From NCBI RefSeq assembly GCF_007830055.1, contig NZ_VLLE01000002.1:1189953-1253952 (forward strand): a stretch of DNA of 64,000 bases, written 5' to 3'. Below, one piece after another: positions 1 through 64,000 of this stretch. Source of the DNA: Lacibacter cauensis (GTDB lineage Bacteria; Bacteroidota; Bacteroidia; Chitinophagales; Chitinophagaceae). Below the pieces are notes generated by a model. That model had not been told where the DNA came from. It saw only the letters and a program-made list of their open reading frames with translations, and ran no database searches. Within the stretch, counting starts at the first letter, position 1. Each line of letters starts with the position of its first letter. Position numbers and translations under genes: made by a program.

Positions 1-1478
1 ACCAAACTTACTACCGACTGTTGTGCCACCGGTTGTTCATGCACATTAAATGCGTTCGTCTGTTCATTGTAAATTACCAATGCGCCACCTAGCTTTCCAT
101 ATTCAGGTACTGTACCAAAAAATATTTTTTGTTCGATAGTGGTTGCAACTTTTAATACTGCAAATGCACGGCTTTGTCCTTCTGCTTCACCAATCAACAA
201 CGGATTTTTATCAGCAACATTCCAAGGCTGTTTGGTATCATACATATAAAATCTTCCTTTCGGATAAATACCGAAAAAGATTTTGTTGCCGCTCACTGTC
301 ATCCCTTCTGTTTGATCGAGCCCTGCATATTTTGTATTGATGCCGGTACGTGGATCGTAGGTAGCATGACCACCTGCTAAATATCCACCCATCCATATTT
401 TTTCATCAGGGCCATACAACAATGCATTGATGGGAATCGGTTGTGGTGGTATCTGTAATTTTATTTTTTCTGTTTTGCCTGTTGCAAGATCATACTTCAC
501 CAGGTTAGCACCGGAAGTAAGCACATACAATTTCTTCTTTCCGCCAAAAGCAAATGCATTACCTGTACCGATATCCGTAGCTAATTCTTTGGCAGCAGTA
601 ACCGGTTTCGATGCATCAAACTTCATCAGCTTTTTGTTGGCAGTATAATAAACCGTTTGTGTGTTGGCATCGGTTACAACTGCTTTCATATCCATGCCCG
701 TTATCTCCTGCTCAAACTTTTTTGTTTTGAGATTATACACGAGTGTAACATTACTTGCAGTAAGTAACGCCAGTAAACGGTCTTCTCCATTTTTACCGGG
801 CACCAATTCCAAGCCATATACAAATTCCTGTTCGCTGTATTTGTGTGGCAGCAATTCTTTTTTTGTGCCCGTAGCAGGATTCATTTCAATTAAATGCGCA
901 TGCGAACCAACGCCTGCATACAGCAATCCTGTTTTTGCATGATAGGCTAAACTGCGTACATAATTTTCTCCTTCCACCAACGGACCTTTACCCACATCAG
1001 AAAAACCTTGTTTGGGATGATAGCGAAATACTCTGCATCCAGGATAGGTTGCACCAAACACTTCACCTGCTTTACCTGCTGTAAGATTCCATACATAAGT
1101 TTGATTGGGCAAAGCCTGTCCAAGATTTTTTACTTCCTGTGTGCCGGGTTTGTGACTGAACAAAAAACCACTTGCACCGGGTATGTACAACATGCCATCT
1201 GTTGCAACAGCCAGATCCCACACACCATCTGCACCTTCCAATGGTTTATCCAGAATCATTTTTCCTGTTGCTACTTCATAGCCCAGCAAATGTGCTGGTT
1301 CGCCACGAACAACGGTGTACACCAGCTCTTTTCCTTTGCTGTCTTTTAAAAAGATACTTCCCTGTATCATGGAAGCACCTAACTGCGGACCAAGATTGGT
1401 ATACGTTCCCTGTTGTTGCTGTGCAAAATTTTGTGCAGCATACAAAAGCAGAAAAAGCAGGATCAGTTTATGTTTCAT
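1..1478 (-). CDS. Secreted beta-propeller protein (3' end outside window)
   Basis: An open frame runs without a stop from an ATG at 1478 to the left edge of the window, about 492 codons, so the C-terminus is missing. The first residues, MKHKLILLFLLLYAAQNFAQ, form a typical Sec signal peptide. The rest has repeated short strands with YDPRTG, YNLKTKKF, YDLATGKTEK and similar blade-like motifs, as in quinoprotein/SMP-30-like propellers. The start overlaps the stop of the upstream DapA-like gene (ATGA), which suggests translational coupling in the glycan operon. No catalytic motif can be assigned. It may bind or process a sugar in the periplasm or at the surface. It is confidently a real gene; its function is unknown. 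Confidence 0.8.
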   Translation of the reverse strand, partial: MKHKLILLFLLLYAAQNFAQQQQGTYTNLGPQLGASMIQGSIFLKDSKGKELVYTVVRGEPAHLLGYEVATGKMILDKPLEGADGVWDLAVATDGMLYIPGASGFLFSHKPGTQEVKNLGQALPNQTYVWNLTAGKAGEVFGATYPGCRVFRYHPKQGFSDVGKGPLVEGENYVRSLAYHAKTGLLYAGVGSHAHLIEMNPATGTKKELLPHKYSEQEFVYGLELVPGKNGEDRLLALLTASNVTLVYNLKTKKFEQEITGMDMKAVVTDANTQTVYYTANKKLMKFDASKPVTAAKELATDIGTGNAFAFGGKKKLYVLTSGANLVKYDLATGKTEKIKLQIPPQPIPINALLYGPDEKIWMGGYLAGGHATYDPRTGINTKYAGLDQTEGMTVSGNKIFFGIYPKGRFYMYDTKQPWNVADKNPLLIGEAEGQSRAFAVLKVATTIEQKIFFGTVPEYGKLGGALVIYNEQTNAFNVHEQPVAQQSVVSL

Positions 1479-2545
1479 TGAAGAGCTTTTTGGCTGTGGA
1501 GAAATTCGTTGACAAATGCATCATCGTGCAAATTCGGATAAGCAGCATATACACGGCTGATCTCTTCGTTTTGTCCGGCCGACATTTGTTCTTTCGGATT
1601 TAAACACCAGGTTCCTTCTAGCAACCCTTGTCTGCGTAAAAACTCATGCATACCCGGTATACAACCATGAAACTGGTTGGCAGGATCGAACATCGCTGCA
1701 TTCACATCTGTAATTTCAATTCCCTTTGTGAGTAATGCAGCAAGCTTTGCAGCATCATGATCTTGTTTCACCGCTTTTACTTCCGCTAACAATTCAACTG
1801 CCTTGTTGGTCCATACTGCCCAATGTCCCAGCAAACCACCCACAAATTCTTTTTCTGCAATTGTATTATTTACGGCGAAGCGATAGGTAGTTAATAAATC
1901 AGCAACAATGTTATCATCATTACCGGTGTACATCGCAATATCATCTTTGCGTTTGCTGTTACAAACGGCACGCATTACATCGAGAGTTTGATAACGGTTA
2001 AACGATGCAACTTTAATTGCCTCCACATTCTCAATATCAGCAAAGGCTTTCCAGAAATCGTAACTGAAAATTCGTCCGCCAACAGAAGGTTGCAGATAAA
2101 AGCCAAACACCGGCATTACAGCTGCAACTGCACGTACACGATCAAGAATGGCATCTTCCGTCCAGCCCTGCAAACCACCCATACTCAGCAAACCCATATC
2201 ATAACCAAAACGCAAAGCTGTTTCAGCTTCACTCAACGCTTGTTCAGTTGGTCCGCATAAACCGGCCACTTTTAAAAACGGACGTTGCAAATTGGCATTT
2301 GCAATTTCTTCTGCTGCCAATTCCAACACCGGCGCATACAGATCGATACCCGGCTGTCGTATTTCAAATTGTGTTGAATGCACACCAACCGCAATACCAC
2401 CTGCACCACTGGCAATGTAGTAGCGGCTTAACAGGCGTTGACGTTGTTCATCTAATTTCCGTTCTGCATTCAATGCAAGCGGATGCGCAGGAATAACTGT
2501 ACCTGCATGCAAATGTTGTTTGAGTGTTGCGTGTAATGTTTTCAT
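1475..2545 (-). CDS. DapA-family (dihydrodipicolinate synthase-like) aldolase/lyase
   Basis: This is a 356-residue protein of the DapA/NAL TIM-barrel family, which forms a Schiff base between a 2-oxo acid and a lysine. The expected Tyr and Lys can be placed at Tyr150 (FGFYLQPSVGG) and Lys178 (EAIKVASFNR). The protein is longer than the roughly 300 residues usual for DapA, with extra C-terminal sequence. The start at 2545 was chosen over an upstream in-frame ATG because it overlaps the stop of the preceding oxidoreductase (TGATG), and the longer version would run through that gene. In this locus it more likely cleaves or dehydrates a sugar-derived 2-keto acid than makes dihydrodipicolinate. 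That role is inferred from context. Confidence 0.85.
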   Translation of the reverse strand: MKTLHATLKQHLHAGTVIPAHPLALNAERKLDEQRQRLLSRYYIASGAGGIAVGVHSTQFEIRQPGIDLYAPVLELAAEEIANANLQRPFLKVAGLCGPTEQALSEAETALRFGYDMGLLSMGGLQGWTEDAILDRVRAVAAVMPVFGFYLQPSVGGRIFSYDFWKAFADIENVEAIKVASFNRYQTLDVMRAVCNSKRKDDIAMYTGNDDNIVADLLTTYRFAVNNTIAEKEFVGGLLGHWAVWTNKAVELLAEVKAVKQDHDAAKLAALLTKGIEITDVNAAMFDPANQFHGCIPGMHEFLRRQGLLEGTWCLNPKEQMSAGQNEEISRVYAAYPNLHDDAFVNEFLHSQKALQ

Positions 2546-3561
2546 CAGAATTTGCCCTCCCTTTCCTGGAAATGTGTGGCCTTGCCCGAAATAGCGCCGC
2601 CCTTCTGCATCCAGGTTGCAGTGATATCTATAATTTGTTTGATGGTAATGGTTGGATAACCGAACAGACGATGACACTCAGATGCATTGCTGAGTAAAGC
2701 TGTTGGTTGTTCTTCATAGATGAAGATGGGTTCTTTACCAAAGATGTTGCCGAACTGATGTGCCAGCCAGCGAACAGAAACAGTTTCCGGTCCGGTTACA
2801 TTTAAAACCTTTGCAGGAGTACTGCAATGCAGCAAGGAACGGATTGCAATTTCATTGGCATCGCCCTGCCAGATCACATTGACATTGCCGGTACGCAGAT
2901 CAATAGCACGACCTTCGTTCACAGCTTTCGCTACTTCCAGCACAACACCATAACGAAAATCAACGGCATAATTTAAACGATAGATAAGCGTAGCTGTTTG
3001 ATTGAGCTCAGAGAAATACTGGAACATCCGTTCACGACCCAAACAGGATTGTCCGTATTCACCCAATGGAGCAGGTGTTGCTTCTTCTGATAAACCACCC
3101 GAATGCACAGGCACAAACGGCAATACATTACCGGTTGAAAAAGCAACGATGCGGCTCTGTTTGTATTTTTCGGCTACACGTCCCGGTAAGTAGGCATTCA
3201 TGGCCCAGGTAAACGCTTCTTTACCTGTTGTGCCGAATTTATGTCCGGCCAGGTAAATCACATTCGGCGCAAAAGGTAATGCCTGCAATTCTGCATCATT
3301 CAGCAGATCAGCAGAAATTGTTTGCACACCTGCTGCTTCAAGTTGTGTACGCATGGCTTCATCTGAAAAACGGGAAACAGCAATCACCTTATGCGGCAAT
3401 CCTGCTTTCTCCATTGCCTGCTTTGCCAGCACAGCCATCGATGGCCCCATTTTTCCACCGGCACCTAACAATAAAATATCACCATCAATACTGCGCAGAT
3501 CATTCACCAACGCATCGGATGGAGCAAGGATTTCTTTTTCTAATAACAAAAGTTCATTCAT
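2545..3561 (-). CDS. NAD(P)-dependent epimerase/oxidoreductase
   Basis: This 338-residue protein of the NAD-dependent epimerase/dehydratase (extended SDR-like) family has a glycine-rich dinucleotide-binding loop, LLLGAGGKMG, near residue 35, later followed by strand-like segments VIYLAGHKFG and IVAFSTGNVLPF. A clear YxxxK pair is hard to place: SEYGQSCLGRE-like residues near 170 are candidates. There is no signal peptide, so it should act in the cytoplasm. It sits between the Nramp-like transporter and the DapA-like gene with a one-base overlap to the latter. A sugar or uronic-acid oxidation/reduction step feeding the DapA-like enzyme is the simplest reading, but the substrate is not visible. 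Confidence 0.8.
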   Translation of the reverse strand: MNELLLLEKEILAPSDALVNDLRSIDGDILLLGAGGKMGPSMAVLAKQAMEKAGLPHKVIAVSRFSDEAMRTQLEAAGVQTISADLLNDAELQALPFAPNVIYLAGHKFGTTGKEAFTWAMNAYLPGRVAEKYKQSRIVAFSTGNVLPFVPVHSGGLSEEATPAPLGEYGQSCLGRERMFQYFSELNQTATLIYRLNYAVDFRYGVVLEVAKAVNEGRAIDLRTGNVNVIWQGDANEIAIRSLLHCSTPAKVLNVTGPETVSVRWLAHQFGNIFGKEPIFIYEEQPTALLSNASECHRLFGYPTITIKQIIDITATWMQKGGAISGKATHFQEREGKF

Positions 3562-3595
3562 TACAAATGGTTATAGTTAATTGAAGTAATAGCAA

Positions 3596-4798
3596 TTAAA
3601 AAACGAGTTGATAAAAATTCCATACAGCCAAACCGGTCAGCAACAGCAAACCGACAGCTCCGGCTATTTTATAAAAAAGCGAATTGACACGTTCGCCCAT
3701 GATGGATGCATCGTTTGCAACTGCATACATGGCAAAGCCAATAAGTGGCACCAAAAAAATAGTAACGCTTTGTGCAAAAATGATGAGCTCCAACGGCAGC
3801 TTACCAAATATCAACGCAATGCTTGCACCGCTGATCATCACCAATGCAATCAATCCTTTCACTGCTTTGCTGTTTAGTTTACTGCCCATACCTAACGCAT
3901 CGCCCAGCAAACTGCCACCAACTGTTGCATTACCAATCAACGATGAAAATGATGCGCCAAACAAACCGGCTAAAAAAAGATTTGCTGCATACGAACCAAA
4001 CAATGGTGCCAGTACACCCGACATTTCTGCTGCACTGTTTACACTTTTTCCCTGCGGATGTAATACTGCGGCCGCACAAATGATCACCACCGCACTCATT
4101 ACACCCAGCAACAAAATACCGGTGCTGCTTTTGCTTTTTCCTGTTGCTAAACCTGTTGCCCTGTTTTCCTGTTCGAGATAAGATTGATAGAACGCACCAA
4201 CAATAGAAAAGCAGGAAGCGATAAATGCAATGAGTAAACCTGCTGAACCTTTGGGAATGTTTGGAACAAGTCCCGTCACAACATCAGCTGCAGATGGTTT
4301 TACAAAAAACAATGTTGTAATAAACGAAAATAACATGAGTGCTACCAGAGCAATCATTAAGCGTTCCAGTGTTTTGTAAAAGCTGCGGAAAAACAATAAA
4401 CCAATACCGAGCAAATTGAACAACACGATCCAAAACCAAACAGGTGTATTGGTTGCTTCTGCTACTGCAATACCAACACCAACCGAATTACCTGCCTGGA
4501 AAGAAGTAGTAACCAAAAATACTCCAATGCCAATGAGCAATGTGATCTTGTTACCCCATTTTTTTCTGATCTGTGTAAGTAAGCTGAGATTACTTACGGC
4601 ACCTGTTCTTGCTCCCATAGATGTAAATACCATCATGAAAAAAATGGCGAGTACCACCACCCACAGCATTGAATAACCATAGTCGGCACCAAGGCGTGAG
4701 GTGATGGTCATTTTACTGGGGCCAAATACCAATGCGGCTGTAATGATGCCCGGTACAATGGCTCTTGCTTTGCTGAATATCGTTTTTGTTTGTTCCAT
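3596..4798 (-). CDS. Nramp-like membrane transporter with a changed metal-site motif
   Basis: This 400-residue integral membrane protein has about 11 hydrophobic helices. It aligns along TM1 with MntH/Nramp proteins (VPGIITAALVF..., then GYSMLWVVVLA). The Nramp DPGN metal-binding motif is replaced by GPSK, and the TM6 M-P-H region reads AFYQSY, so the Asp, Asn and Met ligands of metal-transporting Nramps are absent. It belongs to the wider LeuT-fold Nramp/APC group, but transport of divalent metal is doubtful. It lies 6 bases after the sugar dehydrogenase gene inside the glycan operon, so a sugar acid or another organic substrate is possible. The family call is fairly secure; the substrate is open. 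Confidence 0.75.
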   Translation of the reverse strand: MEQTKTIFSKARAIVPGIITAALVFGPSKMTITSRLGADYGYSMLWVVVLAIFFMMVFTSMGARTGAVSNLSLLTQIRKKWGNKITLLIGIGVFLVTTSFQAGNSVGVGIAVAEATNTPVWFWIVLFNLLGIGLLFFRSFYKTLERLMIALVALMLFSFITTLFFVKPSAADVVTGLVPNIPKGSAGLLIAFIASCFSIVGAFYQSYLEQENRATGLATGKSKSSTGILLLGVMSAVVIICAAAVLHPQGKSVNSAAEMSGVLAPLFGSYAANLFLAGLFGASFSSLIGNATVGGSLLGDALGMGSKLNSKAVKGLIALVMISGASIALIFGKLPLELIIFAQSVTIFLVPLIGFAMYAVANDASIMGERVNSLFYKIAGAVGLLLLTGLAVWNFYQLVF

Positions 4799-4804
4799 TG
4801 CAGA

Positions 4805-6301
4805 TCACGAACGTTTTTGAAAAATGATTTCTTTATTTACCGATGCCGCTTTGTTGCCCCAACTGTTGCGGATGTAATTGATGAGGGAACGCATTTCTTC
4901 ATCTTTCAAAAAAGAAAATGCAGGCATGGCCGATCCGTCTTTTCCTTTTCTTCCTTTCAATAACAGATCAATGAGTTCCTGCGATGAACCGTTTACAATT
5001 GCCGAACCTTTCAGTGCAGGAAAAATACCTTGTACACCTGTGCCATCGGGTTTGTGGCAGGAAGCACAGTACTGTTTGTACAGTTCTTCGCCGTTTAATT
5101 TTGTAACAGCACCTGCAGAACTTCCTTTCAATACAGGATGTATTGCTTTTGTTGTTGCTGAAATTTTTAGAATGCGATCATCGCCTTGTTTTGGAAAACC
5201 GCTTGCCGGATTCCAGTCACGGTTACTGGTGCTGATGTACACAGCTCCATCTTTACCTGCACAGATATCACGGATGCGTCCATAACGATCAGCAAAAAAA
5301 ACTTCTTCGTTAACGATGGCAGTTCCTGCATCGTTCAACTTTAATACACGTACACTTTGTGTTTTTAATGTGCCCACTAAAAGACTGTTCTTCCATTCGG
5401 GTATGGCAGTATGTACATAGAATGTTATCCCCGATGGAGCCACAACAGGTGTCCAGGAATACAAGGGCTCAACAGTATGTTCTTTAGCTGCAAAAACATG
5501 TTCGCTTTCGAGGTTATGAAAACCTTCGATAACAGGCCAGCCATAATTTGCTCCTTTGTTAATGTGGTTGATTTCATCTTCAATCGCATCACCATGCTCA
5601 GCAGTATACAAAAGTCCTTTATCAGAATAAACCAATCCTTGCATGTTGCGGAAACCTTTCGCCCACACATAACTTTTCGGATTGGGATTATCTGCCGGAA
5701 TTGTTCCATCAAGATTGAGGCGTAAAATTTTTCCATTCAAACAGGTATCGCTCTGAGCATTGGTGATCGTGTAGGCATCGCCGGTAGCCCAGATGATTTT
5801 TTTATCAGGAGAAATGGTGAGTCGTGAACCATTGTGCGCCGTATTACCACCAATCTCTAAAACAGTTGTTGGCTCAACCAATGTATCATTTTGAAAACGG
5901 TAACGTTCCAGTCTTGAAAAGATCACACTGTCACGCATCAATGTATAATTCACAAAAACAAAAGGCTGCGTAGTAAAATCAGGATGCAGTGTTATGCCCA
6001 GCAAACCCGCTGTCCGTTTGCGCCACACATCATTAATATGCAGTAGTTGTTTTCGTTCACCCGTTGTTACATCAATGCGCCAAACAGTGCCACCCTGTTC
6101 AGTAACCCACAACTGATTATCTTCTCCATAATGCAGATCCCAGGGCACATCCATTTCTGAAGCAAGCACTTCCACTTTCAATAATGTATTTTGCAGTTGT
6201 ACATTGTCAATTATCTGCAAATCACTTTTGTTTTTACTCGTACATGCAGAAAATAAGAGCAGACTAAAAAAAAGATAAGTTCTCTTACAGGTATGTTTCA
6301 T
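4805..6301 (-). CDS. Lipoprotein PQQ-type glucose/sorbosone dehydrogenase with C-terminal cytochrome c
   Basis: This 498-residue lipoprotein has lipobox LLLFSAC with Cys20. Residues about 50-390 form a soluble glucose/sorbosone dehydrogenase propeller (PWDLHYGEDNQLWVTEQGG, NTAHNGSRLTIS, TAEHGDAIEDEIN). The last ~95 residues are a class I cytochrome c with the haem motif CASCH and a likely Met ligand in SAMPAFSF. Such fusions oxidise sugars in the periplasm and pass electrons to the respiratory chain. The chosen start (6301) is one base from the stop of the BNR gene. An upstream in-frame extension of 52 codons overlaps that gene and has no signal sequence. PQQ dependence is a family property, not seen directly. 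Confidence 0.88.
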   Translation of the reverse strand: MKHTCKRTYLFFSLLLFSACTSKNKSDLQIIDNVQLQNTLLKVEVLASEMDVPWDLHYGEDNQLWVTEQGGTVWRIDVTTGERKQLLHINDVWRKRTAGLLGITLHPDFTTQPFVFVNYTLMRDSVIFSRLERYRFQNDTLVEPTTVLEIGGNTAHNGSRLTISPDKKIIWATGDAYTITNAQSDTCLNGKILRLNLDGTIPADNPNPKSYVWAKGFRNMQGLVYSDKGLLYTAEHGDAIEDEINHINKGANYGWPVIEGFHNLESEHVFAAKEHTVEPLYSWTPVVAPSGITFYVHTAIPEWKNSLLVGTLKTQSVRVLKLNDAGTAIVNEEVFFADRYGRIRDICAGKDGAVYISTSNRDWNPASGFPKQGDDRILKISATTKAIHPVLKGSSAGAVTKLNGEELYKQYCASCHKPDGTGVQGIFPALKGSAIVNGSSQELIDLLLKGRKGKDGSAMPAFSFLKDEEMRSLINYIRNSWGNKAASVNKEIIFQKRS

Positions 6302-6302
6302 T

Positions 6303-7751
6303 TTACGGATTGATCTTGACAGGTTTTGCAAATTCAGTTTCCATCTTTTCGGGCAGTTGATATACGTTGCCTTTGCTGTCGCAGAAATACAAACGTGATA
6401 CAGATTTTGCTCTTCCGTTTCCATCGGCCCAAAACGCATAAAAATCTTTGTGTGCATTCACCGGTCTGCGTGGATAGGAATGATTGTATTGACTATTGCG
6501 TGTTAATTGTTTGCTGCTCCAGCTCCGTCCTTTATCCGTGCTTGTCCATAATACAATTTCACCGCCGGTATTGTATTGCTGTGGCCCATCGGTTGTTGGG
6601 CCGATGATCTGCCAGGTATTGCCGTTGATGTACAGCGAACCCATATCATAATTGTTATCCGATGTTGTTACTTTACGTATCTCCCAGGCTTTACCATTGT
6701 AATAAGCAGTATGCCATTCTCTCGGGCCTTTCTCAGGACCCGCTTCGTATCCCTTGCTGGTGATATAAAGAATAACCGGTCTTCCTTTTTTATCGAAGTT
6801 GACATCGTTGATGTACACATTCAATCCTTCAGCATAATAATCTTTCACCAATGCAGGATTCTGAATAGCAGAAAGCGGTAATGTCAATTGCTTTCCATCT
6901 GCACTCTGCCAGCTTTTTCCAAAATCCTTGCTATGCATGTAATAGAGATTCGAACGATAGTTCAAACCATTCTCACCATTTTTAACCGGATGAAAATTGA
7001 ACACTGTTGCAACAGTGTTTTTAAACTGACCACTTGTTTGATAATGCCCTTCTTCGATCACCGCCAGATCGATCCATGAGCTGTAAGCAACGCCATCGCT
7101 GCTGGTCATATAACTGATCGTACGGCGTGGTTTCGATGGCTGACCGGGAATGACATTACGATCGTAATGGGTAAGCAGATTGATAAAACCACGTCCTTTT
7201 TGATACCATGTTTGCAGGTAAGAAAAGTTTGTCATCGGCACAGCAACGTCCTTCTCAATTTTAGTAGGCTTAATCTCTCTGAATTCGGTTATATCGTAAG
7301 GCTTTACACTTTTATGAATATAAGATGGGCCGCTGGTGCCATGTGCCGTTGAGAATATCCAGATATAACCTTCAGCATCAATATTCAGCACAGGATTGTC
7401 ATGTGCATCATTTGTTTTTTTATCTAATACAATCGTTGGGCGAGGTACTAATCCGGTTTTATGATCGAAATAAGCAACTGCATGCAACAACGTTTTTCCT
7501 GCTTTATCTGTAGCGCCGTAACAGAAAAACGTTTTGTTCACCTTTGCTGCATACACCGAAAACGGATAATGATTTGCCGGATAGGTTGCTAATCCCCCGC
7601 CATACTTGTACACGTATGCATCGTTTGATGGCTGGTTGGCATACCAGATGCCACGGTAACCATCATCTTTTACATTGAGCGTTAAAGTTGTTTGCTGTGC
7701 AGTTGCACAAAAACAAATGCACACGGCAATAAAAAAAAGTTGACTCCTCAT
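6303..7751 (-). CDS. Secreted BNR_4-repeat propeller protein
   Basis: This 482-residue protein has signal peptide MRSQLFFIAVCICFCATAQ. It shows BNR/Asp-box-like blades (SKDFGKSWQSADG, STDKGRSWSSKQ) and the conserved opening DDGYRGIWYANQP with GGGLATYPANHYPFSVYA, as in BNR_4 proteins of polysaccharide loci. Related propellers include polysaccharide lyases and exo-acting glycan-binding enzymes, so it could be the carbohydrate-active component acting before GH88. A catalytic residue set cannot be assigned from sequence alone. It follows SusD after an intercistronic hairpin and is one base ahead of the sugar dehydrogenase gene. Confidence 0.82.
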   Translation of the reverse strand: MRSQLFFIAVCICFCATAQQTTLTLNVKDDGYRGIWYANQPSNDAYVYKYGGGLATYPANHYPFSVYAAKVNKTFFCYGATDKAGKTLLHAVAYFDHKTGLVPRPTIVLDKKTNDAHDNPVLNIDAEGYIWIFSTAHGTSGPSYIHKSVKPYDITEFREIKPTKIEKDVAVPMTNFSYLQTWYQKGRGFINLLTHYDRNVIPGQPSKPRRTISYMTSSDGVAYSSWIDLAVIEEGHYQTSGQFKNTVATVFNFHPVKNGENGLNYRSNLYYMHSKDFGKSWQSADGKQLTLPLSAIQNPALVKDYYAEGLNVYINDVNFDKKGRPVILYITSKGYEAGPEKGPREWHTAYYNGKAWEIRKVTTSDNNYDMGSLYINGNTWQIIGPTTDGPQQYNTGGEIVLWTSTDKGRSWSSKQLTRNSQYNHSYPRRPVNAHKDFYAFWADGNGRAKSVSRLYFCDSKGNVYQLPEKMETEFAKPVKINP

Positions 7752-7821
7752 TACGAATGCTGAATTTGAAAATACAGGGCAATAGTTTTTCTGTTATGCG
7801 TTTTGCACAGCATAAACAGTT

Positions 7822-7857
7822 ACAGGATACACCGGGGGAATTACTCCCCCGGCCTCC
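7822..7857 (-). other. Intercistronic stem-loop between susD and the BNR gene
   Basis: A perfect 8-bp GC-rich stem (arms 7832-7839 and 7845-7852, CCGGGGGA/TCCCCCGG) has a 5-base loop and is extended by AGGA/TCCT flanks. No T-run follows on the minus strand, so it is better read as an mRNA-stabilising or attenuating element than as a full terminator. It would let SusC/SusD be made in excess over the downstream enzymes. Confidence 0.6.
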
Positions 7858-7880
7858 TGTTGTATAAAAAAGATTCGCTC

Positions 7881-9344
7881 TTAGTAACCGGAATTCTGTT
7901 TGATCAATGCCGGGTTGATATCGATTTGACTTTGTGGAATAGGAAACAACACATGATGCGCCTGCATACCTGATGTTCCAAGTACAGCCAATGCACGGTT
8001 TGTGCGTACGAGATCGAACCAACGATGACCTTCAAACGCCAGTTCTACTCTGCGCTCCTGTTCAACAGCTAAACGGAATGCAGCCTGATCAGCCACCTGT
8101 AATGCGGCATTGGCATTGCTGCTTGTTTTCGATGCAAGACCAGCTCTTGTTCTTACCTGGTTGAGATAAGTAAAAGCGGGACCATCTGCTACATAACCCT
8201 GTTCGTTCAAGGCTTCAGCATACATCAGCAACACATCAGCATAACGCAGTACGATCCAGTTGTTATCGCTGTCCAGATATGCAGCGGGCACACCTGCATA
8301 CTTGATGATATAATTATGGTTGACTGTATTTCCGTTCAACACATAGCTGTTACGCATAGACGCTGCTTTGCGCAAATCGCCTAATTCATACGCATTGCTC
8401 ATGTTGGCGGTTGGAATATTTTGTCCCAATGGATTGCCAACACTTACAACTGCTGTACCCGAACCGATTGGTGCAAACTGGTTGGTAAAAGGACTTCCTT
8501 CACCAGTTGCTCCTTTGCGGAACTGCACTTCAAAAATCGATTCACGGTTATTTTCATTTGCTGCACCAAAAATGTTGGCGTACGAAGTAACCAACTGGTA
8601 CTTAGTTTGAGCTGCTGCATCAATTACTTCCTTCAGCTTTTGTGCTGCAAGTGCCCAGTTTTGTTGTGTAAGGTATACTTTGCCCAACAACGACATCGCT
8701 GCGCCTTTTGTTGCACGACCGATATCGGCACTTGCATATTCAAACGGCAGATTCTGTTCTGCATCTTTCAGATCGGCAATGATCTGCTCGTACACTTTTG
8801 CAGTTGTTTCACGACCATACTTATAACCTTCCTGCGGATTATTGATGATATCGGTTACGAGGGGTACATCACCAAAAATGCGTACGAGGTTAAAATACAT
8901 CAACGCTCTTAAAAAACGGGCTTCAGCTTTGTAACGGACTTTCAATGTTGCATCCATGTTTACCGCATCAATTTTATTGATGACGATATTGGCCGATTGA
9001 ATACCTTGGTAATGCCCGTTCCATGTTGTACTGCTGATCGATGTAACCGCATTGTTGGTAAACATATCTACGGCCTGCATATCGGCACCTGCTGCCGGAT
9101 CGGTAATCTCTGTATTATCCGAACGCAGATCGCCAATGATGTGCATGGAGGAATAATACATACCGCCGTACTGCAATGCACTGTAAACAGATGACAATGC
9201 ATTTTTCATATCCTCACCTGTACGGTAAAAATTATTGCTGTTTTGCTGCGAGATGGGAGCAAGATCAAGAAAGTCTTTCTTGCAACTGCTGCCGGTTAAA
9301 AGTGCAACAGTGCAAATGGTAATTAATTTATGACTGGTCTTCAT
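7881..9344 (-). CDS. SusD/RagB-family outer-membrane glycan-binding lipoprotein
   Basis: This 487-residue lipoprotein (Cys21 in LTGSSCKKDFLDLAP) has the SusD hallmarks: an N-terminal SusD-like region, TPR-type helices (KAEARFLRALMYFNLVRIFGDVPLV near residue 140) and the C-terminal RWFDLVRTNRAL...LFPIPQSQIDINP signature. It forms the lid of the SusCD import complex and binds the oligosaccharide at the cell surface. It lies 86 bases after its SusC partner in the usual order. The family is certain; the glycan is not visible, although the neighbouring GH88 points to a uronate-containing polymer. Confidence 0.95.
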   Translation of the reverse strand: MKTSHKLITICTVALLTGSSCKKDFLDLAPISQQNSNNFYRTGEDMKNALSSVYSALQYGGMYYSSMHIIGDLRSDNTEITDPAAGADMQAVDMFTNNAVTSISSTTWNGHYQGIQSANIVINKIDAVNMDATLKVRYKAEARFLRALMYFNLVRIFGDVPLVTDIINNPQEGYKYGRETTAKVYEQIIADLKDAEQNLPFEYASADIGRATKGAAMSLLGKVYLTQQNWALAAQKLKEVIDAAAQTKYQLVTSYANIFGAANENNRESIFEVQFRKGATGEGSPFTNQFAPIGSGTAVVSVGNPLGQNIPTANMSNAYELGDLRKAASMRNSYVLNGNTVNHNYIIKYAGVPAAYLDSDNNWIVLRYADVLLMYAEALNEQGYVADGPAFTYLNQVRTRAGLASKTSSNANAALQVADQAAFRLAVEQERRVELAFEGHRWFDLVRTNRALAVLGTSGMQAHHVLFPIPQSQIDINPALIKQNSGY

Positions 9345-9430
9345 GTCGTTAATGTTTTGTTTTTAATACAGTTTTTCTTTCCTTCTATCACTGTTCTGTT
9401 ACTGCTGTATCATGCAATGAATCTTATGAA

Positions 9431-12400
9431 TTAGAAACCAATATTGATACCGAGGTTAAAACTTCTGGCAAGCGGGTAACCACCTGCATCTGTACCGGGT
9501 ACCAACGGACTTCCGCCCTGTGCACTTACTTCGGGATTATAACCTTCGTACTTCGTGAATGTGTAGGCATTCTGTACCGTAAAGCTTACACGTGCAGAGC
9601 TTAAGCGAAGTGTACGCAACGCCTGCTGCGATAAATTGTAACCCAGTGTGATATTACGGATGCGGAGGAACGAACCATCTTCTACAAAGGTTGAAATGAT
9701 GTTGTTCACAGCATTACTTCCTGCATATGCATTAAAGTTGCGGTCGATCATGGGTGTTACACCATCACCGGGATTTGCTTCCGACTGCCAGCCGTTCGCA
9801 GTACTGCGCAGCACATTGTATGTACCGGTATAGTTACCGTAATAACGACGTGCAAGATTGAGTACTTCTACCCCTTGTACACCCTGTAAGGTAAATGCAA
9901 AGTCAAAGTTGTTGTAATTAAACGTGTTGGTAATACCATAGGTAAAATCGGGGAACGCATTACCAAGAATCGTACGGTCATCTGTTGTAATTCTTCCATC
10001 GTTGTTGACGTCACGGAATTTCAATTGTCCCGGACGAGACTGCACTGTTCCGTTAGCATTGTAAAAGGCCGGACCTTTCGCAACATCAGCATCGTTCTGG
10101 AAAACACCAATTACCTGGTATCCAAAAAACGAACCCGGAGCAGCTCCGATTTGCGTAATGTGCGTAGGCGCACTTGCCGATGTTGCCTGGCGTGCGATAA
10201 TGGGCGAACCATCAGGACCTAATGCAGCTACTTTAATTTGATTGGTTGAAAAGTTCAGGTCGGTTGTCCATCTGAACTTACCAACTGTATTTCGGGTGAT
10301 GAGGGTAAACTCAACACCTCTGTTTTCAATTGCACCAATATTTTGTAACGCAGTTGAATAACCGGTAAGCGTTGGCACCGGTACATTCAACAACAGATCG
10401 GATGTACGCTTGTTATAATAATCAGCAATAAAAGTCAGACGGTTGTTAAATGCTGCTAATTCTAAACCGGCATCAATTTGTCTGTTCTTTTCCCAACCTA
10501 ATTCGCTGTTCGGAATATTGTTTAAGCGAATACCGTTACTTACCGAGCCACCGCTGTTACCAAACACATAGTTATCGGCAGTGGTCAAACCAATATGGCC
10601 GTAGTTGGCAATAAAATTATTACCGGTAAGACCATAGCTGGCACGCAGTTTCAGATCGCTGATCCAGCTGACATTCTTTAAAAAGTTTTCTTCGCTTAAA
10701 CGCCATCCGAGTGAGAAGGAAGGGAAGAAACCCCAACGGTTATCAGCACCAAAGCGGGATGAACCATCCTGGCGGAAAGCAGCCGTAACAAGATATTTAT
10801 CATCGTAACTGTAGTTAACCCTTGCGAGGTAAGAAAGCAACGACCATTCTTCTTTCGTTGAAGTTGCACTGGTTATTAAACCGGCTGCATTCATAGTACG
10901 GATGATGTCGTTCGGAAAGTTGGTTCCATTTACGGCATTGTTATCGATGTACTCTTTTTGAATGGTATAACCTAATAAACCCTGTACTTTATGACGGTTG
11001 AATGAGCGGTTATAGTTCAATGTAAACTCCGACAACCAGTTTTTACTTTCAAATGTATTGCTGCTGCCTGTTGGAATTTTGGTAGCATTTACACTGTTCG
11101 GATTTACAATGGAAGGGCTGAATACATCCTGTCTGTTATTACGAATATCGGTACCTACCAACGCTTTAAATGTAAATTGTTTGGCAATACTGATTTCAGC
11201 AAAAGCAGTTCCCAGTAAACGTAAACTACCCAGTTTGTTCATCCCTTCTTTGGCAAGTTTTACCGGGTTATCTACTTCGCTCAAACCAATGCCCTGCCCG
11301 GTTACTTTTGTATAATTACCATTTGCATCATAAGGTTTCAGATGCGGTGCAGCTGTAATGGCCGACTGAATGATTGCACCACCCTGCCAGTTGCCTTCTG
11401 CCGTTACAAGATTGGTGAAGGTGTAGGCAGGCATCAGGTTGGCACCCACTTTTACATTATCACGCAACTTTGATTCAACATTAATACGGAAGGAATAACG
11501 TTTGAGATCAGAATTTAAAATGATGCCCTGCTGATTGAGATAACCTGCAGAAATAAAATAGTTGGTCTTCTCATTTCCTCCGGAAATATTTAACTGGTAG
11601 TTCTGTGTAAATGCCGGACGGAAAATTTCTTTTTGCCAGTTGGTACCCTCGCCCAACGAATCGGGATTGCTGAGGGCTGCAGGCAATACATACATTACAT
11701 TGTTCTGGCGAACAGAGTTTGGATCTGTTGCCAAACGGCCGGGTGCTGAATTTACCCATGCATTATTTCTTGACTGATTGATGTAGTTGGCAAATTCTCT
11801 TGCATTCAATACATCAATTAATTTTTCAACAGTCTGCACACCGGTAGTAACCGTAAAGTTCATACGGGTAACACCACTCTTGCCCGATTTTGTTGTGATG
11901 ATCACTACACCATTAGAACCACGTGAACCATAGATGGCAGTAGCCGATGCATCTTTCAACACCTGGATACTTTCAATATCAGCAGGGTTGATTGTATTCA
12001 AAGGATTGTTACGTTGATCATAATCATTCGTTACAGGAAACCCATCAATTACATATAATGGCTCGTTACCTGCACTCAACGAACCTGCACCTCTGATGCG
12101 CACTGCTGCACCACCACCGGGCGCACCTGTTGTTTGCGTTACCTGCACGCCGGCCATTTGAGCAGCCATTGCCTGGTCAACACTTACTACGGGTTGATCT
12201 TTTAATTTTTGTGCACCAATTGAACTGATCGATCCGGTAACATCTTTTTTCAACTGTGTACCATAACCAACTACCACAATGCTGTTAAGGCTTTGTGTGG
12301 CTACACGCATACGAATGGTTACGGTTGTTTTACCTGCAACACTTACTTCCTGCTCTTCGTAACCGGTGTAGCTTACAATTAAAACAGCATTCGCCGGCAA

Positions 12401-12922
12401 ATCATCAAAGCTGAAGTTTCCTTTTGCGTCGGTCACCTTCATTTGGCTTGTACCTTTTAACTGCACCGTGGCTCCGGCTAATGGCTCGCCGTTTTCGCCT
12501 GTGACTGTTCCTTTTGTTTCTACGGCAACCTGCGCAACAGGTTCCTGTACGGGAACAGTTTTAAGTCTTGTTATAACAATCGTTTTTTGGTCGATGGTGT
12601 AGGTAAAAGGTTGCCCCTTCAATGATTCCTGCAATGCTTTTTCAAGCGGAACATTTTTGAGATTTAATGTTACAGGTTTTGCATCCTGTATTTCGTTGTA
12701 CTTGTAAAAAAAGAAATAACCGCTCTGGTCGCCAATAGCATTTAATACCCTGTCGAGCGGATGATTTTTAACCGAAAGATTAATGGTTTGCGAATAGCCG
12801 CTTGCATATAACTGCATGCAGCCAATAACCATAAGAATCGAAAGAAGTTTCATGCGGAGAAACAGTTTGTGAAGGCGCAGGCCGGAAGCCGTCCGGTTTT
12901 GCCCATAAGCAATCAATTGCAT
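9431..12922 (-). CDS. SusC/RagA TonB-linked outer-membrane transporter with N-terminal STN signalling domain
   Basis: This protein of about 1163 residues has, in order: a signal segment (MKLLSILMVIGCMQLYASGYSQ), an STN/secretin-type domain (HPLDRVLNAIGDQSGYFFFY...QKTIVITR), a CarboxypepD_reg-like domain (VTGENGEPLAGATVQLKGT), a TonB plug (VVVGYGTQLKKDVTGSIS; DASATAIYGSRGSNGVVIITTK) and a long beta-barrel ending in aromatic NIGF. The STN domain is the part that signals ligand uptake to FecR, matching the upstream FecR and ECF genes. The start at 12922 was chosen; the frame stays open to an ATG at 13027 with a less plausible leader. It imports oligosaccharide in a TonB-dependent way with the SusD next to it. 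Confidence 0.95.
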   Translation of the reverse strand: MQLIAYGQNRTASGLRLHKLFLRMKLLSILMVIGCMQLYASGYSQTINLSVKNHPLDRVLNAIGDQSGYFFFYKYNEIQDAKPVTLNLKNVPLEKALQESLKGQPFTYTIDQKTIVITRLKTVPVQEPVAQVAVETKGTVTGENGEPLAGATVQLKGTSQMKVTDAKGNFSFDDLPANAVLIVSYTGYEEQEVSVAGKTTVTIRMRVATQSLNSIVVVGYGTQLKKDVTGSISSIGAQKLKDQPVVSVDQAMAAQMAGVQVTQTTGAPGGGAAVRIRGAGSLSAGNEPLYVIDGFPVTNDYDQRNNPLNTINPADIESIQVLKDASATAIYGSRGSNGVVIITTKSGKSGVTRMNFTVTTGVQTVEKLIDVLNAREFANYINQSRNNAWVNSAPGRLATDPNSVRQNNVMYVLPAALSNPDSLGEGTNWQKEIFRPAFTQNYQLNISGGNEKTNYFISAGYLNQQGIILNSDLKRYSFRINVESKLRDNVKVGANLMPAYTFTNLVTAEGNWQGGAIIQSAITAAPHLKPYDANGNYTKVTGQGIGLSEVDNPVKLAKEGMNKLGSLRLLGTAFAEISIAKQFTFKALVGTDIRNNRQDVFSPSIVNPNSVNATKIPTGSSNTFESKNWLSEFTLNYNRSFNRHKVQGLLGYTIQKEYIDNNAVNGTNFPNDIIRTMNAAGLITSATSTKEEWSLLSYLARVNYSYDDKYLVTAAFRQDGSSRFGADNRWGFFPSFSLGWRLSEENFLKNVSWISDLKLRASYGLTGNNFIANYGHIGLTTADNYVFGNSGGSVSNGIRLNNIPNSELGWEKNRQIDAGLELAAFNNRLTFIADYYNKRTSDLLLNVPVPTLTGYSTALQNIGAIENRGVEFTLITRNTVGKFRWTTDLNFSTNQIKVAALGPDGSPIIARQATSASAPTHITQIGAAPGSFFGYQVIGVFQNDADVAKGPAFYNANGTVQSRPGQLKFRDVNNDGRITTDDRTILGNAFPDFTYGITNTFNYNNFDFAFTLQGVQGVEVLNLARRYYGNYTGTYNVLRSTANGWQSEANPGDGVTPMIDRNFNAYAGSNAVNNIISTFVEDGSFLRIRNITLGYNLSQQALRTLRLSSARVSFTVQNAYTFTKYEGYNPEVSAQGGSPLVPGTDAGGYPLARSFNLGINIGF

Positions 12923-13087
12923 ACTTTTACTGAATTGGGTTAATGATTGAGATTCTTTCCTGAGAGTTTTGATGTTGATCCAAAATGAATTTCGTTTCGA
13001 AATTCGGACCGGGAGTGTTGGTAGCACTACCGGTTTTTTGGTTTTTAGAATGAATGCGTTTTATGTTTTCATGCTTGCGTGGTTTAG

Positions 13088-14266
13088 TTATTGATTGATG
13101 ACAATGATTTTGCGTCCTTCAACTGCTGTTTTAATTTTACTTAAAGCGAGTATGCGCAGAACACCCGATACATTTTCGCTGCGGGCTATCTTTCCTACAA
13201 ATACATCATCACTTATACCACCACGATATTCAATTTCTACATTGTACCAACGGGCTACCTGCCGCATGATAGTTTGAATATCTACACGATCGAATTTGAA
13301 ATAACCATTTTTCCAGGCAACCGCTTCTTCCGTATCGGCCGACTGTACACGAATGGATGCTTTTGAACGGTGCAGCAACGACTGCTGACCAGGCACTAAT
13401 ATTTTTGTTGCTGTTTCTTTATTACTTGTGCTGTTGCGTGAAACCTTTACGCTTCCTTCGAGCAGGGTTGTTTTTTCTGCAGGCTCATCGTTGTAAGTAT
13501 TCACATTAAAATGTGTACCCAACACTTCGATCACCTGGTTTTCGGAGATTACTTTAAACGGATGCTGTTTGTCTTTCGCTACTTCAAAATAAGCTTCACC
13601 CGTTATCTTTACTTCTCTTGTTGCACTGGTAAACGCTGTAGGGAATGTAATGGAAGATGCAGCATTGAGCCACACATTTGTACCATCGGCCAGCGTAAGA
13701 CGGTATTGTCCACCATTAGGAGTTGAAATAGTATTGATGACTGCTGCGGCTTTTTCATTGGAAGCATACAACACATGACCATCGGCTGCTTTTTTAACTA
13801 CTGCACCTTGCTGTTCGGAGATCACACCATTGGCTTTATCATCTAGCGCAATCACTGTACCATCGGCCAATGTAAGTACGGCCTGGTTGGTACCCGGAGC
13901 AATATCATTTACTACAGGAGAAACGGTTGGCTCATTTTTTACACTCGCTGTTTCGTTTGCGGGTTTACGGGAAATGAAAACAAATGTTGCAATGCTGAAG
14001 AGCAATAGTACCGATGCAGCGGCCAGCCATTTGTAACGGGTGTTGATGGAACGAACAACAGCCGGTTCTGTTGCTGCTATTTGCGCATCAATGCCTGCAC
14101 GGATGCTTTGCTTTAATGCAGTAATGTCGGCAGGATCCATTGCTGCCAGCACATCTTCTTTTGCATCAAACAGATCGTAATAAGCGTGCAGAAACTCCAC
14201 TTCTTCTTTGGAAGCAGTTCCTTCTTTGTGCTTTTTCAGCAGTTCGAGTATATCAATTTTATCCAT
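13088..14266 (-). CDS. FecR-family anti-sigma factor
   Basis: This 392-residue membrane protein has an N-terminal cytoplasmic anti-sigma region (1-78), one transmembrane helix (about 80-99, KWLAAASVLLLFSIATFVFI), a periplasmic FecR domain with the signature GGQYRLTLADGTNVWLNAASS and ITGEAYFEVAKD, and a C-terminal DUF4974-type STN-like domain (KFDRVDIQTIMRQVARWYNVEIEY). It should hold or activate the ECF sigma factor encoded just upstream in response to the STN domain of SusC. A putative ECF promoter lies about 24 bases before the start. Confidence 0.94.
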   Translation of the reverse strand: MDKIDILELLKKHKEGTASKEEVEFLHAYYDLFDAKEDVLAAMDPADITALKQSIRAGIDAQIAATEPAVVRSINTRYKWLAAASVLLLFSIATFVFISRKPANETASVKNEPTVSPVVNDIAPGTNQAVLTLADGTVIALDDKANGVISEQQGAVVKKAADGHVLYASNEKAAAVINTISTPNGGQYRLTLADGTNVWLNAASSITFPTAFTSATREVKITGEAYFEVAKDKQHPFKVISENQVIEVLGTHFNVNTYNDEPAEKTTLLEGSVKVSRNSTSNKETATKILVPGQQSLLHRSKASIRVQSADTEEAVAWKNGYFKFDRVDIQTIMRQVARWYNVEIEYRGGISDDVFVGKIARSENVSGVLRILALSKIKTAVEGRKIIVINQ

Positions 14267-14285
14267 GCAGACCTTCGGTTCTTAC

Positions 14286-14317
14286 TATAAAGACCGCCGG
14301 CATGCAAAAACTCCCAC
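14286..14317 (-). promoter_or_regulatory. Putative ECF promoter of the fecR-susCD operon
   Basis: Read on the minus strand, GGGAGTTTTTGCATGCC is followed by GGCGGTCTT. The same block, with the same 13-base spacing between TCCC and GCC on the plus strand, recurs upstream of the GH88 gene (17113-17144). A GGGA...TTTT (-35) and GGTCTT (-10) pair fits an ECF-dependent promoter. That the sigma factor at 14335-14913 recognises it is inferred. Confidence 0.5.
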
Positions 14318-14334
14318 GCCCGGTAAAACTTTTT

Positions 14335-14913
14335 TTAAGAAACGTACAAATGAAGCTGGTAAACGAAGAAAAGAGAGCCGAGTAACTCCCGCAGATTGTT
14401 CATGCTTTTGCCCAACTGGTTCTGCACGGTTTTACGGCTGATGTTGAGTTTCTCTGCAATTTCTGCAGTAGAAAGCTCCTGCTGGTAACGCATGCGGAAG
14501 ATCTGTTGCTGCGAAGCCGTGAGGGTATTAATAAGATTCTCGTACTTGATCATAAATTCCTTTCGCAATAACGCTGCATCAGCGCCTTCGTTGGCTGTTT
14601 GCTCCAGTAATTCAGGAACAGGCGTAATGCGTTGCGTTTTTTCCATCCACTTGAGCACATTGTTGCGAACGGCTGTGTACAGGTAAGCAGGAAGATGGGT
14701 AATCGTCAATTGATGGCGTCGTTGCCATAACTGCAAAAATATATCCTGCGTAATGTCCTTTGCATAGTTTTCATCGTTCAGGCGTTTGTAAGCAGCACTG
14801 TAAACAAGCTTCCAGTACTTATCGTACAGGGTATCAAACGCCGCAGCATCGTTGTTTTGCAACTGCTGCAACAGTAATTGATCATTTGAAGTTTGTTCCT
14901 GCAATTCGGCCAT
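14335..14913 (-). CDS. ECF RNA polymerase sigma factor (FecI-like)
   Basis: This 192-residue sigma-70 family ECF factor has region 2 around residues 25-90 (FDTLYDKYWKLVYSAAYKRL; YAKDITQDIFLQLWQRR) and region 4 near 135-180 (MRYQQELSTAEIAEKLNISRKTVQNQLGKSMNNL), with the usual helix-turn-helix. It is encoded directly upstream of FecR and SusC, the standard cell-surface signalling set of Bacteroidota. Likely targets are the promoter blocks upstream of FecR and GH88, which share sequence. Confidence 0.95.
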   Translation of the reverse strand: MAELQEQTSNDQLLLQQLQNNDAAAFDTLYDKYWKLVYSAAYKRLNDENYAKDITQDIFLQLWQRRHQLTITHLPAYLYTAVRNNVLKWMEKTQRITPVPELLEQTANEGADAALLRKEFMIKYENLINTLTASQQQIFRMRYQQELSTAEIAEKLNISRKTVQNQLGKSMNNLRELLGSLFFVYQLHLYVS

Positions 14914-14923
14914 AACGCAAAAT

Positions 14924-14931
14924 CAAATGTA
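14924..14931 (-). promoter_or_regulatory. Possible housekeeping -7 element for the ECF sigma gene
   Basis: CAAATGTA on the plus strand gives TACATTTG on the minus strand, an exact match to the Bacteroidota -7 consensus TAnnTTTG, about 10 bases before the sigma-factor start. No convincing -33 TTG is seen at the usual distance, so this is tentative. Confidence 0.3.
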
Positions 14932-15014
14932 GCGAAAAATTGTTCACTTGATTTTTACTGCAGCAATCAAAAGTATAACCGGCAAAGTCAATCAGCTGAT
15001 GATTACATTGCTGT

Positions 15015-15854
15015 TCATTGGGAAAAACGGATTTTCAGATCCGATACAACAGGGTAATGATCTGATACAGCAGATGGCAATACTTTATATTGAATGATGC
15101 TTGCATTGGTGCTGCGGGAAAAAGCAATAAAATCAATGATGCCTTTTTCGCCTTCTTCCGGACAAGTTACTGCACAAGCTGTGCAGGTACGTTGAAACGT
15201 TTGATCGAGTATGTTCAGCGTTGTACTTCCGGGATGATCGTTCCAGTCGCCGGCAAATACAAAAGGCAATTTCTGTTCATTGGCAATGGACGCAATTTTT
15301 GTTGCCTGCAGTTCTCTGTTACCCGCCGCCTTTACATCAAGATGCGTATTACCCATCAGCAATTGCTGATTGCCGGGCAATGTAACAGTAGTTGTAAACA
15401 ATATTCTTGGTTCGGCAGTCGTATCCGCATCAGAAGCAAGCCTGTAAACAGTTGCATTGCTCAACGGATACTTTGACAAGATCGCCAATCCGTATTCGCC
15501 TCCATCGTAATTGATGGCCTTGCCGAACACAACCTGCATCTGTAATTTATCAGCCAGCAATTTTGCCTCGTTGCTATTGCCGCTTCGTTTCGTGTTTACA
15601 TCCACTTCCTGCAAAGCAATTACATCAGCATTGAGTGCCTTCAATACCGCAGCTACTGCATCTACATCAATTTTTCCTGTTTTTTCATCCGCAGGTGGGT
15701 TGCAGTGATGAATATTATAACTCACAAACCGCAACTGCATTTCGTTGCTTTTGTTAACTGGTCTGTTGCTGCATGCGTTTAAAATAACAATGAAACAAAA
15801 CAGCACTGCGATGCTGCCAATCAACTGTTGCTTATTTTTTCTTACTGCGTTCAT
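15015..15854 (-). CDS. Endonuclease/exonuclease/phosphatase (EEP) family lipoprotein
   Basis: This 279-residue lipoprotein (lipobox VILNAC) has EEP-fold motifs in order: RFVSYNIHH, IALQEVD (metal-binding Glu), GNTHLD, AGDWNDHPGS and SDHYPVV (catalytic Asp-His). The fold covers phosphodiesterases, sphingomyelinase-like enzymes and nucleases, and secreted versions in glycan loci often act on phosphorylated or sulfated substrates. The start overlaps the end of the GH88 gene by 23 bases and places the signal sequence correctly; a longer in-frame start would extend further into GH88. The substrate is unknown. Confidence 0.85.
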   Translation of the reverse strand: MNAVRKNKQQLIGSIAVLFCFIVILNACSNRPVNKSNEMQLRFVSYNIHHCNPPADEKTGKIDVDAVAAVLKALNADVIALQEVDVNTKRSGNSNEAKLLADKLQMQVVFGKAINYDGGEYGLAILSKYPLSNATVYRLASDADTTAEPRILFTTTVTLPGNQQLLMGNTHLDVKAAGNRELQATKIASIANEQKLPFVFAGDWNDHPGSTTLNILDQTFQRTCTACAVTCPEEGEKGIIDFIAFSRSTNASIIQYKVLPSAVSDHYPVVSDLKIRFSQ

Positions 15855-17088
15855 AACGTAACAATGCTTCGAGGAAATAATAATCGGCATAGATCAACGG
15901 CACATCAATTTCCCGATTGCTGGGCAAGTTACCGGTGCTGTGCTGCAATAAAAAATAAGGATTGGTTTGTGCAGTGTTCAAATACGCATCGCTGCTGAGT
16001 GATTGAACAATCGCAACCGCTGCTGAATAATATTGTTTTGCCTTTTTACCTTTTACATGCGTACTTAATTCAAACAAAGCCGAACTGACGATGGCTGCTG
16101 CAGACGCATCTCTCGGCGTTTCTTTAAAACGGTTTGCATCAAAAGTCCAATCGGGAGTAAAGCCGGGTTCACCTACGTTAAAATCCCAGTACGGCACTTT
16201 ATCCTTGGGTAAATTTTTGTGCTGCAGAAAAAAATCGGCCATGCCCATTGCTGTTTTCAAAAAACGTTGGTCGCCGGTTTCACGATAGCTCATGGTAAAA
16301 CCATAAATGCCCCATGCCTGCCCCCTTGCCCATGTTGATCCATCAGAAAAACCCTGCAATGTTTGCTGATGCAGTACAGCTCCGGTTTTCGGATCGTAGT
16401 TCACCACATGATACGAACTGAAATCTTTTCGCAAATGATACTGCATCGTTTTCTCTGCATGACTGATGGCAATCTGTTTGTACTTCGGATCCTTGCTTAC
16501 ACGACTTGCATAAAACAGTAATTCCAGGTTCATCATATTATCCATGATCACCGGGTACTCCCAGGTATTGATATCGCCTTTCGATTTGCGTTTATTCCAC
16601 GATTGAATACAACCCACCACCGGTGAATAACGTTTGGTAAGCGACTCGGCCGACTGCAGCAATATCTTTTCGTACGCAGGGTTGTTTTGAAAACGCAACG
16701 CATTGCCATAGCTGCAATACATCATAAAGCCGATATCGTGATGTGCTGTGTTGAATTGATTTTTTTCCAAGGATTCCGTCCATACGGTAGCTGCACGTTG
16801 CCAGCTTGTATCTTTTGTGTACTCAAACATATACCACAAAATGCCGGGCCAAAAACCGCCTGTCCATTCGTCGATACCGAAATACTTGATGGTGTCGTTA
16901 CCAAACATCGAATGCGGATAGCGGGTATAGTTACCCGCCGTTTTCTGCAGCAGGTTGGTATAAAGCGGTGCGGCAGTGGAAAAGCTGCGTTTGACGAAGT
17001 CTTGCTGCTTTTGTGCAGAAAGATTTTGTGTAGCAACGGTAAATAGAAAAAACACTAAAAAAAAGCGGCGAATAAAAGTCATTGGCAA
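15832..17088 (-). CDS. Glycoside hydrolase family 88 (unsaturated glucuronyl hydrolase)
   Basis: This 418-residue secreted protein has signal peptide MPMTFIRRFFLVFFLFTVAT. The (alpha/alpha)6-barrel signatures of GH88 are present: DEWTGGFWPGILW, HHDIGFMMYCSYGNA with Asp118, and MDNMMNLELL with Asp183. These match the two catalytic aspartates of unsaturated glucuronyl hydrolases. The family hydrates the 4,5-double bond left on uronic acids by polysaccharide lyases, releasing 4-deoxy-5-keto-uronate. This is the best clue that the locus degrades a uronate-containing polymer. It is preceded by the same putative ECF promoter as FecR. Confidence 0.92.
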   Translation of the reverse strand: MPMTFIRRFFLVFFLFTVATQNLSAQKQQDFVKRSFSTAAPLYTNLLQKTAGNYTRYPHSMFGNDTIKYFGIDEWTGGFWPGILWYMFEYTKDTSWQRAATVWTESLEKNQFNTAHHDIGFMMYCSYGNALRFQNNPAYEKILLQSAESLTKRYSPVVGCIQSWNKRKSKGDINTWEYPVIMDNMMNLELLFYASRVSKDPKYKQIAISHAEKTMQYHLRKDFSSYHVVNYDPKTGAVLHQQTLQGFSDGSTWARGQAWGIYGFTMSYRETGDQRFLKTAMGMADFFLQHKNLPKDKVPYWDFNVGEPGFTPDWTFDANRFKETPRDASAAAIVSSALFELSTHVKGKKAKQYYSAAVAIVQSLSSDAYLNTAQTNPYFLLQHSTGNLPSNREIDVPLIYADYYFLEALLRYERSKKK

Positions 17089-17112
17089 ACGGTTTTAAAA
17101 ATTGCGTTCACC

Positions 17113-17144
17113 TAATAAGACCGCCCTGCATTCAAAAATCCCAC
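17113..17144 (-). promoter_or_regulatory. Putative ECF promoter of GH88
   Basis: Minus-strand GGGATTTTTGAATGCAGG followed by GGCGGTCTTATTAG matches the block upstream of FecR, with identical total spacing, and sits about 29 bases before the GH88 start. The shared block suggests that GH88 and the SusCD operon form one small sigma regulon. Confidence 0.5.
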
Positions 17145-17315
17145 AGCAGTATGAAAAAAGTAAGGTTTAAATGTCTGAACAGATGTTTGGGAATATGCAG
17201 CTGAATAAAGAATGGATGTTTTCTTCTGCAAGAATCCATAGCTACACAACAGTCCGTGATAATTGGTGAGGGCCTGGCCAAATGCAGATTTTTCGCTGAA
17301 GTAATCTGCTGTAAT

Positions 17316-20300
17316 CTAACGCATCAGCATAACAAATCCTTTTGCCGTTTGCGGCTGCCCTCCTTCCAGCTGATAGGTACAGGTCCATGTAAACAAACCG
17401 GGATCTTGCGGATAGCCGGCAGCTGTTCCATTCCACCCCTTCCCTCTTTCCGTTGTTGTAAAAAGCAGTTTACCCCAGCGGTTAAAAATGCTGAACCTGT
17501 ACTGGATAACATTACCCCCGATGATGGGATAAACGACATCGTTGAGTTGATCGTTGTTGGGTGTAAACGCATTGGGAACATAAATACCGGTGAGACATTC
17601 TTTCGGAGAAACAAGAACACTATCCTGGCCAACACAATTATTTTGATCGGTTACAGTAAGCCAATACAAACCGGGAGCTGCAATGGTAAGCGTGTTGTTG
17701 GTCGAATTGTTGCTCCACAGATAAGAACGAAATCCCTGTGTTGGTTTCAGCGTTAATTGATCATACGTGCAAATAGATGTATCGGCAGGTAAAAATTGTG
17801 CAGGCAGCGGTAGCAAAGTGGTGATGCGGGTTGTATCTCTGCCCAAGCAACCGTTGTTATCTTTTACCATTACAGCATAAACACCCGGCTGATTTACAGT
17901 GAATGTTCTTGCTGTACTACCATCATTCCAGAGATAAGATGTAAAACTGCCTGCATCCAACAGTTTACTACTGCCGGTACAAATAGCTTCCTGTTGATCA
18001 AGACTGACAACCGGATTAGTAAAGACATTCAGAATGCGTAGCGTATCATACGATGTACATCCTTGATTGGTAACTGCTGCCACCGAATAGTTACCTGCAG
18101 CATAAACAGTTTGCGTTTGCGCATTGCCACCTGTACTCCATTGATACTTGACAAAACCGGCACCTGCATGTAATTGCAGACTATCGCCTTTACAGAAACT
18201 GGTATCGGCCCCGAGATGGATAACCGGCGAACGAAATACCGATACCCGCACAGTATCGAATGCAAAACATCCTGGTTTTAATTCAGCCTTCAGTACATAT
18301 GAAGTATCGACCATTGGATTAGCAATAACGGTTTGTGTAGTTGTTGCAGACAATCCGTAAGCAGGCGACCAGTTATAGTTGATAAATCCGGCAGGAGCGG
18401 TTAGCCGGAGAGTATCAGTATTACACTTTGTACGATCGGCACCAACGTTAAGTGGAATCGGAGGATGGTTGTTCACCAAAATGGTATCGGAGTAAACAGT
18501 GCCGCATCCATTGATCGCTGTTACATAAAATTTGCCCGGGTTTCGTACAGTGAACGTTGAATCGGTTGAACCATCCTGCCATTGATAAGACGCAAAACCG
18601 CTGCGTGCATGCAATACAATCTGGTTATCCGGGCATATAACGGTATCGGCGCCTAAGTTGAGCGAATAAACTGCCGGCAGCACTTCAATAAAAACAGAAT
18701 CCTTTCTCAACACACAGCCCATCAAACTTGCACGGATAAATCCTTTACCCGGTTTGTTAAAATGAAAGCGGTAAGTACTGTCAGTAAGTTGAGTAACGCC
18801 GCTCACAAAACTGCTGTCATATTCCAAAGGTATAAGACTGCCGCACGCTTTATTCTTGCCAATGGTAATCGTAATAGCATTGCCGGGGCAGATGGTAGTA
18901 GCAGTTGAACGAAGAACCAACGTATCGCAATTAGAAACCACCACACAGGCAGGATCGGGATGAAGCGAAAAGTTCCATTGCTCGAATTGCTTAACCCGGC
19001 TTTCCCTGAACATATTTGGAAGCACTGAATTAATCCGCCTGTTCGCCGGTTCGAAATTGAAATAATAAACAGAGGTGGATGAATCCTTTAACCCGATACA
19101 TAACGAGGCGGTATCGGAAGTATGAATACGGTAGTAGTCAATGCGTGAACCTTGAGCTCCGGTTTTAGTACTGTCACCCATCAATTTTATATTCAAAAAA
19201 CCACCATCAGCAAGTTGCAGACTTGCTGGCTCATAAGGTATCCCTTCATTGGCATGAATGCGCTTGCGTTGGTGATAGATCTGATCATCCTTGAACAGGC
19301 AAATAATTGTTTCAGCGTTATAACTGCTCACATAATCCAGCATGGTAAAAAGACCACTCCCGTCAGGGAACAAACTGATCTTTGTATTATAGCCATTGGC
19401 CTCCAACCGGTTTTTAAAGCCCCAGGCCTTCACAAAATTGAGGTTCGCATCCAGGTCTATTACACCTGCATGAAAAAGATCAATGGTTCCGGTAAAAGCG
19501 GGAAACTGAAAATACCGGGTGGTAGATCCGCATAAACGATAATGCCCGTTGTTCAATTTCACCACTTGCGTGCCTCTGTATAAACGAGCCAGCGATACGT
19601 CGCCCGTTTGGCTGATCGATTTGGAAAATAAAGTGTCGCCGTTTGTTTTGTTAAGTGCGGTCACTTGCACATAGCTCTGGTTATAATAACCATTCACAAG
19701 ATCAAACAACAACAGGTGATCGCTGTTGATAACAATACCAAATGGTTGCTCACTATCGAACCCGTCATAACCATTACTCCAGTAAACACTGCCGTCTGAT
19801 GAAGAAACTTTTGTTACACAACTGATGCCTCCCCATAGACCACCTGTAAAATAAATCGCACCGTTTGCAGGGTCCTCTTCAAGATCGGTTAGCGGAAAAG
19901 AATCTCCGCTGCCATTAAAACCCTGCCACAATCTCGCTTCATAAGTTTTCAGCCAAATGAGGTTGCCGTTAGTATCCAGTTTGGTCAATACGAAATCATC
20001 GTTACCGGAAATTCTGTTTTTTGTTCTCCCGGCAAGTAAGATAGAGCCATCGGCCAATTCAATGACCCTTGTGTAATAAGTGTAATCGCTTCCGCCAACT
20101 TCTACACTGTCATATAGCTTTGCCCACAGCACGTTGCCTTCAATATCCGTCTTCATACAATAAGCTCCGCTCTCAACAAGGTAAGGTGTATATTCCCCAA
20201 ACTCACCGGTTACAAGCACATTACCATCTCTCGTTTTACAGGCGTCATTTGTATAAAGTACCAACGAATCCTGTTTCAAAAAATTCCTTCCGGATATAGT

Positions 20301-20630
20301 ATAACAAACCGCATTTTGTTGGAGCAGAGAGAAGGCCTTGTTCGTAGCAAGCGGCCCCGCTGTTACCTGTTGCTGCAACTTGTTATAGACCGCTTTATTT
20401 TTTTGAGGAACAAGTTGGGCACCGGCAAATTGTTGTTCGAAATTTTTTAATCGGCCGTTTCTTGTTGCTGTATGGATGGTATGCAACGAATCAAGCGTAC
20501 GGGCATTGACCGTGATGTTTTGAGCCGATGTAGCCGAAGGCATGTTGGAATGACCTGTTTGTTGCGCATACACCCATGTATGCAGTGTAATACAGGTAAG
20601 CAGTAAAAACAGAAATCGAAGTACGACCAT
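17316..20630 (-). CDS. Large secreted Ig-repeat protein with T9SS type B (CHU_C) sorting domain
   Basis: This 1104-residue protein has signal peptide MVVLRFLFLLLTCITLHTWVYAQ. The first half has propeller-like repeats (ADGSILLAGRTKN, LDTNGNLIWLKTYEAR). Roughly residues 600-1010 hold five or so Ig/PKD-like repeats of ~85 residues, each with LGADT.xC, LxAxxGFxxYxW and PGxYxVxV. The last ~90 residues are the gliding-motility-type domain (YVPNAFTPNNDQLNDVVYP; FNRWGKLLF; GWNGTAAG). This domain directs export by the type IX system and retention at or release from the surface. It looks like an adhesin or surface sensor. It is probably a single gene, as the flanks are non-coding. Confidence 0.92.
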   Translation of the reverse strand: MVVLRFLFLLLTCITLHTWVYAQQTGHSNMPSATSAQNITVNARTLDSLHTIHTATRNGRLKNFEQQFAGAQLVPQKNKAVYNKLQQQVTAGPLATNKAFSLLQQNAVCYTISGRNFLKQDSLVLYTNDACKTRDGNVLVTGEFGEYTPYLVESGAYCMKTDIEGNVLWAKLYDSVEVGGSDYTYYTRVIELADGSILLAGRTKNRISGNDDFVLTKLDTNGNLIWLKTYEARLWQGFNGSGDSFPLTDLEEDPANGAIYFTGGLWGGISCVTKVSSSDGSVYWSNGYDGFDSEQPFGIVINSDHLLLFDLVNGYYNQSYVQVTALNKTNGDTLFSKSISQTGDVSLARLYRGTQVVKLNNGHYRLCGSTTRYFQFPAFTGTIDLFHAGVIDLDANLNFVKAWGFKNRLEANGYNTKISLFPDGSGLFTMLDYVSSYNAETIICLFKDDQIYHQRKRIHANEGIPYEPASLQLADGGFLNIKLMGDSTKTGAQGSRIDYYRIHTSDTASLCIGLKDSSTSVYYFNFEPANRRINSVLPNMFRESRVKQFEQWNFSLHPDPACVVVSNCDTLVLRSTATTICPGNAITITIGKNKACGSLIPLEYDSSFVSGVTQLTDSTYRFHFNKPGKGFIRASLMGCVLRKDSVFIEVLPAVYSLNLGADTVICPDNQIVLHARSGFASYQWQDGSTDSTFTVRNPGKFYVTAINGCGTVYSDTILVNNHPPIPLNVGADRTKCNTDTLRLTAPAGFINYNWSPAYGLSATTTQTVIANPMVDTSYVLKAELKPGCFAFDTVRVSVFRSPVIHLGADTSFCKGDSLQLHAGAGFVKYQWSTGGNAQTQTVYAAGNYSVAAVTNQGCTSYDTLRILNVFTNPVVSLDQQEAICTGSSKLLDAGSFTSYLWNDGSTARTFTVNQPGVYAVMVKDNNGCLGRDTTRITTLLPLPAQFLPADTSICTYDQLTLKPTQGFRSYLWSNNSTNNTLTIAAPGLYWLTVTDQNNCVGQDSVLVSPKECLTGIYVPNAFTPNNDQLNDVVYPIIGGNVIQYRFSIFNRWGKLLFTTTERGKGWNGTAAGYPQDPGLFTWTCTYQLEGGQPQTAKGFVMLMR

Positions 20631-21180
20631 AGCAGTTAAAAAAGAAACAGGTAAACGGAGTTATACCCATCTTGGTATTTCTAAAGATAACCATTGAAAG
20701 ATGGTTAAAGCAGACAGCGTTGAACTTATTCATAATCGTGTTAATTGCAGGGATAACTGTGGAAAGATTGTTGCCGAATTAGAATATAAGTCACCGGCCT
20801 TTTTTACGCAACTCCGGTTAAACAGGGCATTCGACTATTAATCAACCTGATAAAACAAGGATGCACAGAACACTACAAATGATGAGACGACAGTTGTGTA
20901 AAAATAAAATCAGGGTTCAAGCCGCCAACTTAGGAAGTCCATTAGCAGTAGCCTTTCAGGTTACTTTCGGGGCACACAAAAAGTGACAAGAAAAAATAGT
21001 CGCTTCATTAATCTACGTCAATCTATTGATCAATGCAGACACTTTTACCAATGTGCAGGATCGTATAAAAGGAGGTTCCGGAATGCAGTTATTACCTTAT
21101 ACTGCGGCTATGCAAACAAGGAGAAAACAGTTTGTTGAGGATCTTACATAACTGTTTTGTAAATACCACTGCTGGCAAAA
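20631..21180. other. Non-coding stretch with a possible gene remnant
   Basis: No convincing gene is seen. On the plus strand an open frame without a start codon, about 20988-21151, ends in ...QLLPYTAAMQTRRKQFVEDL and a stop; its protein-like end suggests a decayed gene fragment, but the source was not recognised. The remainder upstream of the large surface-protein gene would hold its promoter; no perfect -7 element was found there. Confidence 0.25.
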
Positions 21181-21213
21181 TAAAAAAGCCACTCAAAATA
21201 TGAGTGGCTTTTT
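21181..21213 (-). terminator. Intrinsic terminator of the HNH/ATPase operon
   Basis: The arms AAAAAGCCACTCA and TGAGTGGCTTTTT enclose a five-base AAATA loop and are flanked by A- and T-runs on both sides, so it can work in both directions. It lies about 200 bases past the stop of the HNH gene on the minus strand and next to the tRNA-like 3' end, the normal place for a tRNA terminator. Confidence 0.75.
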
Positions 21214-21230
21214 GCGGACCGGACGGGACT
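21214..21230 (-). other. tRNA 3'-end remnant / candidate attachment site
   Basis: The 17-mer GCGGACCGGACGGGACT on the plus strand reads, on the minus strand, as the T-loop to acceptor end of a Bacteroidota tRNA. The rest of the tRNA is missing: the upstream bases (21231-21240) instead form a 9-bp hairpin with it. A terminator follows directly, as for a real tRNA. This is the usual trace of integration into a tRNA 3' end. tRNA identity is not certain. Confidence 0.4.
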
Positions 21231-21417
21231 TTCCCATCCGCCCTTTATCACTTAAAACACAATATTTTATCCGTGTTCTTTTATCTTGCTAACCGAATTG
21301 CTCCCTTTGGCTACAATTCATTAACCATTGATTACAAATAGCAAAGATGCCTTATAAAATTACCAATTTTGAAAACAGTTTGCAAAGGAATAGCACAATT
21401 TATTTATAGCAAGAAAA

Positions 21418-22239
21418 TTAAGTTATATTATTCTTGGCAAGAAACTTCTTTACAAAAAAACGACTCATCCCGGCGTATGGCTTTTCTTTCTCAGTAAATG
21501 AAAGCAAAATCTTTAATTCATCTTCAAATACTTTTTTTTGACCTGCACTGTTGTCATTATTGAACCGTACAAGTTCTCGAATTACCCGGTCCATTTGCTG
21601 ATACAATAATAACAGCTGCTTTTTCCGCTCTTGTACTAACAAGTGCCTTTGTAATACAAACACTTCTATTGACTTTTTCCCTTTATTAGTAAGTGGAATG
21701 ACTACAGCTTCTTTGTCTTCGTATTCAAGTTCTTTTGATGGGTCATCAACACACGGATTGATCAACAATCTAACCTTCTCCTCTTTACTTAGCCTATGAG
21801 TATGTTTAAGCAACCGCTTTGATTCGTCGGCTACTGGGAACTGATCTAGCTTCCCGTAACTGGTTAGAGTGGTTTCACCATACAGAATATGTTTCCGTCG
21901 TTGATTACAATGCATACATGCCAGGAATAAATTACCCCAATCATTTGCCAACCAATAGTAACCTGGTGTTTGAGGGTTCTTTTCATTCACTTTTCCTTTG
22001 GGTCGAAAATGCTCAACATCTCCATCTGAAACATGGCCATAAATGCTCTCACAGTAAGCACATTTTACAAACACCTTCTTCAATTCATCCTTAAGTCTTG
22101 CATCGTTGTACATCTCAAACTCAAATGACTCCGAACTTCCACTTTTATAATGCGCAATGGCTTCTTTAGTCTCTTTTACCCACTTCCCGGAGGGATCATT
22201 TAGAAACGTAGGTGCTGGTGGTCGATTTATATGAATCAT
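21418..22239 (-). CDS. HNH endonuclease, TIGR02646/PtuB type
   Basis: This 273-residue protein starts MIHINRPPAP, typical of the retron/Septu-associated HNH family TIGR02646. It has a zinc pair CAYC (60-63), the HNH strand DVEHFRPK with the general-base His77, the signature YYWLANDWGNLFLACMHCNQRRKH (Asn103, Cys108, Cys111, Asn112, His117) and a helical C-terminal half. Such proteins are the nuclease effectors of Septu-like systems, activated by a partner ATPase. The gene overlaps the ATPase gene by four bases (ATGA) and is followed by a terminator. The nuclease motif appears complete. Confidence 0.88.
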   Translation of the reverse strand: MIHINRPPAPTFLNDPSGKWVKETKEAIAHYKSGSSESFEFEMYNDARLKDELKKVFVKCAYCESIYGHVSDGDVEHFRPKGKVNEKNPQTPGYYWLANDWGNLFLACMHCNQRRKHILYGETTLTSYGKLDQFPVADESKRLLKHTHRLSKEEKVRLLINPCVDDPSKELEYEDKEAVVIPLTNKGKKSIEVFVLQRHLLVQERKKQLLLLYQQMDRVIRELVRFNNDNSAGQKKVFEDELKILLSFTEKEKPYAGMSRFFVKKFLAKNNIT

Positions 22240-24407
22240 AACCAGTCCAAATTTTGTGATTTTACGATATTGCTTACTTCTTCAATGGTTTCTTTTTTCA
22301 ATACTTCCTGTGCTTTGAAACCATCATCTCGTATTTTTTGAGCAATTGTTTGATCAATAACTTTAAATAAGACTTGCTCCCTAGGTGTATTGCCCAGCAT
22401 TTCCTTTTCAGACAGCTTTGTTGATAGCTCATTTATTTTGTCAATGTCCGCTTGAGACTTATCCTCTTCTTTTTTACTTAACAATCGGTAATATTCCTCA
22501 TAAGTCTTTTCAACTTCTTCATCAACTATATTGATCAGACCGAACAAATCTGATGTCAGAAGCTGTTCAATGCGCATAAGATTGTGGTCAGGTAACAATT
22601 GATCATCTAGTGCTTTAATGGTATTTTTTTGATCACGAACAAGTACTATCACTTCTCCATGCGATAACCCTCTCAAACAAAGAGGTTCATGTGTTGTTAC
22701 AATAAATTGTAGTTTAGGGAAAGCCCTGCGAAGTGCACCTGCTATTTTCATACGCCACCTTGGATGCAAGTGATTTCCAATCTCATCAATCAAGACAATT
22801 CCCTGAGAGTTGTGATAACTTGCCATATCTAGTGAAAGTGTTGACATTATATCTGCAACCAATGCTGTTATTGTCTTGTAGCCGTCACTGTTATCTTCTA
22901 AATCATGATCTTCTCCGAATTGCTGTATATTAATTTTTCCATTTTTCAACCAAATCTTATCATCACCTCTTAGTGCCAATACATCAAAAAAAGCAGGTGC
23001 AACTCGCTCCTTAAATTCATGAGAACTAAGACTGTTTAGCCAATTCTCTGGATTGTTCAATGAAACACTATAATCAAACAAATTCCTTACATTCTGATAA
23101 GGCTCTTTGTTACTGTCAGGTTGTATCCCACCTTTCGGCAGTAATCGTGTAGAACCATATGCTAGAATAAATGTGGGAGCTTCTTTAAGTTTTGATATGA
23201 AGCCATTTTTATCAAATTCTAAAACAATTGGCTCGTCATGTTCATAGCTATTGATTATAACTTTTCCATTCTCCTTGCCCCGTCTAAGAATATCAACAAC
23301 ATCCAAATTCAGTTTAGCTAACTGCTCTTGTGTAGTTAATGCTAAAGCTACTGCTTGTAAAATTGAGCTTTTCCCAATACCGTTATCGCCTAATAATAAT
23401 AGCCAAGATTCACGATTGCTATCTTCTTCTAATGGTTTAACGTTTAGTCTTAAATGCTCGATTGACTTGAAGTTTTCTATCTCAATTGATTTTATAGAAA
23501 ACCTTTTCAGCGATGTGAGTTCTGATGTAACAGCTTTAATTTGCTTTTTATTAAAATCATTAGTTATCTCGGTTCCAACTAGATTTGGCAAATTAACTTT
23601 ACTGTTAGCTTTATTTACCCTTGCTAAGCTTTGCCAAACTTTACCATTATTTCTAAACCACTTTTCAAACACCATCCTTTGAATTGCCACATGTTCTGTT
23701 TTTGGCCTTTCAGAATAAAGATCCCCAATTTCTTTTACCAATCTTTTTCCCAATGCACTACTAAAGCTCATTAAAGAAGACAACTTGTTTAGTCTGGTTC
23801 GTAAATTGGCTACAACCGTTTTCCGTTTGCTTATTAGCTCCCGTCTATTTAATCCTAAAATCTCAATTGTGACTTTGCCTTTTTTTGTAATCTCTTTTGC
23901 CCTTCCATTTTCTTCAAATAAAATATGCTCTTTGGGTTCATCAATACATGGATTAATTAACAATGGATTTTCTGCTAACAAACCCTGACCCTTTGTACCT
24001 ATCGCACAGCGCAAATTTTCATGTTCAAGAGGAAAATAATCTCTTTTATATTTTTGGCTGCACACTTGGCATGCCAAAAAAAGATTATCCCATTCATAAG
24101 CTAACCACCAATAATGACTGGGTGCATATTCTTTGGAATTCAACCCTCTTGATCCGGTTTTGGGTCGAAAATTGTCTATTTCGGCTATATTATTAATCCC
24201 AATACCCACTTCACAGTAAGCACACTTCCGTTGAAACATCTTGTTCAGATCAGCCTTAATTGGATTCAATATCCCTAACTCAAAACGCATCCTTTCAATT
24301 TGATCGCTTTTCTGAAAGTTCTCCTCAAGCTTTTTTTTTGCATTCCTGATTCGATCAGATTTAAGATAGGCAGGGGATGCTGTCCTTTTTATTTTAATCA
24401 TTTGCAA
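22236..24407 (-). CDS. AAA/ABC-type ATPase with N-terminal degenerate HNH domain (PtuA-like)
   Basis: This protein has 723 residues. Residues 1-130 resemble the HNH partner (CAYC 62-65; EIDNFRPK 76-83; WDNLFLACQVCSQKYK), but the catalytic His is Asn79 and the usual CN is CS, so this copy is probably inactive. From residue 300 onward it is an SMC/ABC-like ATPase: IENFKSIEHLRL, Walker A GDNGIGKS (340-347), signature-like SDGYKT (507-512), Walker B IVLIDEIGNHLHP (537-549) and switch TTHEP (571-575). It matches the PtuA/OLD-less ATPases that gate HNH effectors. It starts 12 bases after the amidohydrolase stop and overlaps the downstream HNH gene, so the three form one operon. Confidence 0.87.
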   Translation of the reverse strand: MQMIKIKRTASPAYLKSDRIRNAKKKLEENFQKSDQIERMRFELGILNPIKADLNKMFQRKCAYCEVGIGINNIAEIDNFRPKTGSRGLNSKEYAPSHYWWLAYEWDNLFLACQVCSQKYKRDYFPLEHENLRCAIGTKGQGLLAENPLLINPCIDEPKEHILFEENGRAKEITKKGKVTIEILGLNRRELISKRKTVVANLRTRLNKLSSLMSFSSALGKRLVKEIGDLYSERPKTEHVAIQRMVFEKWFRNNGKVWQSLARVNKANSKVNLPNLVGTEITNDFNKKQIKAVTSELTSLKRFSIKSIEIENFKSIEHLRLNVKPLEEDSNRESWLLLLGDNGIGKSSILQAVALALTTQEQLAKLNLDVVDILRRGKENGKVIINSYEHDEPIVLEFDKNGFISKLKEAPTFILAYGSTRLLPKGGIQPDSNKEPYQNVRNLFDYSVSLNNPENWLNSLSSHEFKERVAPAFFDVLALRGDDKIWLKNGKINIQQFGEDHDLEDNSDGYKTITALVADIMSTLSLDMASYHNSQGIVLIDEIGNHLHPRWRMKIAGALRRAFPKLQFIVTTHEPLCLRGLSHGEVIVLVRDQKNTIKALDDQLLPDHNLMRIEQLLTSDLFGLINIVDEEVEKTYEEYYRLLSKKEEDKSQADIDKINELSTKLSEKEMLGNTPREQVLFKVIDQTIAQKIRDDGFKAQEVLKKETIEEVSNIVKSQNLDWL

Positions 24408-24419
24408 AAAGTTTAAATA

Positions 24420-26186
24420 TTAAATTTTCACAGCACCGTGTAATCTGCTGTACAAAAACTCTCTTGGATTTACTCTCGCAATCTGGTCAAACTCTTCTTC
24501 AGTTAAATCATCAACCATATCAGCCAGCATATTCTTCTCAGATTTATGATTGCGGACAACATAAAAGTCTGTACCAAAAAGTACACGCTTTCGCAAAATG
24601 CCATTCATTAACGTTTGCTTTAATAAAGGCTGTATTTCTTTACTATGAATTATATAACTAAGATCTGCATAAACATTAGGATATTGTAACATAATACTGC
24701 AGATTATCGAATACCAATCAACGTACTTCCAGATGTGTTCTATCTTTCCGGGTTTGGAGTCTCCTTTTTCATCTGTTAAAAAAGTGATTCCCTTTGTTGG
24801 ATTTCGAACCAGTTGAGCAGCATAGTTTTCCCTGTCAAATTCAAAAAATCGATTCCACTCATCGTCTCCACCAAAGTGCCCGAAACACAATTTAAGGTGG
24901 CTGAGATTATACCTGAGTGGAGTATGATCGTTTATATAACCGTAAAGATCTTTAACGCTTTGAGAAGTGGCCTTACCTACCAACTTTCGCAGCAATTGTT
25001 CTTCCAGTAAACACAAATAATTTAATGGGTGGGTGAAATTATTACAGTATTCTTGATTCTCGATTTCTAGCAATCTTAAGCTTACATAATCTCCATTTCC
25101 ATTTGCTTGCTTAAATACTGGATGTTCATCCCATTCTTTTTTCTTTACTCCTCTATAGAAAATAGTTCCTCTTATACAATGTGTCAGAATTGGCAACCCG
25201 TTGTCAGCTGCATACTTCCAAAGTGGTAATAACGATTCGTCAAACGGATAATAACCTAAAGCAGGATAAATTTTAAACCCATTAAACTTTGAATCTTCAA
25301 TATATTCTTTAATAAAACAATCAGTTAGTGTAACCTTGCCATCTTTGAATGTATAATCAAAATGAGATTTTCCCTCAGCCACTATACGCCTTGGTTCTGC
25401 AAATACAAAAGGGAAAAAAAGATCCTTATTGTCCTCTTTTCCCTTTATTTGTTTAAGCTCCTCCATTTGTTGCCGGTAAACACTTTTACTATTTAAATCA
25501 CCCGCATCCATAAACTCCATATCCATCGGTAGAACTACAAAACCAGTTCCTTCAGGATATTGGCTTTTCAATCTTCTAAATACGTCTCCTTGTTTATCAT
25601 AAAATGCAAATCGCCCAATATTTAAATATCGACCAGCAAGTTCTTTTGTTTTAGACCCGGGCAGTATACCTAAAAAAGACCATGTTTTTTTAAGAATAAA
25701 AAAGAACATGTTCCTGCCTGACTGAAAAAAAAGTAAAAAGAACAGAATTAGTAATATTTTCCATCCATTTGCAGTAGGCATCCAAAGCAAGTGCTTTCTT
25801 TTCATCCAATCTCGTACAATAGACGATTGTTCGTGTATAGTCTTTTTTGGGTCTCCAACCGAAGCCAGCCAATCATTAACATAAAAGATAGAATGTATAA
25901 GTAGCCAGGCTCCAGCCATAAATGCTAAGGTTCCTAATATTTTATAACGTCGTGTTACAATTTTTATGTTATAAAAAAAATCTCTTGTTCGCTTATACCA
26001 AGGTTTAAATTGTAAGGTGTAAGGGTTTCTATACCACCACCTGAATATCTTTACAAGCTTTGAGACAGAAAAAAGATAGAAAAATGGCCATGGCACAAAT
26101 GTTTTTGCAAGCCATGGCGGAACATGATCACCTGTAAAAATGTGAGTGTGGCAGTTAATAATCGATGGTTTTGGCTGGTTGTCCAT
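24420..26186 (-). CDS. Membrane-anchored amidohydrolase-family protein
   Basis: This 588-residue protein has amidohydrolase-superfamily metal and catalytic residues: HxH at 13-15 (NCHTHIF), Lys305 in GFKIYPALGYYPFD, His336 in LPILTHCIRG, His437 in CFGHFGGDDEW and Asp540 in VLFGTDFYVVRNH. Unusually, about 170 residues inserted after the first motif carry two clear hydrophobic helices (about 81-103 and 143-165) and a possible third near 31-48. It should therefore sit in the inner membrane with a TIM-barrel active site. It is the first gene of the ATPase/HNH operon. Hydrolysis of a small molecule or signal is possible; the substrate is not known. Confidence 0.8.
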   Translation of the reverse strand: MDNQPKPSIINCHTHIFTGDHVPPWLAKTFVPWPFFYLFSVSKLVKIFRWWYRNPYTLQFKPWYKRTRDFFYNIKIVTRRYKILGTLAFMAGAWLLIHSIFYVNDWLASVGDPKKTIHEQSSIVRDWMKRKHLLWMPTANGWKILLILFFLLFFQSGRNMFFFILKKTWSFLGILPGSKTKELAGRYLNIGRFAFYDKQGDVFRRLKSQYPEGTGFVVLPMDMEFMDAGDLNSKSVYRQQMEELKQIKGKEDNKDLFFPFVFAEPRRIVAEGKSHFDYTFKDGKVTLTDCFIKEYIEDSKFNGFKIYPALGYYPFDESLLPLWKYAADNGLPILTHCIRGTIFYRGVKKKEWDEHPVFKQANGNGDYVSLRLLEIENQEYCNNFTHPLNYLCLLEEQLLRKLVGKATSQSVKDLYGYINDHTPLRYNLSHLKLCFGHFGGDDEWNRFFEFDRENYAAQLVRNPTKGITFLTDEKGDSKPGKIEHIWKYVDWYSIICSIMLQYPNVYADLSYIIHSKEIQPLLKQTLMNGILRKRVLFGTDFYVVRNHKSEKNMLADMVDDLTEEEFDQIARVNPREFLYSRLHGAVKI

Positions 26187-26447
26187 ATTAGCTTTAAGTG
26201 AATTTTGATTATTGCTCCTTTCTATAACCTGTAACTTAATTTAGGTACCAAAGGAGAAAGGAGATAAATAGCATTCAAAAGGTAAAAGACAAATAAGGAA
26301 TTAATAAAGAGTTCTAATAAGCTAGGAAATACACACTTGGCACTAAAATAATATATGAAAGGGATAGTTACAAATTTCTAGCATACTACTTTGTGGGTAT
26401 CTTCAAGCAAATGGTAACAATTACCTTCACAATTTCGAAATAACAGT

Positions 26448-26714
26448 TTATTTCCCCTCCATCCTCTGCACTTTCACCACACCCGGTAATAAATGCAACA
26501 GCGAATTAATGGCATCATTTCGCAATTTATCAACCTGGCAGTTGGCGATGATCATGGCGGTGCCATCCTGGTACCGGTGCAGATTAAAATCGTTTAGTAG
26601 CACATTGTTATCTTGGAAGAACATAGCCAGTCTTCGCAATGTATCCGTTGGGTTTTCGATCTGCAAGACAAAGACACAGTTCGTTCTTACAAGTTCAACT
26701 TTTAAATAACTCAT
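26448..26714 (-). CDS. Small ACT-like domain protein
   Basis: This 88-residue protein has the pattern of an ACT/ferredoxin-like fold: an alternating beta-strand start (YLKVELVRTNCVFVLQIEN), a helix (PTDTLRRLAMFFQDN), then VLLNDFNLHRYQDGTAMIIANCQVD and a final helix ending in GVVKVQRMEG. ACT domains bind small ligands such as amino acids or act as dimerisation modules. It lies 64 bases after the RteC-domain gene on the same strand and may be co-transcribed. A binding partner or ligand cannot be named. Confidence 0.6.
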   Translation of the reverse strand: MSYLKVELVRTNCVFVLQIENPTDTLRRLAMFFQDNNVLLNDFNLHRYQDGTAMIIANCQVDKLRNDAINSLLHLLPGVVKVQRMEGK

Positions 26715-26778
26715 AGCGGTCCTTATTTACACTGGCAGCAATACTTTAGTTGAAAAATATTTGTGAAGGCATTCGGTA

Positions 26779-27333
26779 TTAGCACTCTGTTGCCATGATT
26801 GTCCGTAAGTAATCTTCAAACTTTTCCAGTGCAAGGTATTTGCCCATCAAAGCATCAAACAAACTGCTGTCCCTGCTATTGTTATGACGGGTAAACCATT
26901 CAGCGTCGGCATAAGTATTTCGTTCTTGCACATATTCATAGAAAACCGGGTTTTCTTTCTTTAACTTCTCTTTTCGTTGCAATTGCCTTTTGTAAAAATT
27001 TCTCAGTTCGTTCTTATCAGCTTCAAGTTCTACTGTTTTAAACAGGATGATATGATAGCAATACGTGTAAAATTCTACCTCAGCATGAAACAGTGGTTTA
27101 ATTTGTTTGAAAAAAAGGATCTCATCTTCTACACGTTCAAATGTATGATTACGTACAGCAGCAATCATTTTCTCTTTATATAACCCGGCAATTTCAAAAC
27201 AAGCCTGCACAAGTTCATCCTCCTGCACATTCTTATTTTTGCAGTTCTTTATTTCCCTGTGCATTTCTTCATAAAGGTCAATACAGTTCCTTAAAAAGAC
27301 ACCTTGTTCAGTTTTCGCCGGAATCTGGAGCAT
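26779..27333 (-). CDS. RteC-domain protein
   Basis: This 184-residue protein matches the N-terminal part of RteC regulators of Bacteroidota conjugative elements: LFFKQIKPLFHAEVEFYTYCYHI, a charged stretch, then NPVFYEYVQERNTYADAEWFTRH. In CTnDOT, RteC activates excision genes. The C-terminal HTH-like half typical of full RteC is absent here, while a protein with a similar C-terminal half starts at 39781, so this may be a standalone domain or an element remnant. It is mostly helical and highly charged, with no signal peptide. Confidence 0.65.
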   Translation of the reverse strand: MLQIPAKTEQGVFLRNCIDLYEEMHREIKNCKNKNVQEDELVQACFEIAGLYKEKMIAAVRNHTFERVEDEILFFKQIKPLFHAEVEFYTYCYHIILFKTVELEADKNELRNFYKRQLQRKEKLKKENPVFYEYVQERNTYADAEWFTRHNNSRDSSLFDALMGKYLALEKFEDYLRTIMATEC

Positions 27334-27877
27334 ATAAATGATTTATAGTGTAACAAATGGTTATTGCTGACTAGTTTCCTTTCAAAGAAAAAGGGCTGCT
27401 GACACTTGCGCAAACAGCCAGCCTCTATTGATTATGAATAATATTTTTTTAAAAGTCGGAGTCCTGTAGAAACAGCACTCCATTGATTTATGACTAAACC
27501 AACATGAGAAATCGTTTTGTTCCATTTTATAAAACGAGGAGGCAGTAGAAACAACCTCCGCCTCATTCCTAAACAATGAGCATGAGAAAAATTCTTTTAT
27601 AATAAAGAACTGGTTAGTTCCTGAATCTTATTTATTCCATCAATCAATCCTGAGCGAACCTGTCCCGTTTAAAAGGAGTCGAAGGGTAAAAAAGGCAGCT
27701 TCACATATTGTCAGACGTTCTTGATCCACTGCCTCTTTATTCAAAACTTTACTTTTAGGAGCGAATTAAAATAAGCCCCGGAGGATATTGAAATCGTTAT
27801 GGTTTATAAATAAACAAATTGTTGAATACACAAAACTTAGAGTAAGAAACTCACTTAAATAATAATCAAAAAACTCG
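27334..27877. other. Non-coding region with tandem hairpins and one palindromic mini-repeat
   Basis: No gene is supported. It holds three successive stem-loops (27394-27419, 27458-27481, 27538-27559); the last two share the layout GGAGN...AGAA...NCTCC. It also holds one CCTGAGCG...AGTCGAAGGG repeat at 27648-27686. It separates the stop of the DsbD operon from the RteC-domain gene on the same strand, so the hairpins could end or attenuate transcription. Confidence 0.5.
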
Positions 27878-29812
27878 TCACAACGGCATACGACTCGCCT
27901 TCACACCACACTCAAGCCACTCCTTATACTTTTTCACATCCGCTGTGTATCCTATCGGATGATTCAGTAATTGCTCATCTTTGCTCAATATCACATACAG
28001 CGGCTGTGTAACTTGTTTGAAATTTATTGCTTGAAACAGCGACCATCGCTCTCCTACTGTTTTAATTTCTTTTTCTGTACCATCAGGTAATTGCACTAAC
28101 CTCTGTTCCTTTGCAGGCAATTTCTTCCTGTCATCCACGTATAATGACACCATTATAAAATGTTCTTTCATATAGTTCATTACAGATGGGTCAGTCCATA
28201 CCAGTTCTTCCATCTTACGGCAGTTAACACATGCCCAACCTGTAAAATCAATCAGCAGGGGTTTGTTTGTTTTCTTTGATAATGCTAGGGCCTTCTCATA
28301 ATCATTAATGACCGGAGGTGCAGTTCCCATAATGTTAGCACGGTCCTTATAGATGCTGTACTCTAATGGTGGGGGAAAGCCACTTAGTAAAGAGAGTTTT
28401 GCATATTCGGATTTAGTAACTCCAGGTATCAGGTATAATGCGAATGCCAATGCCATTACTCCAAAAACAATTCTTACAGCAGAGAGATTGAACTTCCCAT
28501 ACCTGAAATACAAGACTATGTTAAACAGGTAAATTGCAAGAGACAAAGCAATGATAACCCATGCCCCAATGAATATTTCTCTTTTTAAGATGCCCCAATG
28601 ATTTACAAGATCTGCATTGCTGAGAAACTTAATTGCCAAAGCAAGCTCTATAAAGGCTAAACTCTTTTTGACTGTATTAAGCCAACCACCACTTTTTGGT
28701 AACCGCTGAATCCAATTCGGGAACATTGCGAATAATGCAAATGGAAGACCCAAGGCCAAACCAAAGCCTGCCATACCTGCCGTGAGTTGCCAGGCACCCC
28801 CTTCTGCAGAAATAGAGGTTACTAATAGGGAACCTAATATGGGGCCCGTACAAGAGAATGAAACAATGGCTATTGTTAGTGCCATAAAGAAAATTCCTGC
28901 AACACTTTTGATACTGCTTTTTGAATCTGCTGTGTTTGCTATCGCAGAAGGCAACTGAATATTAAACAGCCCGAAAAATGATAACGCAAAAGCAAGGAAC
29001 ACGATAAAGAAGAATAGATTTAGCCAAGTGTTGGTAGAAATTGAATTGAAAATCTCCGGATTGATGTCACCAAACAAATGAAATGGAATGCTTGCCAAGA
29101 GATATACTAACAAAATAAATACACCGTAAGTTGCAGCGTTACGAATTGCCACACCTTTTGACGAAGATTTATTTATAAAGAAGGATACAGTAACAGGAAT
29201 CATTGGAAAAACACAGGGAGTAAGTAACGCTATAAGACCTCCTAAAAATCCAATAAAGAAAATGGTTAGTATTCCTTTGTTGGAGGATTGCTCTTCCCCA
29301 CAGACTGCTACCGGAGTATCAAGTTTAATGCTAGTTAGCTTAATGCGATTCTGATCAACTACTTCAACATCTTGCTGCAACCGGAAACTGATGGTATCAT
29401 CAATAGGTAAGAATTCATCCCCATTGGAAGCAAACCCTGTGACGTTGACTTTCAACTGTCTGGGTGATTGACCGTTAATTTTAATAAGCTGTGAACAGAT
29501 AAGTGTTGTGGAGTATACATCGATAGATTTTTGAAATATCCTATCGTTTATTTTGTTTGAAGGAGTAGCAAACTGAATCGATGCATGAGCATTAATGCTA
29601 TCATAATCCCATTGAATACTTAGCGATTCCAAACCATCATCGTTGTTTGATCTGGCATAAACGTACCACCCTTTATTTATTGTACCGGTTAGTGATAGTT
29701 CGTAGATATTATCACCCTTAGACACAGCGGATGCAGTCCATTTTATTACCGACGACTGAGATGAAGCAGCCATTGACATTAAACAAAAACATATTGAATA
29801 CAGTAGTTTCAT
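27878..29812 (-). CDS. dsbD: DsbD-type thiol:disulfide interchange protein
   Basis: This 644-residue protein has a signal peptide, a periplasmic alpha-like N-terminal domain (about 20-150), a DsbD/CcdA membrane core of eight helices starting at [15 protein letters not shown] with the second Cys in [13 protein letters not shown], and a C-terminal thioredoxin-like gamma domain with CVNC (Cys528/Cys531). DsbD carries electrons from cytoplasmic thioredoxin across the membrane to periplasmic partners. In this operon the natural acceptors are the TlpA-like protein and the extra alpha-domain protein encoded upstream. Confidence 0.92.
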
Positions 29813-29840
29813 TTCAACTGGTTAGGGTATATCGCTTATG

Positions 29841-30293
29841 TCAAAGCTTTAATGAGAAGGTTACTTTTTCCGGTGTAAGGCATTTGCCATTACTGCATGC
29901 CATAAATTCTACTGAGCCATTAATACTTGTTTTCGCATTAGCCTTCAGCTTTACCAGCTGTACAAAATCAACCTTGTTGTTATAAGAATACACGTCAACA
30001 TCAAAGACATCTTCATGATATATTTCCATTTTACCTTCTTCTCTAATCTTTCCCTGCAGCATTATCAATGGATTCTTACTGAATACAATCTTCGTTGGCA
30101 AGGGGCCACCTTCGGGTGAGGATTGAGAATAGATATGCCAACCTTCTTCTAACTTCGCTGCGAGATGGATCTCATAAGTTTTATCTGCGATTTTCTTCGC
30201 TGTAAAGTTCCATTTCACAACATCTTGGCAATAACCAGTAACGCTTATCGTCAAAACACTTAAAAATGTAGCAACTGTTCTAAGTAAATTCAT
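29841..30293 (-). CDS. DsbD N-terminal (alpha) domain-like periplasmic protein
   Basis: This 150-residue protein has signal peptide MNLLRTVATFLSVLTISVTGYCQ. The body (VVKWNFTAKKIADKTYEIHLAAKLEEGWHIYSQSSPEGGPLPTKI...) parallels the N-terminal domain of the DsbD encoded next to it. The C-terminus, SVEFMACSNGKCLTPEKVTFSLKL, holds two Cys spaced like the redox pair of DsbD-alpha. It probably shuttles reducing equivalents from DsbD, or is a duplicate alpha domain. It is 28 bases upstream of DsbD on the same strand. Confidence 0.85.
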   Translation of the reverse strand: MNLLRTVATFLSVLTISVTGYCQDVVKWNFTAKKIADKTYEIHLAAKLEEGWHIYSQSSPEGGPLPTKIVFSKNPLIMLQGKIREEGKMEIYHEDVFDVDVYSYNNKVDFVQLVKLKANAKTSINGSVEFMACSNGKCLTPEKVTFSLKL

Positions 30294-30317
30294 TGATGCT
30301 TTTTATTATTTCTGCTA

Positions 30318-30347
30318 CCTCAGTCGCAGCAAAGGCTGCGACTGAGG
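30318..30347. other. Perfect 13-bp hairpin between operon segments
   Basis: CCTCAGTCGCAGC and GCTGCGACTGAGG enclose a four-base loop. On the minus strand no T-run follows, so within the operon it likely acts as an mRNA stem-loop between the 125-residue gene and the DsbD-alpha gene. Confidence 0.6.
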
Positions 30348-30473
30348 ATAGTTTTTTGAAGATTTATAATATATACCGAAGTCGCTTGGTTTGGATCACC
30401 GCTTCTTTATGTCATTAATTTCAGTTACATCATCGTCAAAAATTCACACTAAAATTTAAGAGCTTGGCATCTC

Positions 30474-30851
30474 TCAACGATATTCAAATTCGAATGTTAA
30501 TGAGCCTGTATATTCTTCAGCGCCGTAAGTATTAGTAGAAATCAAAATATTATTTGTCATCTTAAGCCACTTTGTAGGCGGGGGTGTTGGTGGTGCAGGC
30601 CAGTACAAAGAAACACCCAACATATTACGAAAAGCAATTGCACAACTCCTTCCGTAGTTGGTAGCTATGGTACTGCTCATACCTGTTAGATAATTTCCTT
30701 GATCAGTTGACAAATTAAAGTTGTCAGATACCCAGGTTTTAAATCCGCTTTCGATCGCTGATGCCTCAGCCATCCTGTCAACGGTTGTCATTGCATAAAT
30801 CTCTGCAATCTTGTCTTCTACTCCGTCAGCTGTGAGTGGTTGTTTTGCCAT
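30474..30851 (-). CDS. Uncharacterised 125-residue protein in the SusCD/TlpA/DsbD operon
   Basis: The start MAKQPLTADGVEDKIAEIYA was preferred to an ATG 15 codons upstream. No signal peptide or membrane helix is seen. The first ~95 residues look helical (VDRMAEASAIESGFKTWVSDN; YLTGMSSTIATNYGRSCAIAF). The rest holds a proline-rich WPAPPTPPPTKW turn and a strand-rich end (GSLTFEFEYR). It has one Cys (in GRSCAIAF). Its place between TlpA and DsbD genes suggests it is a substrate or partner of the redox pathway, for example a small exported or modified protein. The family was not recognised. Confidence 0.6.
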   Translation of the reverse strand: MAKQPLTADGVEDKIAEIYAMTTVDRMAEASAIESGFKTWVSDNFNLSTDQGNYLTGMSSTIATNYGRSCAIAFRNMLGVSLYWPAPPTPPPTKWLKMTNNILISTNTYGAEEYTGSLTFEFEYR

Positions 30852-30929
30852 TTTTAGTGGTTGATATGTTATATTTCCTTTGCTATGTTTTCTCAATTGT
30901 TTAGAATTTGACCCCTGAACAGTTAGCCA

Positions 30930-32270
30930 TTAATCTGCATCTTCAAGAATAATGACCTTTGCTTTTCTTTTTGTTTTTTCAAACTTCAAATCATATTTCT
31001 CCAGTTCGGCATTCATTAATTCAGGATGTTCAGGATTCCAAGTGACTTCAAAATTTATTTTTTTGGACGGCTCTAGGTCGAGATAAAAAGGTCGATCACA
31101 ATAGGTAGTCAATTGATTGTCAAGAGCCCAATGGGGAACCATGTTTACAGAAAGCGGCTTGCCAACTTTTTGAGTTATTCCATAAACAAATTGCTTTTTT
31201 GTTGAGTCCAAAGGTTTTAAATATCGCTTCCCATTGCCGTTAGGACTGATCACATAGCAATCTATCATTGCGTCCTCCTCATGACTTTTAAACCCAAAAA
31301 AACGGTCCAGATCAGCTACCATATACTTACTTAACTTCAAATCTTTCGTTGAAATACTTGCATAGACCGGATCACCCTTAGTCGGCTTGTACATAAGCTC
31401 ATAGCAAAAAATATTTGTCTTATTCTCATAATCAGGAATAGAGCTTATCGGGTTAGAATCTTTTCTAACAATCCTGAACTCTGCACCTTTTGCATAAATA
31501 GGTAACCTGGCATGTATTGTTCCCGCATATGCCATATTATAAAGGTTGATCATACTTGTATTCATGAATTTCACTCGAACTATATTATTGACACTGTCAT
31601 ACTGGTGTGCATACATTCCGGAAAATTCTTTTCGATATTTACTGAAATATGAATAATAGATTAAATTATTTAGATTTTCTCCGTATCTAATACTTATCTG
31701 TGGAAGTGTTGCATGACGCACATTCAAATCTAATTCATCGACTTTTAAAGGAAGCTTTACTTTCTCGCCATTTACAAATTTTTGTAAATTTTCTGTTGTA
31801 GTACCTTTCCCGTCAGTAATCGCTATAACATAGCCTGCCTTATTGATCCAAATTTGTGTCGGGAAACTTATAGCAGGGAAATATTGTTTGATCATAGTAT
31901 CTTCCACAACCTGCGTCATTTTTAAAGATTTTAAATAACGATGGTTTGCCCAAAAATCCTGAATGGCTTCCTTTTTATCTCGTATATTGTACAACAAAAT
32001 TTGCAAGCCATCTTTTTGATATACCTTTTGAATACTGTCCAGCATTGGCATCGCACTTACGCATGGTGCACAATCTAAAAACCACATATCAATAATTATC
32101 GCTTTACCCTTAAAATCTGAAAGTTTGCCTTTGGGTGAAGTATGATTTAACATCTTCTCAAAAACTATATCTGGAACTTTTGAACCGATATTCAACGGCA
32201 TCACTTGGCCGATGCCCAACGTGGGTAAAAGCATAATTGCAATAAATAATATTCTGACACTATTTTTCAT
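30930..32270 (-). CDS. Secreted TlpA-like disulfide reductase with extra C-terminal domain
   Basis: This protein of about 446 residues has signal peptide MKNSVRILFIAIMLLPTLGIG. A TlpA/ResA thioredoxin fold covers residues ~30-175, with the redox motif CAPC (Cys67/Cys70) and the cis-Pro strand FPTQIWIN. The remaining ~270 residues are an unassigned beta-rich domain common in SusCD-linked thioredoxins. It should reduce disulfides in periplasmic or surface proteins, fed by DsbD from the same operon. It lies 108 bases past SusD. The start with the signal peptide was chosen over an upstream ATG. Confidence 0.85.
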   Translation of the reverse strand: MKNSVRILFIAIMLLPTLGIGQVMPLNIGSKVPDIVFEKMLNHTSPKGKLSDFKGKAIIIDMWFLDCAPCVSAMPMLDSIQKVYQKDGLQILLYNIRDKKEAIQDFWANHRYLKSLKMTQVVEDTMIKQYFPAISFPTQIWINKAGYVIAITDGKGTTTENLQKFVNGEKVKLPLKVDELDLNVRHATLPQISIRYGENLNNLIYYSYFSKYRKEFSGMYAHQYDSVNNIVRVKFMNTSMINLYNMAYAGTIHARLPIYAKGAEFRIVRKDSNPISSIPDYENKTNIFCYELMYKPTKGDPVYASISTKDLKLSKYMVADLDRFFGFKSHEEDAMIDCYVISPNGNGKRYLKPLDSTKKQFVYGITQKVGKPLSVNMVPHWALDNQLTTYCDRPFYLDLEPSKKINFEVTWNPEHPELMNAELEKYDLKFEKTKRKAKVIILEDAD

Positions 32271-32378
32271 CTTAAAACTGTTTTTTATTAATACATGATT
32301 TTTTTGACAAGGCAAATCCTATCACCTTTCGATGTCACTTCATTGCTTTATTTATTTACTGTGAAAAACTTCTAAAGC

Positions 32379-33758
32379 CTAATTATATCCGGGATTTTGT
32401 GTGAGATTTGGGGCTGCCAACATTTCAGTCAACGGAATAGGGAACAAAGATCCTGTTATAACCCACCCACTTTTTATTGGCGCAAGTGTTGCGTCAAGTT
32501 GACCAATTCGTTTAAGATCAAAATATCTAAGTCCCCATTCGGCGAATAGCTCCAAACGTCTTTCTTGTATAATGGCATCTACTAGTGCCTGACCATTCAA
32601 TGATGTTAAAATAGATAACCCTGCACGAGTTCTGATTTTATTGAGGTCATCAATAGCAGTTGCGTCTCCGAGTTTTGCTTTAGCTTCAGCTCTATTGAGA
32701 TAAATCTCAGCCAGCCTGATCATCATTTGAGTCTCCACCTTAGTTCCTGTACCTATTCGAACTTTATATTTAAAAGGATATCTATAAGTAGTGCCTGACA
32801 CTACTTTCGAAGCAATCCAATTGGCTTTCCTCTTATCAAGAGCTGTAAAAGCATCATATAATGTAGTCCGTACTAAATAACTGGGCCGTATTGTCGTACT
32901 AGTCGCAGGCACAAATGTGAACCCTTCATATGTGTCTGTAGTTGACTGCCCTGCACTGGTCTGCCAAATTGCTTCATTGCTGCCAATAAGAAACACTTTA
33001 CTTAAATCAGCTTCTAATAAATAAGTACTTGATTGGGCAATTATCTCATTACTATTATTCAAAACTTCGTTCCAATTACCCAAATAAGTATGAATACGGG
33101 ATAATAGCGCTAATGCAGTATAATAATTAGGCCTATATCTTCCTGATGTTGGATATGAAGTACTTAAAAGAGATTTTGCTTGTGCAAGGTCACTTAATAT
33201 CTGTTTCATTACTTCATTTGAAGTTGTTCTTTCCATTTTAGAGTTACTGTCAAAATCACTTGAGCTCACCACCAATGGCACATCGCCAAACATGCTTACC
33301 AATTGCCAATAACAAAATGCTCTTATAAAATAAGACTCGCCTAAAAGCTGTGAACGCAAAGTATTGGGTATTGGGGACTCTTGCAATCCAGCGATACAAC
33401 TATTAGCTTGATAAATGTATTGATAAGGAAATCTCCAAAAATTATTGTAGACAATAGAATTCGCTGGCGAGAGCTTGCTATCCGCAAATTCCAAAATGTT
33501 AGCAGTTGTCGTAACGGTTGCTAACTCATCTGAATATAAGCCCAAATATACAGTTGGGCCACCAGCTGCGAAATTAAGGCTCGTGCTGGACATAGCACTA
33601 TACATTCCATTGATTGCAGCAGTTGCGGTTTCCGCTGTAAGAAAAACGGTGCTGCTTGCTACTTGATTTGAAGGAGGCCCAACTTGAACAAACTTTTTAC
33701 AACTGACGAAGTATGATGCAATCGTCAGAAACAATATGCATGAATATCTATTTTTCAT
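32379..33758 (-). CDS. SusD/RagB-family lipoprotein
   Basis: This 459-residue lipoprotein (Cys20, SYFVSCKKFVQVG) has SusD features: TAATAAINGMYSAM-type N-terminal helices, SYFIRAFCYWQLVSMFGDVPLV, the TPR-like middle and the C-terminal WGLRYFDLKRIGQLD...LFPIPLTEMLAAP signature. It is the surface lid of the SusCD complex encoded with the gene just upstream (2-base gap). The ligand is unknown; the TlpA/DsbD neighbours suggest peptide, metal or thiol-containing substrates rather than a plain glycan, since no carbohydrate-active enzyme is nearby. Confidence 0.94.
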   Translation of the reverse strand: MKNRYSCILFLTIASYFVSCKKFVQVGPPSNQVASSTVFLTAETATAAINGMYSAMSSTSLNFAAGGPTVYLGLYSDELATVTTTANILEFADSKLSPANSIVYNNFWRFPYQYIYQANSCIAGLQESPIPNTLRSQLLGESYFIRAFCYWQLVSMFGDVPLVVSSSDFDSNSKMERTTSNEVMKQILSDLAQAKSLLSTSYPTSGRYRPNYYTALALLSRIHTYLGNWNEVLNNSNEIIAQSSTYLLEADLSKVFLIGSNEAIWQTSAGQSTTDTYEGFTFVPATSTTIRPSYLVRTTLYDAFTALDKRKANWIASKVVSGTTYRYPFKYKVRIGTGTKVETQMMIRLAEIYLNRAEAKAKLGDATAIDDLNKIRTRAGLSILTSLNGQALVDAIIQERRLELFAEWGLRYFDLKRIGQLDATLAPIKSGWVITGSLFPIPLTEMLAAPNLTQNPGYN

Positions 33759-33760
33759 AA

Positions 33761-36700
33761 TTAATAAGTTATTTGGATACCCACTGAATAAGATTGCAGT
33801 GTCGGCATTACTAATATGTTTTGAGTTTCAGGATCGTAGCCTTTGGTACGATTAAAGGTCATAAGGTTTTGACCTTGCATATATACCCTTGCCGACGTAG
33901 CACCGATCTTTGTCAAAAGATTCTTTGGAAAAGTATATGCTAATGACACATTACGAAGGCGTATGAAAGATTGATCACTATAAACGAAGCTGCTCTGTGA
34001 TCTGTTGCTGCCAATCGTTCCTGGGAATGCTGATGTAATCCTTGGCAGATCAGATACGTCTCCCGGCTTTCTCCATCTATCATCAATTAACAGGGGTTGA
34101 TTCTTTTGCGAACCTGCGGGTAATATAAGTCCGTATAGAAAATAATATGGATTTCTTCCGGTTTGGCTTTTAAAATCAAAGAAGCACTGTAGTTCTATTC
34201 CGGCATATGTCAAAGTGTTTTGCCATCCTCCATAGAATCGTGGATCCGTGCGTCCGTTGATCTGCCTATCTTCTATATCAACAGCATTATTTCCATTTAC
34301 ATCTACATATGAGATCTGGCCGGTTGTCGGATCAACTCCCAAGGATCTATATAAATAGATTGAATTCAGAGACTGACCAACAACGTATAGACTCCTGTAA
34401 GTGGAGGTATTAATATTAGGAAAAGATAACAATGTATTTTTAGGTACAGTCAAATTAAATACACTATTCCAACGCAATTTTTTCGACTGTATTGGGGTTG
34501 TCTCCAATAAAAATTCCCAACCTTGATTTTGTACTACAGCAGGAAAATTCGTGATCACACTTGAGAAGCCAGTTATATAGGGCAGCCTGTAATTAATCAA
34601 TTGATTTCCGCTTCTGTTACGATAATACGATGCGGCTAAAACTATCCGGTCTTTTAAAAAACCGAGATCTAATCCAGCTTCCAGCTTATTGTTACGTTCC
34701 CAGGCATAATCCGGATTACTTAAATTATTTGGAACTAATGTAGGATCATTAACATAACTAAAACTCGCAGGGCGCCATGTTTCTACAAACTGATAATCCC
34801 CTATTTGATCATTGCCAGTAACACCATAACTCCCTCTTAGCTTTCCAAAACTTAAAAAGTTAAACTTATTACTAATAAATTTCTCTTCAGAAAATATCCA
34901 GGCCGCTCCAATTGCACCAAAATTTGAAAACTGTTTTCCTGGGCCAAATCGACTACTTCCATCACGTCGCCCCGTTGCATTTACAATATACTTGTCGGCA
35001 ATATTGTAATTCAATCTACCGAAAGCAGCTTGATAGCGGTATTTGGTCAAAGTGCTTGTTGCATCGATCAATGTTGCCGCATCAAGACTTTCCAATAAAG
35101 CCTCACTACTGAACCCTTGGGCATCTATTGATGTACTACTATTAACTTTTGAAAGAAATGTCGTTCCTAACAATACCGAAAACTTTCCCTTCCACAGATT
35201 TGTACTATACTCTAGCTGGGGCTCAATATTCCAACTATTATATTGATTCTTTCCAAATAGACCTGAATGTCCTTGGATAGTGCTTGTAGGAGTTTTTGCA
35301 TCTGCAGGTGACAATTTCTGTTCATCAGTGAATTGTTGGTTATATCCCATCAACACTTTTGCGGTCAGCGTCTTCCATATTGTATATGCTAATGTTAAGT
35401 TACTGGTTAGGTTGTTGGTTCGTACTTTATATTTTTCTCGTAAATACGAATAAGGATTTTCAAACTGGACGCCATTATATACATACTGCAATTTCCCATT
35501 AGTGTCAAAAAAATCAGGACTATTGGGACTCATGAACGTGTATAAAGTAAGATCACTTGATGCGGACCTATTTTCCACACTTGTAAAACCTCCGGAGAAA
35601 TTAATACTGAGTTTATTATCCGTTGATTTATGGCTTAAGTTAGTTAACAAGCTGCCACGTTGATTTGGTAAATCATTTGGAAATATGCTTGTTTCCCTGT
35701 AATAGTTCCCACTTAATAAAAATTGTGTACTAATATTCCCACCTGAGATTGATAATCCAGCATTGGTTACATGACCGATTCCTCCTAAGAATTCTTTTTG
35801 ATAATCTTTATATCGAGTTTGGTCGTAAACTAACAGGTCAGGAGCATTGCTTGTTGAAGCTGGAGTTCCTGCATTTGCTAGAGCCTCATTACGCATAGCT
35901 ATATACTGTTGTGTATTCATCAAAGGCAACAGATTACCTACCTTTGCCATGCCCGAGTTAAAGTTTGCGGTTACTCTAGTTTTACCTATGCGACTTTTTT
36001 TGGTTGTAATTAGCAGTACCCCATTTGCCCCACGGCTACCATAGATTGCAGTTGCATCGGCATCTTTTAAAACCTCAATGCTCTCGATATCATTAGGACT
36101 TAAAGCATTAAAGGGACTAAGACCGCTTCCCTGGAGTGTATTATTAATTGCAGAATTGATCAATTGCATATTCTCATTACCTGCAGCGAAAGGAATACCA
36201 TCAATTAAAATTAACGGTTGCGAGCCCTGGGCAATTGAATTTCTACCACGTATCTGTACATTAAATGAAGAACCAGGTACGCCTGATTGTTGTGAGACAA
36301 CTAAACCCGGTACTCTACCAATTAAAGTTGCCAAGGGATTCGATACAGGTTGCCTTTCAATCTCTTTGGACGTAACTCTACCTACACTACTTACAGAATA
36401 CTTTTGCTTTTCTGTATAGTAGCCTTTGTTTATAACCACTTCTTTTAATTCAGCTTCACTACTTTTTAACACCACCGTTACATTGGTTCTTCCTCCTAAT
36501 TTCAATTCCACCGATTCATGTTCTGCATAACTAAACAGCAGAATTGCATTTTCATCTACTCCTTTTAACAGAAATACTCCACTGGCATCGGTAGTGGTAC
36601 CGTTGGTAGTTCCTTTTACTTTTACTGAGGCCCCAACGAGAGGGCTACCTTCACTATCAGTGACTCGGCCATTTACATCAATTATTGTTTCTACTTTTTC

Positions 36701-37102
36701 GTTTGGGATTGTTTGCTTTGAAGAAGACGCTTCCTTTACTTTAATTACAATGGTGTTGCTTACGATGCTGTAATCAAGCCCCTGGTCTTTCAGTATTTCA
36801 TTTAATGCCTGTTGCAGTGAAACATTTTTCAAGTTAACCGTTACAGGCTTACTGTTTTTCAGCATGCTTCGGGTATATAAAACAGGCAGTCCGGTTTGCT
36901 TTTTTAAAAGATGAAATACATCTTCCAACTTGGCATTACGTTCCTGCAGGCTTACAGTTTGGGTGTAGCCTTTGGCACATACTTGCATGCAGGCTGCAAA
37001 TAAAAAAATAGTTATAAGTCGCATAATTTTCCATGCCTGCCCTGAAGACAGGTGGGTTGGGTTAAACCCCTTTGGGGAATGGATACAAAGAACCTTTCGC
37101 AT
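33761..37102 (-). CDS. SusC/RagA TonB-linked outer-membrane transporter with STN domain
   Basis: This protein of about 1113 residues has a signal segment MRLITIFLFAACMQVCAKGYTQ, an STN domain (NAKLEDVFHLLKKQTGLPVLYTR...IVIKV), a CarboxypepD_reg domain (VTDSEGSPLVGASVKVKGT), a TonB plug (NKGYYTEKQKYSVSSVGRV; DADATAIYGSRGANGVLLITTK) and a barrel ending in SVGIQITY. The STN domain couples it to FecR. An alternative start at 37147 gives a longer leader. It is the transport partner of the SusD just downstream. The cargo is not known. Confidence 0.94.
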   Translation of the reverse strand: MRKVLCIHSPKGFNPTHLSSGQAWKIMRLITIFLFAACMQVCAKGYTQTVSLQERNAKLEDVFHLLKKQTGLPVLYTRSMLKNSKPVTVNLKNVSLQQALNEILKDQGLDYSIVSNTIVIKVKEASSSKQTIPNEKVETIIDVNGRVTDSEGSPLVGASVKVKGTTNGTTTDASGVFLLKGVDENAILLFSYAEHESVELKLGGRTNVTVVLKSSEAELKEVVINKGYYTEKQKYSVSSVGRVTSKEIERQPVSNPLATLIGRVPGLVVSQQSGVPGSSFNVQIRGRNSIAQGSQPLILIDGIPFAAGNENMQLINSAINNTLQGSGLSPFNALSPNDIESIEVLKDADATAIYGSRGANGVLLITTKKSRIGKTRVTANFNSGMAKVGNLLPLMNTQQYIAMRNEALANAGTPASTSNAPDLLVYDQTRYKDYQKEFLGGIGHVTNAGLSISGGNISTQFLLSGNYYRETSIFPNDLPNQRGSLLTNLSHKSTDNKLSINFSGGFTSVENRSASSDLTLYTFMSPNSPDFFDTNGKLQYVYNGVQFENPYSYLREKYKVRTNNLTSNLTLAYTIWKTLTAKVLMGYNQQFTDEQKLSPADAKTPTSTIQGHSGLFGKNQYNSWNIEPQLEYSTNLWKGKFSVLLGTTFLSKVNSSTSIDAQGFSSEALLESLDAATLIDATSTLTKYRYQAAFGRLNYNIADKYIVNATGRRDGSSRFGPGKQFSNFGAIGAAWIFSEEKFISNKFNFLSFGKLRGSYGVTGNDQIGDYQFVETWRPASFSYVNDPTLVPNNLSNPDYAWERNNKLEAGLDLGFLKDRIVLAASYYRNRSGNQLINYRLPYITGFSSVITNFPAVVQNQGWEFLLETTPIQSKKLRWNSVFNLTVPKNTLLSFPNINTSTYRSLYVVGQSLNSIYLYRSLGVDPTTGQISYVDVNGNNAVDIEDRQINGRTDPRFYGGWQNTLTYAGIELQCFFDFKSQTGRNPYYFLYGLILPAGSQKNQPLLIDDRWRKPGDVSDLPRITSAFPGTIGSNRSQSSFVYSDQSFIRLRNVSLAYTFPKNLLTKIGATSARVYMQGQNLMTFNRTKGYDPETQNILVMPTLQSYSVGIQITY

Positions 37103-37179
37103 AACTTTGCATTGTTTGGGTTGATGAAATAATAAGCAGTTTCGCAATTGTCATTTATGGGATCAGCTCAACCAACTCA

Positions 37180-37205
37180 CCGCTTCGGGGCCTAATCCGG
37201 AGCGG
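37180..37205. other. Intercistronic hairpin between fecR and susC
   Basis: CCGCTTCGG (37180-37188) pairs with CCGGAGCGG (37197-37205), nine pairs including one G-T, with an 8-base loop. A TTTT run follows on the plus strand only. In the 294-base gap between FecR and SusC it may separate regulator and transporter expression. Nothing else is recognised in this gap. Confidence 0.5.
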
Positions 37206-37441
37206 TTTTCATTTGAACCAACCAGTGTACCGCCATAAGCGGCAAAAGAACTACAGTTTTTTTTCAGTTAACTTTTCAGAGTATTCTTCAAAGGTTATTT
37301 ATGATCAATGGGTTAAAATCGCTTAACTCAAGCTAAGGATATTCCCCAGGCAAGTTAGCATCCCTAATGCTACTAATTTCTACCAGCTATCATCTGTATC
37401 TTCTGTCTTTTCTGTCTTACCGACTTTCAGCCATATATAAA

Positions 37442-38704
37442 CTATTTCCTTACAAACACTTTCTTCCCTTCCAACCTGAATTTTATCTTACCCGTTGCCT
37501 CTAACACTTTCAACAGGGCAGATACATTTTCCTGTCGTGATGTCCCCCCATTAAATTCTTCATTAGGTAATGAACCTTCATAAACTATTTCTACGTCATA
37601 CCATCTTGCAATCTGATTCATTACAGTCCGCAAGTCTGCATTATCAAAACTGAACATTCCATTTTTCCACGCCATTACAGCTTCAACATTTACTCCCTTA
37701 ACAATGCTGATATTTTTTCTAATCTGCGCCTGTTCTCCAGGATTTAGCATTGCCCATTCACCTCCTGAGCCTGTCGAAGGACCAATTGAAGTTTTCACTT
37801 TGCCTTCTAGCAACGTCACCTTAATCTCACGATCATCATCGTAGGCGTTCACATTAAAATGTGTGCCCAAAACCGTTACATTTAAATCTCCTTTGGCTAC
37901 AATAAATGGCTTGGCAGAATTGTGAGCTACTTCAAAATAAGCCTCACCTGTTATGTTCACTTTACGTTCCAATCCAACAAATGCTACGGGATAGGTAACA
38001 GAGCTTCCTGCATTTAACCATACCCGAGACCCATCTGCTAATGTAATATCGATCACCTTACTTCCTCTTGGATTCATTAAGGTATTATAAACCATTTGCT
38101 CATTGCCTGTTGTCAATTGCCCATTGTATTCTATTCTTCCTTCATCTGTTTTCTTAACAACGACTCCGTTCAGATTAGCAAGCTGTCCATTCTCTGCACT
38201 ATCCAAATAAACTGTTGTTCCGTCTGCAAGTGTAATTTGTGCACGGTTCTTATCTGGTGCTTTCACATCATTTGTCTGCACGATTATGGTCTTTGGTCCG
38301 TCGTCTGTAGTCTTGCCTTTCATTAACCAATACCCAATAAACACCAACCCAACCACACTCGCCGCCACCGCAATCCGTTTCCACAGTTGAATATTTTTTG
38401 TACCCTGAGCGATAGTCGAAGGGGTACTATTCACCATTGGTCCTGAGCGCCAGTCGACGGATTCACCATTCACCCTTTCCTCCAGCTTTTCCATCAAATA
38501 CGCCCTGTTCTTCTCTAAATCGTAGCGGTCAAATTTTTCAAGTTGTTGTTTTACAAATGCATCGTTATGCAATTGATCAAACAACGTTTTGTTGGCAACA
38601 GAACTGTTGATCCATTCATTTAATACAGCGGCTTCTTCAACAGTAATGGTTCCGTTCAACTCTTTGCCAATAAGCTCACTGATATAAAATAATCTATCCT
38701 GCAT
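37442..38704 (-). CDS. FecR-family anti-sigma factor
   Basis: This 420-residue protein has an N-terminal anti-sigma region (1-80), one membrane helix (about 109-128, LWKRIAVAASVVGLVFIGYW), FecR domain motifs (RAQITLADGTTVYLDS, ITLADGSRVWLNAGSS, ITGEAYFEVAHN) and a DUF4974-type end (FSFDNADLRTVMNQIARWYDVEI). Residues ~82-101 and ~295 are encoded by copies of the CCTGAGC...GTCGAAGG mini-repeat, forming in-frame insertions in linkers that the first FecR of this window lacks. It regulates the ECF sigma factor just upstream. Confidence 0.93.
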   Translation of the reverse strand: MQDRLFYISELIGKELNGTITVEEAAVLNEWINSSVANKTLFDQLHNDAFVKQQLEKFDRYDLEKNRAYLMEKLEERVNGESVDWRSGPMVNSTPSTIAQGTKNIQLWKRIAVAASVVGLVFIGYWLMKGKTTDDGPKTIIVQTNDVKAPDKNRAQITLADGTTVYLDSAENGQLANLNGVVVKKTDEGRIEYNGQLTTGNEQMVYNTLMNPRGSKVIDITLADGSRVWLNAGSSVTYPVAFVGLERKVNITGEAYFEVAHNSAKPFIVAKGDLNVTVLGTHFNVNAYDDDREIKVTLLEGKVKTSIGPSTGSGGEWAMLNPGEQAQIRKNISIVKGVNVEAVMAWKNGMFSFDNADLRTVMNQIARWYDVEIVYEGSLPNEEFNGGTSRQENVSALLKVLEATGKIKFRLEGKKVFVRK

Positions 38705-38856
38705 GTATGATATTTAACAAAAGGATGGTCAAAACTTTACAGAAAAATAATCAAAAAGTAATGGCCGCTTTAAATAGAACGTTTCAAATACGGGTTTGTA
38801 CTTTGTCGGATCAAAAAAAAATCAGAACCGGTTTGGCAGGTTATTTCGGGCAGTTT

Positions 38857-39462
38857 CTATTGCAGCTTCTCACCAATATAAAGAAGACTGCAGAAAAGCA
38901 CAACAGAACTGATGCTTCCATTTTTAAACAGTGAAATGCGTAACAATTTGGTTGCTTCAGATTTGTGATTCCGCACCGTTTGGTAAGCCATGCCGGTTTG
39001 TACCACAATTTCATCATTATTCATTCCTTCGATCAATGCCAGTTTAAGTACGGTTTTATACTTGTCAGGCAGCTGATCAATGGCTTCATATATAGCCTGT
39101 AATACTTCAGCCATGATAACGGCCTGTTCTGTTTCTTCCTCACTTATATCAGCGAGATACTTAATTTCTGAATGAGTTTGCTCATGCCGCTTTTGCATGC
39201 GAAGCAGATCATAGCAGGCATTCTTTGTTGTTGTGTAGAGAAAAGATTTTAAATGTGGTAACGTTTCAAAGTCAGGATTTTTTTGCAACAGTTTTACAAA
39301 ACTTTCTGTCGCAATATCTTCCGCATGAGAACTGTTACCGGTGATTTTTTCAGCAAAGTAACACAGGGGTTTATAGAACATACCATACACCTCAGTGAAT
39401 GCATGGCTTTCACCTTGCTTCAATGCATCAAGTAACTCCGTATCCCCGGTTAGTATCCTCAT
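38857..39462 (-). CDS. ECF RNA polymerase sigma factor
   Basis: This 201-residue sigma-70 family ECF factor has region 2 (FTEVYGMFYKPLCYFAEKITGNSSHAEDIATESFVKLLQKN) and region 4 (LPDKYKTVLKLALIEGMNNDEIVVQTGMAYQTVRNHKSEATKLL). The start MRILTGDTELL was chosen; an ATG 20 codons earlier is less likely. The C-terminal tail is hydrophobic (SISSVVLFCSLLYIGE), unusual but seen in some Bacteroidota ECFs. It pairs with the downstream FecR and SusC for cell-surface signalling. The two ECF sets in the window are clearly different in sequence. Confidence 0.93.
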   Translation of the reverse strand: MRILTGDTELLDALKQGESHAFTEVYGMFYKPLCYFAEKITGNSSHAEDIATESFVKLLQKNPDFETLPHLKSFLYTTTKNACYDLLRMQKRHEQTHSEIKYLADISEEETEQAVIMAEVLQAIYEAIDQLPDKYKTVLKLALIEGMNNDEIVVQTGMAYQTVRNHKSEATKLLRISLFKNGSISSVVLFCSLLYIGEKLQ

Positions 39463-39780
39463 GTATAAGTTTAGTGGCTTTTGGCAGAACTTGCTCACTG
39501 CAAGTGAATATAAAATTATCAAATTAAAAGATAATCTGTCAAACTACATCAATTTCAAGACTGTTAATAAACATCGGTAGCTGCATTAAAATCAAATTCA
39601 TTGTACAGGCGTACAAATTATCAAGTACAAAAACTGGTTACCAACGTTATACTATATTGACATTTTTTTCAGAGCACCCGCTACCTTTCGGGCACAATGA
39701 AAATAAATGCTGCTTATGACATTTAAATCACTGCTATTCTTCTTTCAGTTGAGGTGAAAGTAGATAGAGAAAAAAACACT

Positions 39781-41055
39781 ATGGCGCTACCTTACGAATT
39801 GGAGTCGTTAGATACAATGATTTCAGAAAACCTTCATCCGAAACACTGGCTGCATGAAACAACAACACCCGAACTCGAAAAGCAATTGATAATAATTGGA
39901 CAACTGGCACACGATGAAAACAATAGGTTCCGGAAACGCATTAAACCGGTTGCTTATAGTTTAGAAAAAGAGAAACACCGGCAACTGTTTATACGCCAAC
40001 ACATATCAGCCTTAATTCATTTGCTCGATACACTCACACACTTCCTGATGCCTGGCATAAATGAAACCTTTTCTGTACTCCCCGGCGATACACAGCTTTC
40101 CAAAGTTTACAAATCCCTGTACATTTCCTGTAGTGAAACCTTAGAAGAACTGCAAACCTGCTTTCCGCAATATGTAAACTACGATCACAAAATACCCGAC
40201 CATGAATGGTCCTTATTACAAAGCAAATGGAGCAATGAAATAAAAAACATCAAACAAAAACTTTCAAAGTTAAAAACAGACAAATCTTTGATCGATATGC
40301 TGCTGGCATACCTCTACAACATTACTGATTCAACAATACAACCAACCATCTCGTACCGAAAAATGCGGTACCTGAACGATCTGTTAATAGGCATCAGTAA
40401 TCTGAAGCATACAAAGCGTATTGCAAACCAATGTCCTCCTATAACAACCCTGCTCATTTATTTAGATTTCAATACAACAGAGTTTAAAGATTATCTCGTC
40501 GATTTCATTTGTGAAAATGCAGCTGGCTTGGTTGATCCAAAAGCAAGGATAGAACGACTTTCATTTTTCTACAAGCAGATAAGTCAGTTGCACGTACGTC
40601 CAGGGGCAACGCTACGTCCTTTATCGAAATCAGTAAAAGAAGATCTGAAAGATTGGTTGGCACGGGAAATAAAATACCAGGAGAAAACACATACCATAGG
40701 TTTCATTACACCTGCCAACTTTAACCAGGATGTTTACAACAAAGGCATCTGGTACAATTACAGCATCGAAGAACTCGCATTATTCAAACGCATAGAACAC
40801 GAAGCAGGCTTGATCAGCAATAAAAAAATTCGTCCGATGATTGATGACTTTGCAAAAATTGCACACACATCAACCCAGCACAACATTTCGCCAAAGAACC
40901 TCTACAACCTGTTTTACAACATAGATCTTTCAACAATCAACTCCTTGCACGATAAATTATTCTTACTCATCAATCACCTGCAGAAAATAAAATCAGAAGT
41001 TGTCCAGAAACAAAAAGAAAAAATCACTACAAAACGTAAAGTAAATAAATCCTGA
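39781..41055 (+). CDS. Mobile-element protein with RteC-like C-terminal domain
   Basis: This protein of about 424 residues starts at MALPYELESLD; an ATG nine codons earlier is possible. The first half is helical and charged. The last ~80 residues (ELALFKRIEHEAGLISNKK..., then NISPKNLYNLFYNIDLSTINSLHDKLFLLINHL) match the pattern at the C-terminus of RteC-type and related proteins of Bacteroidota mobile elements. It marks the left part of the accessory island on the plus strand. A regulatory or DNA-processing role is possible. No catalytic motif is seen. Confidence 0.65.
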   Translation: MALPYELESLDTMISENLHPKHWLHETTTPELEKQLIIIGQLAHDENNRFRKRIKPVAYSLEKEKHRQLFIRQHISALIHLLDTLTHFLMPGINETFSVLPGDTQLSKVYKSLYISCSETLEELQTCFPQYVNYDHKIPDHEWSLLQSKWSNEIKNIKQKLSKLKTDKSLIDMLLAYLYNITDSTIQPTISYRKMRYLNDLLIGISNLKHTKRIANQCPPITTLLIYLDFNTTEFKDYLVDFICENAAGLVDPKARIERLSFFYKQISQLHVRPGATLRPLSKSVKEDLKDWLAREIKYQEKTHTIGFITPANFNQDVYNKGIWYNYSIEELALFKRIEHEAGLISNKKIRPMIDDFAKIAHTSTQHNISPKNLYNLFYNIDLSTINSLHDKLFLLINHLQKIKSEVVQKQKEKITTKRKVNKS

Positions 41056-41064
41056 ATAAGCGTG

Positions 41065-41102
41065 TGCTGAGCGAACCTGTCCCGCAAAGCGGGAGTCGAA
41101 GG
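41065..41102. repeat. CTGAGCG...AGTCGAAGG palindromic mini-repeat
   Basis: This full-length copy has an inner inverted repeat CCCGCAAAGCGGG. It sits just after the stop of the RteC-like gene and continues into low-complexity CTTG-rich sequence to 41201. The same repeat lies at 27648-27686, 37763-37781, 38401-38422, 38441-38460, 45254-45288, 46111-46130 and 46147-46161. Confidence 0.7.
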
Positions 41103-41201
41103 CGATACTTGCACGTTCACCACTCACTGCTTGCCTTCCTTTGGATTTTGTTTTTTGGACCTTGGATTTTTTCTTGCACCTTGTATCTTGTGCCTTTTCC
41201 A

Positions 41202-41426
41202 TTATCCTTTCCACAACTCCATTAAGCCATATTCGTTCACTATCTTATACAGCTCCAGTTCATCATGCAGCGTTAATCCGTTCCTGTTACGGAGATAACT
41301 AACTTCTTTCTCCAGCACATCCCCCAATGTATGATAGCCATGGAAAGTCAATAACTCTATCAAGTCACTGTTCAGTGTAAGTGATTCCACTTTTTTGTTC
41401 AGGAAATCATTTTGCCTTTGATCCAT
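41202..41426 (-). CDS. Small protein similar to the RNA polymerase alpha C-terminal domain
   Basis: This 74-residue protein (start MDQRQNDFLNKK) contains VESLTLNSDLIELLTFHGYHTLGDVLEKEVSYLRNRNGLTLHDELELYKIV. This matches the helix-hairpin-helix pattern of the RNA polymerase alpha CTD, which contacts UP-element DNA and activators. Free-standing alpha-CTD-like proteins occur on Bacteroidota mobile elements and may change promoter choice. It is divergent from the XRE gene, and the intergenic region carries a -7 element for it plus an inverted repeat. Confidence 0.65.
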   Translation of the reverse strand: MDQRQNDFLNKKVESLTLNSDLIELLTFHGYHTLGDVLEKEVSYLRNRNGLTLHDELELYKIVNEYGLMELWKG

Positions 41427-41448
41427 AGCCAAGTTAAACATACAAATA

Positions 41449-41483
41449 CAGGACCTATTTTGTTGAATAGGGGTCAAAGTTAA
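41449..41483 (-). promoter_or_regulatory. Promoter and inverted repeat of the alpha-CTD-like gene
   Basis: TAACTTTG on the minus strand (41476-41483) matches TAnnTTTG exactly, about 50 bases before the start. Between it and the gene lies GACCTATT(N6)AATAGGGGTC, an imperfect palindrome that could bind the XRE protein encoded divergently. Confidence 0.4.
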
Positions 41484-41551
41484 TCGAAATTTTACAATGA
41501 AGTATGTTCATACGTCATTAGATATTCAGAAACAAATGACCTTGGCCATCA

Positions 41552-41770
41552 ATGACGGGCAAGGAAAAACAACTCTTAAAGTTTGCTAATCACCTGAAGA
41601 AGCTTCGGGAGGATAAAGACATCAGCATACGAGAGCTGGCCGCCCGTTCCGGTTTAGAATATAGCCAGGTACAACGTATTGAAAAAGGAAAAGTAAATCT
41701 TGCACTCACCACCATCTTAGCCCTTGCAGATGGGCTTGAATTACCACAGTCTGAGTTATTGAACTACTGA
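41552..41770 (+). CDS. XRE-family helix-turn-helix regulator
   Basis: This 72-residue single-domain HTH_3 protein has LRKLREDKDISIRELAARSGLEYSQVQRIEKGKVNLALTTILALADGLEL covering the five-helix Cro/C1 fold, in which SGLEYSQVQRIEKG is the recognition region. It likely represses its own operon, which includes the HEPN-like gene 49 bases downstream. It is the usual size of an antitoxin or phage-type repressor. Confidence 0.88.
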   Translation: MTGKEKQLLKFANHLKKLREDKDISIRELAARSGLEYSQVQRIEKGKVNLALTTILALADGLELPQSELLNY

Positions 41771-41819
41771 TTACAAATTAATCACCTAAAATTATCATTT
41801 TCATTTCTATCTTTCGATC

Positions 41820-42341
41820 ATGACTATCGAGGAACAAGCATATCATGCCATAGGAAAAGCACTTATTTCAGCACAAAGAGTTGAACATATGACGAAAGCA
41901 CTGGTAAGTTTTTTAATTGAATTTAATGACGACTTTAAGGGGTTCAATACCAAAGACTTTTTAGACGAATCACGGAAATTTAAAAAACTAAAGAAACCAA
42001 CCTTGGGGACTGTTTTCAATCAACTCAAACTGAATCCCAAATTGGTGTTGGTAAATGATCTTGATGTTTATGTGCAAATGAGAAATGAATTTATTCATAG
42101 TTTTTGGGAGAAATATATGTTTTCCAAAGACATAGTTCAAGCCAAAATAATCCTCGAATTCTGCACACAATTCGGTATGATGTCAAACACACTTGAAAGA
42201 TTTTTTAAAGGATTTATTTATTTGCTCAAACTCCGATATATGACAGCATTAGAAGATGTTGATAGTGACAAGGATAAATGGTCAGATGAATTTGAATACT
42301 TTCTAAAAGCACTTCAGAGCAAAAGCCTTTTCGCTAATTAA
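41820..42341 (+). CDS. HEPN-like protein
   Basis: This 173-residue, mostly helical protein has RNEFIH at residues 88-93, the R-x4-H motif of HEPN ribonucleases, in the context VQMRNEFIHSFWEKYM. The N-terminal helix EEQAYHAIGKALISAQRVEHMTKAL also fits this group. HEPN proteins cleave RNA in toxin-antitoxin and anti-phage systems. It follows an XRE gene, which could be its antitoxin or regulator. A -7-like TATCTTTC ends five bases before the ATG, suggesting a leaderless transcript. The two-gene system is inferred. Confidence 0.6.
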   Translation: MTIEEQAYHAIGKALISAQRVEHMTKALVSFLIEFNDDFKGFNTKDFLDESRKFKKLKKPTLGTVFNQLKLNPKLVLVNDLDVYVQMRNEFIHSFWEKYMFSKDIVQAKIILEFCTQFGMMSNTLERFFKGFIYLLKLRYMTALEDVDSDKDKWSDEFEYFLKALQSKSLFAN

Positions 42342-42342
42342 A

Positions 42343-43638
42343 CTATTTCGCTTCTTCGACTATTACTGCTCGATCTGAAAACCCATACAATTTCCAAAGA
42401 CTACCGTAAGCACAAGTTTTTTCATCCTTTGCCCTAACCCATGGAGAAGTTGAGCATCTATCATCAGTATTCCCATTAAATGAATTTCCACAACATTTAA
42501 CTAACCCACATTCTGTTTTGCCATACATCAAAGTATTATTTATTTGTTGTAATGCAAGTAAGTAGAGTGGCTCAATATCTTGCAGCTCCTGTAACTCATG
42601 TGGTGGTCTGAAGAACCGATGCTCATGGTAATTATGAATTTGAGGAGTGCCAAATTGCTTCATCGCATTTTCCCACATTCCCGAATAGGGGTCGTTTTCT
42701 CGATAGAGTTGCAACATAAAATAAGGGTTGTTATATCTTGAAACAAATCCTGATTCTATAACATACTTAAACCATTCAACAGTATTTTTAAAAAAGGGGC
42801 TTTGAATTAAATCATTAAAAACAATCATCGCTCCATCCTTACTGGATTTAAAATCATCCCACACTCTCCAACCATTATCATACAGATAATTAATACCAAA
42901 TTCGTAAATCTCTTCAGCCTTACTCGGCACAAATTCTTCTTGATGCATTTTCAAAAGAACTTGATAAAACATTCTTCCTGGGTAACTTGAAAGTATTGCA
43001 ACATCACAAAGAGCGAACAAATACTCATCGTTATCCACAAGATTTGAGCCTAAGTATTCTCCTACCTTCTGACAGGCCCGGTATGGGAAATTGTTAATCG
43101 TATCTTCTCCAAAGAATTTCTTCTCAATTAAGTAGGCCATCGTTTCTGTAACAGCCGTATCACCAAATAAATAATCCGCCTCGTTGTTTTTATCATCCTT
43201 GATTTTGAGCTTAAGAAATCGCATACCAGAATTAGGTACAAGTTTATCGTAGCTCTCGTCTGGTTTCAAGCTTATGTGAACAACCTTTGCACTACCATCG
43301 TCAATGGCCTCCGGCAAATATTTGTCACCGGCAATAGCCGTTAGCGACCTCATAAAAAATCGTTGCGTATTTGCATTGTCACTTCGTACTGGTATTTCAA
43401 TATCGCCGTTAGTCTTTTGTTGTTCATAAACCAACTGCCTCAATTGATCATATGTACTCCAAATATGTGCTACTCCAAATCCACCGCTAATGTTTTGAAG
43501 AAAGTGAATATACTCATGAACAAATACCCTTTGATCTGCTATACTCAGTTCCTTAATGTTGTTAATTGGATCTGGTATTCTTATTCTGATTAATAAATGA
43601 GATGCTACATAGCTTCCAAATACGAAATGATATGACAT
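42343..43638 (-). CDS. HExxH metalloprotease-like protein
   Basis: This 431-residue protein has a zincin motif HEYIH at residues 41-45 (VFVHEYIHFLQNISGGFG), and a downstream Glu in the third-ligand position is possible (DTAVTETMAYLIEKKFFGE). A C-terminal Cys-rich stretch (CGLVKCCGNSF...DDRCSTSP...EKTCAYGS) may bind a further metal. There is no signal peptide, so it is probably cytoplasmic. The gene starts 45 bases after the HNH-type gene and converges on the HEPN-like gene with a one-base gap. A role as a protease module in a defence pair is proposed, not shown. Confidence 0.6.
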   Translation of the reverse strand: MSYHFVFGSYVASHLLIRIRIPDPINNIKELSIADQRVFVHEYIHFLQNISGGFGVAHIWSTYDQLRQLVYEQQKTNGDIEIPVRSDNANTQRFFMRSLTAIAGDKYLPEAIDDGSAKVVHISLKPDESYDKLVPNSGMRFLKLKIKDDKNNEADYLFGDTAVTETMAYLIEKKFFGEDTINNFPYRACQKVGEYLGSNLVDNDEYLFALCDVAILSSYPGRMFYQVLLKMHQEEFVPSKAEEIYEFGINYLYDNGWRVWDDFKSSKDGAMIVFNDLIQSPFFKNTVEWFKYVIESGFVSRYNNPYFMLQLYRENDPYSGMWENAMKQFGTPQIHNYHEHRFFRPPHELQELQDIEPLYLLALQQINNTLMYGKTECGLVKCCGNSFNGNTDDRCSTSPWVRAKDEKTCAYGSLWKLYGFSDRAVIVEEAK

Positions 43639-43683
43639 TATATATTCTTATTGATTAATAATCGTAAGGTTTCTTGTTTTAAA

Positions 43684-44811
43684 CTACTGATCTTCCAATA
43701 TACTTTGCACAAAATCTCTTATCTCATCTTTGCCAAACTCGATTCCATCTCGCATAAAAACAAGAGCCTTCAATTTCTCAGGTTTATATACTCCTTCTAA
43801 ATGTGTATCTGTATTATAATCATACGCAGCAGACCTGCTTAACTGTTCAGGGTCTATTTGGAAGAAAAATGATTCCTCAACATCTTTCACTTGTAAATTA
43901 CTCTCCATTTGTTCAATAAATGGTGCGACTTCAGCATTGCTGTAAGGTTCAAATTGTGTAAACAAAGGCGGACATGCTGCCAGCTTTACTTCTGTGCCAT
44001 TAAGTTTAAAATCATTTGCACAAAGGGGCATAGGAATGCATATAAAATAATTCTGAAAACCAAAGGCAATCACATGTGTAAAGTTGCTGCTCGTCAAGTC
44101 ACGTTTTTGAAAAATATATGCCCGGGGCAGTAGGTTTGCATGGAAAGGCAAACGGTATCCATACACGGCTGCACCTTTTAAATCAACAGCATTATTTAAA
44201 AACATGAACGCATATTTATAAAAAGGGAGCAGTTTTTCATTAAACAATGACAAGCCCCATTTCAATAATACTTTGTACACAGATAGTGGCGTATATGGGT
44301 TCTTAATATACTTTACATTAATAATTCCTTTTTCTCTATCAGAAACATCAATAACGTTATTCTCAAAATCATCAGTGGAAATTACCACAAAGTCATTTCC
44401 CAAATAACTTTTAGATTTCGCTTTTAATTTCTTCCCAGCAGACTTAAATCCCGGTACTCCTTTTTTTGAAGATACTCGTTGAATTGTTCTTGAAATGCCC
44501 AGGAAACTGGCAAGGTCATTTTCCAGTTTACTAAACTTGTTATTACAGATGTCGCACTCGAAGTCGGTAAACAAATCCTTATTGCCAATAAGTTCAGATA
44601 ACAAATGCGAGTAACTTTTAAAACTGACCTCTGGGAATTTTAATCCACAGAATCGACATTGCCTATTTGCTTTTGGCTTAAGGTTTTTCTTGCTAAACCT
44701 TGGGTCCTCTGGAAAAACCATATCAAGCAACTCGTATTTTTCATAAAAGTCCTTATACAAATCCAGATAAGATTCGTGCGGCGTTAATGTAACATCTATA
44801 ATTTCACTCAT
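43684..44811 (-). CDS. HNH-type endonuclease-like protein
   Basis: This 375-residue protein has a zinc-ribbon-like HNH_5 pattern: CRFCG (52-56), SHLLSELIGN with His69, and CDICNNKFSKLENDLASFLG (Cys86, Cys89, Asn90). The C-terminal ~280 residues are not assigned and end in a helix-rich segment (EFGKDEIRDFVQSILEDQ). HNH_5 proteins are common in restriction and anti-phage genes. It forms an apparent two-gene operon with the HExxH protein. The nuclease call rests on the N-terminal motif only. Confidence 0.6.
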   Translation of the reverse strand: MSEIIDVTLTPHESYLDLYKDFYEKYELLDMVFPEDPRFSKKNLKPKANRQCRFCGLKFPEVSFKSYSHLLSELIGNKDLFTDFECDICNNKFSKLENDLASFLGISRTIQRVSSKKGVPGFKSAGKKLKAKSKSYLGNDFVVISTDDFENNVIDVSDREKGIINVKYIKNPYTPLSVYKVLLKWGLSLFNEKLLPFYKYAFMFLNNAVDLKGAAVYGYRLPFHANLLPRAYIFQKRDLTSSNFTHVIAFGFQNYFICIPMPLCANDFKLNGTEVKLAACPPLFTQFEPYSNAEVAPFIEQMESNLQVKDVEESFFFQIDPEQLSRSAAYDYNTDTHLEGVYKPEKLKALVFMRDGIEFGKDEIRDFVQSILEDQ

Positions 44812-44888
44812 TGCGTCGTCTTTAATTTATGTGTCTATAAATCTGACTTTTTACAGACATAAATTTATTACTAAAACCATTAACGGTA

Positions 44889-44913
44889 TTGCATTTCATG
44901 CAACTTGTACAAG
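44889..44913. promoter_or_regulatory. Clustered palindromes upstream of the HTH gene
   Basis: TTGCAT-TTC-ATGCAA (44889-44903) is followed at once by the perfect palindrome CTTGTACAAG (44904-44913). A -7-like CAGTTTTG lies at 44919-44926, about 48 bases before the HTH gene start. This is a plausible operator for autoregulation or divergent control of the HNH/HExxH pair. Confidence 0.4.
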
Positions 44914-44973
44914 CCTTGCAGTTTTGAAATCTGCAAACATCCTTCTCTTTTTGCTGTCATAAAATTTCACCAC

Positions 44974-45249
44974 ATGGCAGTAAACATTCTAACCAAAGAA
45001 GACCTCCAGCAATTCAAATCAGAACTACTTACCGACATCAAGGCACTTCTGCAGGAGGCTCCCAATAAGCCCAAGAAATGGCTAAAGTCCTATGAAGTCC
45101 GGGAGCTGCTCGGTATCTCACCCGGTACATTGCAAAACATGCAGGAAAACGAAATACTCATTGGTTCCAAAATCGGCGGCCTCATGTTCTTCGATCACGA
45201 TGACATCCTTGCACTCATGGCCAAAAACAAAAAGCCCCTCCGTCGATAA
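44974..45249 (+). CDS. Helix-turn-helix (HTH_17/excisionase-like) protein
   Basis: This 91-residue protein starts MAVNILTKEDLQQF; an ATG 23 codons upstream is in frame but has no support. The C-terminal half, KKWLKSYEVRELLGISPGTLQNMQENEILIGSKIGGLMFFDHDDILALM, is the winged-helix HTH_17 fold found in Bacteroidota element proteins that act as excisionases or regulators. It heads a plus-strand run of element genes (HTH, replication-like, unknown). It may control integrase-mediated excision, although the integrase is 18 kb away. Confidence 0.8.
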   Translation: MAVNILTKEDLQQFKSELLTDIKALLQEAPNKPKKWLKSYEVRELLGISPGTLQNMQENEILIGSKIGGLMFFDHDDILALMAKNKKPLRR

Positions 45250-45253
45250 CAAG

Positions 45254-45288
45254 TCCTGAGCACCCTGAGCCTGTCGAAGCGTTGAAGG
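45254..45288. repeat. CCTGAGC/GTCGAAG mini-repeat, degenerate pair
   Basis: Two partial copies (TCCTGAGCACCCTGAGC, then CTGTCGAAGCGTTGAAGG) lie directly after the HTH gene stop. The repeat is followed by simple ATTCACGATTCACG-type and CCATGAACCATGAAC-type sequence to 45350. Confidence 0.6.
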
Positions 45289-45342
45289 ATTAGCCATTCA
45301 CGATTCACGATTGCATTCTCCATGAACCATGAACTATCAACC

Positions 45343-45561
45343 ATGAACCATTCCATCTACCGTGGCCGCAACCATACCAAAAAGCAGAAATGCAAATGCA
45401 AGCCTGCTCTTTCTATTGCCGAAAAGAAAAAACGTAAACAACAAAAGCAGTTTATAAAAACATTCCCGACATGGAAACACTTGTTACCATGTTATTCAGT
45501 GAGGATGTTCAATGCAGGTAAACCCAATTCACCACTCACCATTGACCATTCAGCATCATGA
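45343..45561 (+). CDS. Possible small basic protein
   Basis: The frame gives MNHSIYRGRNHTKKQKCKCKPALSIAEKKKRKQQKQ..., a Lys-rich core of about 35 residues. The start and end of the frame run into simple-sequence repeats (CCATGAACC at the start, CACCATTGACCATTC at the end), and it overlaps the next gene by four bases. It may be a real small element protein or chance. No family was recognised. Confidence 0.3.
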   Translation: MNHSIYRGRNHTKKQKCKCKPALSIAEKKKRKQQKQFIKTFPTWKHLLPCYSVRMFNAGKPNSPLTIDHSAS

Positions 45562-46694
45562 ACTATGTAAGGCACCTCAACGCCTTCTTTGCGCTTGTTC
45601 GTAGTGATCAAAGGCTTACATCTTCGCATGTGAGCCTTTATATGGCTTTATTCCAGTACTGGAACTTCAATCGCTTTCACAATCCCTTTTCGATCTACCG
45701 TGACAACATCATGCAGCTATCAAAGATCGGCAGCAAGAATACCTATCACAAATGCATCAAAGAACTGCATGAAGCCAAATACATTTTCTATCATCCATCC
45801 GTCAACAAGTTTCATCTTGTCCGTATCAGCATCATTCCCTTGGATGTTCAACCAGAACTGCCCAGTCGTTACAAACAGCTTGATCTCTTCGGTACTGAAA
45901 ATGATACCGGTAGTGTCCCAAAATCAGTACCGGCCAGTACCGATAATGATACTGCACCAGTCCCAAAATCGGTACACATTATAAAACCAAACAGTACTAA
46001 ACAAAAAACAGTGTGCAACACACATGTAGTTCTTTTGAAAGGAGATGAAGTAGCAAAAGAAAAGAATGCCCGCCGTCGTGTCCCAAAATCAGTACACGTA
46101 TCGAGCAAAGTCCTGAGCGAAGTCGAAGGGCGTAACGATGGCAATATTGAGCGCAGTCGAAATATGCCATCGCTAAACCAAGTCGAAGAGTTCTTTCATC
46201 TGCAATCATACCCACCTGATGAAGCAAAAAAATTCTTCCTCTACAACCAGGGCAAGAACTGGATGCTCACCGACAAACTAAAGATTAAAGATTGGCAGGC
46301 ACTTGCTCACAAGTGGATGCTCAACATTAAAAAGAAACCAAAGCAAGAAAACATACCAGAGCAAACAAGCAATGACATAGAAAGAGAAGTACAGTTTCTC
46401 TATGAAAGCTTTTTAGGCGGTAAGAAAATCTTTCAGCACATCACAACACAGCATTTCGAACAACTAAACCTTTTACTCGATGATCAAACAATAGAACAGG
46501 CAAAACAACAACGCATCAAAGACATTGAAGGAACCAATCAATATTCAATAGGGCAAATCTGGCAAGCCTACTTAACAAATAACCCAAACAATCCAATCGT
46601 ACAAAAAGATTTGCCCAATGTAATGGAACTGGCAAAACGAATAGCAGTAATAAAACATTTTCAATCACAAAAAAATCAAACCAATGAACATTAA
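45558..46694 (+). CDS. Replication/regulatory-like winged-helix protein of the mobile element
   Basis: This 378-residue protein has an N-terminal ~100 residues (NYVRHLNAFFALVRSDQRLTSSHVSLYMALFQYWN..., MQLSKIGSKNTYHKCIKELHEAKYIFYHPS) that resemble a winged-helix replication initiator or DnaD-like domain, as found in Bacteroidota elements. The middle is low in order and carries two in-frame copies of the CCTGAGCG...GTCGAAGG repeat, read as KVLSEVEG and EIERSR-like peptides. The C-terminus is helical and charged. It overlaps the next gene by 11 bases. DNA replication is a guess from pattern. Confidence 0.55.
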   Translation: MNYVRHLNAFFALVRSDQRLTSSHVSLYMALFQYWNFNRFHNPFSIYRDNIMQLSKIGSKNTYHKCIKELHEAKYIFYHPSVNKFHLVRISIIPLDVQPELPSRYKQLDLFGTENDTGSVPKSVPASTDNDTAPVPKSVHIIKPNSTKQKTVCNTHVVLLKGDEVAKEKNARRRVPKSVHVSSKVLSEVEGRNDGNIERSRNMPSLNQVEEFFHLQSYPPDEAKKFFLYNQGKNWMLTDKLKIKDWQALAHKWMLNIKKKPKQENIPEQTSNDIEREVQFLYESFLGGKKIFQHITTQHFEQLNLLLDDQTIEQAKQQRIKDIEGTNQYSIGQIWQAYLTNNPNNPIVQKDLPNVMELAKRIAVIKHFQSQKNQTNEH

Positions 46695-47127
46695 GAACTA
46701 TACTTCAAACGTGGAAGCAAGTAAATCCATGGCACGTATTGAAGAGCTACTTGTTGAGATAGGAGCAACCAACATAAACAAGCAATACGCAAACAAAGTC
46801 TGCACCGGCATCACCTTTCTGCTCTTCGATCAACAACTGCAGCAAACCTTACCCTTTCACCTAAAAGCACAAACCGAAGAATGTTTCCTGGTACTTTGGA
46901 AAGATGTTAAACGTCCCCGTCCCGATACCAAAGCAACACTGCAGGCCCAGGCAAACAAAACAGCCTGGCAGATTCTTTCCAACTGGACCGAAATTCAATG
47001 CAGCATGATCCTTCTCGGTCAGGCCAAACCCTTGCAGATGTTTTTACCATTCATGTACGATCACAAATCCAACGAAACCTTGTTTGATAAAGTAACAAAC
47101 GGGAAGGTGAAACTACTAATGCCATGA
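46684..47127 (+). CDS. Conserved-looking element protein, unknown function
   Basis: This 147-residue protein starts inside the end of the replication-like gene (11-base overlap), so the two are likely co-translated. It is mixed alpha/beta (YANKVCTGITFLLFDQQLQQTLPFHLKAQTEECFLVLWKDVKRPRPDT..., then MILLGQAKPLQMFLPFMYDH). No motif was recognised. Its size and position fit a small DNA-metabolism accessory of the element. Confidence 0.55.
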   Translation: MNIKNYTSNVEASKSMARIEELLVEIGATNINKQYANKVCTGITFLLFDQQLQQTLPFHLKAQTEECFLVLWKDVKRPRPDTKATLQAQANKTAWQILSNWTEIQCSMILLGQAKPLQMFLPFMYDHKSNETLFDKVTNGKVKLLMP

Positions 47128-47177
47128 ATTCCTATATTCGTAAACTATTGATTTATAAGAGGGTTCTCAAAATGTGA

Positions 47178-47202
47178 AAAAGTTCTCATTTTGAGAACTT
47201 TT
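47178..47202. promoter_or_regulatory. Probable HigA operator
   Basis: An 11-bp perfect inverted repeat with a 3-base spacer, AAAAGTTCTCA(TTT)TGAGAACTTTT, lies with another half-site GGTTCTCA at 47162-47169. It overlaps the likely -33 region and stops 23 bases before the higB start. It fits autorepression by HigA or HigBA. Confidence 0.65.
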
Positions 47203-47215
47203 CAATAATTAATCT

Positions 47216-47223
47216 TATCTTTG
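47216..47223 (+). promoter_or_regulatory. -7 promoter element of higBA
   Basis: TATCTTTG matches TAnnTTTG exactly; a TTTG at 47190-47193 could be the -33 element (22-base spacer). The element ends two bases before the higB ATG, so the transcript would be leaderless or nearly so. Confidence 0.55.
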
Positions 47224-47225
47224 AT

Positions 47226-47558
47226 ATGAAAGTTCACCTGATTCGAAAAGAAACAATTGAGGAATTTGTCCGGCATAACCCACAAAGCAAACTGCCATTT
47301 GGTGATTGGTTGTCAAAAATCAAATATGCAGATTGGGAAAAACCAACGGATATACAAAACACTTTTCCCAGTGCAGATTTATTGGGAAAAAGTTCAAACA
47401 GAGTAGTCTTTGACATTGGAGGCAATAATTACCGGATGATTTGTAAGTATGCCTTTGGAGATAAACAGGTGCATCTTTTTGTTTGTTGGATAGGAACACA
47501 TGCAGAGTATGATAAACTTTGCGACAGTAATAAGCAATACACAGTTAGTATTTATTAA
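47226..47558 (+). CDS. higB: HigB-type mRNA interferase toxin
   Basis: This 110-residue protein starts MKVHLIRKETIEEFVRHNP and contains W--KPTDIQNTFPSADLLG, NRVVFDIGGNNYRMICKYAF and VHLFVCWIGTHAEYDKL, all typical of HigB toxins of the RelE superfamily, which cleave mRNA at the ribosome. Toxin-first order with the antitoxin gene 10 bases downstream is the HigBA arrangement. A clear operator and a -7 element lie upstream. The protein appears full length. Confidence 0.92.
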   Translation: MKVHLIRKETIEEFVRHNPQSKLPFGDWLSKIKYADWEKPTDIQNTFPSADLLGKSSNRVVFDIGGNNYRMICKYAFGDKQVHLFVCWIGTHAEYDKLCDSNKQYTVSIY

Positions 47559-47568
47559 AATAGTAATC

Positions 47569-48033
47569 ATGACAACACTGAAATATAAAGTCATCACAAG
47601 TAAGACGCAATACAAAGAGTATAGCAATGCATTGGAAGAGCTTATTTTTTCCGGTTCAAAAGATCGTAATACAAAAGACGAGATTGCCTTACTTACCTTA
47701 TTAATTGAAAAGTGGGATGCCGAGCATAATACTTTTGACGAACTCAATCCTATACAATTACTTCAATCTCTCATGGAAGACCATAACATGAAAGCAAAAG
47801 ACTTGGCGGAGTTATTAGATCACAGCAAAGGTTATGTATCTGACATCCTTAACTACAAAAAAGGACTATCCAAAGATGTAATTCGCAAGCTTGCAGAATA
47901 TTATAAGGTTTCCCAAGAAGCATTTAACAGACCTTATAAATTGACTGTACCTGAAAATTCTCATTTGCGTAATGCAAGTGTAATGAATACTGCTAAAAAA
48001 ATGAATGACAATAAAGCCCTAGCCTATCTATAA
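47569..48033 (+). CDS. higA: HigA-type XRE antitoxin
   Basis: This 154-residue protein starts MTTLKYKVITSKTQYKEY. It has an N-terminal helical region (DEIALLTLLIEKWDAEHNTFDELNP) and a C-terminal XRE HTH (LMEDHNMKAKDLAELLDHSKGYVSDILNYKKGLSKDVIRKLAEYY), followed by a short disordered tail. It should neutralise HigB and repress the operon through the inverted repeat upstream of higB. The ATG at 47569 was chosen over an in-frame ATG that lies within higB. Confidence 0.9.
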   Translation: MTTLKYKVITSKTQYKEYSNALEELIFSGSKDRNTKDEIALLTLLIEKWDAEHNTFDELNPIQLLQSLMEDHNMKAKDLAELLDHSKGYVSDILNYKKGLSKDVIRKLAEYYKVSQEAFNRPYKLTVPENSHLRNASVMNTAKKMNDNKALAYL

Positions 48034-48058
48034 CAATTGAAATTTCTAACATTAGACT

Positions 48059-48361
48059 ATGAAAGAATTATCCTTGCCCATACCTAAAACTACCGCATTT
48101 GATATTTGCAAAACCGCTTTAACTTCCTGCGAAATTGATATTGAAGAAGAATGTCAGGAGAAAAATTTTCTTAAAGGATCATTAAATACATCCTTACTTT
48201 CCTTTGGCAACAATGTTGAAATTTCCCTCACCGAATCCGGTCAAAATACAACTATTGTAATCTCGTCTAAGTCATCCTTTACCTTTCAATTAATAGATTG
48301 GGGTAAGAATGCTGAAATCGAAGATGATATTGCTAAAAAAATTATGCAACCTTTTGTATGA
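48059..48361 (+). CDS. Uncharacterised small protein, first of a coupled three-gene set
   Basis: This 100-residue protein is mostly beta-strands in pattern (MKELSLPIPKTTAFDICKTALTS, KNFLKGSLNTSLLSFGNNVEISLTESGQNTTIVISSKSSFTFQLIDWGKN). No membrane helix or signal peptide is seen. Its stop overlaps the next start (ATGA), and it lies 26 bases after higA on the same strand, so it may be transcribed with higBA or on its own. The family was not recognised. Confidence 0.6.
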   Translation: MKELSLPIPKTTAFDICKTALTSCEIDIEEECQEKNFLKGSLNTSLLSFGNNVEISLTESGQNTTIVISSKSSFTFQLIDWGKNAEIEDDIAKKIMQPFV

Positions 48362-48672
48362 AACTGTATGTAAAAGATCGAAACGGCCAAAAAATTCACC
48401 TGAATGTTACAGCAGGTACACGGGAGGAGCTGTTCAGGCATCTCGGAAGTCGACAATTCCAGATCATGGGGAAGGTTTATAATGTTAACCAGGTATATGC
48501 AGAGGCCTCCGATGACAATACTTCAACAGGAGTAGTTGTAGGTGGTCTAATTGGTATTCTTGGCGGGCCTGTTGGAATACTTATTGGTGGAGCATTGGGC
48601 GGCCTGCTTGGAAATGGGTCAGATACTACAGAAAATGAAAGAGTAATCATTTTTAACAATAGCAGAGCGTAA
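48358..48672 (+). CDS. Glycine-zipper protein
   Basis: This 104-residue protein has an N-terminal beta-rich half (MKLYVKDRNGQKIHLNVTAG) and a C-terminal glycine-zipper hairpin (TGVVVGGLIGILGGPVGILI and GGALGGLLGNG). Glycine zippers pack membrane helices, as in small lipoproteins and pore formers. The gene is coupled to both neighbours (ATGA upstream, TAATG downstream). Together with the membrane protein that follows, it could form a membrane module. The role is unknown. Confidence 0.6.
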   Translation: MKLYVKDRNGQKIHLNVTAGTREELFRHLGSRQFQIMGKVYNVNQVYAEASDDNTSTGVVVGGLIGILGGPVGILIGGALGGLLGNGSDTTENERVIIFNNSRA

Positions 48673-49169
48673 TGTTTAAGAAAATTGATATAAAATACAC
48701 GCTTTACTTTATAGGCCTTATTGCTTGTGTTCTTCTGGCTATTATGTATAATAAGCAACTTCTTAAAGGAGTAGAGCTGTTCCTTTCTTCAGAATGGACA
48801 CAAATTGTTGCAGGTATCCTATCGTTTGCCGCCGCTATTCTTTCTAAAATCAAGTATAAGCAATTGGCATTTTCGAGACCAATGACATTTAGCCAATTTA
48901 AAGTGCCTGTTGAAGAAGTATGGTCTTTTATCTCCAACCCTTTAACATTAGTTTGTTCATTATCGCTTGCTAAAGGGCTATTTCTTCAACTTCGTAATAT
49001 AAAAAAGGTTTTCGTTGATTTTTCAAACTTGGAAATCACTTTTATCGGGATAGTTGTCTTGTATCTGTTATTTGATGGAATTACAGATTTTATAGGTAAT
49101 GTAAAATTGGCTCTATCTAAAACAAGCCCAATAACCGCAGTGCCGGAGCCGCTCAGGGAAAATGAATAA
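48672..49169 (+). CDS. Small inner-membrane protein with three to four helices
   Basis: This 165-residue protein has hydrophobic helices near 10-28 (YTLYFIGLIACVLLAIMYN), 40-60 (WTQIVAGILSFAAAILS), 95-115 (FISNPLTLVCSLSLAKGLFL) and 122-142 (LEITFIGIVVLYLLFDGI). It starts in the stop of the glycine-zipper gene (TAATG), so the set is translationally coupled. It converges on the ApeA-like gene. No family was recognised. Confidence 0.55.
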   Translation: MFKKIDIKYTLYFIGLIACVLLAIMYNKQLLKGVELFLSSEWTQIVAGILSFAAAILSKIKYKQLAFSRPMTFSQFKVPVEEVWSFISNPLTLVCSLSLAKGLFLQLRNIKKVFVDFSNLEITFIGIVVLYLLFDGITDFIGNVKLALSKTSPITAVPEPLRENE

Positions 49170-49204
49170 AGCATGGTAAATCAGGTTATAGTTCTTGAAT
49201 TGCG

Positions 49205-50518
49205 TTATAATGATCTCTTAGCTGAAGCAGCTCCTGTAAAGTGCAAAGAGTATTCATTATTCTCATAATCCTGGTAAAATACTGCAGCTCGATTACTTAA
49301 GAGCTTATTGATAAGGTGATCAGGTAATTGCAACTCTTTCAGAATGACACCTTTTAAAAGTTGCCGAAGAGCTTTGTTTGCATAAAGAAGTCTGTTAGGT
49401 GTCCATATCTCTTTCTCTGTTTCATGATAATGTGTATAGTAATTTCTAGATTCCCTGATCAGGTCAATTGTTTTTAAAGGGTTCTGAAAGTTTTGTTTAA
49501 AGAAATCTATACCTTCAATAATCTTAAAAAGATGATGGTATCTGATTATTTGCTCCCATCTTTTAGTGGGTCGATTTACTAAACCAACTTCTGATAATTC
49601 GCTCAGCAATACTTTACGAAGTGCTTCATTTTCCTTCTCATAAAAATATTTGTGAAAAACTTCGAATGCTGTGGTGATATTCAGAAATGAAATTTCAGCA
49701 GTATTGTTTTTTATACTCGCAATCAGCAAGTCAATCACTTTAACATATTTGTCTCTTTTACTATAATATGTTTCAAGAATTTTTGGCCAATACAATTCCA
49801 ATTTATCATAACTAAGCAATGTGTCATTATTATCAGGTTCTGTAACTCCTTTTGTACTCAGAGAAATAACCTGTTTTTTACTAGTGAAAGAAAATTGCAA
49901 ATAAGTAAACCTTGGCACATCATCAGAAAACAAAGAAAGAAGCTTGGAAAAAGCCGTTGCAATGTGATACATTTCCAACCGGCTGGTTGGCTTACTATTT
50001 TTTAATTTTACAAAACTGAGATTTTGGAGAATGGTTTGATTGCGACTGTAATTTTCACCACAAAATTCACATAGTTCAAGCTGGGTGTGCTCTGAAATTT
50101 GGAAGGTTCTGGTGAAAAACTCTTTAAGTATTACTTTGCTTTGTTCCGAAGTGGAGAAAGTTATTTCAGGCTTTATCCTTGGGTGGTTAATCCAGTTCGT
50201 AAGTCCTGTAATCCGCACCTCGGCTTCAATACAGTTTTTTTCAGTCGCCTCACTGACAAAATCCCCCTCATATAATTCATTAATAACAAACTTGCATCTA
50301 CTTGAAGAAGATTGGCTAAAATAACAGTTAATAAAAGTGTACTTTTCATTTGTGGCAACTGCGGTAGCGTAAATAACTTTGTAAGACTTAATCCAGTCTT
50401 TCATACTGCCGTTATATTCAAAATAATCTTTACCGTCCTGGTCTATAAAAAGTAGTCCTTCTCTCACTTCATTGGGCAAGTTTGGCTCATAAAACTCAAT
50501 GTCAATACCGATTTTCAT
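49205..50518 (-). CDS. ApeA-like HEPN defence protein
   Basis: This 437-residue protein has an N-terminal region (to ~110: YATAVATNEKYTFINCYFSQSSSSRCKFVINELYEG, then IEAEVRITGLTNWINHPRI) that follows the layout of the ApeA N-terminal domain 1. Cys150 and Cys153 in ELCEFCGENY may bind zinc. The C-terminal HEPN domain has RNYYTH at 358-363, the R-x4-H RNase motif. ApeA is a single-gene abortive anti-phage protein thought to cleave RNA. It lies between the membrane-protein gene and the NACHT gene, from which it is divergent. Confidence 0.7.
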   Translation of the reverse strand: MKIGIDIEFYEPNLPNEVREGLLFIDQDGKDYFEYNGSMKDWIKSYKVIYATAVATNEKYTFINCYFSQSSSSRCKFVINELYEGDFVSEATEKNCIEAEVRITGLTNWINHPRIKPEITFSTSEQSKVILKEFFTRTFQISEHTQLELCEFCGENYSRNQTILQNLSFVKLKNSKPTSRLEMYHIATAFSKLLSLFSDDVPRFTYLQFSFTSKKQVISLSTKGVTEPDNNDTLLSYDKLELYWPKILETYYSKRDKYVKVIDLLIASIKNNTAEISFLNITTAFEVFHKYFYEKENEALRKVLLSELSEVGLVNRPTKRWEQIIRYHHLFKIIEGIDFFKQNFQNPLKTIDLIRESRNYYTHYHETEKEIWTPNRLLYANKALRQLLKGVILKELQLPDHLINKLLSNRAAVFYQDYENNEYSLHFTGAASAKRSL

Positions 50519-50635
50519 AAAGTTATTTTTTTCGGAAGATCGTTTTGTTTCTTATAGTTGCTTCAGTTACATTCATTTCAAGGTGTTAAAATTATTCAAA
50601 TCATCTCAACCATCAATAGTCGAAAGTCATTAAAC

Positions 50636-50666
50636 TTGTTTTATTTTTAAGACTATTTTACTTTAC
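50636..50666 (+). promoter_or_regulatory. Possible promoter of the nuclease-NACHT gene
   Basis: TTG at 50636-50638 and TACTTTAC at 50659-50666 (six of eight to TAnnTTTG) are separated by 20 bases, 20 bases before the ATG. The spacing is right; the -7 match is imperfect. Confidence 0.35.
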
Positions 50667-50686
50667 CCAATTAATCTACACCTGGT

Positions 50687-53600
50687 ATGGCGTTAAAAAT
50701 AAACTGGCAAATTTTCAGAGTTAAGAATGAAGACAATACGAAGGCATTTGAAGAATTATGTTATCACCTTTTTTGCAGAAAGTATAAACAACTGGAAGGT
50801 ATTCGGGTTGACTATAATCAGGTAGGTCTTGAAACTTATCCTATAACAAACGGGAAAGAAGTAATAGGTTTTCAATCAAAGTTTTTCGACAATAAACTCT
50901 CAGACAAAAGTTCTATTGATCAAATTAATCATTCAATAGCAAAGGCAAAGAAAGCTTATCCCGGATTAACTAGGATTGTACTTTATACGCATCAATCATT
51001 TGGATCAGGAAGTCCTAAATATAAAAAAGACATTGAGACAAAAGCAAACCCTGTAAAAATTCAATGGATTACTGAAAGCAATTTTCAGTCACTTCTCTTT
51101 CAACCAGGGAATCTTGATCTGGCTCAGTTATACTTTGGGTTAGGCCATGAGCTGGGTTTTATAAAAAACAACATCTCACCGGAAATTAACACGCTGTTAC
51201 TTTCGGCATCTTTCATAAATCTTCCTTTATCAGCTGATGGATTTAAAGGAGGCATCGATTTAACCACTGAAATACTTAAACCGGGTTCCAACATTTTCGT
51301 TATTTCTGGAAGCCCGGGGTCAGGCAAAAGTATTTTGATGCATAGGCTATTTCAAAAATTTGGAGGACTCGACCAAAAAACTGATACAAAAATGTTATCT
51401 GTTATAGTTAAGCAGGGAGCTGTGCCAATGCTTATCAATCTTAAACTTTGTAATTCCGATACACTGGAAAATATTATCAGGGGTAGGCAAACGGATAACA
51501 ACCTTAGAAGAAAGGCACTAAGTTTTATTTATTTGTTTGACGGATTAGATGAACTGAATGAATTCAAAGCAAATCAAGCACTATCATATATTGCAGAGTT
51601 ATGCAATCATGCACAGACAGCTAAAATAATTATCAGTTGCAGGTCTGGTAATCTAAATGCTTTAAGAGCAAGAAATTATTTGAAAACAATTACTGACTAT
51701 AAAATTGACCAGCTTGATTATTCATACACATTAAAATATTTCAAAGCAAAAGGAAATATAAATAAAACCCAAAAACTTGCTCTTCTTCAAAAGGAAAATA
51801 GCTCATTGCTTGGCGAAATAAAAGACGTTCTTCTTATTACTATTTTATGGGAAATAATCGAAGAATTGGGCCCTGATAGTACAACAATACATTTATTAGA
51901 GAAAAAGGTTACTCATTTAATACAAGATCCAAAACATCACAAAAACATTGAAGAACTGAATTTGCTAAATCCTAAAGAAAAAGAGATATTGGAACTAAAT
52001 CAGGAGCTGTCCTATTTTTTTCAGACAAGGTTTCAATTTCGATTTCCACAAAATGAGCTGCAGGAGTTTATTATTAAAAGATACCCAAGACTCGACTATC
52101 GTTCCGTAAATATTTTAACTGATTATTTGGCTGCGTTATTTTTCGAAAGAAATAATTCTCAACCCTCAGAGACCAATTTCATATATCAACATAGGCGGTA
52201 CCAAGAATTCTTTTTTGCCCAAAAGCTTAAAAAAGAGTTTGAAATCAACCCTTCTATTATTCGGAAGTTAAAGGTTCTCTCAAGCCATGATTTTTTTGAA
52301 ACCCTTTTTCTTCCTTTCCTCAGAAGTGAATATCAAAAAGAGAACAATTTGACAGGGTTTCTTGGTCTGAATCTTATTGATGTTTATTTAGGTAAGCATA
52401 AAGGGTGGGGCGCAGACAATGCTTACTATAAAGATTCAAAGCAATTTGTAACAGCTCTCTCTGTCCAAAGCCCCGGTGTTTTTGAACAAATCATTAATGA
52501 TGAGTCTCTGCAAATTGCAGAAGAGCTTTTCATTAAACCTGCGTTTTTAAAACAGGCAATCAAAGATTATAGACAAAGTAGTGCACGATTCCCTGACGAA
52601 CAGTATTTGAAAAACATTTGGGAAGAACATATGACCAACTTGTTAAAACTTAATGCAGAGCTTCATAAACATGGTAAAACAAGATTTCAGCAATCAATAT
52701 TCTCACAAATAGAAGAACTTAGAGCAATTTATGCTAAGGAAGGTTTTGCTTCAAAATATCAAAAAATCTACAATGATACTCTTCTTGACCCCTATTGGAA
52801 GGAATGGTATAGTTATCTCTATCACCTGGTTGTCATTTCAAATAAAAGCATTGCTGATGTTTATGATGACGAAATAAAACGAAACTATCCGCTTATGAAG
52901 GGCATGGATTATGAAAGTCGTGAAGAACAAGGCAAAAAGAAATTGATTAACGACTTTATACGAATTGGGGTTGAATATAAGATAAACGAATTGGGGACTA
53001 TTCTTGATCAATTTGATAAATTTCAATTCCTTTCATTATTAGAAGTCCTATCAACTCCTGAATTCCTACCTTACTTTTATTCCAATGCAGATATTCGAAA
53101 ATTCATAGATACCTCAATTGACAGCAACAGGTTTCAAGTGACTGAGTTTCACTTTGCCTATGTGTTTTTTAAAAAGATCTTAGGGAAAGCAGTCTTGGAA
53201 GAGGAATTTAACGCTGCAAAAAGCAGATTCCAGGAATTGGAAAAGCTGCGAGGAATTGATCTTAAAATGCGGGGAGTTGCTTTTCAATGTGCAGTGCTTT
53301 CTTTTATTTTTGATCGCTACACATTCTCATTGTTTTTAAACGAGCAACGAAAAAGCAGTCTGTACATCTATAATGAATTAGGTATATTTTGTACCCTGTT
53401 CAAGGAATTTGTATTGTTGCTATCGAAGGAAAGAAACGTTGCCTCAATTTGTGGCGATTTTGTTAAATACTGCACTCTGTATAATGAAAATAAATTCGAA
53501 AGTTACTTCACATCAGAAATAACTCAGCTTTTAGCTTGCATTATTAATCATGGGTGGTCTGACATTAATTTTCTGAAAAAACTTATCAAAATAACTGTTC

Positions 53601-54916
53601 GATCCGAATACAACATAAATCCTTTTGAATTCTTTCTCAACTTAAAGCATACGGATAACAAGCTTTATTTGTCGTTGATAACAGAACCTGTTTTAGAGTC
53701 ATTTGAAAAAGACTTGAATAAATCAGATGGCTTCTTCCAGGATTATATTGATTACTGCTTTGAGTTATCGATTTTATTTTCCGAGGTAAACGATACTAAA
53801 TCTGTTGAATATTTTATTAAAGGAATTAACGATGGTATTCTGCGTCACGGTTGGCGTAAAGATTATATCGTCAGCTATCTTTTGGTAGATGCCTTTGAAA
53901 TTGTTTTAAGAAACAGGTGGCTAGACGAAAAAAAGTTGAATAAATGTGCGTTTGAAATTCTGTCGCTTGCAATCCGTGTGAGTAAAATAACCGATGGTAA
54001 AGGCACCCAGCATGGCCCTTATACATTCATCAAAACTGTTGCCTTATACGATATGAGTTTGACAGAGAAACTAGTAAAGAAACTGAAGTCAGATTTGGGT
54101 AACATTGGAAATTCAACAAAAGCGGCTATTATAAGAGCCAAAATCGAAGACGGACTTCCTTTCGAAAACTTGGAAGGGGAGCTTGATGCCATTTCTATTG
54201 GTTATAGAAATAATGGCAAACCAAATGAAGATTATTATTTTGAAAAATTTAAAACTTACTTAGCAGCAGCGTTAAATTATTTTTATTCTGATGCAGAAAG
54301 AGCCAAAGCATTTGAAAGTGCTTATTCCCAAATAGAAGAAGTACTCTCTCAGAATTATGAATATCTGAATTTTAGCGATAGCATTTCGGAGGACTTAGAA
54401 AATTATAAGTCGTTGTGCACTCATTACAACAAGCCATTTAATATTCCACGGCGAAAGGATGACAATTCTTATAAATCTGCTTATGACCCAATCAGGGAAA
54501 AAGCGTTTATGTATAAAATTTCATCTGCGAAAACTAAAAGAGCCATTAATCTTTTATATGATAAGTTGTACAAGAGTGATAGTGTGCTTCTGCATAATCA
54601 GGAATCATGGTCAACATTGGTTAATAAAACTTATGAAATACTAGGAAATATATCTCCATTTTTAAAGGTTATGGAAAAAAATCTATATCCACATTCTGAT
54701 TATTTTACACATAATGCATCGTTTCTTCACTTTGGACTTGCTGCTGCTTTGGGCAACAGTAACACCCAAAAAGAGGCCCTTGATTACCTATCACTTCATT
54801 CAGGACATGGAGGATTTGTTAATACAATGAAGGCTTATGAGGTGCTTAGAGATAAAGAACAATGCCTTACGTTATTTAATCGCTTCTTACAATTCTGCCT
54901 ACTGTTGGTGAAATAA
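50687..54916 (+). CDS. Avs-like STAND protein: Mrr-type nuclease, NACHT, large sensor
   Basis: This 1409-residue protein has an N-terminal PD-(D/E)xK domain of the Mrr/REase type: Glu23 (FEELCYHLF), Glu49 (VGLETYP) and Q63-S-K65 (GFQSKFFDN). The NACHT NTPase (about 195-420) has Walker A GSPGSGKS (208-215), Walker B YLFDGLDEL (282-290) and the sensor strand IIISCRSGN (314-322). Beyond ~450 is a winged-helix region and then ~900 residues of helical repeats as the likely sensor. This layout is that of antiviral STAND (Avs/bNACHT) proteins, in which phage protein binding triggers assembly and DNA cleavage. It is a single-gene system. Specificity is unknown. Confidence 0.82.
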   Translation: MALKINWQIFRVKNEDNTKAFEELCYHLFCRKYKQLEGIRVDYNQVGLETYPITNGKEVIGFQSKFFDNKLSDKSSIDQINHSIAKAKKAYPGLTRIVLYTHQSFGSGSPKYKKDIETKANPVKIQWITESNFQSLLFQPGNLDLAQLYFGLGHELGFIKNNISPEINTLLLSASFINLPLSADGFKGGIDLTTEILKPGSNIFVISGSPGSGKSILMHRLFQKFGGLDQKTDTKMLSVIVKQGAVPMLINLKLCNSDTLENIIRGRQTDNNLRRKALSFIYLFDGLDELNEFKANQALSYIAELCNHAQTAKIIISCRSGNLNALRARNYLKTITDYKIDQLDYSYTLKYFKAKGNINKTQKLALLQKENSSLLGEIKDVLLITILWEIIEELGPDSTTIHLLEKKVTHLIQDPKHHKNIEELNLLNPKEKEILELNQELSYFFQTRFQFRFPQNELQEFIIKRYPRLDYRSVNILTDYLAALFFERNNSQPSETNFIYQHRRYQEFFFAQKLKKEFEINPSIIRKLKVLSSHDFFETLFLPFLRSEYQKENNLTGFLGLNLIDVYLGKHKGWGADNAYYKDSKQFVTALSVQSPGVFEQIINDESLQIAEELFIKPAFLKQAIKDYRQSSARFPDEQYLKNIWEEHMTNLLKLNAELHKHGKTRFQQSIFSQIEELRAIYAKEGFASKYQKIYNDTLLDPYWKEWYSYLYHLVVISNKSIADVYDDEIKRNYPLMKGMDYESREEQGKKKLINDFIRIGVEYKINELGTILDQFDKFQFLSLLEVLSTPEFLPYFYSNADIRKFIDTSIDSNRFQVTEFHFAYVFFKKILGKAVLEEEFNAAKSRFQELEKLRGIDLKMRGVAFQCAVLSFIFDRYTFSLFLNEQRKSSLYIYNELGIFCTLFKEFVLLLSKERNVASICGDFVKYCTLYNENKFESYFTSEITQLLACIINHGWSDINFLKKLIKITVRSEYNINPFEFFLNLKHTDNKLYLSLITEPVLESFEKDLNKSDGFFQDYIDYCFELSILFSEVNDTKSVEYFIKGINDGILRHGWRKDYIVSYLLVDAFEIVLRNRWLDEKKLNKCAFEILSLAIRVSKITDGKGTQHGPYTFIKTVALYDMSLTEKLVKKLKSDLGNIGNSTKAAIIRAKIEDGLPFENLEGELDAISIGYRNNGKPNEDYYFEKFKTYLAAALNYFYSDAERAKAFESAYSQIEEVLSQNYEYLNFSDSISEDLENYKSLCTHYNKPFNIPRRKDDNSYKSAYDPIREKAFMYKISSAKTKRAINLLYDKLYKSDSVLLHNQESWSTLVNKTYEILGNISPFLKVMEKNLYPHSDYFTHNASFLHFGLAAALGNSNTQKEALDYLSLHSGHGGFVNTMKAYEVLRDKEQCLTLFNRFLQFCLLLVK

Positions 54917-54936
54917 ATTATAACAAAGTCGCTCCA

Positions 54937-55003
54937 GGCCGTTTGATTTATCCTGTACAAATACATATTTGATTGAAATGCATACAGGATCAATCAAACC
55001 GCC
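54937..55003. repeat. Large inverted repeat after the NACHT gene
   Basis: Arms 54937-54957 and 54983-55003 match at 19 of 21 positions (core GTTTGATTTATCCTGTA versus TACAGGATCAATCAAAC) with a 25-base loop. It begins 20 bases past the NACHT stop. It may be a terminator-like structure or a recombination site; no T-run follows. Confidence 0.6.
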
Positions 55004-56150
55004 TTCCGGCTACCATCATCCGTTTCAATTGCCACCTCTGGCAGTACTTGTCCGGATGCAGTGACGGCAAGCCGATCAGCAGCGTCAGTGCAACAACTGC
55101 CAAGCCACGCTTCCTTGGCCTTCGCACATGGTCAACTCTGCTTTTCCATTTTGTGTGGCAAAGCCACGACTTTATTTAGTTGCAGCGCCGTTTCTCTCTG
55201 CTGGCAAAGACCGGTAAAATGGTGTTCGTCATTTGTCGTCGGCAAGCAGGTATGCCAAACCATTGCAGCAAAAAAAATGAATTCAATAGCTGTTCCTTAC
55301 AGGCATTTTTATAGCTGCAATGCCCTTCGCATGCTTCGTCCCTTATCATGTCTCGGGTGCTCCGTTTCACTCTGCAGTTTGTCATATTGCTTGCAGCTCC
55401 TTCGCATTCCTCACGGCAGCTCCTGTGTCCTTCACAGCCCTTCATTCAACCACTCCTGCATTGCGTTTCATTGCACCTCGTTCGCTGACCCTTTAATGCT
55501 CCAGCGCTTGGCATCCTGCCCAACACACAAGCACACCCTTCGCAGGATGCACATGCACTTCCGCAAGCCTGCACACACCGCTCACCGGGTTCCATTGCAC
55601 TGCATTCCGTCGGGTTTCATTCAGTACTGTTCAGTCCACCCGCTGCCACACTTTTTTGCTCGCCGGCCGCCCCTTCAGGCTGCGTTCACTGTGTGCTGCT
55701 AATTGCTGCTGTCGTACCTCCAGTTCGCAAAGCTGCACTTCAGTTCACTTGCATACGTCCGCCCGTGCCGTAAGCTTCGCATAAATTACGGCACGGACTC
55801 CCTATGTAGCCAGCACCGCAGCAGCCCCATAGCTTAGCTTCTTTTCCTTCGGCCTGAAATGGGGCTGCTGCTTTACTGCTGGCCCCTTGCGGGGGCTCGC
55901 CGTCGCCTCCGTTCGTCCCTCTCTCCGGCTCCTCATGGCTCGCTCTGCTCCCGCCCTTCCCCGCCGTTACTCCCGGCGGGCGCTGCTTCTTTTTTGCCGC
56001 AGGCGCTTTTACCGGGAAATTCAATAATTCAAGCAGCCACACATTTTCTTTATTAAATACACATTAAATTAGCTTACAATGCGAAACAGAGTTATAAATC
56101 TTTCATAAATACAACCATTATCAGTATTACACATTTTCACACTTTAATAT
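55004..56150. other. GC-rich, hairpin-rich non-coding block
   Basis: No frame here reads as a real protein: the longest are Cys/His/Ser-rich or Gly/Arg-rich with no domain pattern. Base composition is clearly higher in GC and pyrimidine-rich on the plus strand compared with both neighbours. Two strong stems are present: 55761-55773 with 55786-55798 (12 of 13 pairs) and 55818-55830 with 55859-55871 (13 perfect pairs, loop 28). It may be structured RNA, decayed recombination sites or a spacer acquired with cargo genes. Confidence 0.5.
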
Positions 56151-56969
56151 ATGAGTAACGTAATTGAAAAAGAGTTTCCCTTGACTGAAATTTTGGTGAA
56201 GACTACGTATCAAATTGTCATAAGTAAAGAAAAATCATTTCAAAGCATACCAATAGCCTTTGGTGCAGGTTTTTTCTTAAACTATAAAAGCAATCTATTT
56301 TTTCTTACTGCAGACCATAACATACACATTGACGATCATAAAATAAACGAAAGAACAGGTGTAGATAATTTTCTTTGTGTTTTCAACAACATAAGTGACA
56401 GAGAAACATTCACAACAATGATGACTCCAATTGGAGGCTTTTACTATATGGAAAGTTTCGACATTGCAAAGGAGGACTTAAATCCTCAATTAATTGATGT
56501 AGCGATAAGTCTCGTAGATAAAAAAAAGTTTGAAGCCCCATTTGTTACTGATGAAGATATCAAAGATGAAAATGGGAAGTCACTTGTTGCGCCTAAAGAG
56601 CTGAAGTTTGAATTTATGGATGAACATATAATAGAACCACTATCGGCTGATACCTTTTTTATATTCGGTAAAATTAGACCACGTTTTAAAGGTTTATTTT
56701 TGCATTGGGATAGTACTTTTAAATCTGACCTAAAGTTTATTGCCAAATTTGGACGTTACCTTCTTCTAAACACACAAGACGAAATCGCAGATTATGAAGA
56801 TTGGGCTGGCTTAAGCGGGTCCCCAGTTTTAAATCAGGATGGAAAATGTATAGGTGTTCTTTGTTCAGTTATTGAAGGTACAAAGTCTGTATTTGTGAAG
56901 CCATTTAATGAAATATTGCCGCTTTTGGACACAATAATTTTACACGAGAAAATACAAAACGAAAAGTAA
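56151..56969 (+). CDS. Trypsin-like serine protease
   Basis: This 272-residue protein with a chymotrypsin-fold layout has His56 in FFLTADHNIH, Asp116 in LIDVAISLVD and Ser222 in WAGLSGSPVLNQDGKCIGVL, the complete catalytic triad. There is no signal peptide, so it works in the cytoplasm, as do protease effectors of defence systems. It lies 19 bases ahead of an HNH-type gene on the same strand. The protease call is good; the defence role is inferred from the island setting and the nuclease neighbour. Confidence 0.8.
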   Translation: MSNVIEKEFPLTEILVKTTYQIVISKEKSFQSIPIAFGAGFFLNYKSNLFFLTADHNIHIDDHKINERTGVDNFLCVFNNISDRETFTTMMTPIGGFYYMESFDIAKEDLNPQLIDVAISLVDKKKFEAPFVTDEDIKDENGKSLVAPKELKFEFMDEHIIEPLSADTFFIFGKIRPRFKGLFLHWDSTFKSDLKFIAKFGRYLLLNTQDEIADYEDWAGLSGSPVLNQDGKCIGVLCSVIEGTKSVFVKPFNEILPLLDTIILHEKIQNEK

Positions 56970-56988
56970 TACCGCTAACATACATTTT

Positions 56989-57852
56989 ATGAGAGATGAT
57001 TTTTCAGCAAAAACAAAAGAAATTTTAGCTAAAAGGGTCACATATAAATGTAGCAACCCTGACTGTAGAAAACCTACCATTGGACCCAACTCTGACCCTA
57101 ACAAGACTGTTCTAATTGGAGTAGCAGCACATATTACAGCTGCTTCGGTAGGCGGCCCACGTTACAATTCTGACTTGACACAAGAAGAACGAGCTGATAT
57201 AGACAACGCAATTTGGCTATGCCAGAATTGTTCTACTCTTATTGATAAAGACACTGCTAAGTACAGTGTGTCGTTATTGGAAAAATGGAAAATAGACGCA
57301 GAAGACGAAGCTTTTAAAGCGCTGCAACAAAAGAATTATACGGACACGCCAAAAGCAGACCAATCAAGGCCATATGCTGAAGCCGAGCTTATCTGGACTC
57401 ATGGTTTTAAAAGACCTCAAGGAGCAAGTCAAAAGACAAATGAAATATACGGGAACACTCCCATTTCAATAATGCAAGTTATTTGGTACAATCATATCGC
57501 ATGGAACTACGAATTGAAAATATACAACAATTCATCAGTGGGCCTATTTAACTTAAAGCTTCATCATCATCACTGTAACTCATTCTTTCATTTGAAAGAA
57601 AAGCTGCCGAAAATAAATAATCTCCCACCTTACCGGGACTTATCATTAAGGGCTGAAACATCAAAATTTTTTGAAGGAACTGGTGAAGAAGCTAATCAAA
57701 TAATGAAGCCTCATTTCCCGGACCAATTACAAGGCTTACGACTACTACTTGAATATATTGGAGAAGATAGAAAGACATATTTTACTGAGCTAACACTAAA
57801 CGGCAATACTTTAACCATTGTACATCTTGATGAAAAACCAAACGACTACTAA
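56989..57852 (+). CDS. HNH-type nuclease with C-terminal domain of unknown function
   Basis: This 287-residue protein's first ~110 residues carry an HNH-like zinc-finger nuclease pattern: CSNPDC (21-26), GVAAHITAAS with His48, GGPRYN, DNAIWLCQNC (Asn73, Cys78, Cys81) and TLIDKD. This version is frequent as the effector of bacterial STAND and other immune proteins. The C-terminal ~150 residues (AELIWTHGFKRPQG...) are beta-rich and may sense something. It is co-oriented with, and 19 bases from, the serine protease gene. The nuclease motif looks intact. Confidence 0.75.
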   Translation: MRDDFSAKTKEILAKRVTYKCSNPDCRKPTIGPNSDPNKTVLIGVAAHITAASVGGPRYNSDLTQEERADIDNAIWLCQNCSTLIDKDTAKYSVSLLEKWKIDAEDEAFKALQQKNYTDTPKADQSRPYAEAELIWTHGFKRPQGASQKTNEIYGNTPISIMQVIWYNHIAWNYELKIYNNSSVGLFNLKLHHHHCNSFFHLKEKLPKINNLPPYRDLSLRAETSKFFEGTGEEANQIMKPHFPDQLQGLRLLLEYIGEDRKTYFTELTLNGNTLTIVHLDEKPNDY

Positions 57853-57937
57853 AACCCACCTGCAAATTTAAAACCAATTGGACAAAGGCCACTGTCTATG
57901 TTTGAACTTTTCGGCAACTGTAAATACATGATTCAAG

Positions 57938-59290
57938 ATGGAAAGAAAAAAACTCATACGCATCACAAAGAACAAAGTTTTTTTGACGCCTGAAATGAGC
58001 TTAAACCTCTCCCAAACAAGCTTGGCTGGTACGCACCTTAGCTTTAGGTCAGTTCAAGATATTTATTTTGAGGTAGAGGTATTAGACTATGACAAAGTCG
58101 AAAACAAAATCACCCTTGATGTAATCGACTATCAACCCAAGAATATTGAAAAATTCAAAGAACAAAACGCTAAAGCCCCTGTATTATTTGTCCATTTTAA
58201 ACCGTTAAAGTGGTCTTTTATTGAGAGGCACCTGGGAAGTTATACAAAATCAATATTACTAAAAGAAGAAATCGTAATTGAGGATAAAACACCTAGAGCA
58301 AATGAAGACAAAGAGAAATCGTTTTTAAGTACGTTTAAATCAAAGGCAGAAGAATATGCTGACAAACTAAGCATAAATTATAATACATCTCTACCGCACA
58401 ATGTAGAGTTTAAGCAACGAGAGCCAGTCATTGAAAAAATTACAGAAGAGGCAAAGATTTATTTTAAAGACGTTGATTTTAACTTAGGATTTGTTGCTTT
58501 TAGCTACAAATCAAAAATGCTGAACAATACATACAACCTCAAAATTGAAAACTACTTTTTACTACCTGAGTTTAATGCTGTTAAATCTTATTTTCCCAAG
58601 GCATTTGGTGGCAAAAAGCAGTTTATAATAAACATCACATTTACCATAACAGACAACGTGGTTACTGATATTGTTACTACGTCTATGGAAATTGCGGGTA
58701 TCAATGAAAATATCATTGACAGTATAAAACGAGAACGGGTTGCAAATCTTACATCCACTCCCTTACGAAAATCAATTGATAAATCTCTTTTCACATCAGA
58801 CGACATATTTAACAGTTTCGATGACGATCTGAAAGATGGAAATGTTTTCAAACAAACAGAAGAAGACATTTTAAACTTCTTAATAGAGATAAGGAATGTT
58901 AGAAATGCAAAGCATCTTCAATTTTTATCCGGCTCGAAGCACTCCGCAAAACAGAAATTACGTTTTACACTAAAGCCTTTATTTGGTTTTCTATTTTTCA
59001 TTGAGGGCGAAACTAAAAATCATTTTTGTTGGGAGCTGCTAAATTCACATGCAACATATCTTTGGTCTTTCGACAAAATTGAACCGGACGTAATGTTTCA
59101 ATTTAAAAGAGTTGAAGAAATAATCAATATCATTAGGGATATGGGTAGAGAAGCTTACAAGAATAATTTTAAAAGTAACAAAGTAGACAACGACTTGTCT
59201 TTCTGTACTATTGAACATAGCAACATCAACTCAGCTTTTAAAGAAGGTTTTGTAGAATGGCAACATAGACTGAAGGAACACCTTGTATAA
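57938..59290 (+). CDS. Uncharacterised 450-residue protein
   Basis: The protein has mixed strands and helices with no signal peptide or membrane helix. Notable segments are an N-terminal beta-rich part (IRITKNKVFLTPEMSLNLSQ..., YFEVEVLDYDKVENKITLDVIDYQ), a helical charged middle and a C-terminal FWELLNSHATYLWSFDK-like region. It is 85 bases after the HNH gene on the same strand, so it may be a third component of that set or an independent cargo gene. It is long and intact with low-GC codon use like its neighbours. The family was not recognised. Confidence 0.65.
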   Translation: MERKKLIRITKNKVFLTPEMSLNLSQTSLAGTHLSFRSVQDIYFEVEVLDYDKVENKITLDVIDYQPKNIEKFKEQNAKAPVLFVHFKPLKWSFIERHLGSYTKSILLKEEIVIEDKTPRANEDKEKSFLSTFKSKAEEYADKLSINYNTSLPHNVEFKQREPVIEKITEEAKIYFKDVDFNLGFVAFSYKSKMLNNTYNLKIENYFLLPEFNAVKSYFPKAFGGKKQFIINITFTITDNVVTDIVTTSMEIAGINENIIDSIKRERVANLTSTPLRKSIDKSLFTSDDIFNSFDDDLKDGNVFKQTEEDILNFLIEIRNVRNAKHLQFLSGSKHSAKQKLRFTLKPLFGFLFFIEGETKNHFCWELLNSHATYLWSFDKIEPDVMFQFKRVEEIINIIRDMGREAYKNNFKSNKVDNDLSFCTIEHSNINSAFKEGFVEWQHRLKEHLV

Positions 59291-59664
59291 AAAAGGCTGT
59301 AAAAGTTGACAATATAGGTCTTTACATTTCCTCGGTAAAACAACCTAATTCGTTGTTCATATTTCCTTAATTATCAATAATCACCAATTTACATCTTCCT
59401 AATCCACTATGGCCAGCCAATAGGCAAGTTATGCTTCTTTAGTCGGCAAGGTCTGCTCTCCACTTCGTTCCGTTTGCCCTTCAGGTTTTTGCAAAAAAAT
59501 CTCCACCCTTCATTTCGTTTTTTGCTTCGCTAATTTATACTCACTCCGGGTAGTATTTTTTATGCAAAAAACCTTGCCTTCCTGCCCACGCTGCATTTGG
59601 GTTGCCTATCGCTGGCCAAATGTGGTGTCTTGCCGCATAGCAAAAAAACAGCGTTACAAAATTT
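59291..59664. other. Non-coding gap
   Basis: No gene is supported. The composition is pyrimidine-rich on the plus strand, similar to parts of the GC-rich block at 55.0-56.1 kb, and a frame from 59562 has no protein-like features. It probably holds the promoter of the DUF6943-like gene, but no clear TAnnTTTG element was found. Confidence 0.4.
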
Positions 59665-60105
59665 ATGATGTATCCAATGGTTCGTTGCTATCATCAAAAT
59701 GCTTCCATTCCGCAACACTCATTTTTTATTCTTTGCAAAGGAAACAATGCTGGCAAGCCCTCCTTAACTCCATGGCCAAATTCGTTTATTGCCACTTGCT
59801 CAAATGAAGAGTATTACAAATTCTTCTTTTGGCTGGTGTATGGTTTGCATCAGTCTGGTAAGTTTAAAGTGCATCAGCGTGGCTCTGTTATTCCTTACAT
59901 CAATTTAGAAGATGTCCGCACATGCATCAGGGAGGTTGCTTTGCTCATTCATCCCAATTGGCAACGATTTCAAGAAATCCTTTCTGCACTTGAAAAATGC
60001 AATCAGCTTAAATCAAATCTTGCACAACAAATCATTGCAACAGAAAATTTGCAAAAAGCTTTACTGCAGCAATACTTCCAGCAAATTAAAAATGCCCCTA
60101 AATAA
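59665..60105 (+). CDS. DUF6943-like element protein
   Basis: This 146-residue protein has the conserved pattern FILCKGNNAGKPSLTPWPNSFIA..., FFWLVYGLHQSGKFKVHQRGSVIPYINLEDVRTCI and a C-terminal helix (RFQEILSALEKCNQLKSNLAQQIIATENLQKALL). This matches the DUF6943 family common on Bacteroidota mobile elements. The pattern also resembles half of a type I restriction specificity subunit (HsdS), with a short target-recognition-like part followed by a coiled-coil helix. That likeness is weak. The function is unknown. Confidence 0.6.
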   Translation: MMYPMVRCYHQNASIPQHSFFILCKGNNAGKPSLTPWPNSFIATCSNEEYYKFFFWLVYGLHQSGKFKVHQRGSVIPYINLEDVRTCIREVALLIHPNWQRFQEILSALEKCNQLKSNLAQQIIATENLQKALLQQYFQQIKNAPK

Positions 60106-60113
60106 GGGGCATT
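60091..60113. other. Stem-loop over the DUF6943-like stop codon
   Basis: AATGCCCCT and AGGGGCATT (nine pairs, five-base loop) span the stop codon of the DUF6943-like gene. On the minus strand it is followed by a short T-run, so it may end transcription arriving from that side. Confidence 0.5.
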
Positions 60114-60509
60114 ATGCTGGCATCGCAACCGACAATTTTCAGGAGGCCAATTACAACAATGTAAAACCGACCACCAACGCAAGAACTAACCATCCAATTG
60201 AAAAAAAAATAAAATTACCGCCAAGTTAGCTCCGGGGCACAGACCTAAGCAGCGCAGCATAAACACATAGCCAACACACAAGCCTTTCATTTATACAGCC
60301 AGCCACAAACCCTTCGCATTCATTGGACGGTCATTTTATTTTTTAATCCTTCAATTGTTTGTTATGGCAGTTCTTGTTAATCGTTGGTTCGTTGGCAGTA
60401 TCTGGGTTTCATGTTGGCATGTATCTCTGGGTGTGTTTGTGTTTTCATCCATCCTGGGCTGGTGTTATTCCTCATCATGTGAGCCTCCGTTTTAAGAGGG
60501 CTTTCGTTC
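60114..60509. other. Non-coding gap before the lysis-like operon end
   Basis: Nothing is supported apart from frames without domain features. It includes pyrimidine-rich sequence similar to the other accessory-island gaps. Confidence 0.35.
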
Positions 60510-60541
60510 AAAAAAAAGCCCGGGATAAAAATCCTGGGCTA
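60510..60541 (-). terminator. Intrinsic terminator of the lysis-like operon
   Basis: On the minus strand, AGCCCAGGAT-TTTT-ATCCCGGGCT (ten pairs, one G-T) is followed directly by a run of eight T. It sits about 30 bases past the stop of the 57-residue membrane protein. Confidence 0.85.
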
Positions 60542-60568
60542 TCACTTCGGTCACCACAATCGAAGCAA

Positions 60569-60742
60569 TTATTTTTTTATTCGTTTTGCAAGAAGCTTCA
60601 ACAATAATGTAACTGCAAAACTCACGACTGCACCAACGGCAGCAAGTACTGCTGTCTTGATCAGATCTTCACTATTGATATTAGCAAAGATGCTTAGGAG
60701 AGTGCCGCCTGCAGTTCCGGCTTTGGTTGTTTTATCAAACAT
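60569..60742 (-). CDS. Holin-like small membrane protein (57 residues)
   Basis: This short gene encodes MFDKTTKAGTAGGTLLSIFA... with a polar N-terminus, one amphipathic stretch, a hydrophobic helix (TAVLAAVGAVVSFAVTLLL) and a basic tail KLLAKRIKK. Its start overlaps the stop of the preceding gene (TGATG). The size, helix and basic end fit a phage holin or similar small pore protein. It is the last gene before the terminator. Confidence 0.6.
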   Translation of the reverse strand: MFDKTTKAGTAGGTLLSIFANINSEDLIKTAVLAAVGAVVSFAVTLLLKLLAKRIKK

Positions 60743-60951
60743 CATTCGCCCTCCACTGCAGTCTGACTGACTGCACTCAATACACCACTGGCCACCGCAA
60801 TATAACCAGCCACTTTAATGATCACCGCAGGAAGTGCCACCGGTGCAGCAGCAATTGTTGTGGCAACTGCTGCCAGTGCCAATCCAATTGTTCGAAGCTT
60901 CTTGAAGAATTTTGGTGTGGGTGCATTCACCCGTTGAATTAATTGTTTCAT
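60742..60951 (-). CDS. Small hydrophobic protein (69 residues)
   Basis: MKQLIQRVNAPTPKFFKKLR is a basic N-terminus followed by an Ala-rich hydrophobic part (TIGLALAAVATTIAAAPVALP and VIIKVAGYIAVASGVLSAVS), likely two helices. It is coupled by TGATG at both ends: to the DUF5675 gene upstream and to the holin-like gene downstream. Together with these it looks like a lysis or membrane-permeabilising cassette. Proof of holin function is lacking. Confidence 0.6.
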   Translation of the reverse strand: MKQLIQRVNAPTPKFFKKLRTIGLALAAVATTIAAAPVALPAVIIKVAGYIAVASGVLSAVSQTAVEGE

Positions 60952-61352
60952 CAGATAACAGATTTTATTATGATAAATACTTTGTTGCCTTTCTCAAACT
61001 CAATGGATGTAATTGCAAGCAGCTTCTTTAATGCAAGCATTGAGTTGTTTCCTTTTCCTTCACCGGTACAAATGGAAACCGGGGCGATACAGCCTTTAGA
61101 TTCTTTCAACGCATCATTGTATGCATGAATCAATATCAGTGTTCTTCCATCAACATCATTCACATACAGATGATGCTTGTATCGTTGGCTGTATCGCTTG
61201 GTCAGTTCATATTTTCCTTCAGGTATGCACGAAATCATTTGTTTATTCGCAAGCCATGGCAATTCTATAGTTGAACATACCCGCTTGTTATTATGGAGCA
61301 ACTCTCCGTTCGTGCCGTCAGGAAAATAAGTTCTGATTAATTCCAGTTCCAT
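60951..61352 (-). CDS. DUF5675 family protein
   Basis: This 133-residue protein has the DUF5675 pattern: ELELIRTYFPDGTNGELLHNNKRVCSTIELPW, MISCIPEGKYELTKRYSQRY and LILIHAYNDALKESKGCIAPVS. The family is frequent in prophages and secretion-like particles of Bacteroidota, and the H-x-GC-like ending resembles peptidoglycan-active L,D-transpeptidase folds, but its activity is not established. It is followed by two small membrane proteins with overlapping starts, as in a phage endolysin/holin arrangement. Confidence 0.8.
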   Translation of the reverse strand: MELELIRTYFPDGTNGELLHNNKRVCSTIELPWLANKQMISCIPEGKYELTKRYSQRYKHHLYVNDVDGRTLILIHAYNDALKESKGCIAPVSICTGEGKGNNSMLALKKLLAITSIEFEKGNKVFIIIKSVI

Positions 61353-61425
61353 CTTTCATAGGATTTTAAGATTAATAATTTGTTCTCAAAGTCCCCCTCT
61401 TTAAGGAGGGGGATTTAGGGTGAGG

Positions 61426-62184
61426 TTACACACCACCATCCACTTTCACGATGTTTAATGCATTGTAAGCACCGTTTTTCAACGCATACATCTGCCCGTT
61501 CACTTGTTGGTAGAACTCAATACCGAGAACAAGGAACAACGGCTTTGTGCTGTTAGGTGTCACCGCATTCGAAAGATTGATTACCGCAGTTCCAACAGCA
61601 TCCCACGGAAGAATAGCAGCCGCCTGTGCATCTACAACAAACACTTCGTTTTCAAAATCAATCTCAGCACCGGCAGAGATGAGTTTAAAATGTGTTGCAC
61701 CGCCGGGTGCTGCAATCATGTTCAATGGAACAAAGGATGGCATGTTCACTACAAGCGTTCCTGCTGCACGATCAATGGTTGAAGTGAAAGGTGCATAGAT
61801 GGTGGTACCAAGTTTACCGTTGATGTTGAAATCAAAACCTTCAATGAGTTCTGCTTCACCATCGATCACGTTACGTAAACCACGGGGGTTTGTAACATCT
61901 TCCTGGATCACTTTCAACATTTCAGTAGTTAACCGGCTTACCATTTTGCTGTCACTTGCATTTTGCAACAGACCCCGGATTGCAGTTCGCAGAATTTTAC
62001 CGGCTTTACCGGCACGGCCAAACTCTGCACCGTTTTCACGGGTCCGTTGAAACGCAGGATCATTGGCGATACGGTCGGCAGGCACTCCACCTTTTTCTCT
62101 TGCCAGGTAACCATCTTTGCTTTTGTAAAAGCTGATGTCGGCAATAGTGCCTTCGAGTTTAATAATCCCTTTTTGTCTTGCCAT
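61426..62184 (-). CDS. Conserved element protein of unknown function (252 residues)
   Basis: This protein starts MARQKGIIKLEGTIADISFYKSKDGYLAREKGGV, with ERTRENGAEFGRAGKAGKILR-like basic helical part (~45-75) and a beta-rich C-terminal half (GTTIYAPFTSTIDRAAGTLVVNMPSF). This opening is recurrent in Bacteroidota prophage- and element-like regions. It has no signal peptide. It could be a structural or DNA-binding protein. It is transcribed in the same direction as the DUF5675 cassette, 73 bases upstream of it. Confidence 0.65.
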   Translation of the reverse strand: MARQKGIIKLEGTIADISFYKSKDGYLAREKGGVPADRIANDPAFQRTRENGAEFGRAGKAGKILRTAIRGLLQNASDSKMVSRLTTEMLKVIQEDVTNPRGLRNVIDGEAELIEGFDFNINGKLGTTIYAPFTSTIDRAAGTLVVNMPSFVPLNMIAAPGGATHFKLISAGAEIDFENEVFVVDAQAAAILPWDAVGTAVINLSNAVTPNSTKPLFLVLGIEFYQQVNGQMYALKNGAYNALNIVKVDGGV

Positions 62185-62244
62185 AAGATTTGGATTGTTT
62201 TAGTTTGATACATTTTGCAATTCACTTACCCGGCGCCTGATAAA

Positions 62245-62252
62245 TAACTTTG
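62245..62252 (+). promoter_or_regulatory. -7 element upstream of the 67-residue HTH-like gene
   Basis: TAACTTTG matches TAnnTTTG exactly, 70 bases before the ATG at 62323. No -33 TTG is seen at the usual distance. Confidence 0.4.
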
Positions 62253-62322
62253 CATTGTTTACAACACAAGAATAGAATGAAGCTTTCAACTTTTAAAGCA
62301 AGCGTTCCGAACATGCAGGGTT

Positions 62323-62526
62323 ATGCAGCAATCAATCCCAAACCGCATAGTTATTTATGCTAAAGACATTATGAATATCACCGGCCGTAAAGAACGGGCC
62401 GCAAGAAAACTGCTTGCCAAAATCAGAAAGGAGTACAAAAAAGAAAACGGGGAGTTTATTACCATCAAAGAGTTTTGTGCTTACACCAAAATAGATGAAG
62501 ATCTTGTGAAGTCCTTCCTCATATGA
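62323..62526 (+). CDS. Small HTH-like protein
   Basis: This 67-residue basic protein, IVIYAKDIMNITGRKERAARKLLAKIRKEYKKENGEFITIKEFCAYTKIDEDLV, looks like a short helix-turn-helix DNA-binding protein of the kind common next to Bacteroidota integrases. It is divergent from the 252-residue gene and converges on the integrase with a 58-base gap. It may regulate integration or excision. Confidence 0.65.
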   Translation: MQQSIPNRIVIYAKDIMNITGRKERAARKLLAKIRKEYKKENGEFITIKEFCAYTKIDEDLVKSFLI

Positions 62527-62584
62527 AGCATACCAAAGCCTGGGATAAAGCATGGATAGTGCATGAAATAATAAAATGACAGGC

Positions 62585-63835
62585 CTAAGAGCCAGTCATT
62601 TCTTTTTCTACCGTATCTGTTTTAAATTTATCACGAAGCATTTGCATATCTGCACTAACTTTCTTGTCAAGAATTTTTGCATAATGCTGTGTAGTCTGAA
62701 GTTTCTTATGCCCAAGCATCTTGCTTACGCTTTCAATTGGCACACCATTCGTGAGCGTTACAGTTGTAGCAAATGTGTGCCTGGCAACATGGAAAGTTAG
62801 TTGCTTTTTGATCCCGCATAAATCAGCAATCTCTTTTAAATAAGCATTTGCTTTCTGATTGGAAGGTATTGGCAATAACTTCATCTTATTGTTGGCTTGC
62901 GGATGGTCTTTATATTTCTCAATGATTGCAAGTGCCGGAGGAAGGAGAGGTATTCTGCTTGCAGTTTTTGTTTTCTGTCTGCTTGTGTATATCCACCTTT
63001 CCCCGTCAATGCCGATAGTGATTGAATCTTTAGTAAGATTGGCTAAATCAATAAAAGCAAGACCGGTGTAACAACTGAAAACAAACATGTCCCTTACATG
63101 GGCCAGCCGTTCAATCATAAACTCCTTTTCTTCCAAACTTTTCAATTCAGTTTCAGATAAGTAAGGCCGCTCTGTTTGTTTTGTTTTTAGCTTATAGCCA
63201 AGAAAGGGATGCTTTTGTAACCAGTTCTTTGCAACACATTCATTAATGATTTTCTTTAAGTTCTTAATGTACTTCGCATTTGTATTAAGATCAATCTTCT
63301 TTTTTGTTTTGAGATAGAATTCAAAGTCAGAGATAAACTCGATATTCAACTCCTTTAAGCTGATGTCAGCCCGTTTGTACTTGTAGAGCAGAAAGTCTTT
63401 AATATGCTTCCGTGTGGTTTCATATTTCACCCAAGTAGCTCGTGAATATTCCTGTCCAATTAAGGCAGCTATATCCTTATTGTGTTGAATAATGATTTCA
63501 AGTAACATCCTGGGCTTTTCAACGACACCGGTGTAAGCTTGCTTTATAGCTTCTGCAGTAATAAACTCTTGCGTAGCTAATAACCTTCCATAGCAGCCAA
63601 CAAGTTTGCCCTTGATTACAGCAAGCAGATTATTCAACTCTCTTGCTTCAGCACCTTTAGCGGTGCACAGTTGATTTTTGGCATCCCATTCAAATGGAGA
63701 TACGCTTCGATGAGTGGAGATTTCTGCACGTTGCCCGTTTACTGTGATACGGACAGAGATGGGCGCTTTCCCATTTTTTGTTCTTGCTTTCGCAACCCGG
63801 AAAAGGATGCTGAAAGTTTGCGGTTGATTGGACAT
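62585..63835 (-). CDS. int: Tyrosine recombinase (phage/element integrase)
   Basis: This 416-residue protein has an Arm DNA-binding domain (SILFRVAKARTKNGKAPISVRITVNGQR), a SAM-like core-binding domain (about 110-215) and a catalytic domain. The catalytic residues are H349 and R352 (HVARHTFATT), H375 (LGHKK) and Tyr385 (TTQHYAKIL). The first Arg of the R-H-R-H-Y set is replaced by Ala260 in CYTGLAFIDL, as in IntDOT, whose equivalent residue is Ser. It is read from the right edge inward, so the att site should lie just beyond 63.9 kb. It is the only integrase in the window. Confidence 0.93.
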   Translation of the reverse strand: MSNQPQTFSILFRVAKARTKNGKAPISVRITVNGQRAEISTHRSVSPFEWDAKNQLCTAKGAEARELNNLLAVIKGKLVGCYGRLLATQEFITAEAIKQAYTGVVEKPRMLLEIIIQHNKDIAALIGQEYSRATWVKYETTRKHIKDFLLYKYKRADISLKELNIEFISDFEFYLKTKKKIDLNTNAKYIKNLKKIINECVAKNWLQKHPFLGYKLKTKQTERPYLSETELKSLEEKEFMIERLAHVRDMFVFSCYTGLAFIDLANLTKDSITIGIDGERWIYTSRQKTKTASRIPLLPPALAIIEKYKDHPQANNKMKLLPIPSNQKANAYLKEIADLCGIKKQLTFHVARHTFATTVTLTNGVPIESVSKMLGHKKLQTTQHYAKILDKKVSADMQMLRDKFKTDTVEKEMTGS

Positions 63836-64000
63836 GTGGTGAACATTTAACTGTGAAAAATTTGGTTAAATGCACCTCAACTATTTGCGCTTGTTACGTA
63901 GGCTTTCAAACTGAAATTCAATTAACTGTATCTGGTTTTTTTAGTGATCAGTTCAACCAGCTATTTTGTCAGTTTTTCTTTTCAATTCGGGACCAAATAT

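Follow-up and report, generated by a model that had tools for sequence, protein, structure and literature searches.

In the available text of two papers, PtuAB, the ATPase and HNH nuclease pair of Septu, is described as causing loss of tRNA-Tyr by a cut in the variable loop, both for E. coli Septu and for retron-Eco7 (PMC13096335, PMC11555353). Immunity was lost in E. coli PtuB mutants of H75 and N91, according to the same portion of PMC13096335. An excerpt of a third paper equates the PtuAB of type I-A (Ec78) retrons with the Septu type II of PADLOC (PMC8565338). For the canu caspase-nuclease systems, the part of PMC12799240 available to us describes a three-gene architecture, and its Klebsiella version gives E. 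coli protection against T4; the main text of that article does not contain the word amidohydrolase. Among the titles and abstract openings listed in searches of the open-licence PMC literature, we found no amidohydrolase paired with Septu or with defence. Here we describe a locus of Lacibacter cauensis in which a gene for a predicted membrane enzyme of this type stands directly before a PtuAB pair.

The Septu pair and its fused HNH domain

The window, by which we mean the whole 64,000-nt stretch of L. cauensis DNA that was analysed, carries the three open reading frames listed in Table 1. By ORF reading all of them lie on the minus strand, and the compact layout given in the initial annotation was confirmed: the hydrolase and ATPase genes are 12 bases apart, and the ATPase and HNH genes overlap by 4 bases. 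The ATPase frame begins with TTG, and an ATG lies two codons in, at 24401. This ATG is the likelier start because homologues begin with M-I/R; the gap then becomes 18 bases. A terminator had also been placed after the last gene, but the case for it is weak. One candidate hairpin is found there, 205 bases past the ptuB stop, and the number of terminator-like sites at 20500-27000 (3, against 3.8 expected in shuffles) is at chance level. Foreign base composition was discarded as an argument, as a G+C content of 35-38% in the operon against 39% in the window tells little. Same-genus synteny gave nothing; relatives share only about 47-52% identity with the DsbD neighbour.

Table 1. Positions of the genes and predicted features of the operon (numbering of the window)
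Feature	Position	Strand	Details
Amidohydrolase (PF04909), membrane-hairpin, ACMSD-like TIM barrel	24420-26186	-	588 aa; Pfam, Foldseek, invariant residues
HxH motif (H13, H15), first barrel strand	26142-26150	-	predicted strand 10-14
First predicted membrane stretch, residues 83-101, after HxH strand	25884-25940	-	hydropathy 1.85; helix 82-110
Second predicted membrane stretch, residues 144-162	25701-25757	-	hydropathy 1.79; helices 140-153, 155-168
PtuA-like ATPase with N-terminal HNH-like domain (HNH.PtuA)	22236-24407	-	723 aa from TTG; PDLC00292
HNH-like domain fused to PtuA, about residues 1-216	23760-24407	-	catalytic His replaced by Asn, N79, bases 24171-24173
PtuB-like HNH nuclease, His and Asn kept	21418-22239	-	273 aa; PDLC00319, 1.8e-80
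Possible intrinsic terminator, 13-pair hairpin	21213-21183	-	205 bases past ptuB stop

The ATPase matched the PADLOC PtuA model PDLC00292 at 1.2e-200 over residues 3-718, nearly its full length, and the HNH protein matched the PADLOC PtuB model PDLC00319. AAA domains were detected in the ATPase with Pfam, and both a Walker A motif (GDNGIGKS) and a Walker B motif were present in the alignment. By sequence it also matched, in the Walker B region, solved PtuA chains of Septu (8ee4) and of the retrons Ec78 and Ec83. For the HNH protein no solved-chain relative was returned by sequence search, and the Pfam HNH model scored 15.3, below its cut-off of 21.4. A PtuA ATPase with Walker A and B is thus directly followed by a PtuB with the catalytic His and Asn, and the PtuA/PtuB logic read from the DNA at the outset is borne out by the PADLOC models, the kept motifs and the solved PtuA matches. 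Judged by its sequence, the core of the locus is a recognisable two-gene Septu system.

A type I-A (Ec78) retron was considered as well. The NCBIfam Ec78 equivalogs scored far below their cut-offs (122.2 against 500 for PtuA and 49.9 against 150 for PtuB). Pfam found no reverse transcriptase domain in the 12 flanking ORFs between 13088 and 37147, a scan that leaves out small ORFs and 30474-30896. No Rfam match reached the gathering score at 20600-27400; to our knowledge, many retron RNAs have no Rfam model. Because of the low NCBIfam scores and the lack of a reverse transcriptase domain and of an Rfam match in these regions, we rejected the retron and regard the pair as Septu-like.

The ATPase had been described as carrying an HNH-like domain of its own. 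The similarity of this domain to HNH/PtuB was confirmed, but the fusion is not new, since three PADLOC PtuA models (PDLC00292, 288 and 291, of 726, 733 and 773 positions) already contain it and match the ATPase nearly end to end. We compared the fused domains and the partner nucleases of ten fused PtuA proteins (the window, L033, L060, L061, L062 and the plasmid matches H1, H2, H3, H4 and H6). In the alignment the His of the E-H-(F/Y/W) motif, which from the HNH motif we take to be the equivalent of E. coli PtuB H75, was kept in all ten partner PtuB proteins and lost in six of the ten fused domains, where Asn (window), Thr, Leu, Arg, Gln and Gln were found instead. Both CxxC pairs were present in 10/10 fused domains. 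The fused HNH is probably a worn-out nuclease copy, and we infer that in most lineages it serves for docking or as a scaffold; the His is retained in four lineages, which may cut. Fused PtuA with a partner HNH was also found on plasmids of Priestia, Rhizobium, Klebsiella, Janthinobacterium and Gluconobacter.

The membrane hydrolase

The opening gene had been taken for a membrane amidohydrolase. This agrees with a score of 39.3 bits against Amidohydro_2 (PF04909; gathering cut-off 26.4) in Pfam and with the two hydrophobic stretches of Table 1; both helices lie above the hydropathy cut in 22 of the 25 family members. An AlphaFold2 model made from 21 sequences had a mean pLDDT of 81 and a pTM of 0.78, with lower confidence in the insert. 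In this model the HxH strand is followed by an insert of about 160 residues, which holds the two hydrophobic helices, and then by the remaining barrel. Foldseek returned 14 PDB matches at E <= 0.001, of which the best were ACMSD and dihydroxybenzoate decarboxylase, with identities of 10-14% and TM-scores of at most 0.57 among the 50 structural matches listed. A sequence profile search found no PDB relative.

Nine residues (N11, H13, H15, K305, H336, H386, H437, D508 and D540) are invariant in 25/25 family members; the hydrolase alignment takes in 21 of the 25. The predicted metal-ligand pattern is present in all 25, with the HxH on strand 1, further His and a late Asp. We take H13, H15, H336, H437 and D540 to be the metal ligands of Amidohydro_2, their roles being putative. 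Because the putative active-site residues are invariant, the hydrolase is probably active, and we infer one type of substrate whatever its neighbours. A membrane hairpin leaves both of its ends on the same side. Positive charges precede the first helix, suggesting that the barrel is probably on the cytosolic side. The dN/dS of the hydrolase was about 0.08 for L035/L036 and about 0.09 for L049/L050, which indicates that it is under selection without recognised partners.

Full-length hydrolase relatives (E <= 1e-50) were found in at least 9 of 396 genomes of the order and at least 5 of 395 of the class, with the own genome counted, and in 5 of 148 genomes of the Cyclobacterium lianum family at the same threshold, with the centre genome counted. 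Fused PtuA was found in at least 2/396 order and at least 3/395 phylum genomes (E <= 1e-50, own genome included). The samples overlap, and the order, class and phylum counts are lower bounds, since for most rows the scoring took in no more than two or three candidates of each genome. Both the hydrolase and fused PtuA are sporadic. A phage- or plasmid-borne hydrolase was rejected, as no match was found in plasmids or phages; a scan of viral contigs, with peptide patterns that reach close relatives only, gave no relative of the hydrolase or the ATPase.

Neighbours of the hydrolase and of fused PtuA

The neighbourhood survey used 25 hydrolase loci, namely the window and 24 others (L031-L042, L047-L055 and L087-L089); 20 weak matches with E > 1e-22 were left out. 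Loci retrieved twice were counted once. These were L003 and L040, L005 and L034, and L006 and L041 (identity inferred from matching identity and length); L004 and L055, L008/L030 and L049, L009 and L050, L002 and L047, L043-L046 and L051-L054, L082 and L031, L084-L086 and L087-L089, and L083 and L052 (same contig number and coordinates).

The hydrolase had been proposed as part of a defined three-gene Septu-like system, and this was not supported. By tblastn, the other full-length loci (n=24) comprised one with an intact PtuAB, one with a decayed HNH remnant and 22 with neither. An obligate three-gene system was rejected on this count, the hydrolase being mostly apart from the pair, an outcome that the proposal itself had named as speaking against it. 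Intact same-strand linkage of hydrolase and PtuAB was seen in the window only, among the 25 loci. In L033, the hydrolase is tail to tail with ptuB on the opposite strand, and a peptidase-M19-like gene leads the ptuAB operon. In L031, from C. lianum, HNH-like pieces lie downstream of the hydrolase at 11939-12098 (E 6e-7 among 21 loci); the remnant has the fused-type Asn and, in our reading of its start, follows the hydrolase stop by 14 bases. L031 also has a 30% relative of the M19-type hydrolase, about 2.6 kb away from its amidohydrolase. We rejected the idea that the operon is usually led by an M19-type hydrolase, since this gene precedes PtuAB only in L033 and its two matches on plasmids are in other surroundings.

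We then took fused PtuA as the starting point. The 14 other fused-PtuA loci were the set used for the His count, without the window, plus H5 and H7-H10, which were called by annotation and tblastn with the fused domain not re-aligned; the neighbour survey covers 10 of 17 plasmid records. A hydrolase relative was found in one of the 14 (tblastn, E 0.1), which is again L033. Other fused pairs adjoin a reverse transcriptase gene or a DNA methylase-HerA-NurA set. On a Rhizobium etli plasmid (L064), fused PtuA is preceded, at 848 bases and in the same orientation, by a gene for a 538-aa PF04909 protein (68.8 bits). This protein starts with HxH and shares short motifs with the window's hydrolase, to which it is only remotely similar (pairwise E 0.001), and no membrane stretch was found in it.

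Conflict-type genes were found beside the hydrolase in 10/25 loci, with the window and the remnant counted. Among the 22 loci with neither pair nor remnant there were seven, with caspase and MBL (2), another MBL unit (3), CHAT-nSTAND (1) or a large ATPase (1). L036 and L087 have a caspase C14, a middle gene and an MBL, to which L087 adds a TPR-CHAT protein; the L036 MBL matches PADLOC LmuA (4e-83), RTasMBL and Avs1a. In L037 a CHAT-nSTAND1 gene directly precedes the hydrolase, and a related MBL is found 7.8 kb away. A two-gene unit of an unnamed protein and a second MBL is present in L040, L041 and L054, the L041 MBL matching PADLOC LmuA weakly (1e-14). In L053 the gene for an AAA_16 ATPase overlaps the hydrolase start. 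Of the conflict-type neighbours that were run against PADLOC, the caspase and the two MBLs matched and nSTAND1 matched weakly (2.2e-6); no match was obtained for the CHAT, AAA_16, 644-aa, 862-aa, 495-aa and 1232-aa proteins.

No recognised conflict neighbour was present in 15/25 loci, three of which (L039, L047 and L055) are on contigs of less than 10 kb. Pfam scans of at least one neighbour in 14 of the 15 (not L039) gave mostly housekeeping domains, and PADLOC gave no match for one neighbour from each of ten. The hydrolase may therefore serve a routine function in the cell.

A search of 119 order genomes gave the second MBL in 3, and in none of these did the 13-20 kb around it contain a hydrolase; by contrast, 3 of the 24 hydrolases have this MBL within 2 kb. 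The first MBL gave 0/119, in a search without a positive control that shows little. Beside the hydrolase the MBL frequencies are far above even placement, an expectation that takes no account of the clustering of defence genes and has no background for all defence genes. Likewise, the 10/25 loci beside conflict-type genes, whose partner families are rare, are a count with no genome-wide background for defence genes.

In an AU test on the hydrolase tree, a single clade was rejected for the Septu (p 0.020), canu-like (8e-6) and MBL-unit (9e-4) groups of rows, with groups set from the neighbours after the tree had been seen, several weak inner branches and L041 as a long branch. Because one clade is rejected for each neighbour type, the associations of the hydrolase with its neighbours probably arose more than once. 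The Aquimarina loci L035 and L036 are collinear on both sides of the hydrolase, and their hydrolases are 92% identical; about 4 kb with the caspase, middle gene and MBL lie directly before the hydrolase in L036 and are missing in L035. The hydrolases of L049 and L050 are near CobN and ferritin-like genes, and no defence neighbour was seen there.

Possible role of the hydrolase and comparison with known systems

Our preferred reading, to which we give somewhat better than even chances, is a Septu pair with an optional, recurrently recruited metal enzyme that carries a membrane hairpin and probably faces the cytosol. The hydrolase appears to be an add-on because its relatives usually stand alone or beside other immune modules. 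The front gene would encode a membrane-anchored, metal-dependent hydrolase or decarboxylase of the ACMSD type, with the two-helix hairpin inserted after the HxH strand and the barrel most likely in the cytosol, and Bacteroidota would have repeatedly placed this accessory beside nuclease-bearing conflict modules. As a guess, the enzyme may work at the membrane as an auxiliary effector or a modulator, with a small metabolite of the cytosol as its substrate. The PtuA-type ATPase would gate the active HNH nuclease PtuB, with the degenerate HNH copy on PtuA probably serving for docking or as a scaffold. On infection PtuB would cut nucleic acid and stop growth, as is known for PtuAB elsewhere.

There is a lesser but appreciable chance that the hydrolase is an ordinary metabolic enzyme of Bacteroidota, sporadically transferred into variable, defence-rich regions, and that its co-transcription with Septu is incidental. 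The 15 loci without a recognised conflict neighbour and the absence of PADLOC matches among ten of their neighbours are consistent with this, as are the scanned neighbours themselves (among them nitroreductase, CobN, ferritin-like, TonB plug, Cys/Met metabolism, GH113, SRAP, response regulator and bile-acid-hydrolase-like) and the purifying selection in L049/L050. It accounts less well for the second MBL at 3/24 loci against 3/119 order genomes and for fused PtuA, intact or as a remnant, at 2/24 although it is rare, two comparisons that assume even placement and ignore defence-island clustering. The short gaps, of 12 or 18 bases in the window and 14 in L031 if the remnant's start is read correctly, also argue against a mere passenger. 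We regard it as improbable that the three genes form an obligate Septu variant of three components, with the amidohydrolase making or destroying a signal for PtuAB. The close spacing of the same-strand genes in the window would suit such a variant, and so would the recurrence of the adjacency as a decayed remnant in C. lianum, given the rarity of fused PtuA, and the distant soluble PF04909 relative before fused PtuA in R. etli. However, 22 of the 24 other hydrolase loci are without pair and remnant, 13 of the 14 other fused-PtuA loci are without a close hydrolase relative, the 14th having it on the opposite strand, and the ATPase-HNH pair alone matches two-gene Septu models.

The preferred reading of an optional accessory has a wider form, which we consider rather doubtful. 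In it, nuclease-based immune systems that are otherwise unrelated (Septu, canu-like caspase-MBL, CHAT-nSTAND and a two-gene MBL unit not described before) would share the membrane ACMSD-type metal enzyme as an interchangeable part, taken up on several separate occasions, and distant soluble relatives would have been taken up likewise in other phyla (Rhizobium). The enzyme would supply a common chemical step, in which a metabolite of infection is, for example, made, removed or sensed. Should the hydrolase prove to be a true accessory, a membrane enzyme of metabolic type would serve in several unrelated immune systems, and its substrate would indicate a new small-molecule step of bacterial immunity; should it be a passenger, what is left is a known Septu pair. 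The degenerate HNH on PtuA suggests a way for Septu ATPases to hold and control the nuclease.

Compared with Septu, the locus has the same two proteins, adjacent and in the same order, with their motifs kept; it differs in the N-terminal HNH-like domain of its PtuA, which PDLC00288/291/292 cover, and in the membrane hydrolase gene that precedes ptuA. With the PtuAB of type I-A (Ec78) retrons it shares a homologous effector pair, and on Priestia and Rhizobium plasmids a reverse transcriptase gene is found no more than 2.1 kb away from fused-PtuA relatives, whereas the window has neither a reverse transcriptase in the 12 flanking ORFs nor an Rfam match at 20600-27400. The ptuXYZ system is likewise a three-gene operon around a PtuA-like ATPase, but in the available text of PMC11980606 the ATPase is accompanied by a DUF262 protein and a PIN-YoeB toxin, and that text does not mention an amidohydrolase. 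A trio of caspase, middle gene and MBL that resembles the three-gene architecture of canu (PMC12799240) is found beside two hydrolase relatives (L036 and L087) but is absent from the window. Finally, the hydrolase has the fold family and the HxH motif of Amidohydro_2 enzymes such as ACMSD, dihydroxybenzoate decarboxylase and LigJ, and differs from them by its predicted membrane hairpin after the first strand.

Genes beside the hydrolase

Just upstream of the hydrolase, the membrane-hairpin PF04909 enzyme preceding PtuA-PtuB in the window, we observed two genes, one of 88 aa and one with an RteC domain (38.8 bits against a cut-off of 25.3); RteC is involved in the control of conjugative transposons. 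Among loci of hydrolase relatives, a canu-like trio (caspase, middle gene X and MBL) showed clean presence/absence between two close Aquimarina relatives, and this variable site directly adjoins the hydrolase.

Two such loci encode peptidase-M19-like proteins, which share 30% identity; in L033 this gene is the first of the PtuAB operon. A relative on a Hymenobacter plasmid adjoins an S8 peptidase and cell-wall amidases.

A two-gene unit, in which a 640-690 aa protein is followed by an MBL-fold protein, recurs at L041, L090, L091 and L092, both with and without the hydrolase. The first protein (L041 copy tested) had no Pfam match, and the MBL-fold protein weakly resembles the PADLOC defence models LmuA and Avs1a.

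Other settings of the fused HNH.PtuA

The fused HNH.PtuA (a PtuA-type ATPase with an N-terminal HNH-like domain) was also found in a five-gene operon shared by two related genomes. The domain tests cover L061 alone, where the NurA-like protein scored 20.9 bits, just below the cut-off of 21; L062 has an identical layout and similar starts. On a Rhizobium etli plasmid, a soluble PF04909 amidohydrolase lies 848 bases ahead of the fused gene on the same strand, has HxH at its start and shares short motifs with the window's enzyme. On two further plasmids a reverse transcriptase gene lies nearby on the opposite strand, that of Priestia megaterium being of the retron St85 type.

Positions of the neighbouring features
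Locus	Positions	Feature
Window	26448-27333	88-aa and RteC-domain genes
L035/L036	around 9.9-10.0 kb	presence/absence site of canu-like trio
L033	14745-16379	peptidase-M19-like
L031 (Cyclobacterium lianum)	5777-7363	peptidase-M19-like
L041	11838-15185	two-gene MBL unit
L061	5519-12988	DNA methylase, HerA/DUF87-like, NurA-like, fused HNH.PtuA, PtuB
L062	5130-12599	same operon
L064 (Rhizobium etli plasmid)	3380-8130	soluble PF04909 amidohydrolase, fused HNH.PtuA
L063 (Priestia megaterium plasmid)	6001-10154	fused HNH.PtuA, partner gene; reverse transcriptase
L095 (Rhizobium leguminosarum plasmid)	3756-8595	fused HNH.PtuA, partner gene; reverse transcriptase
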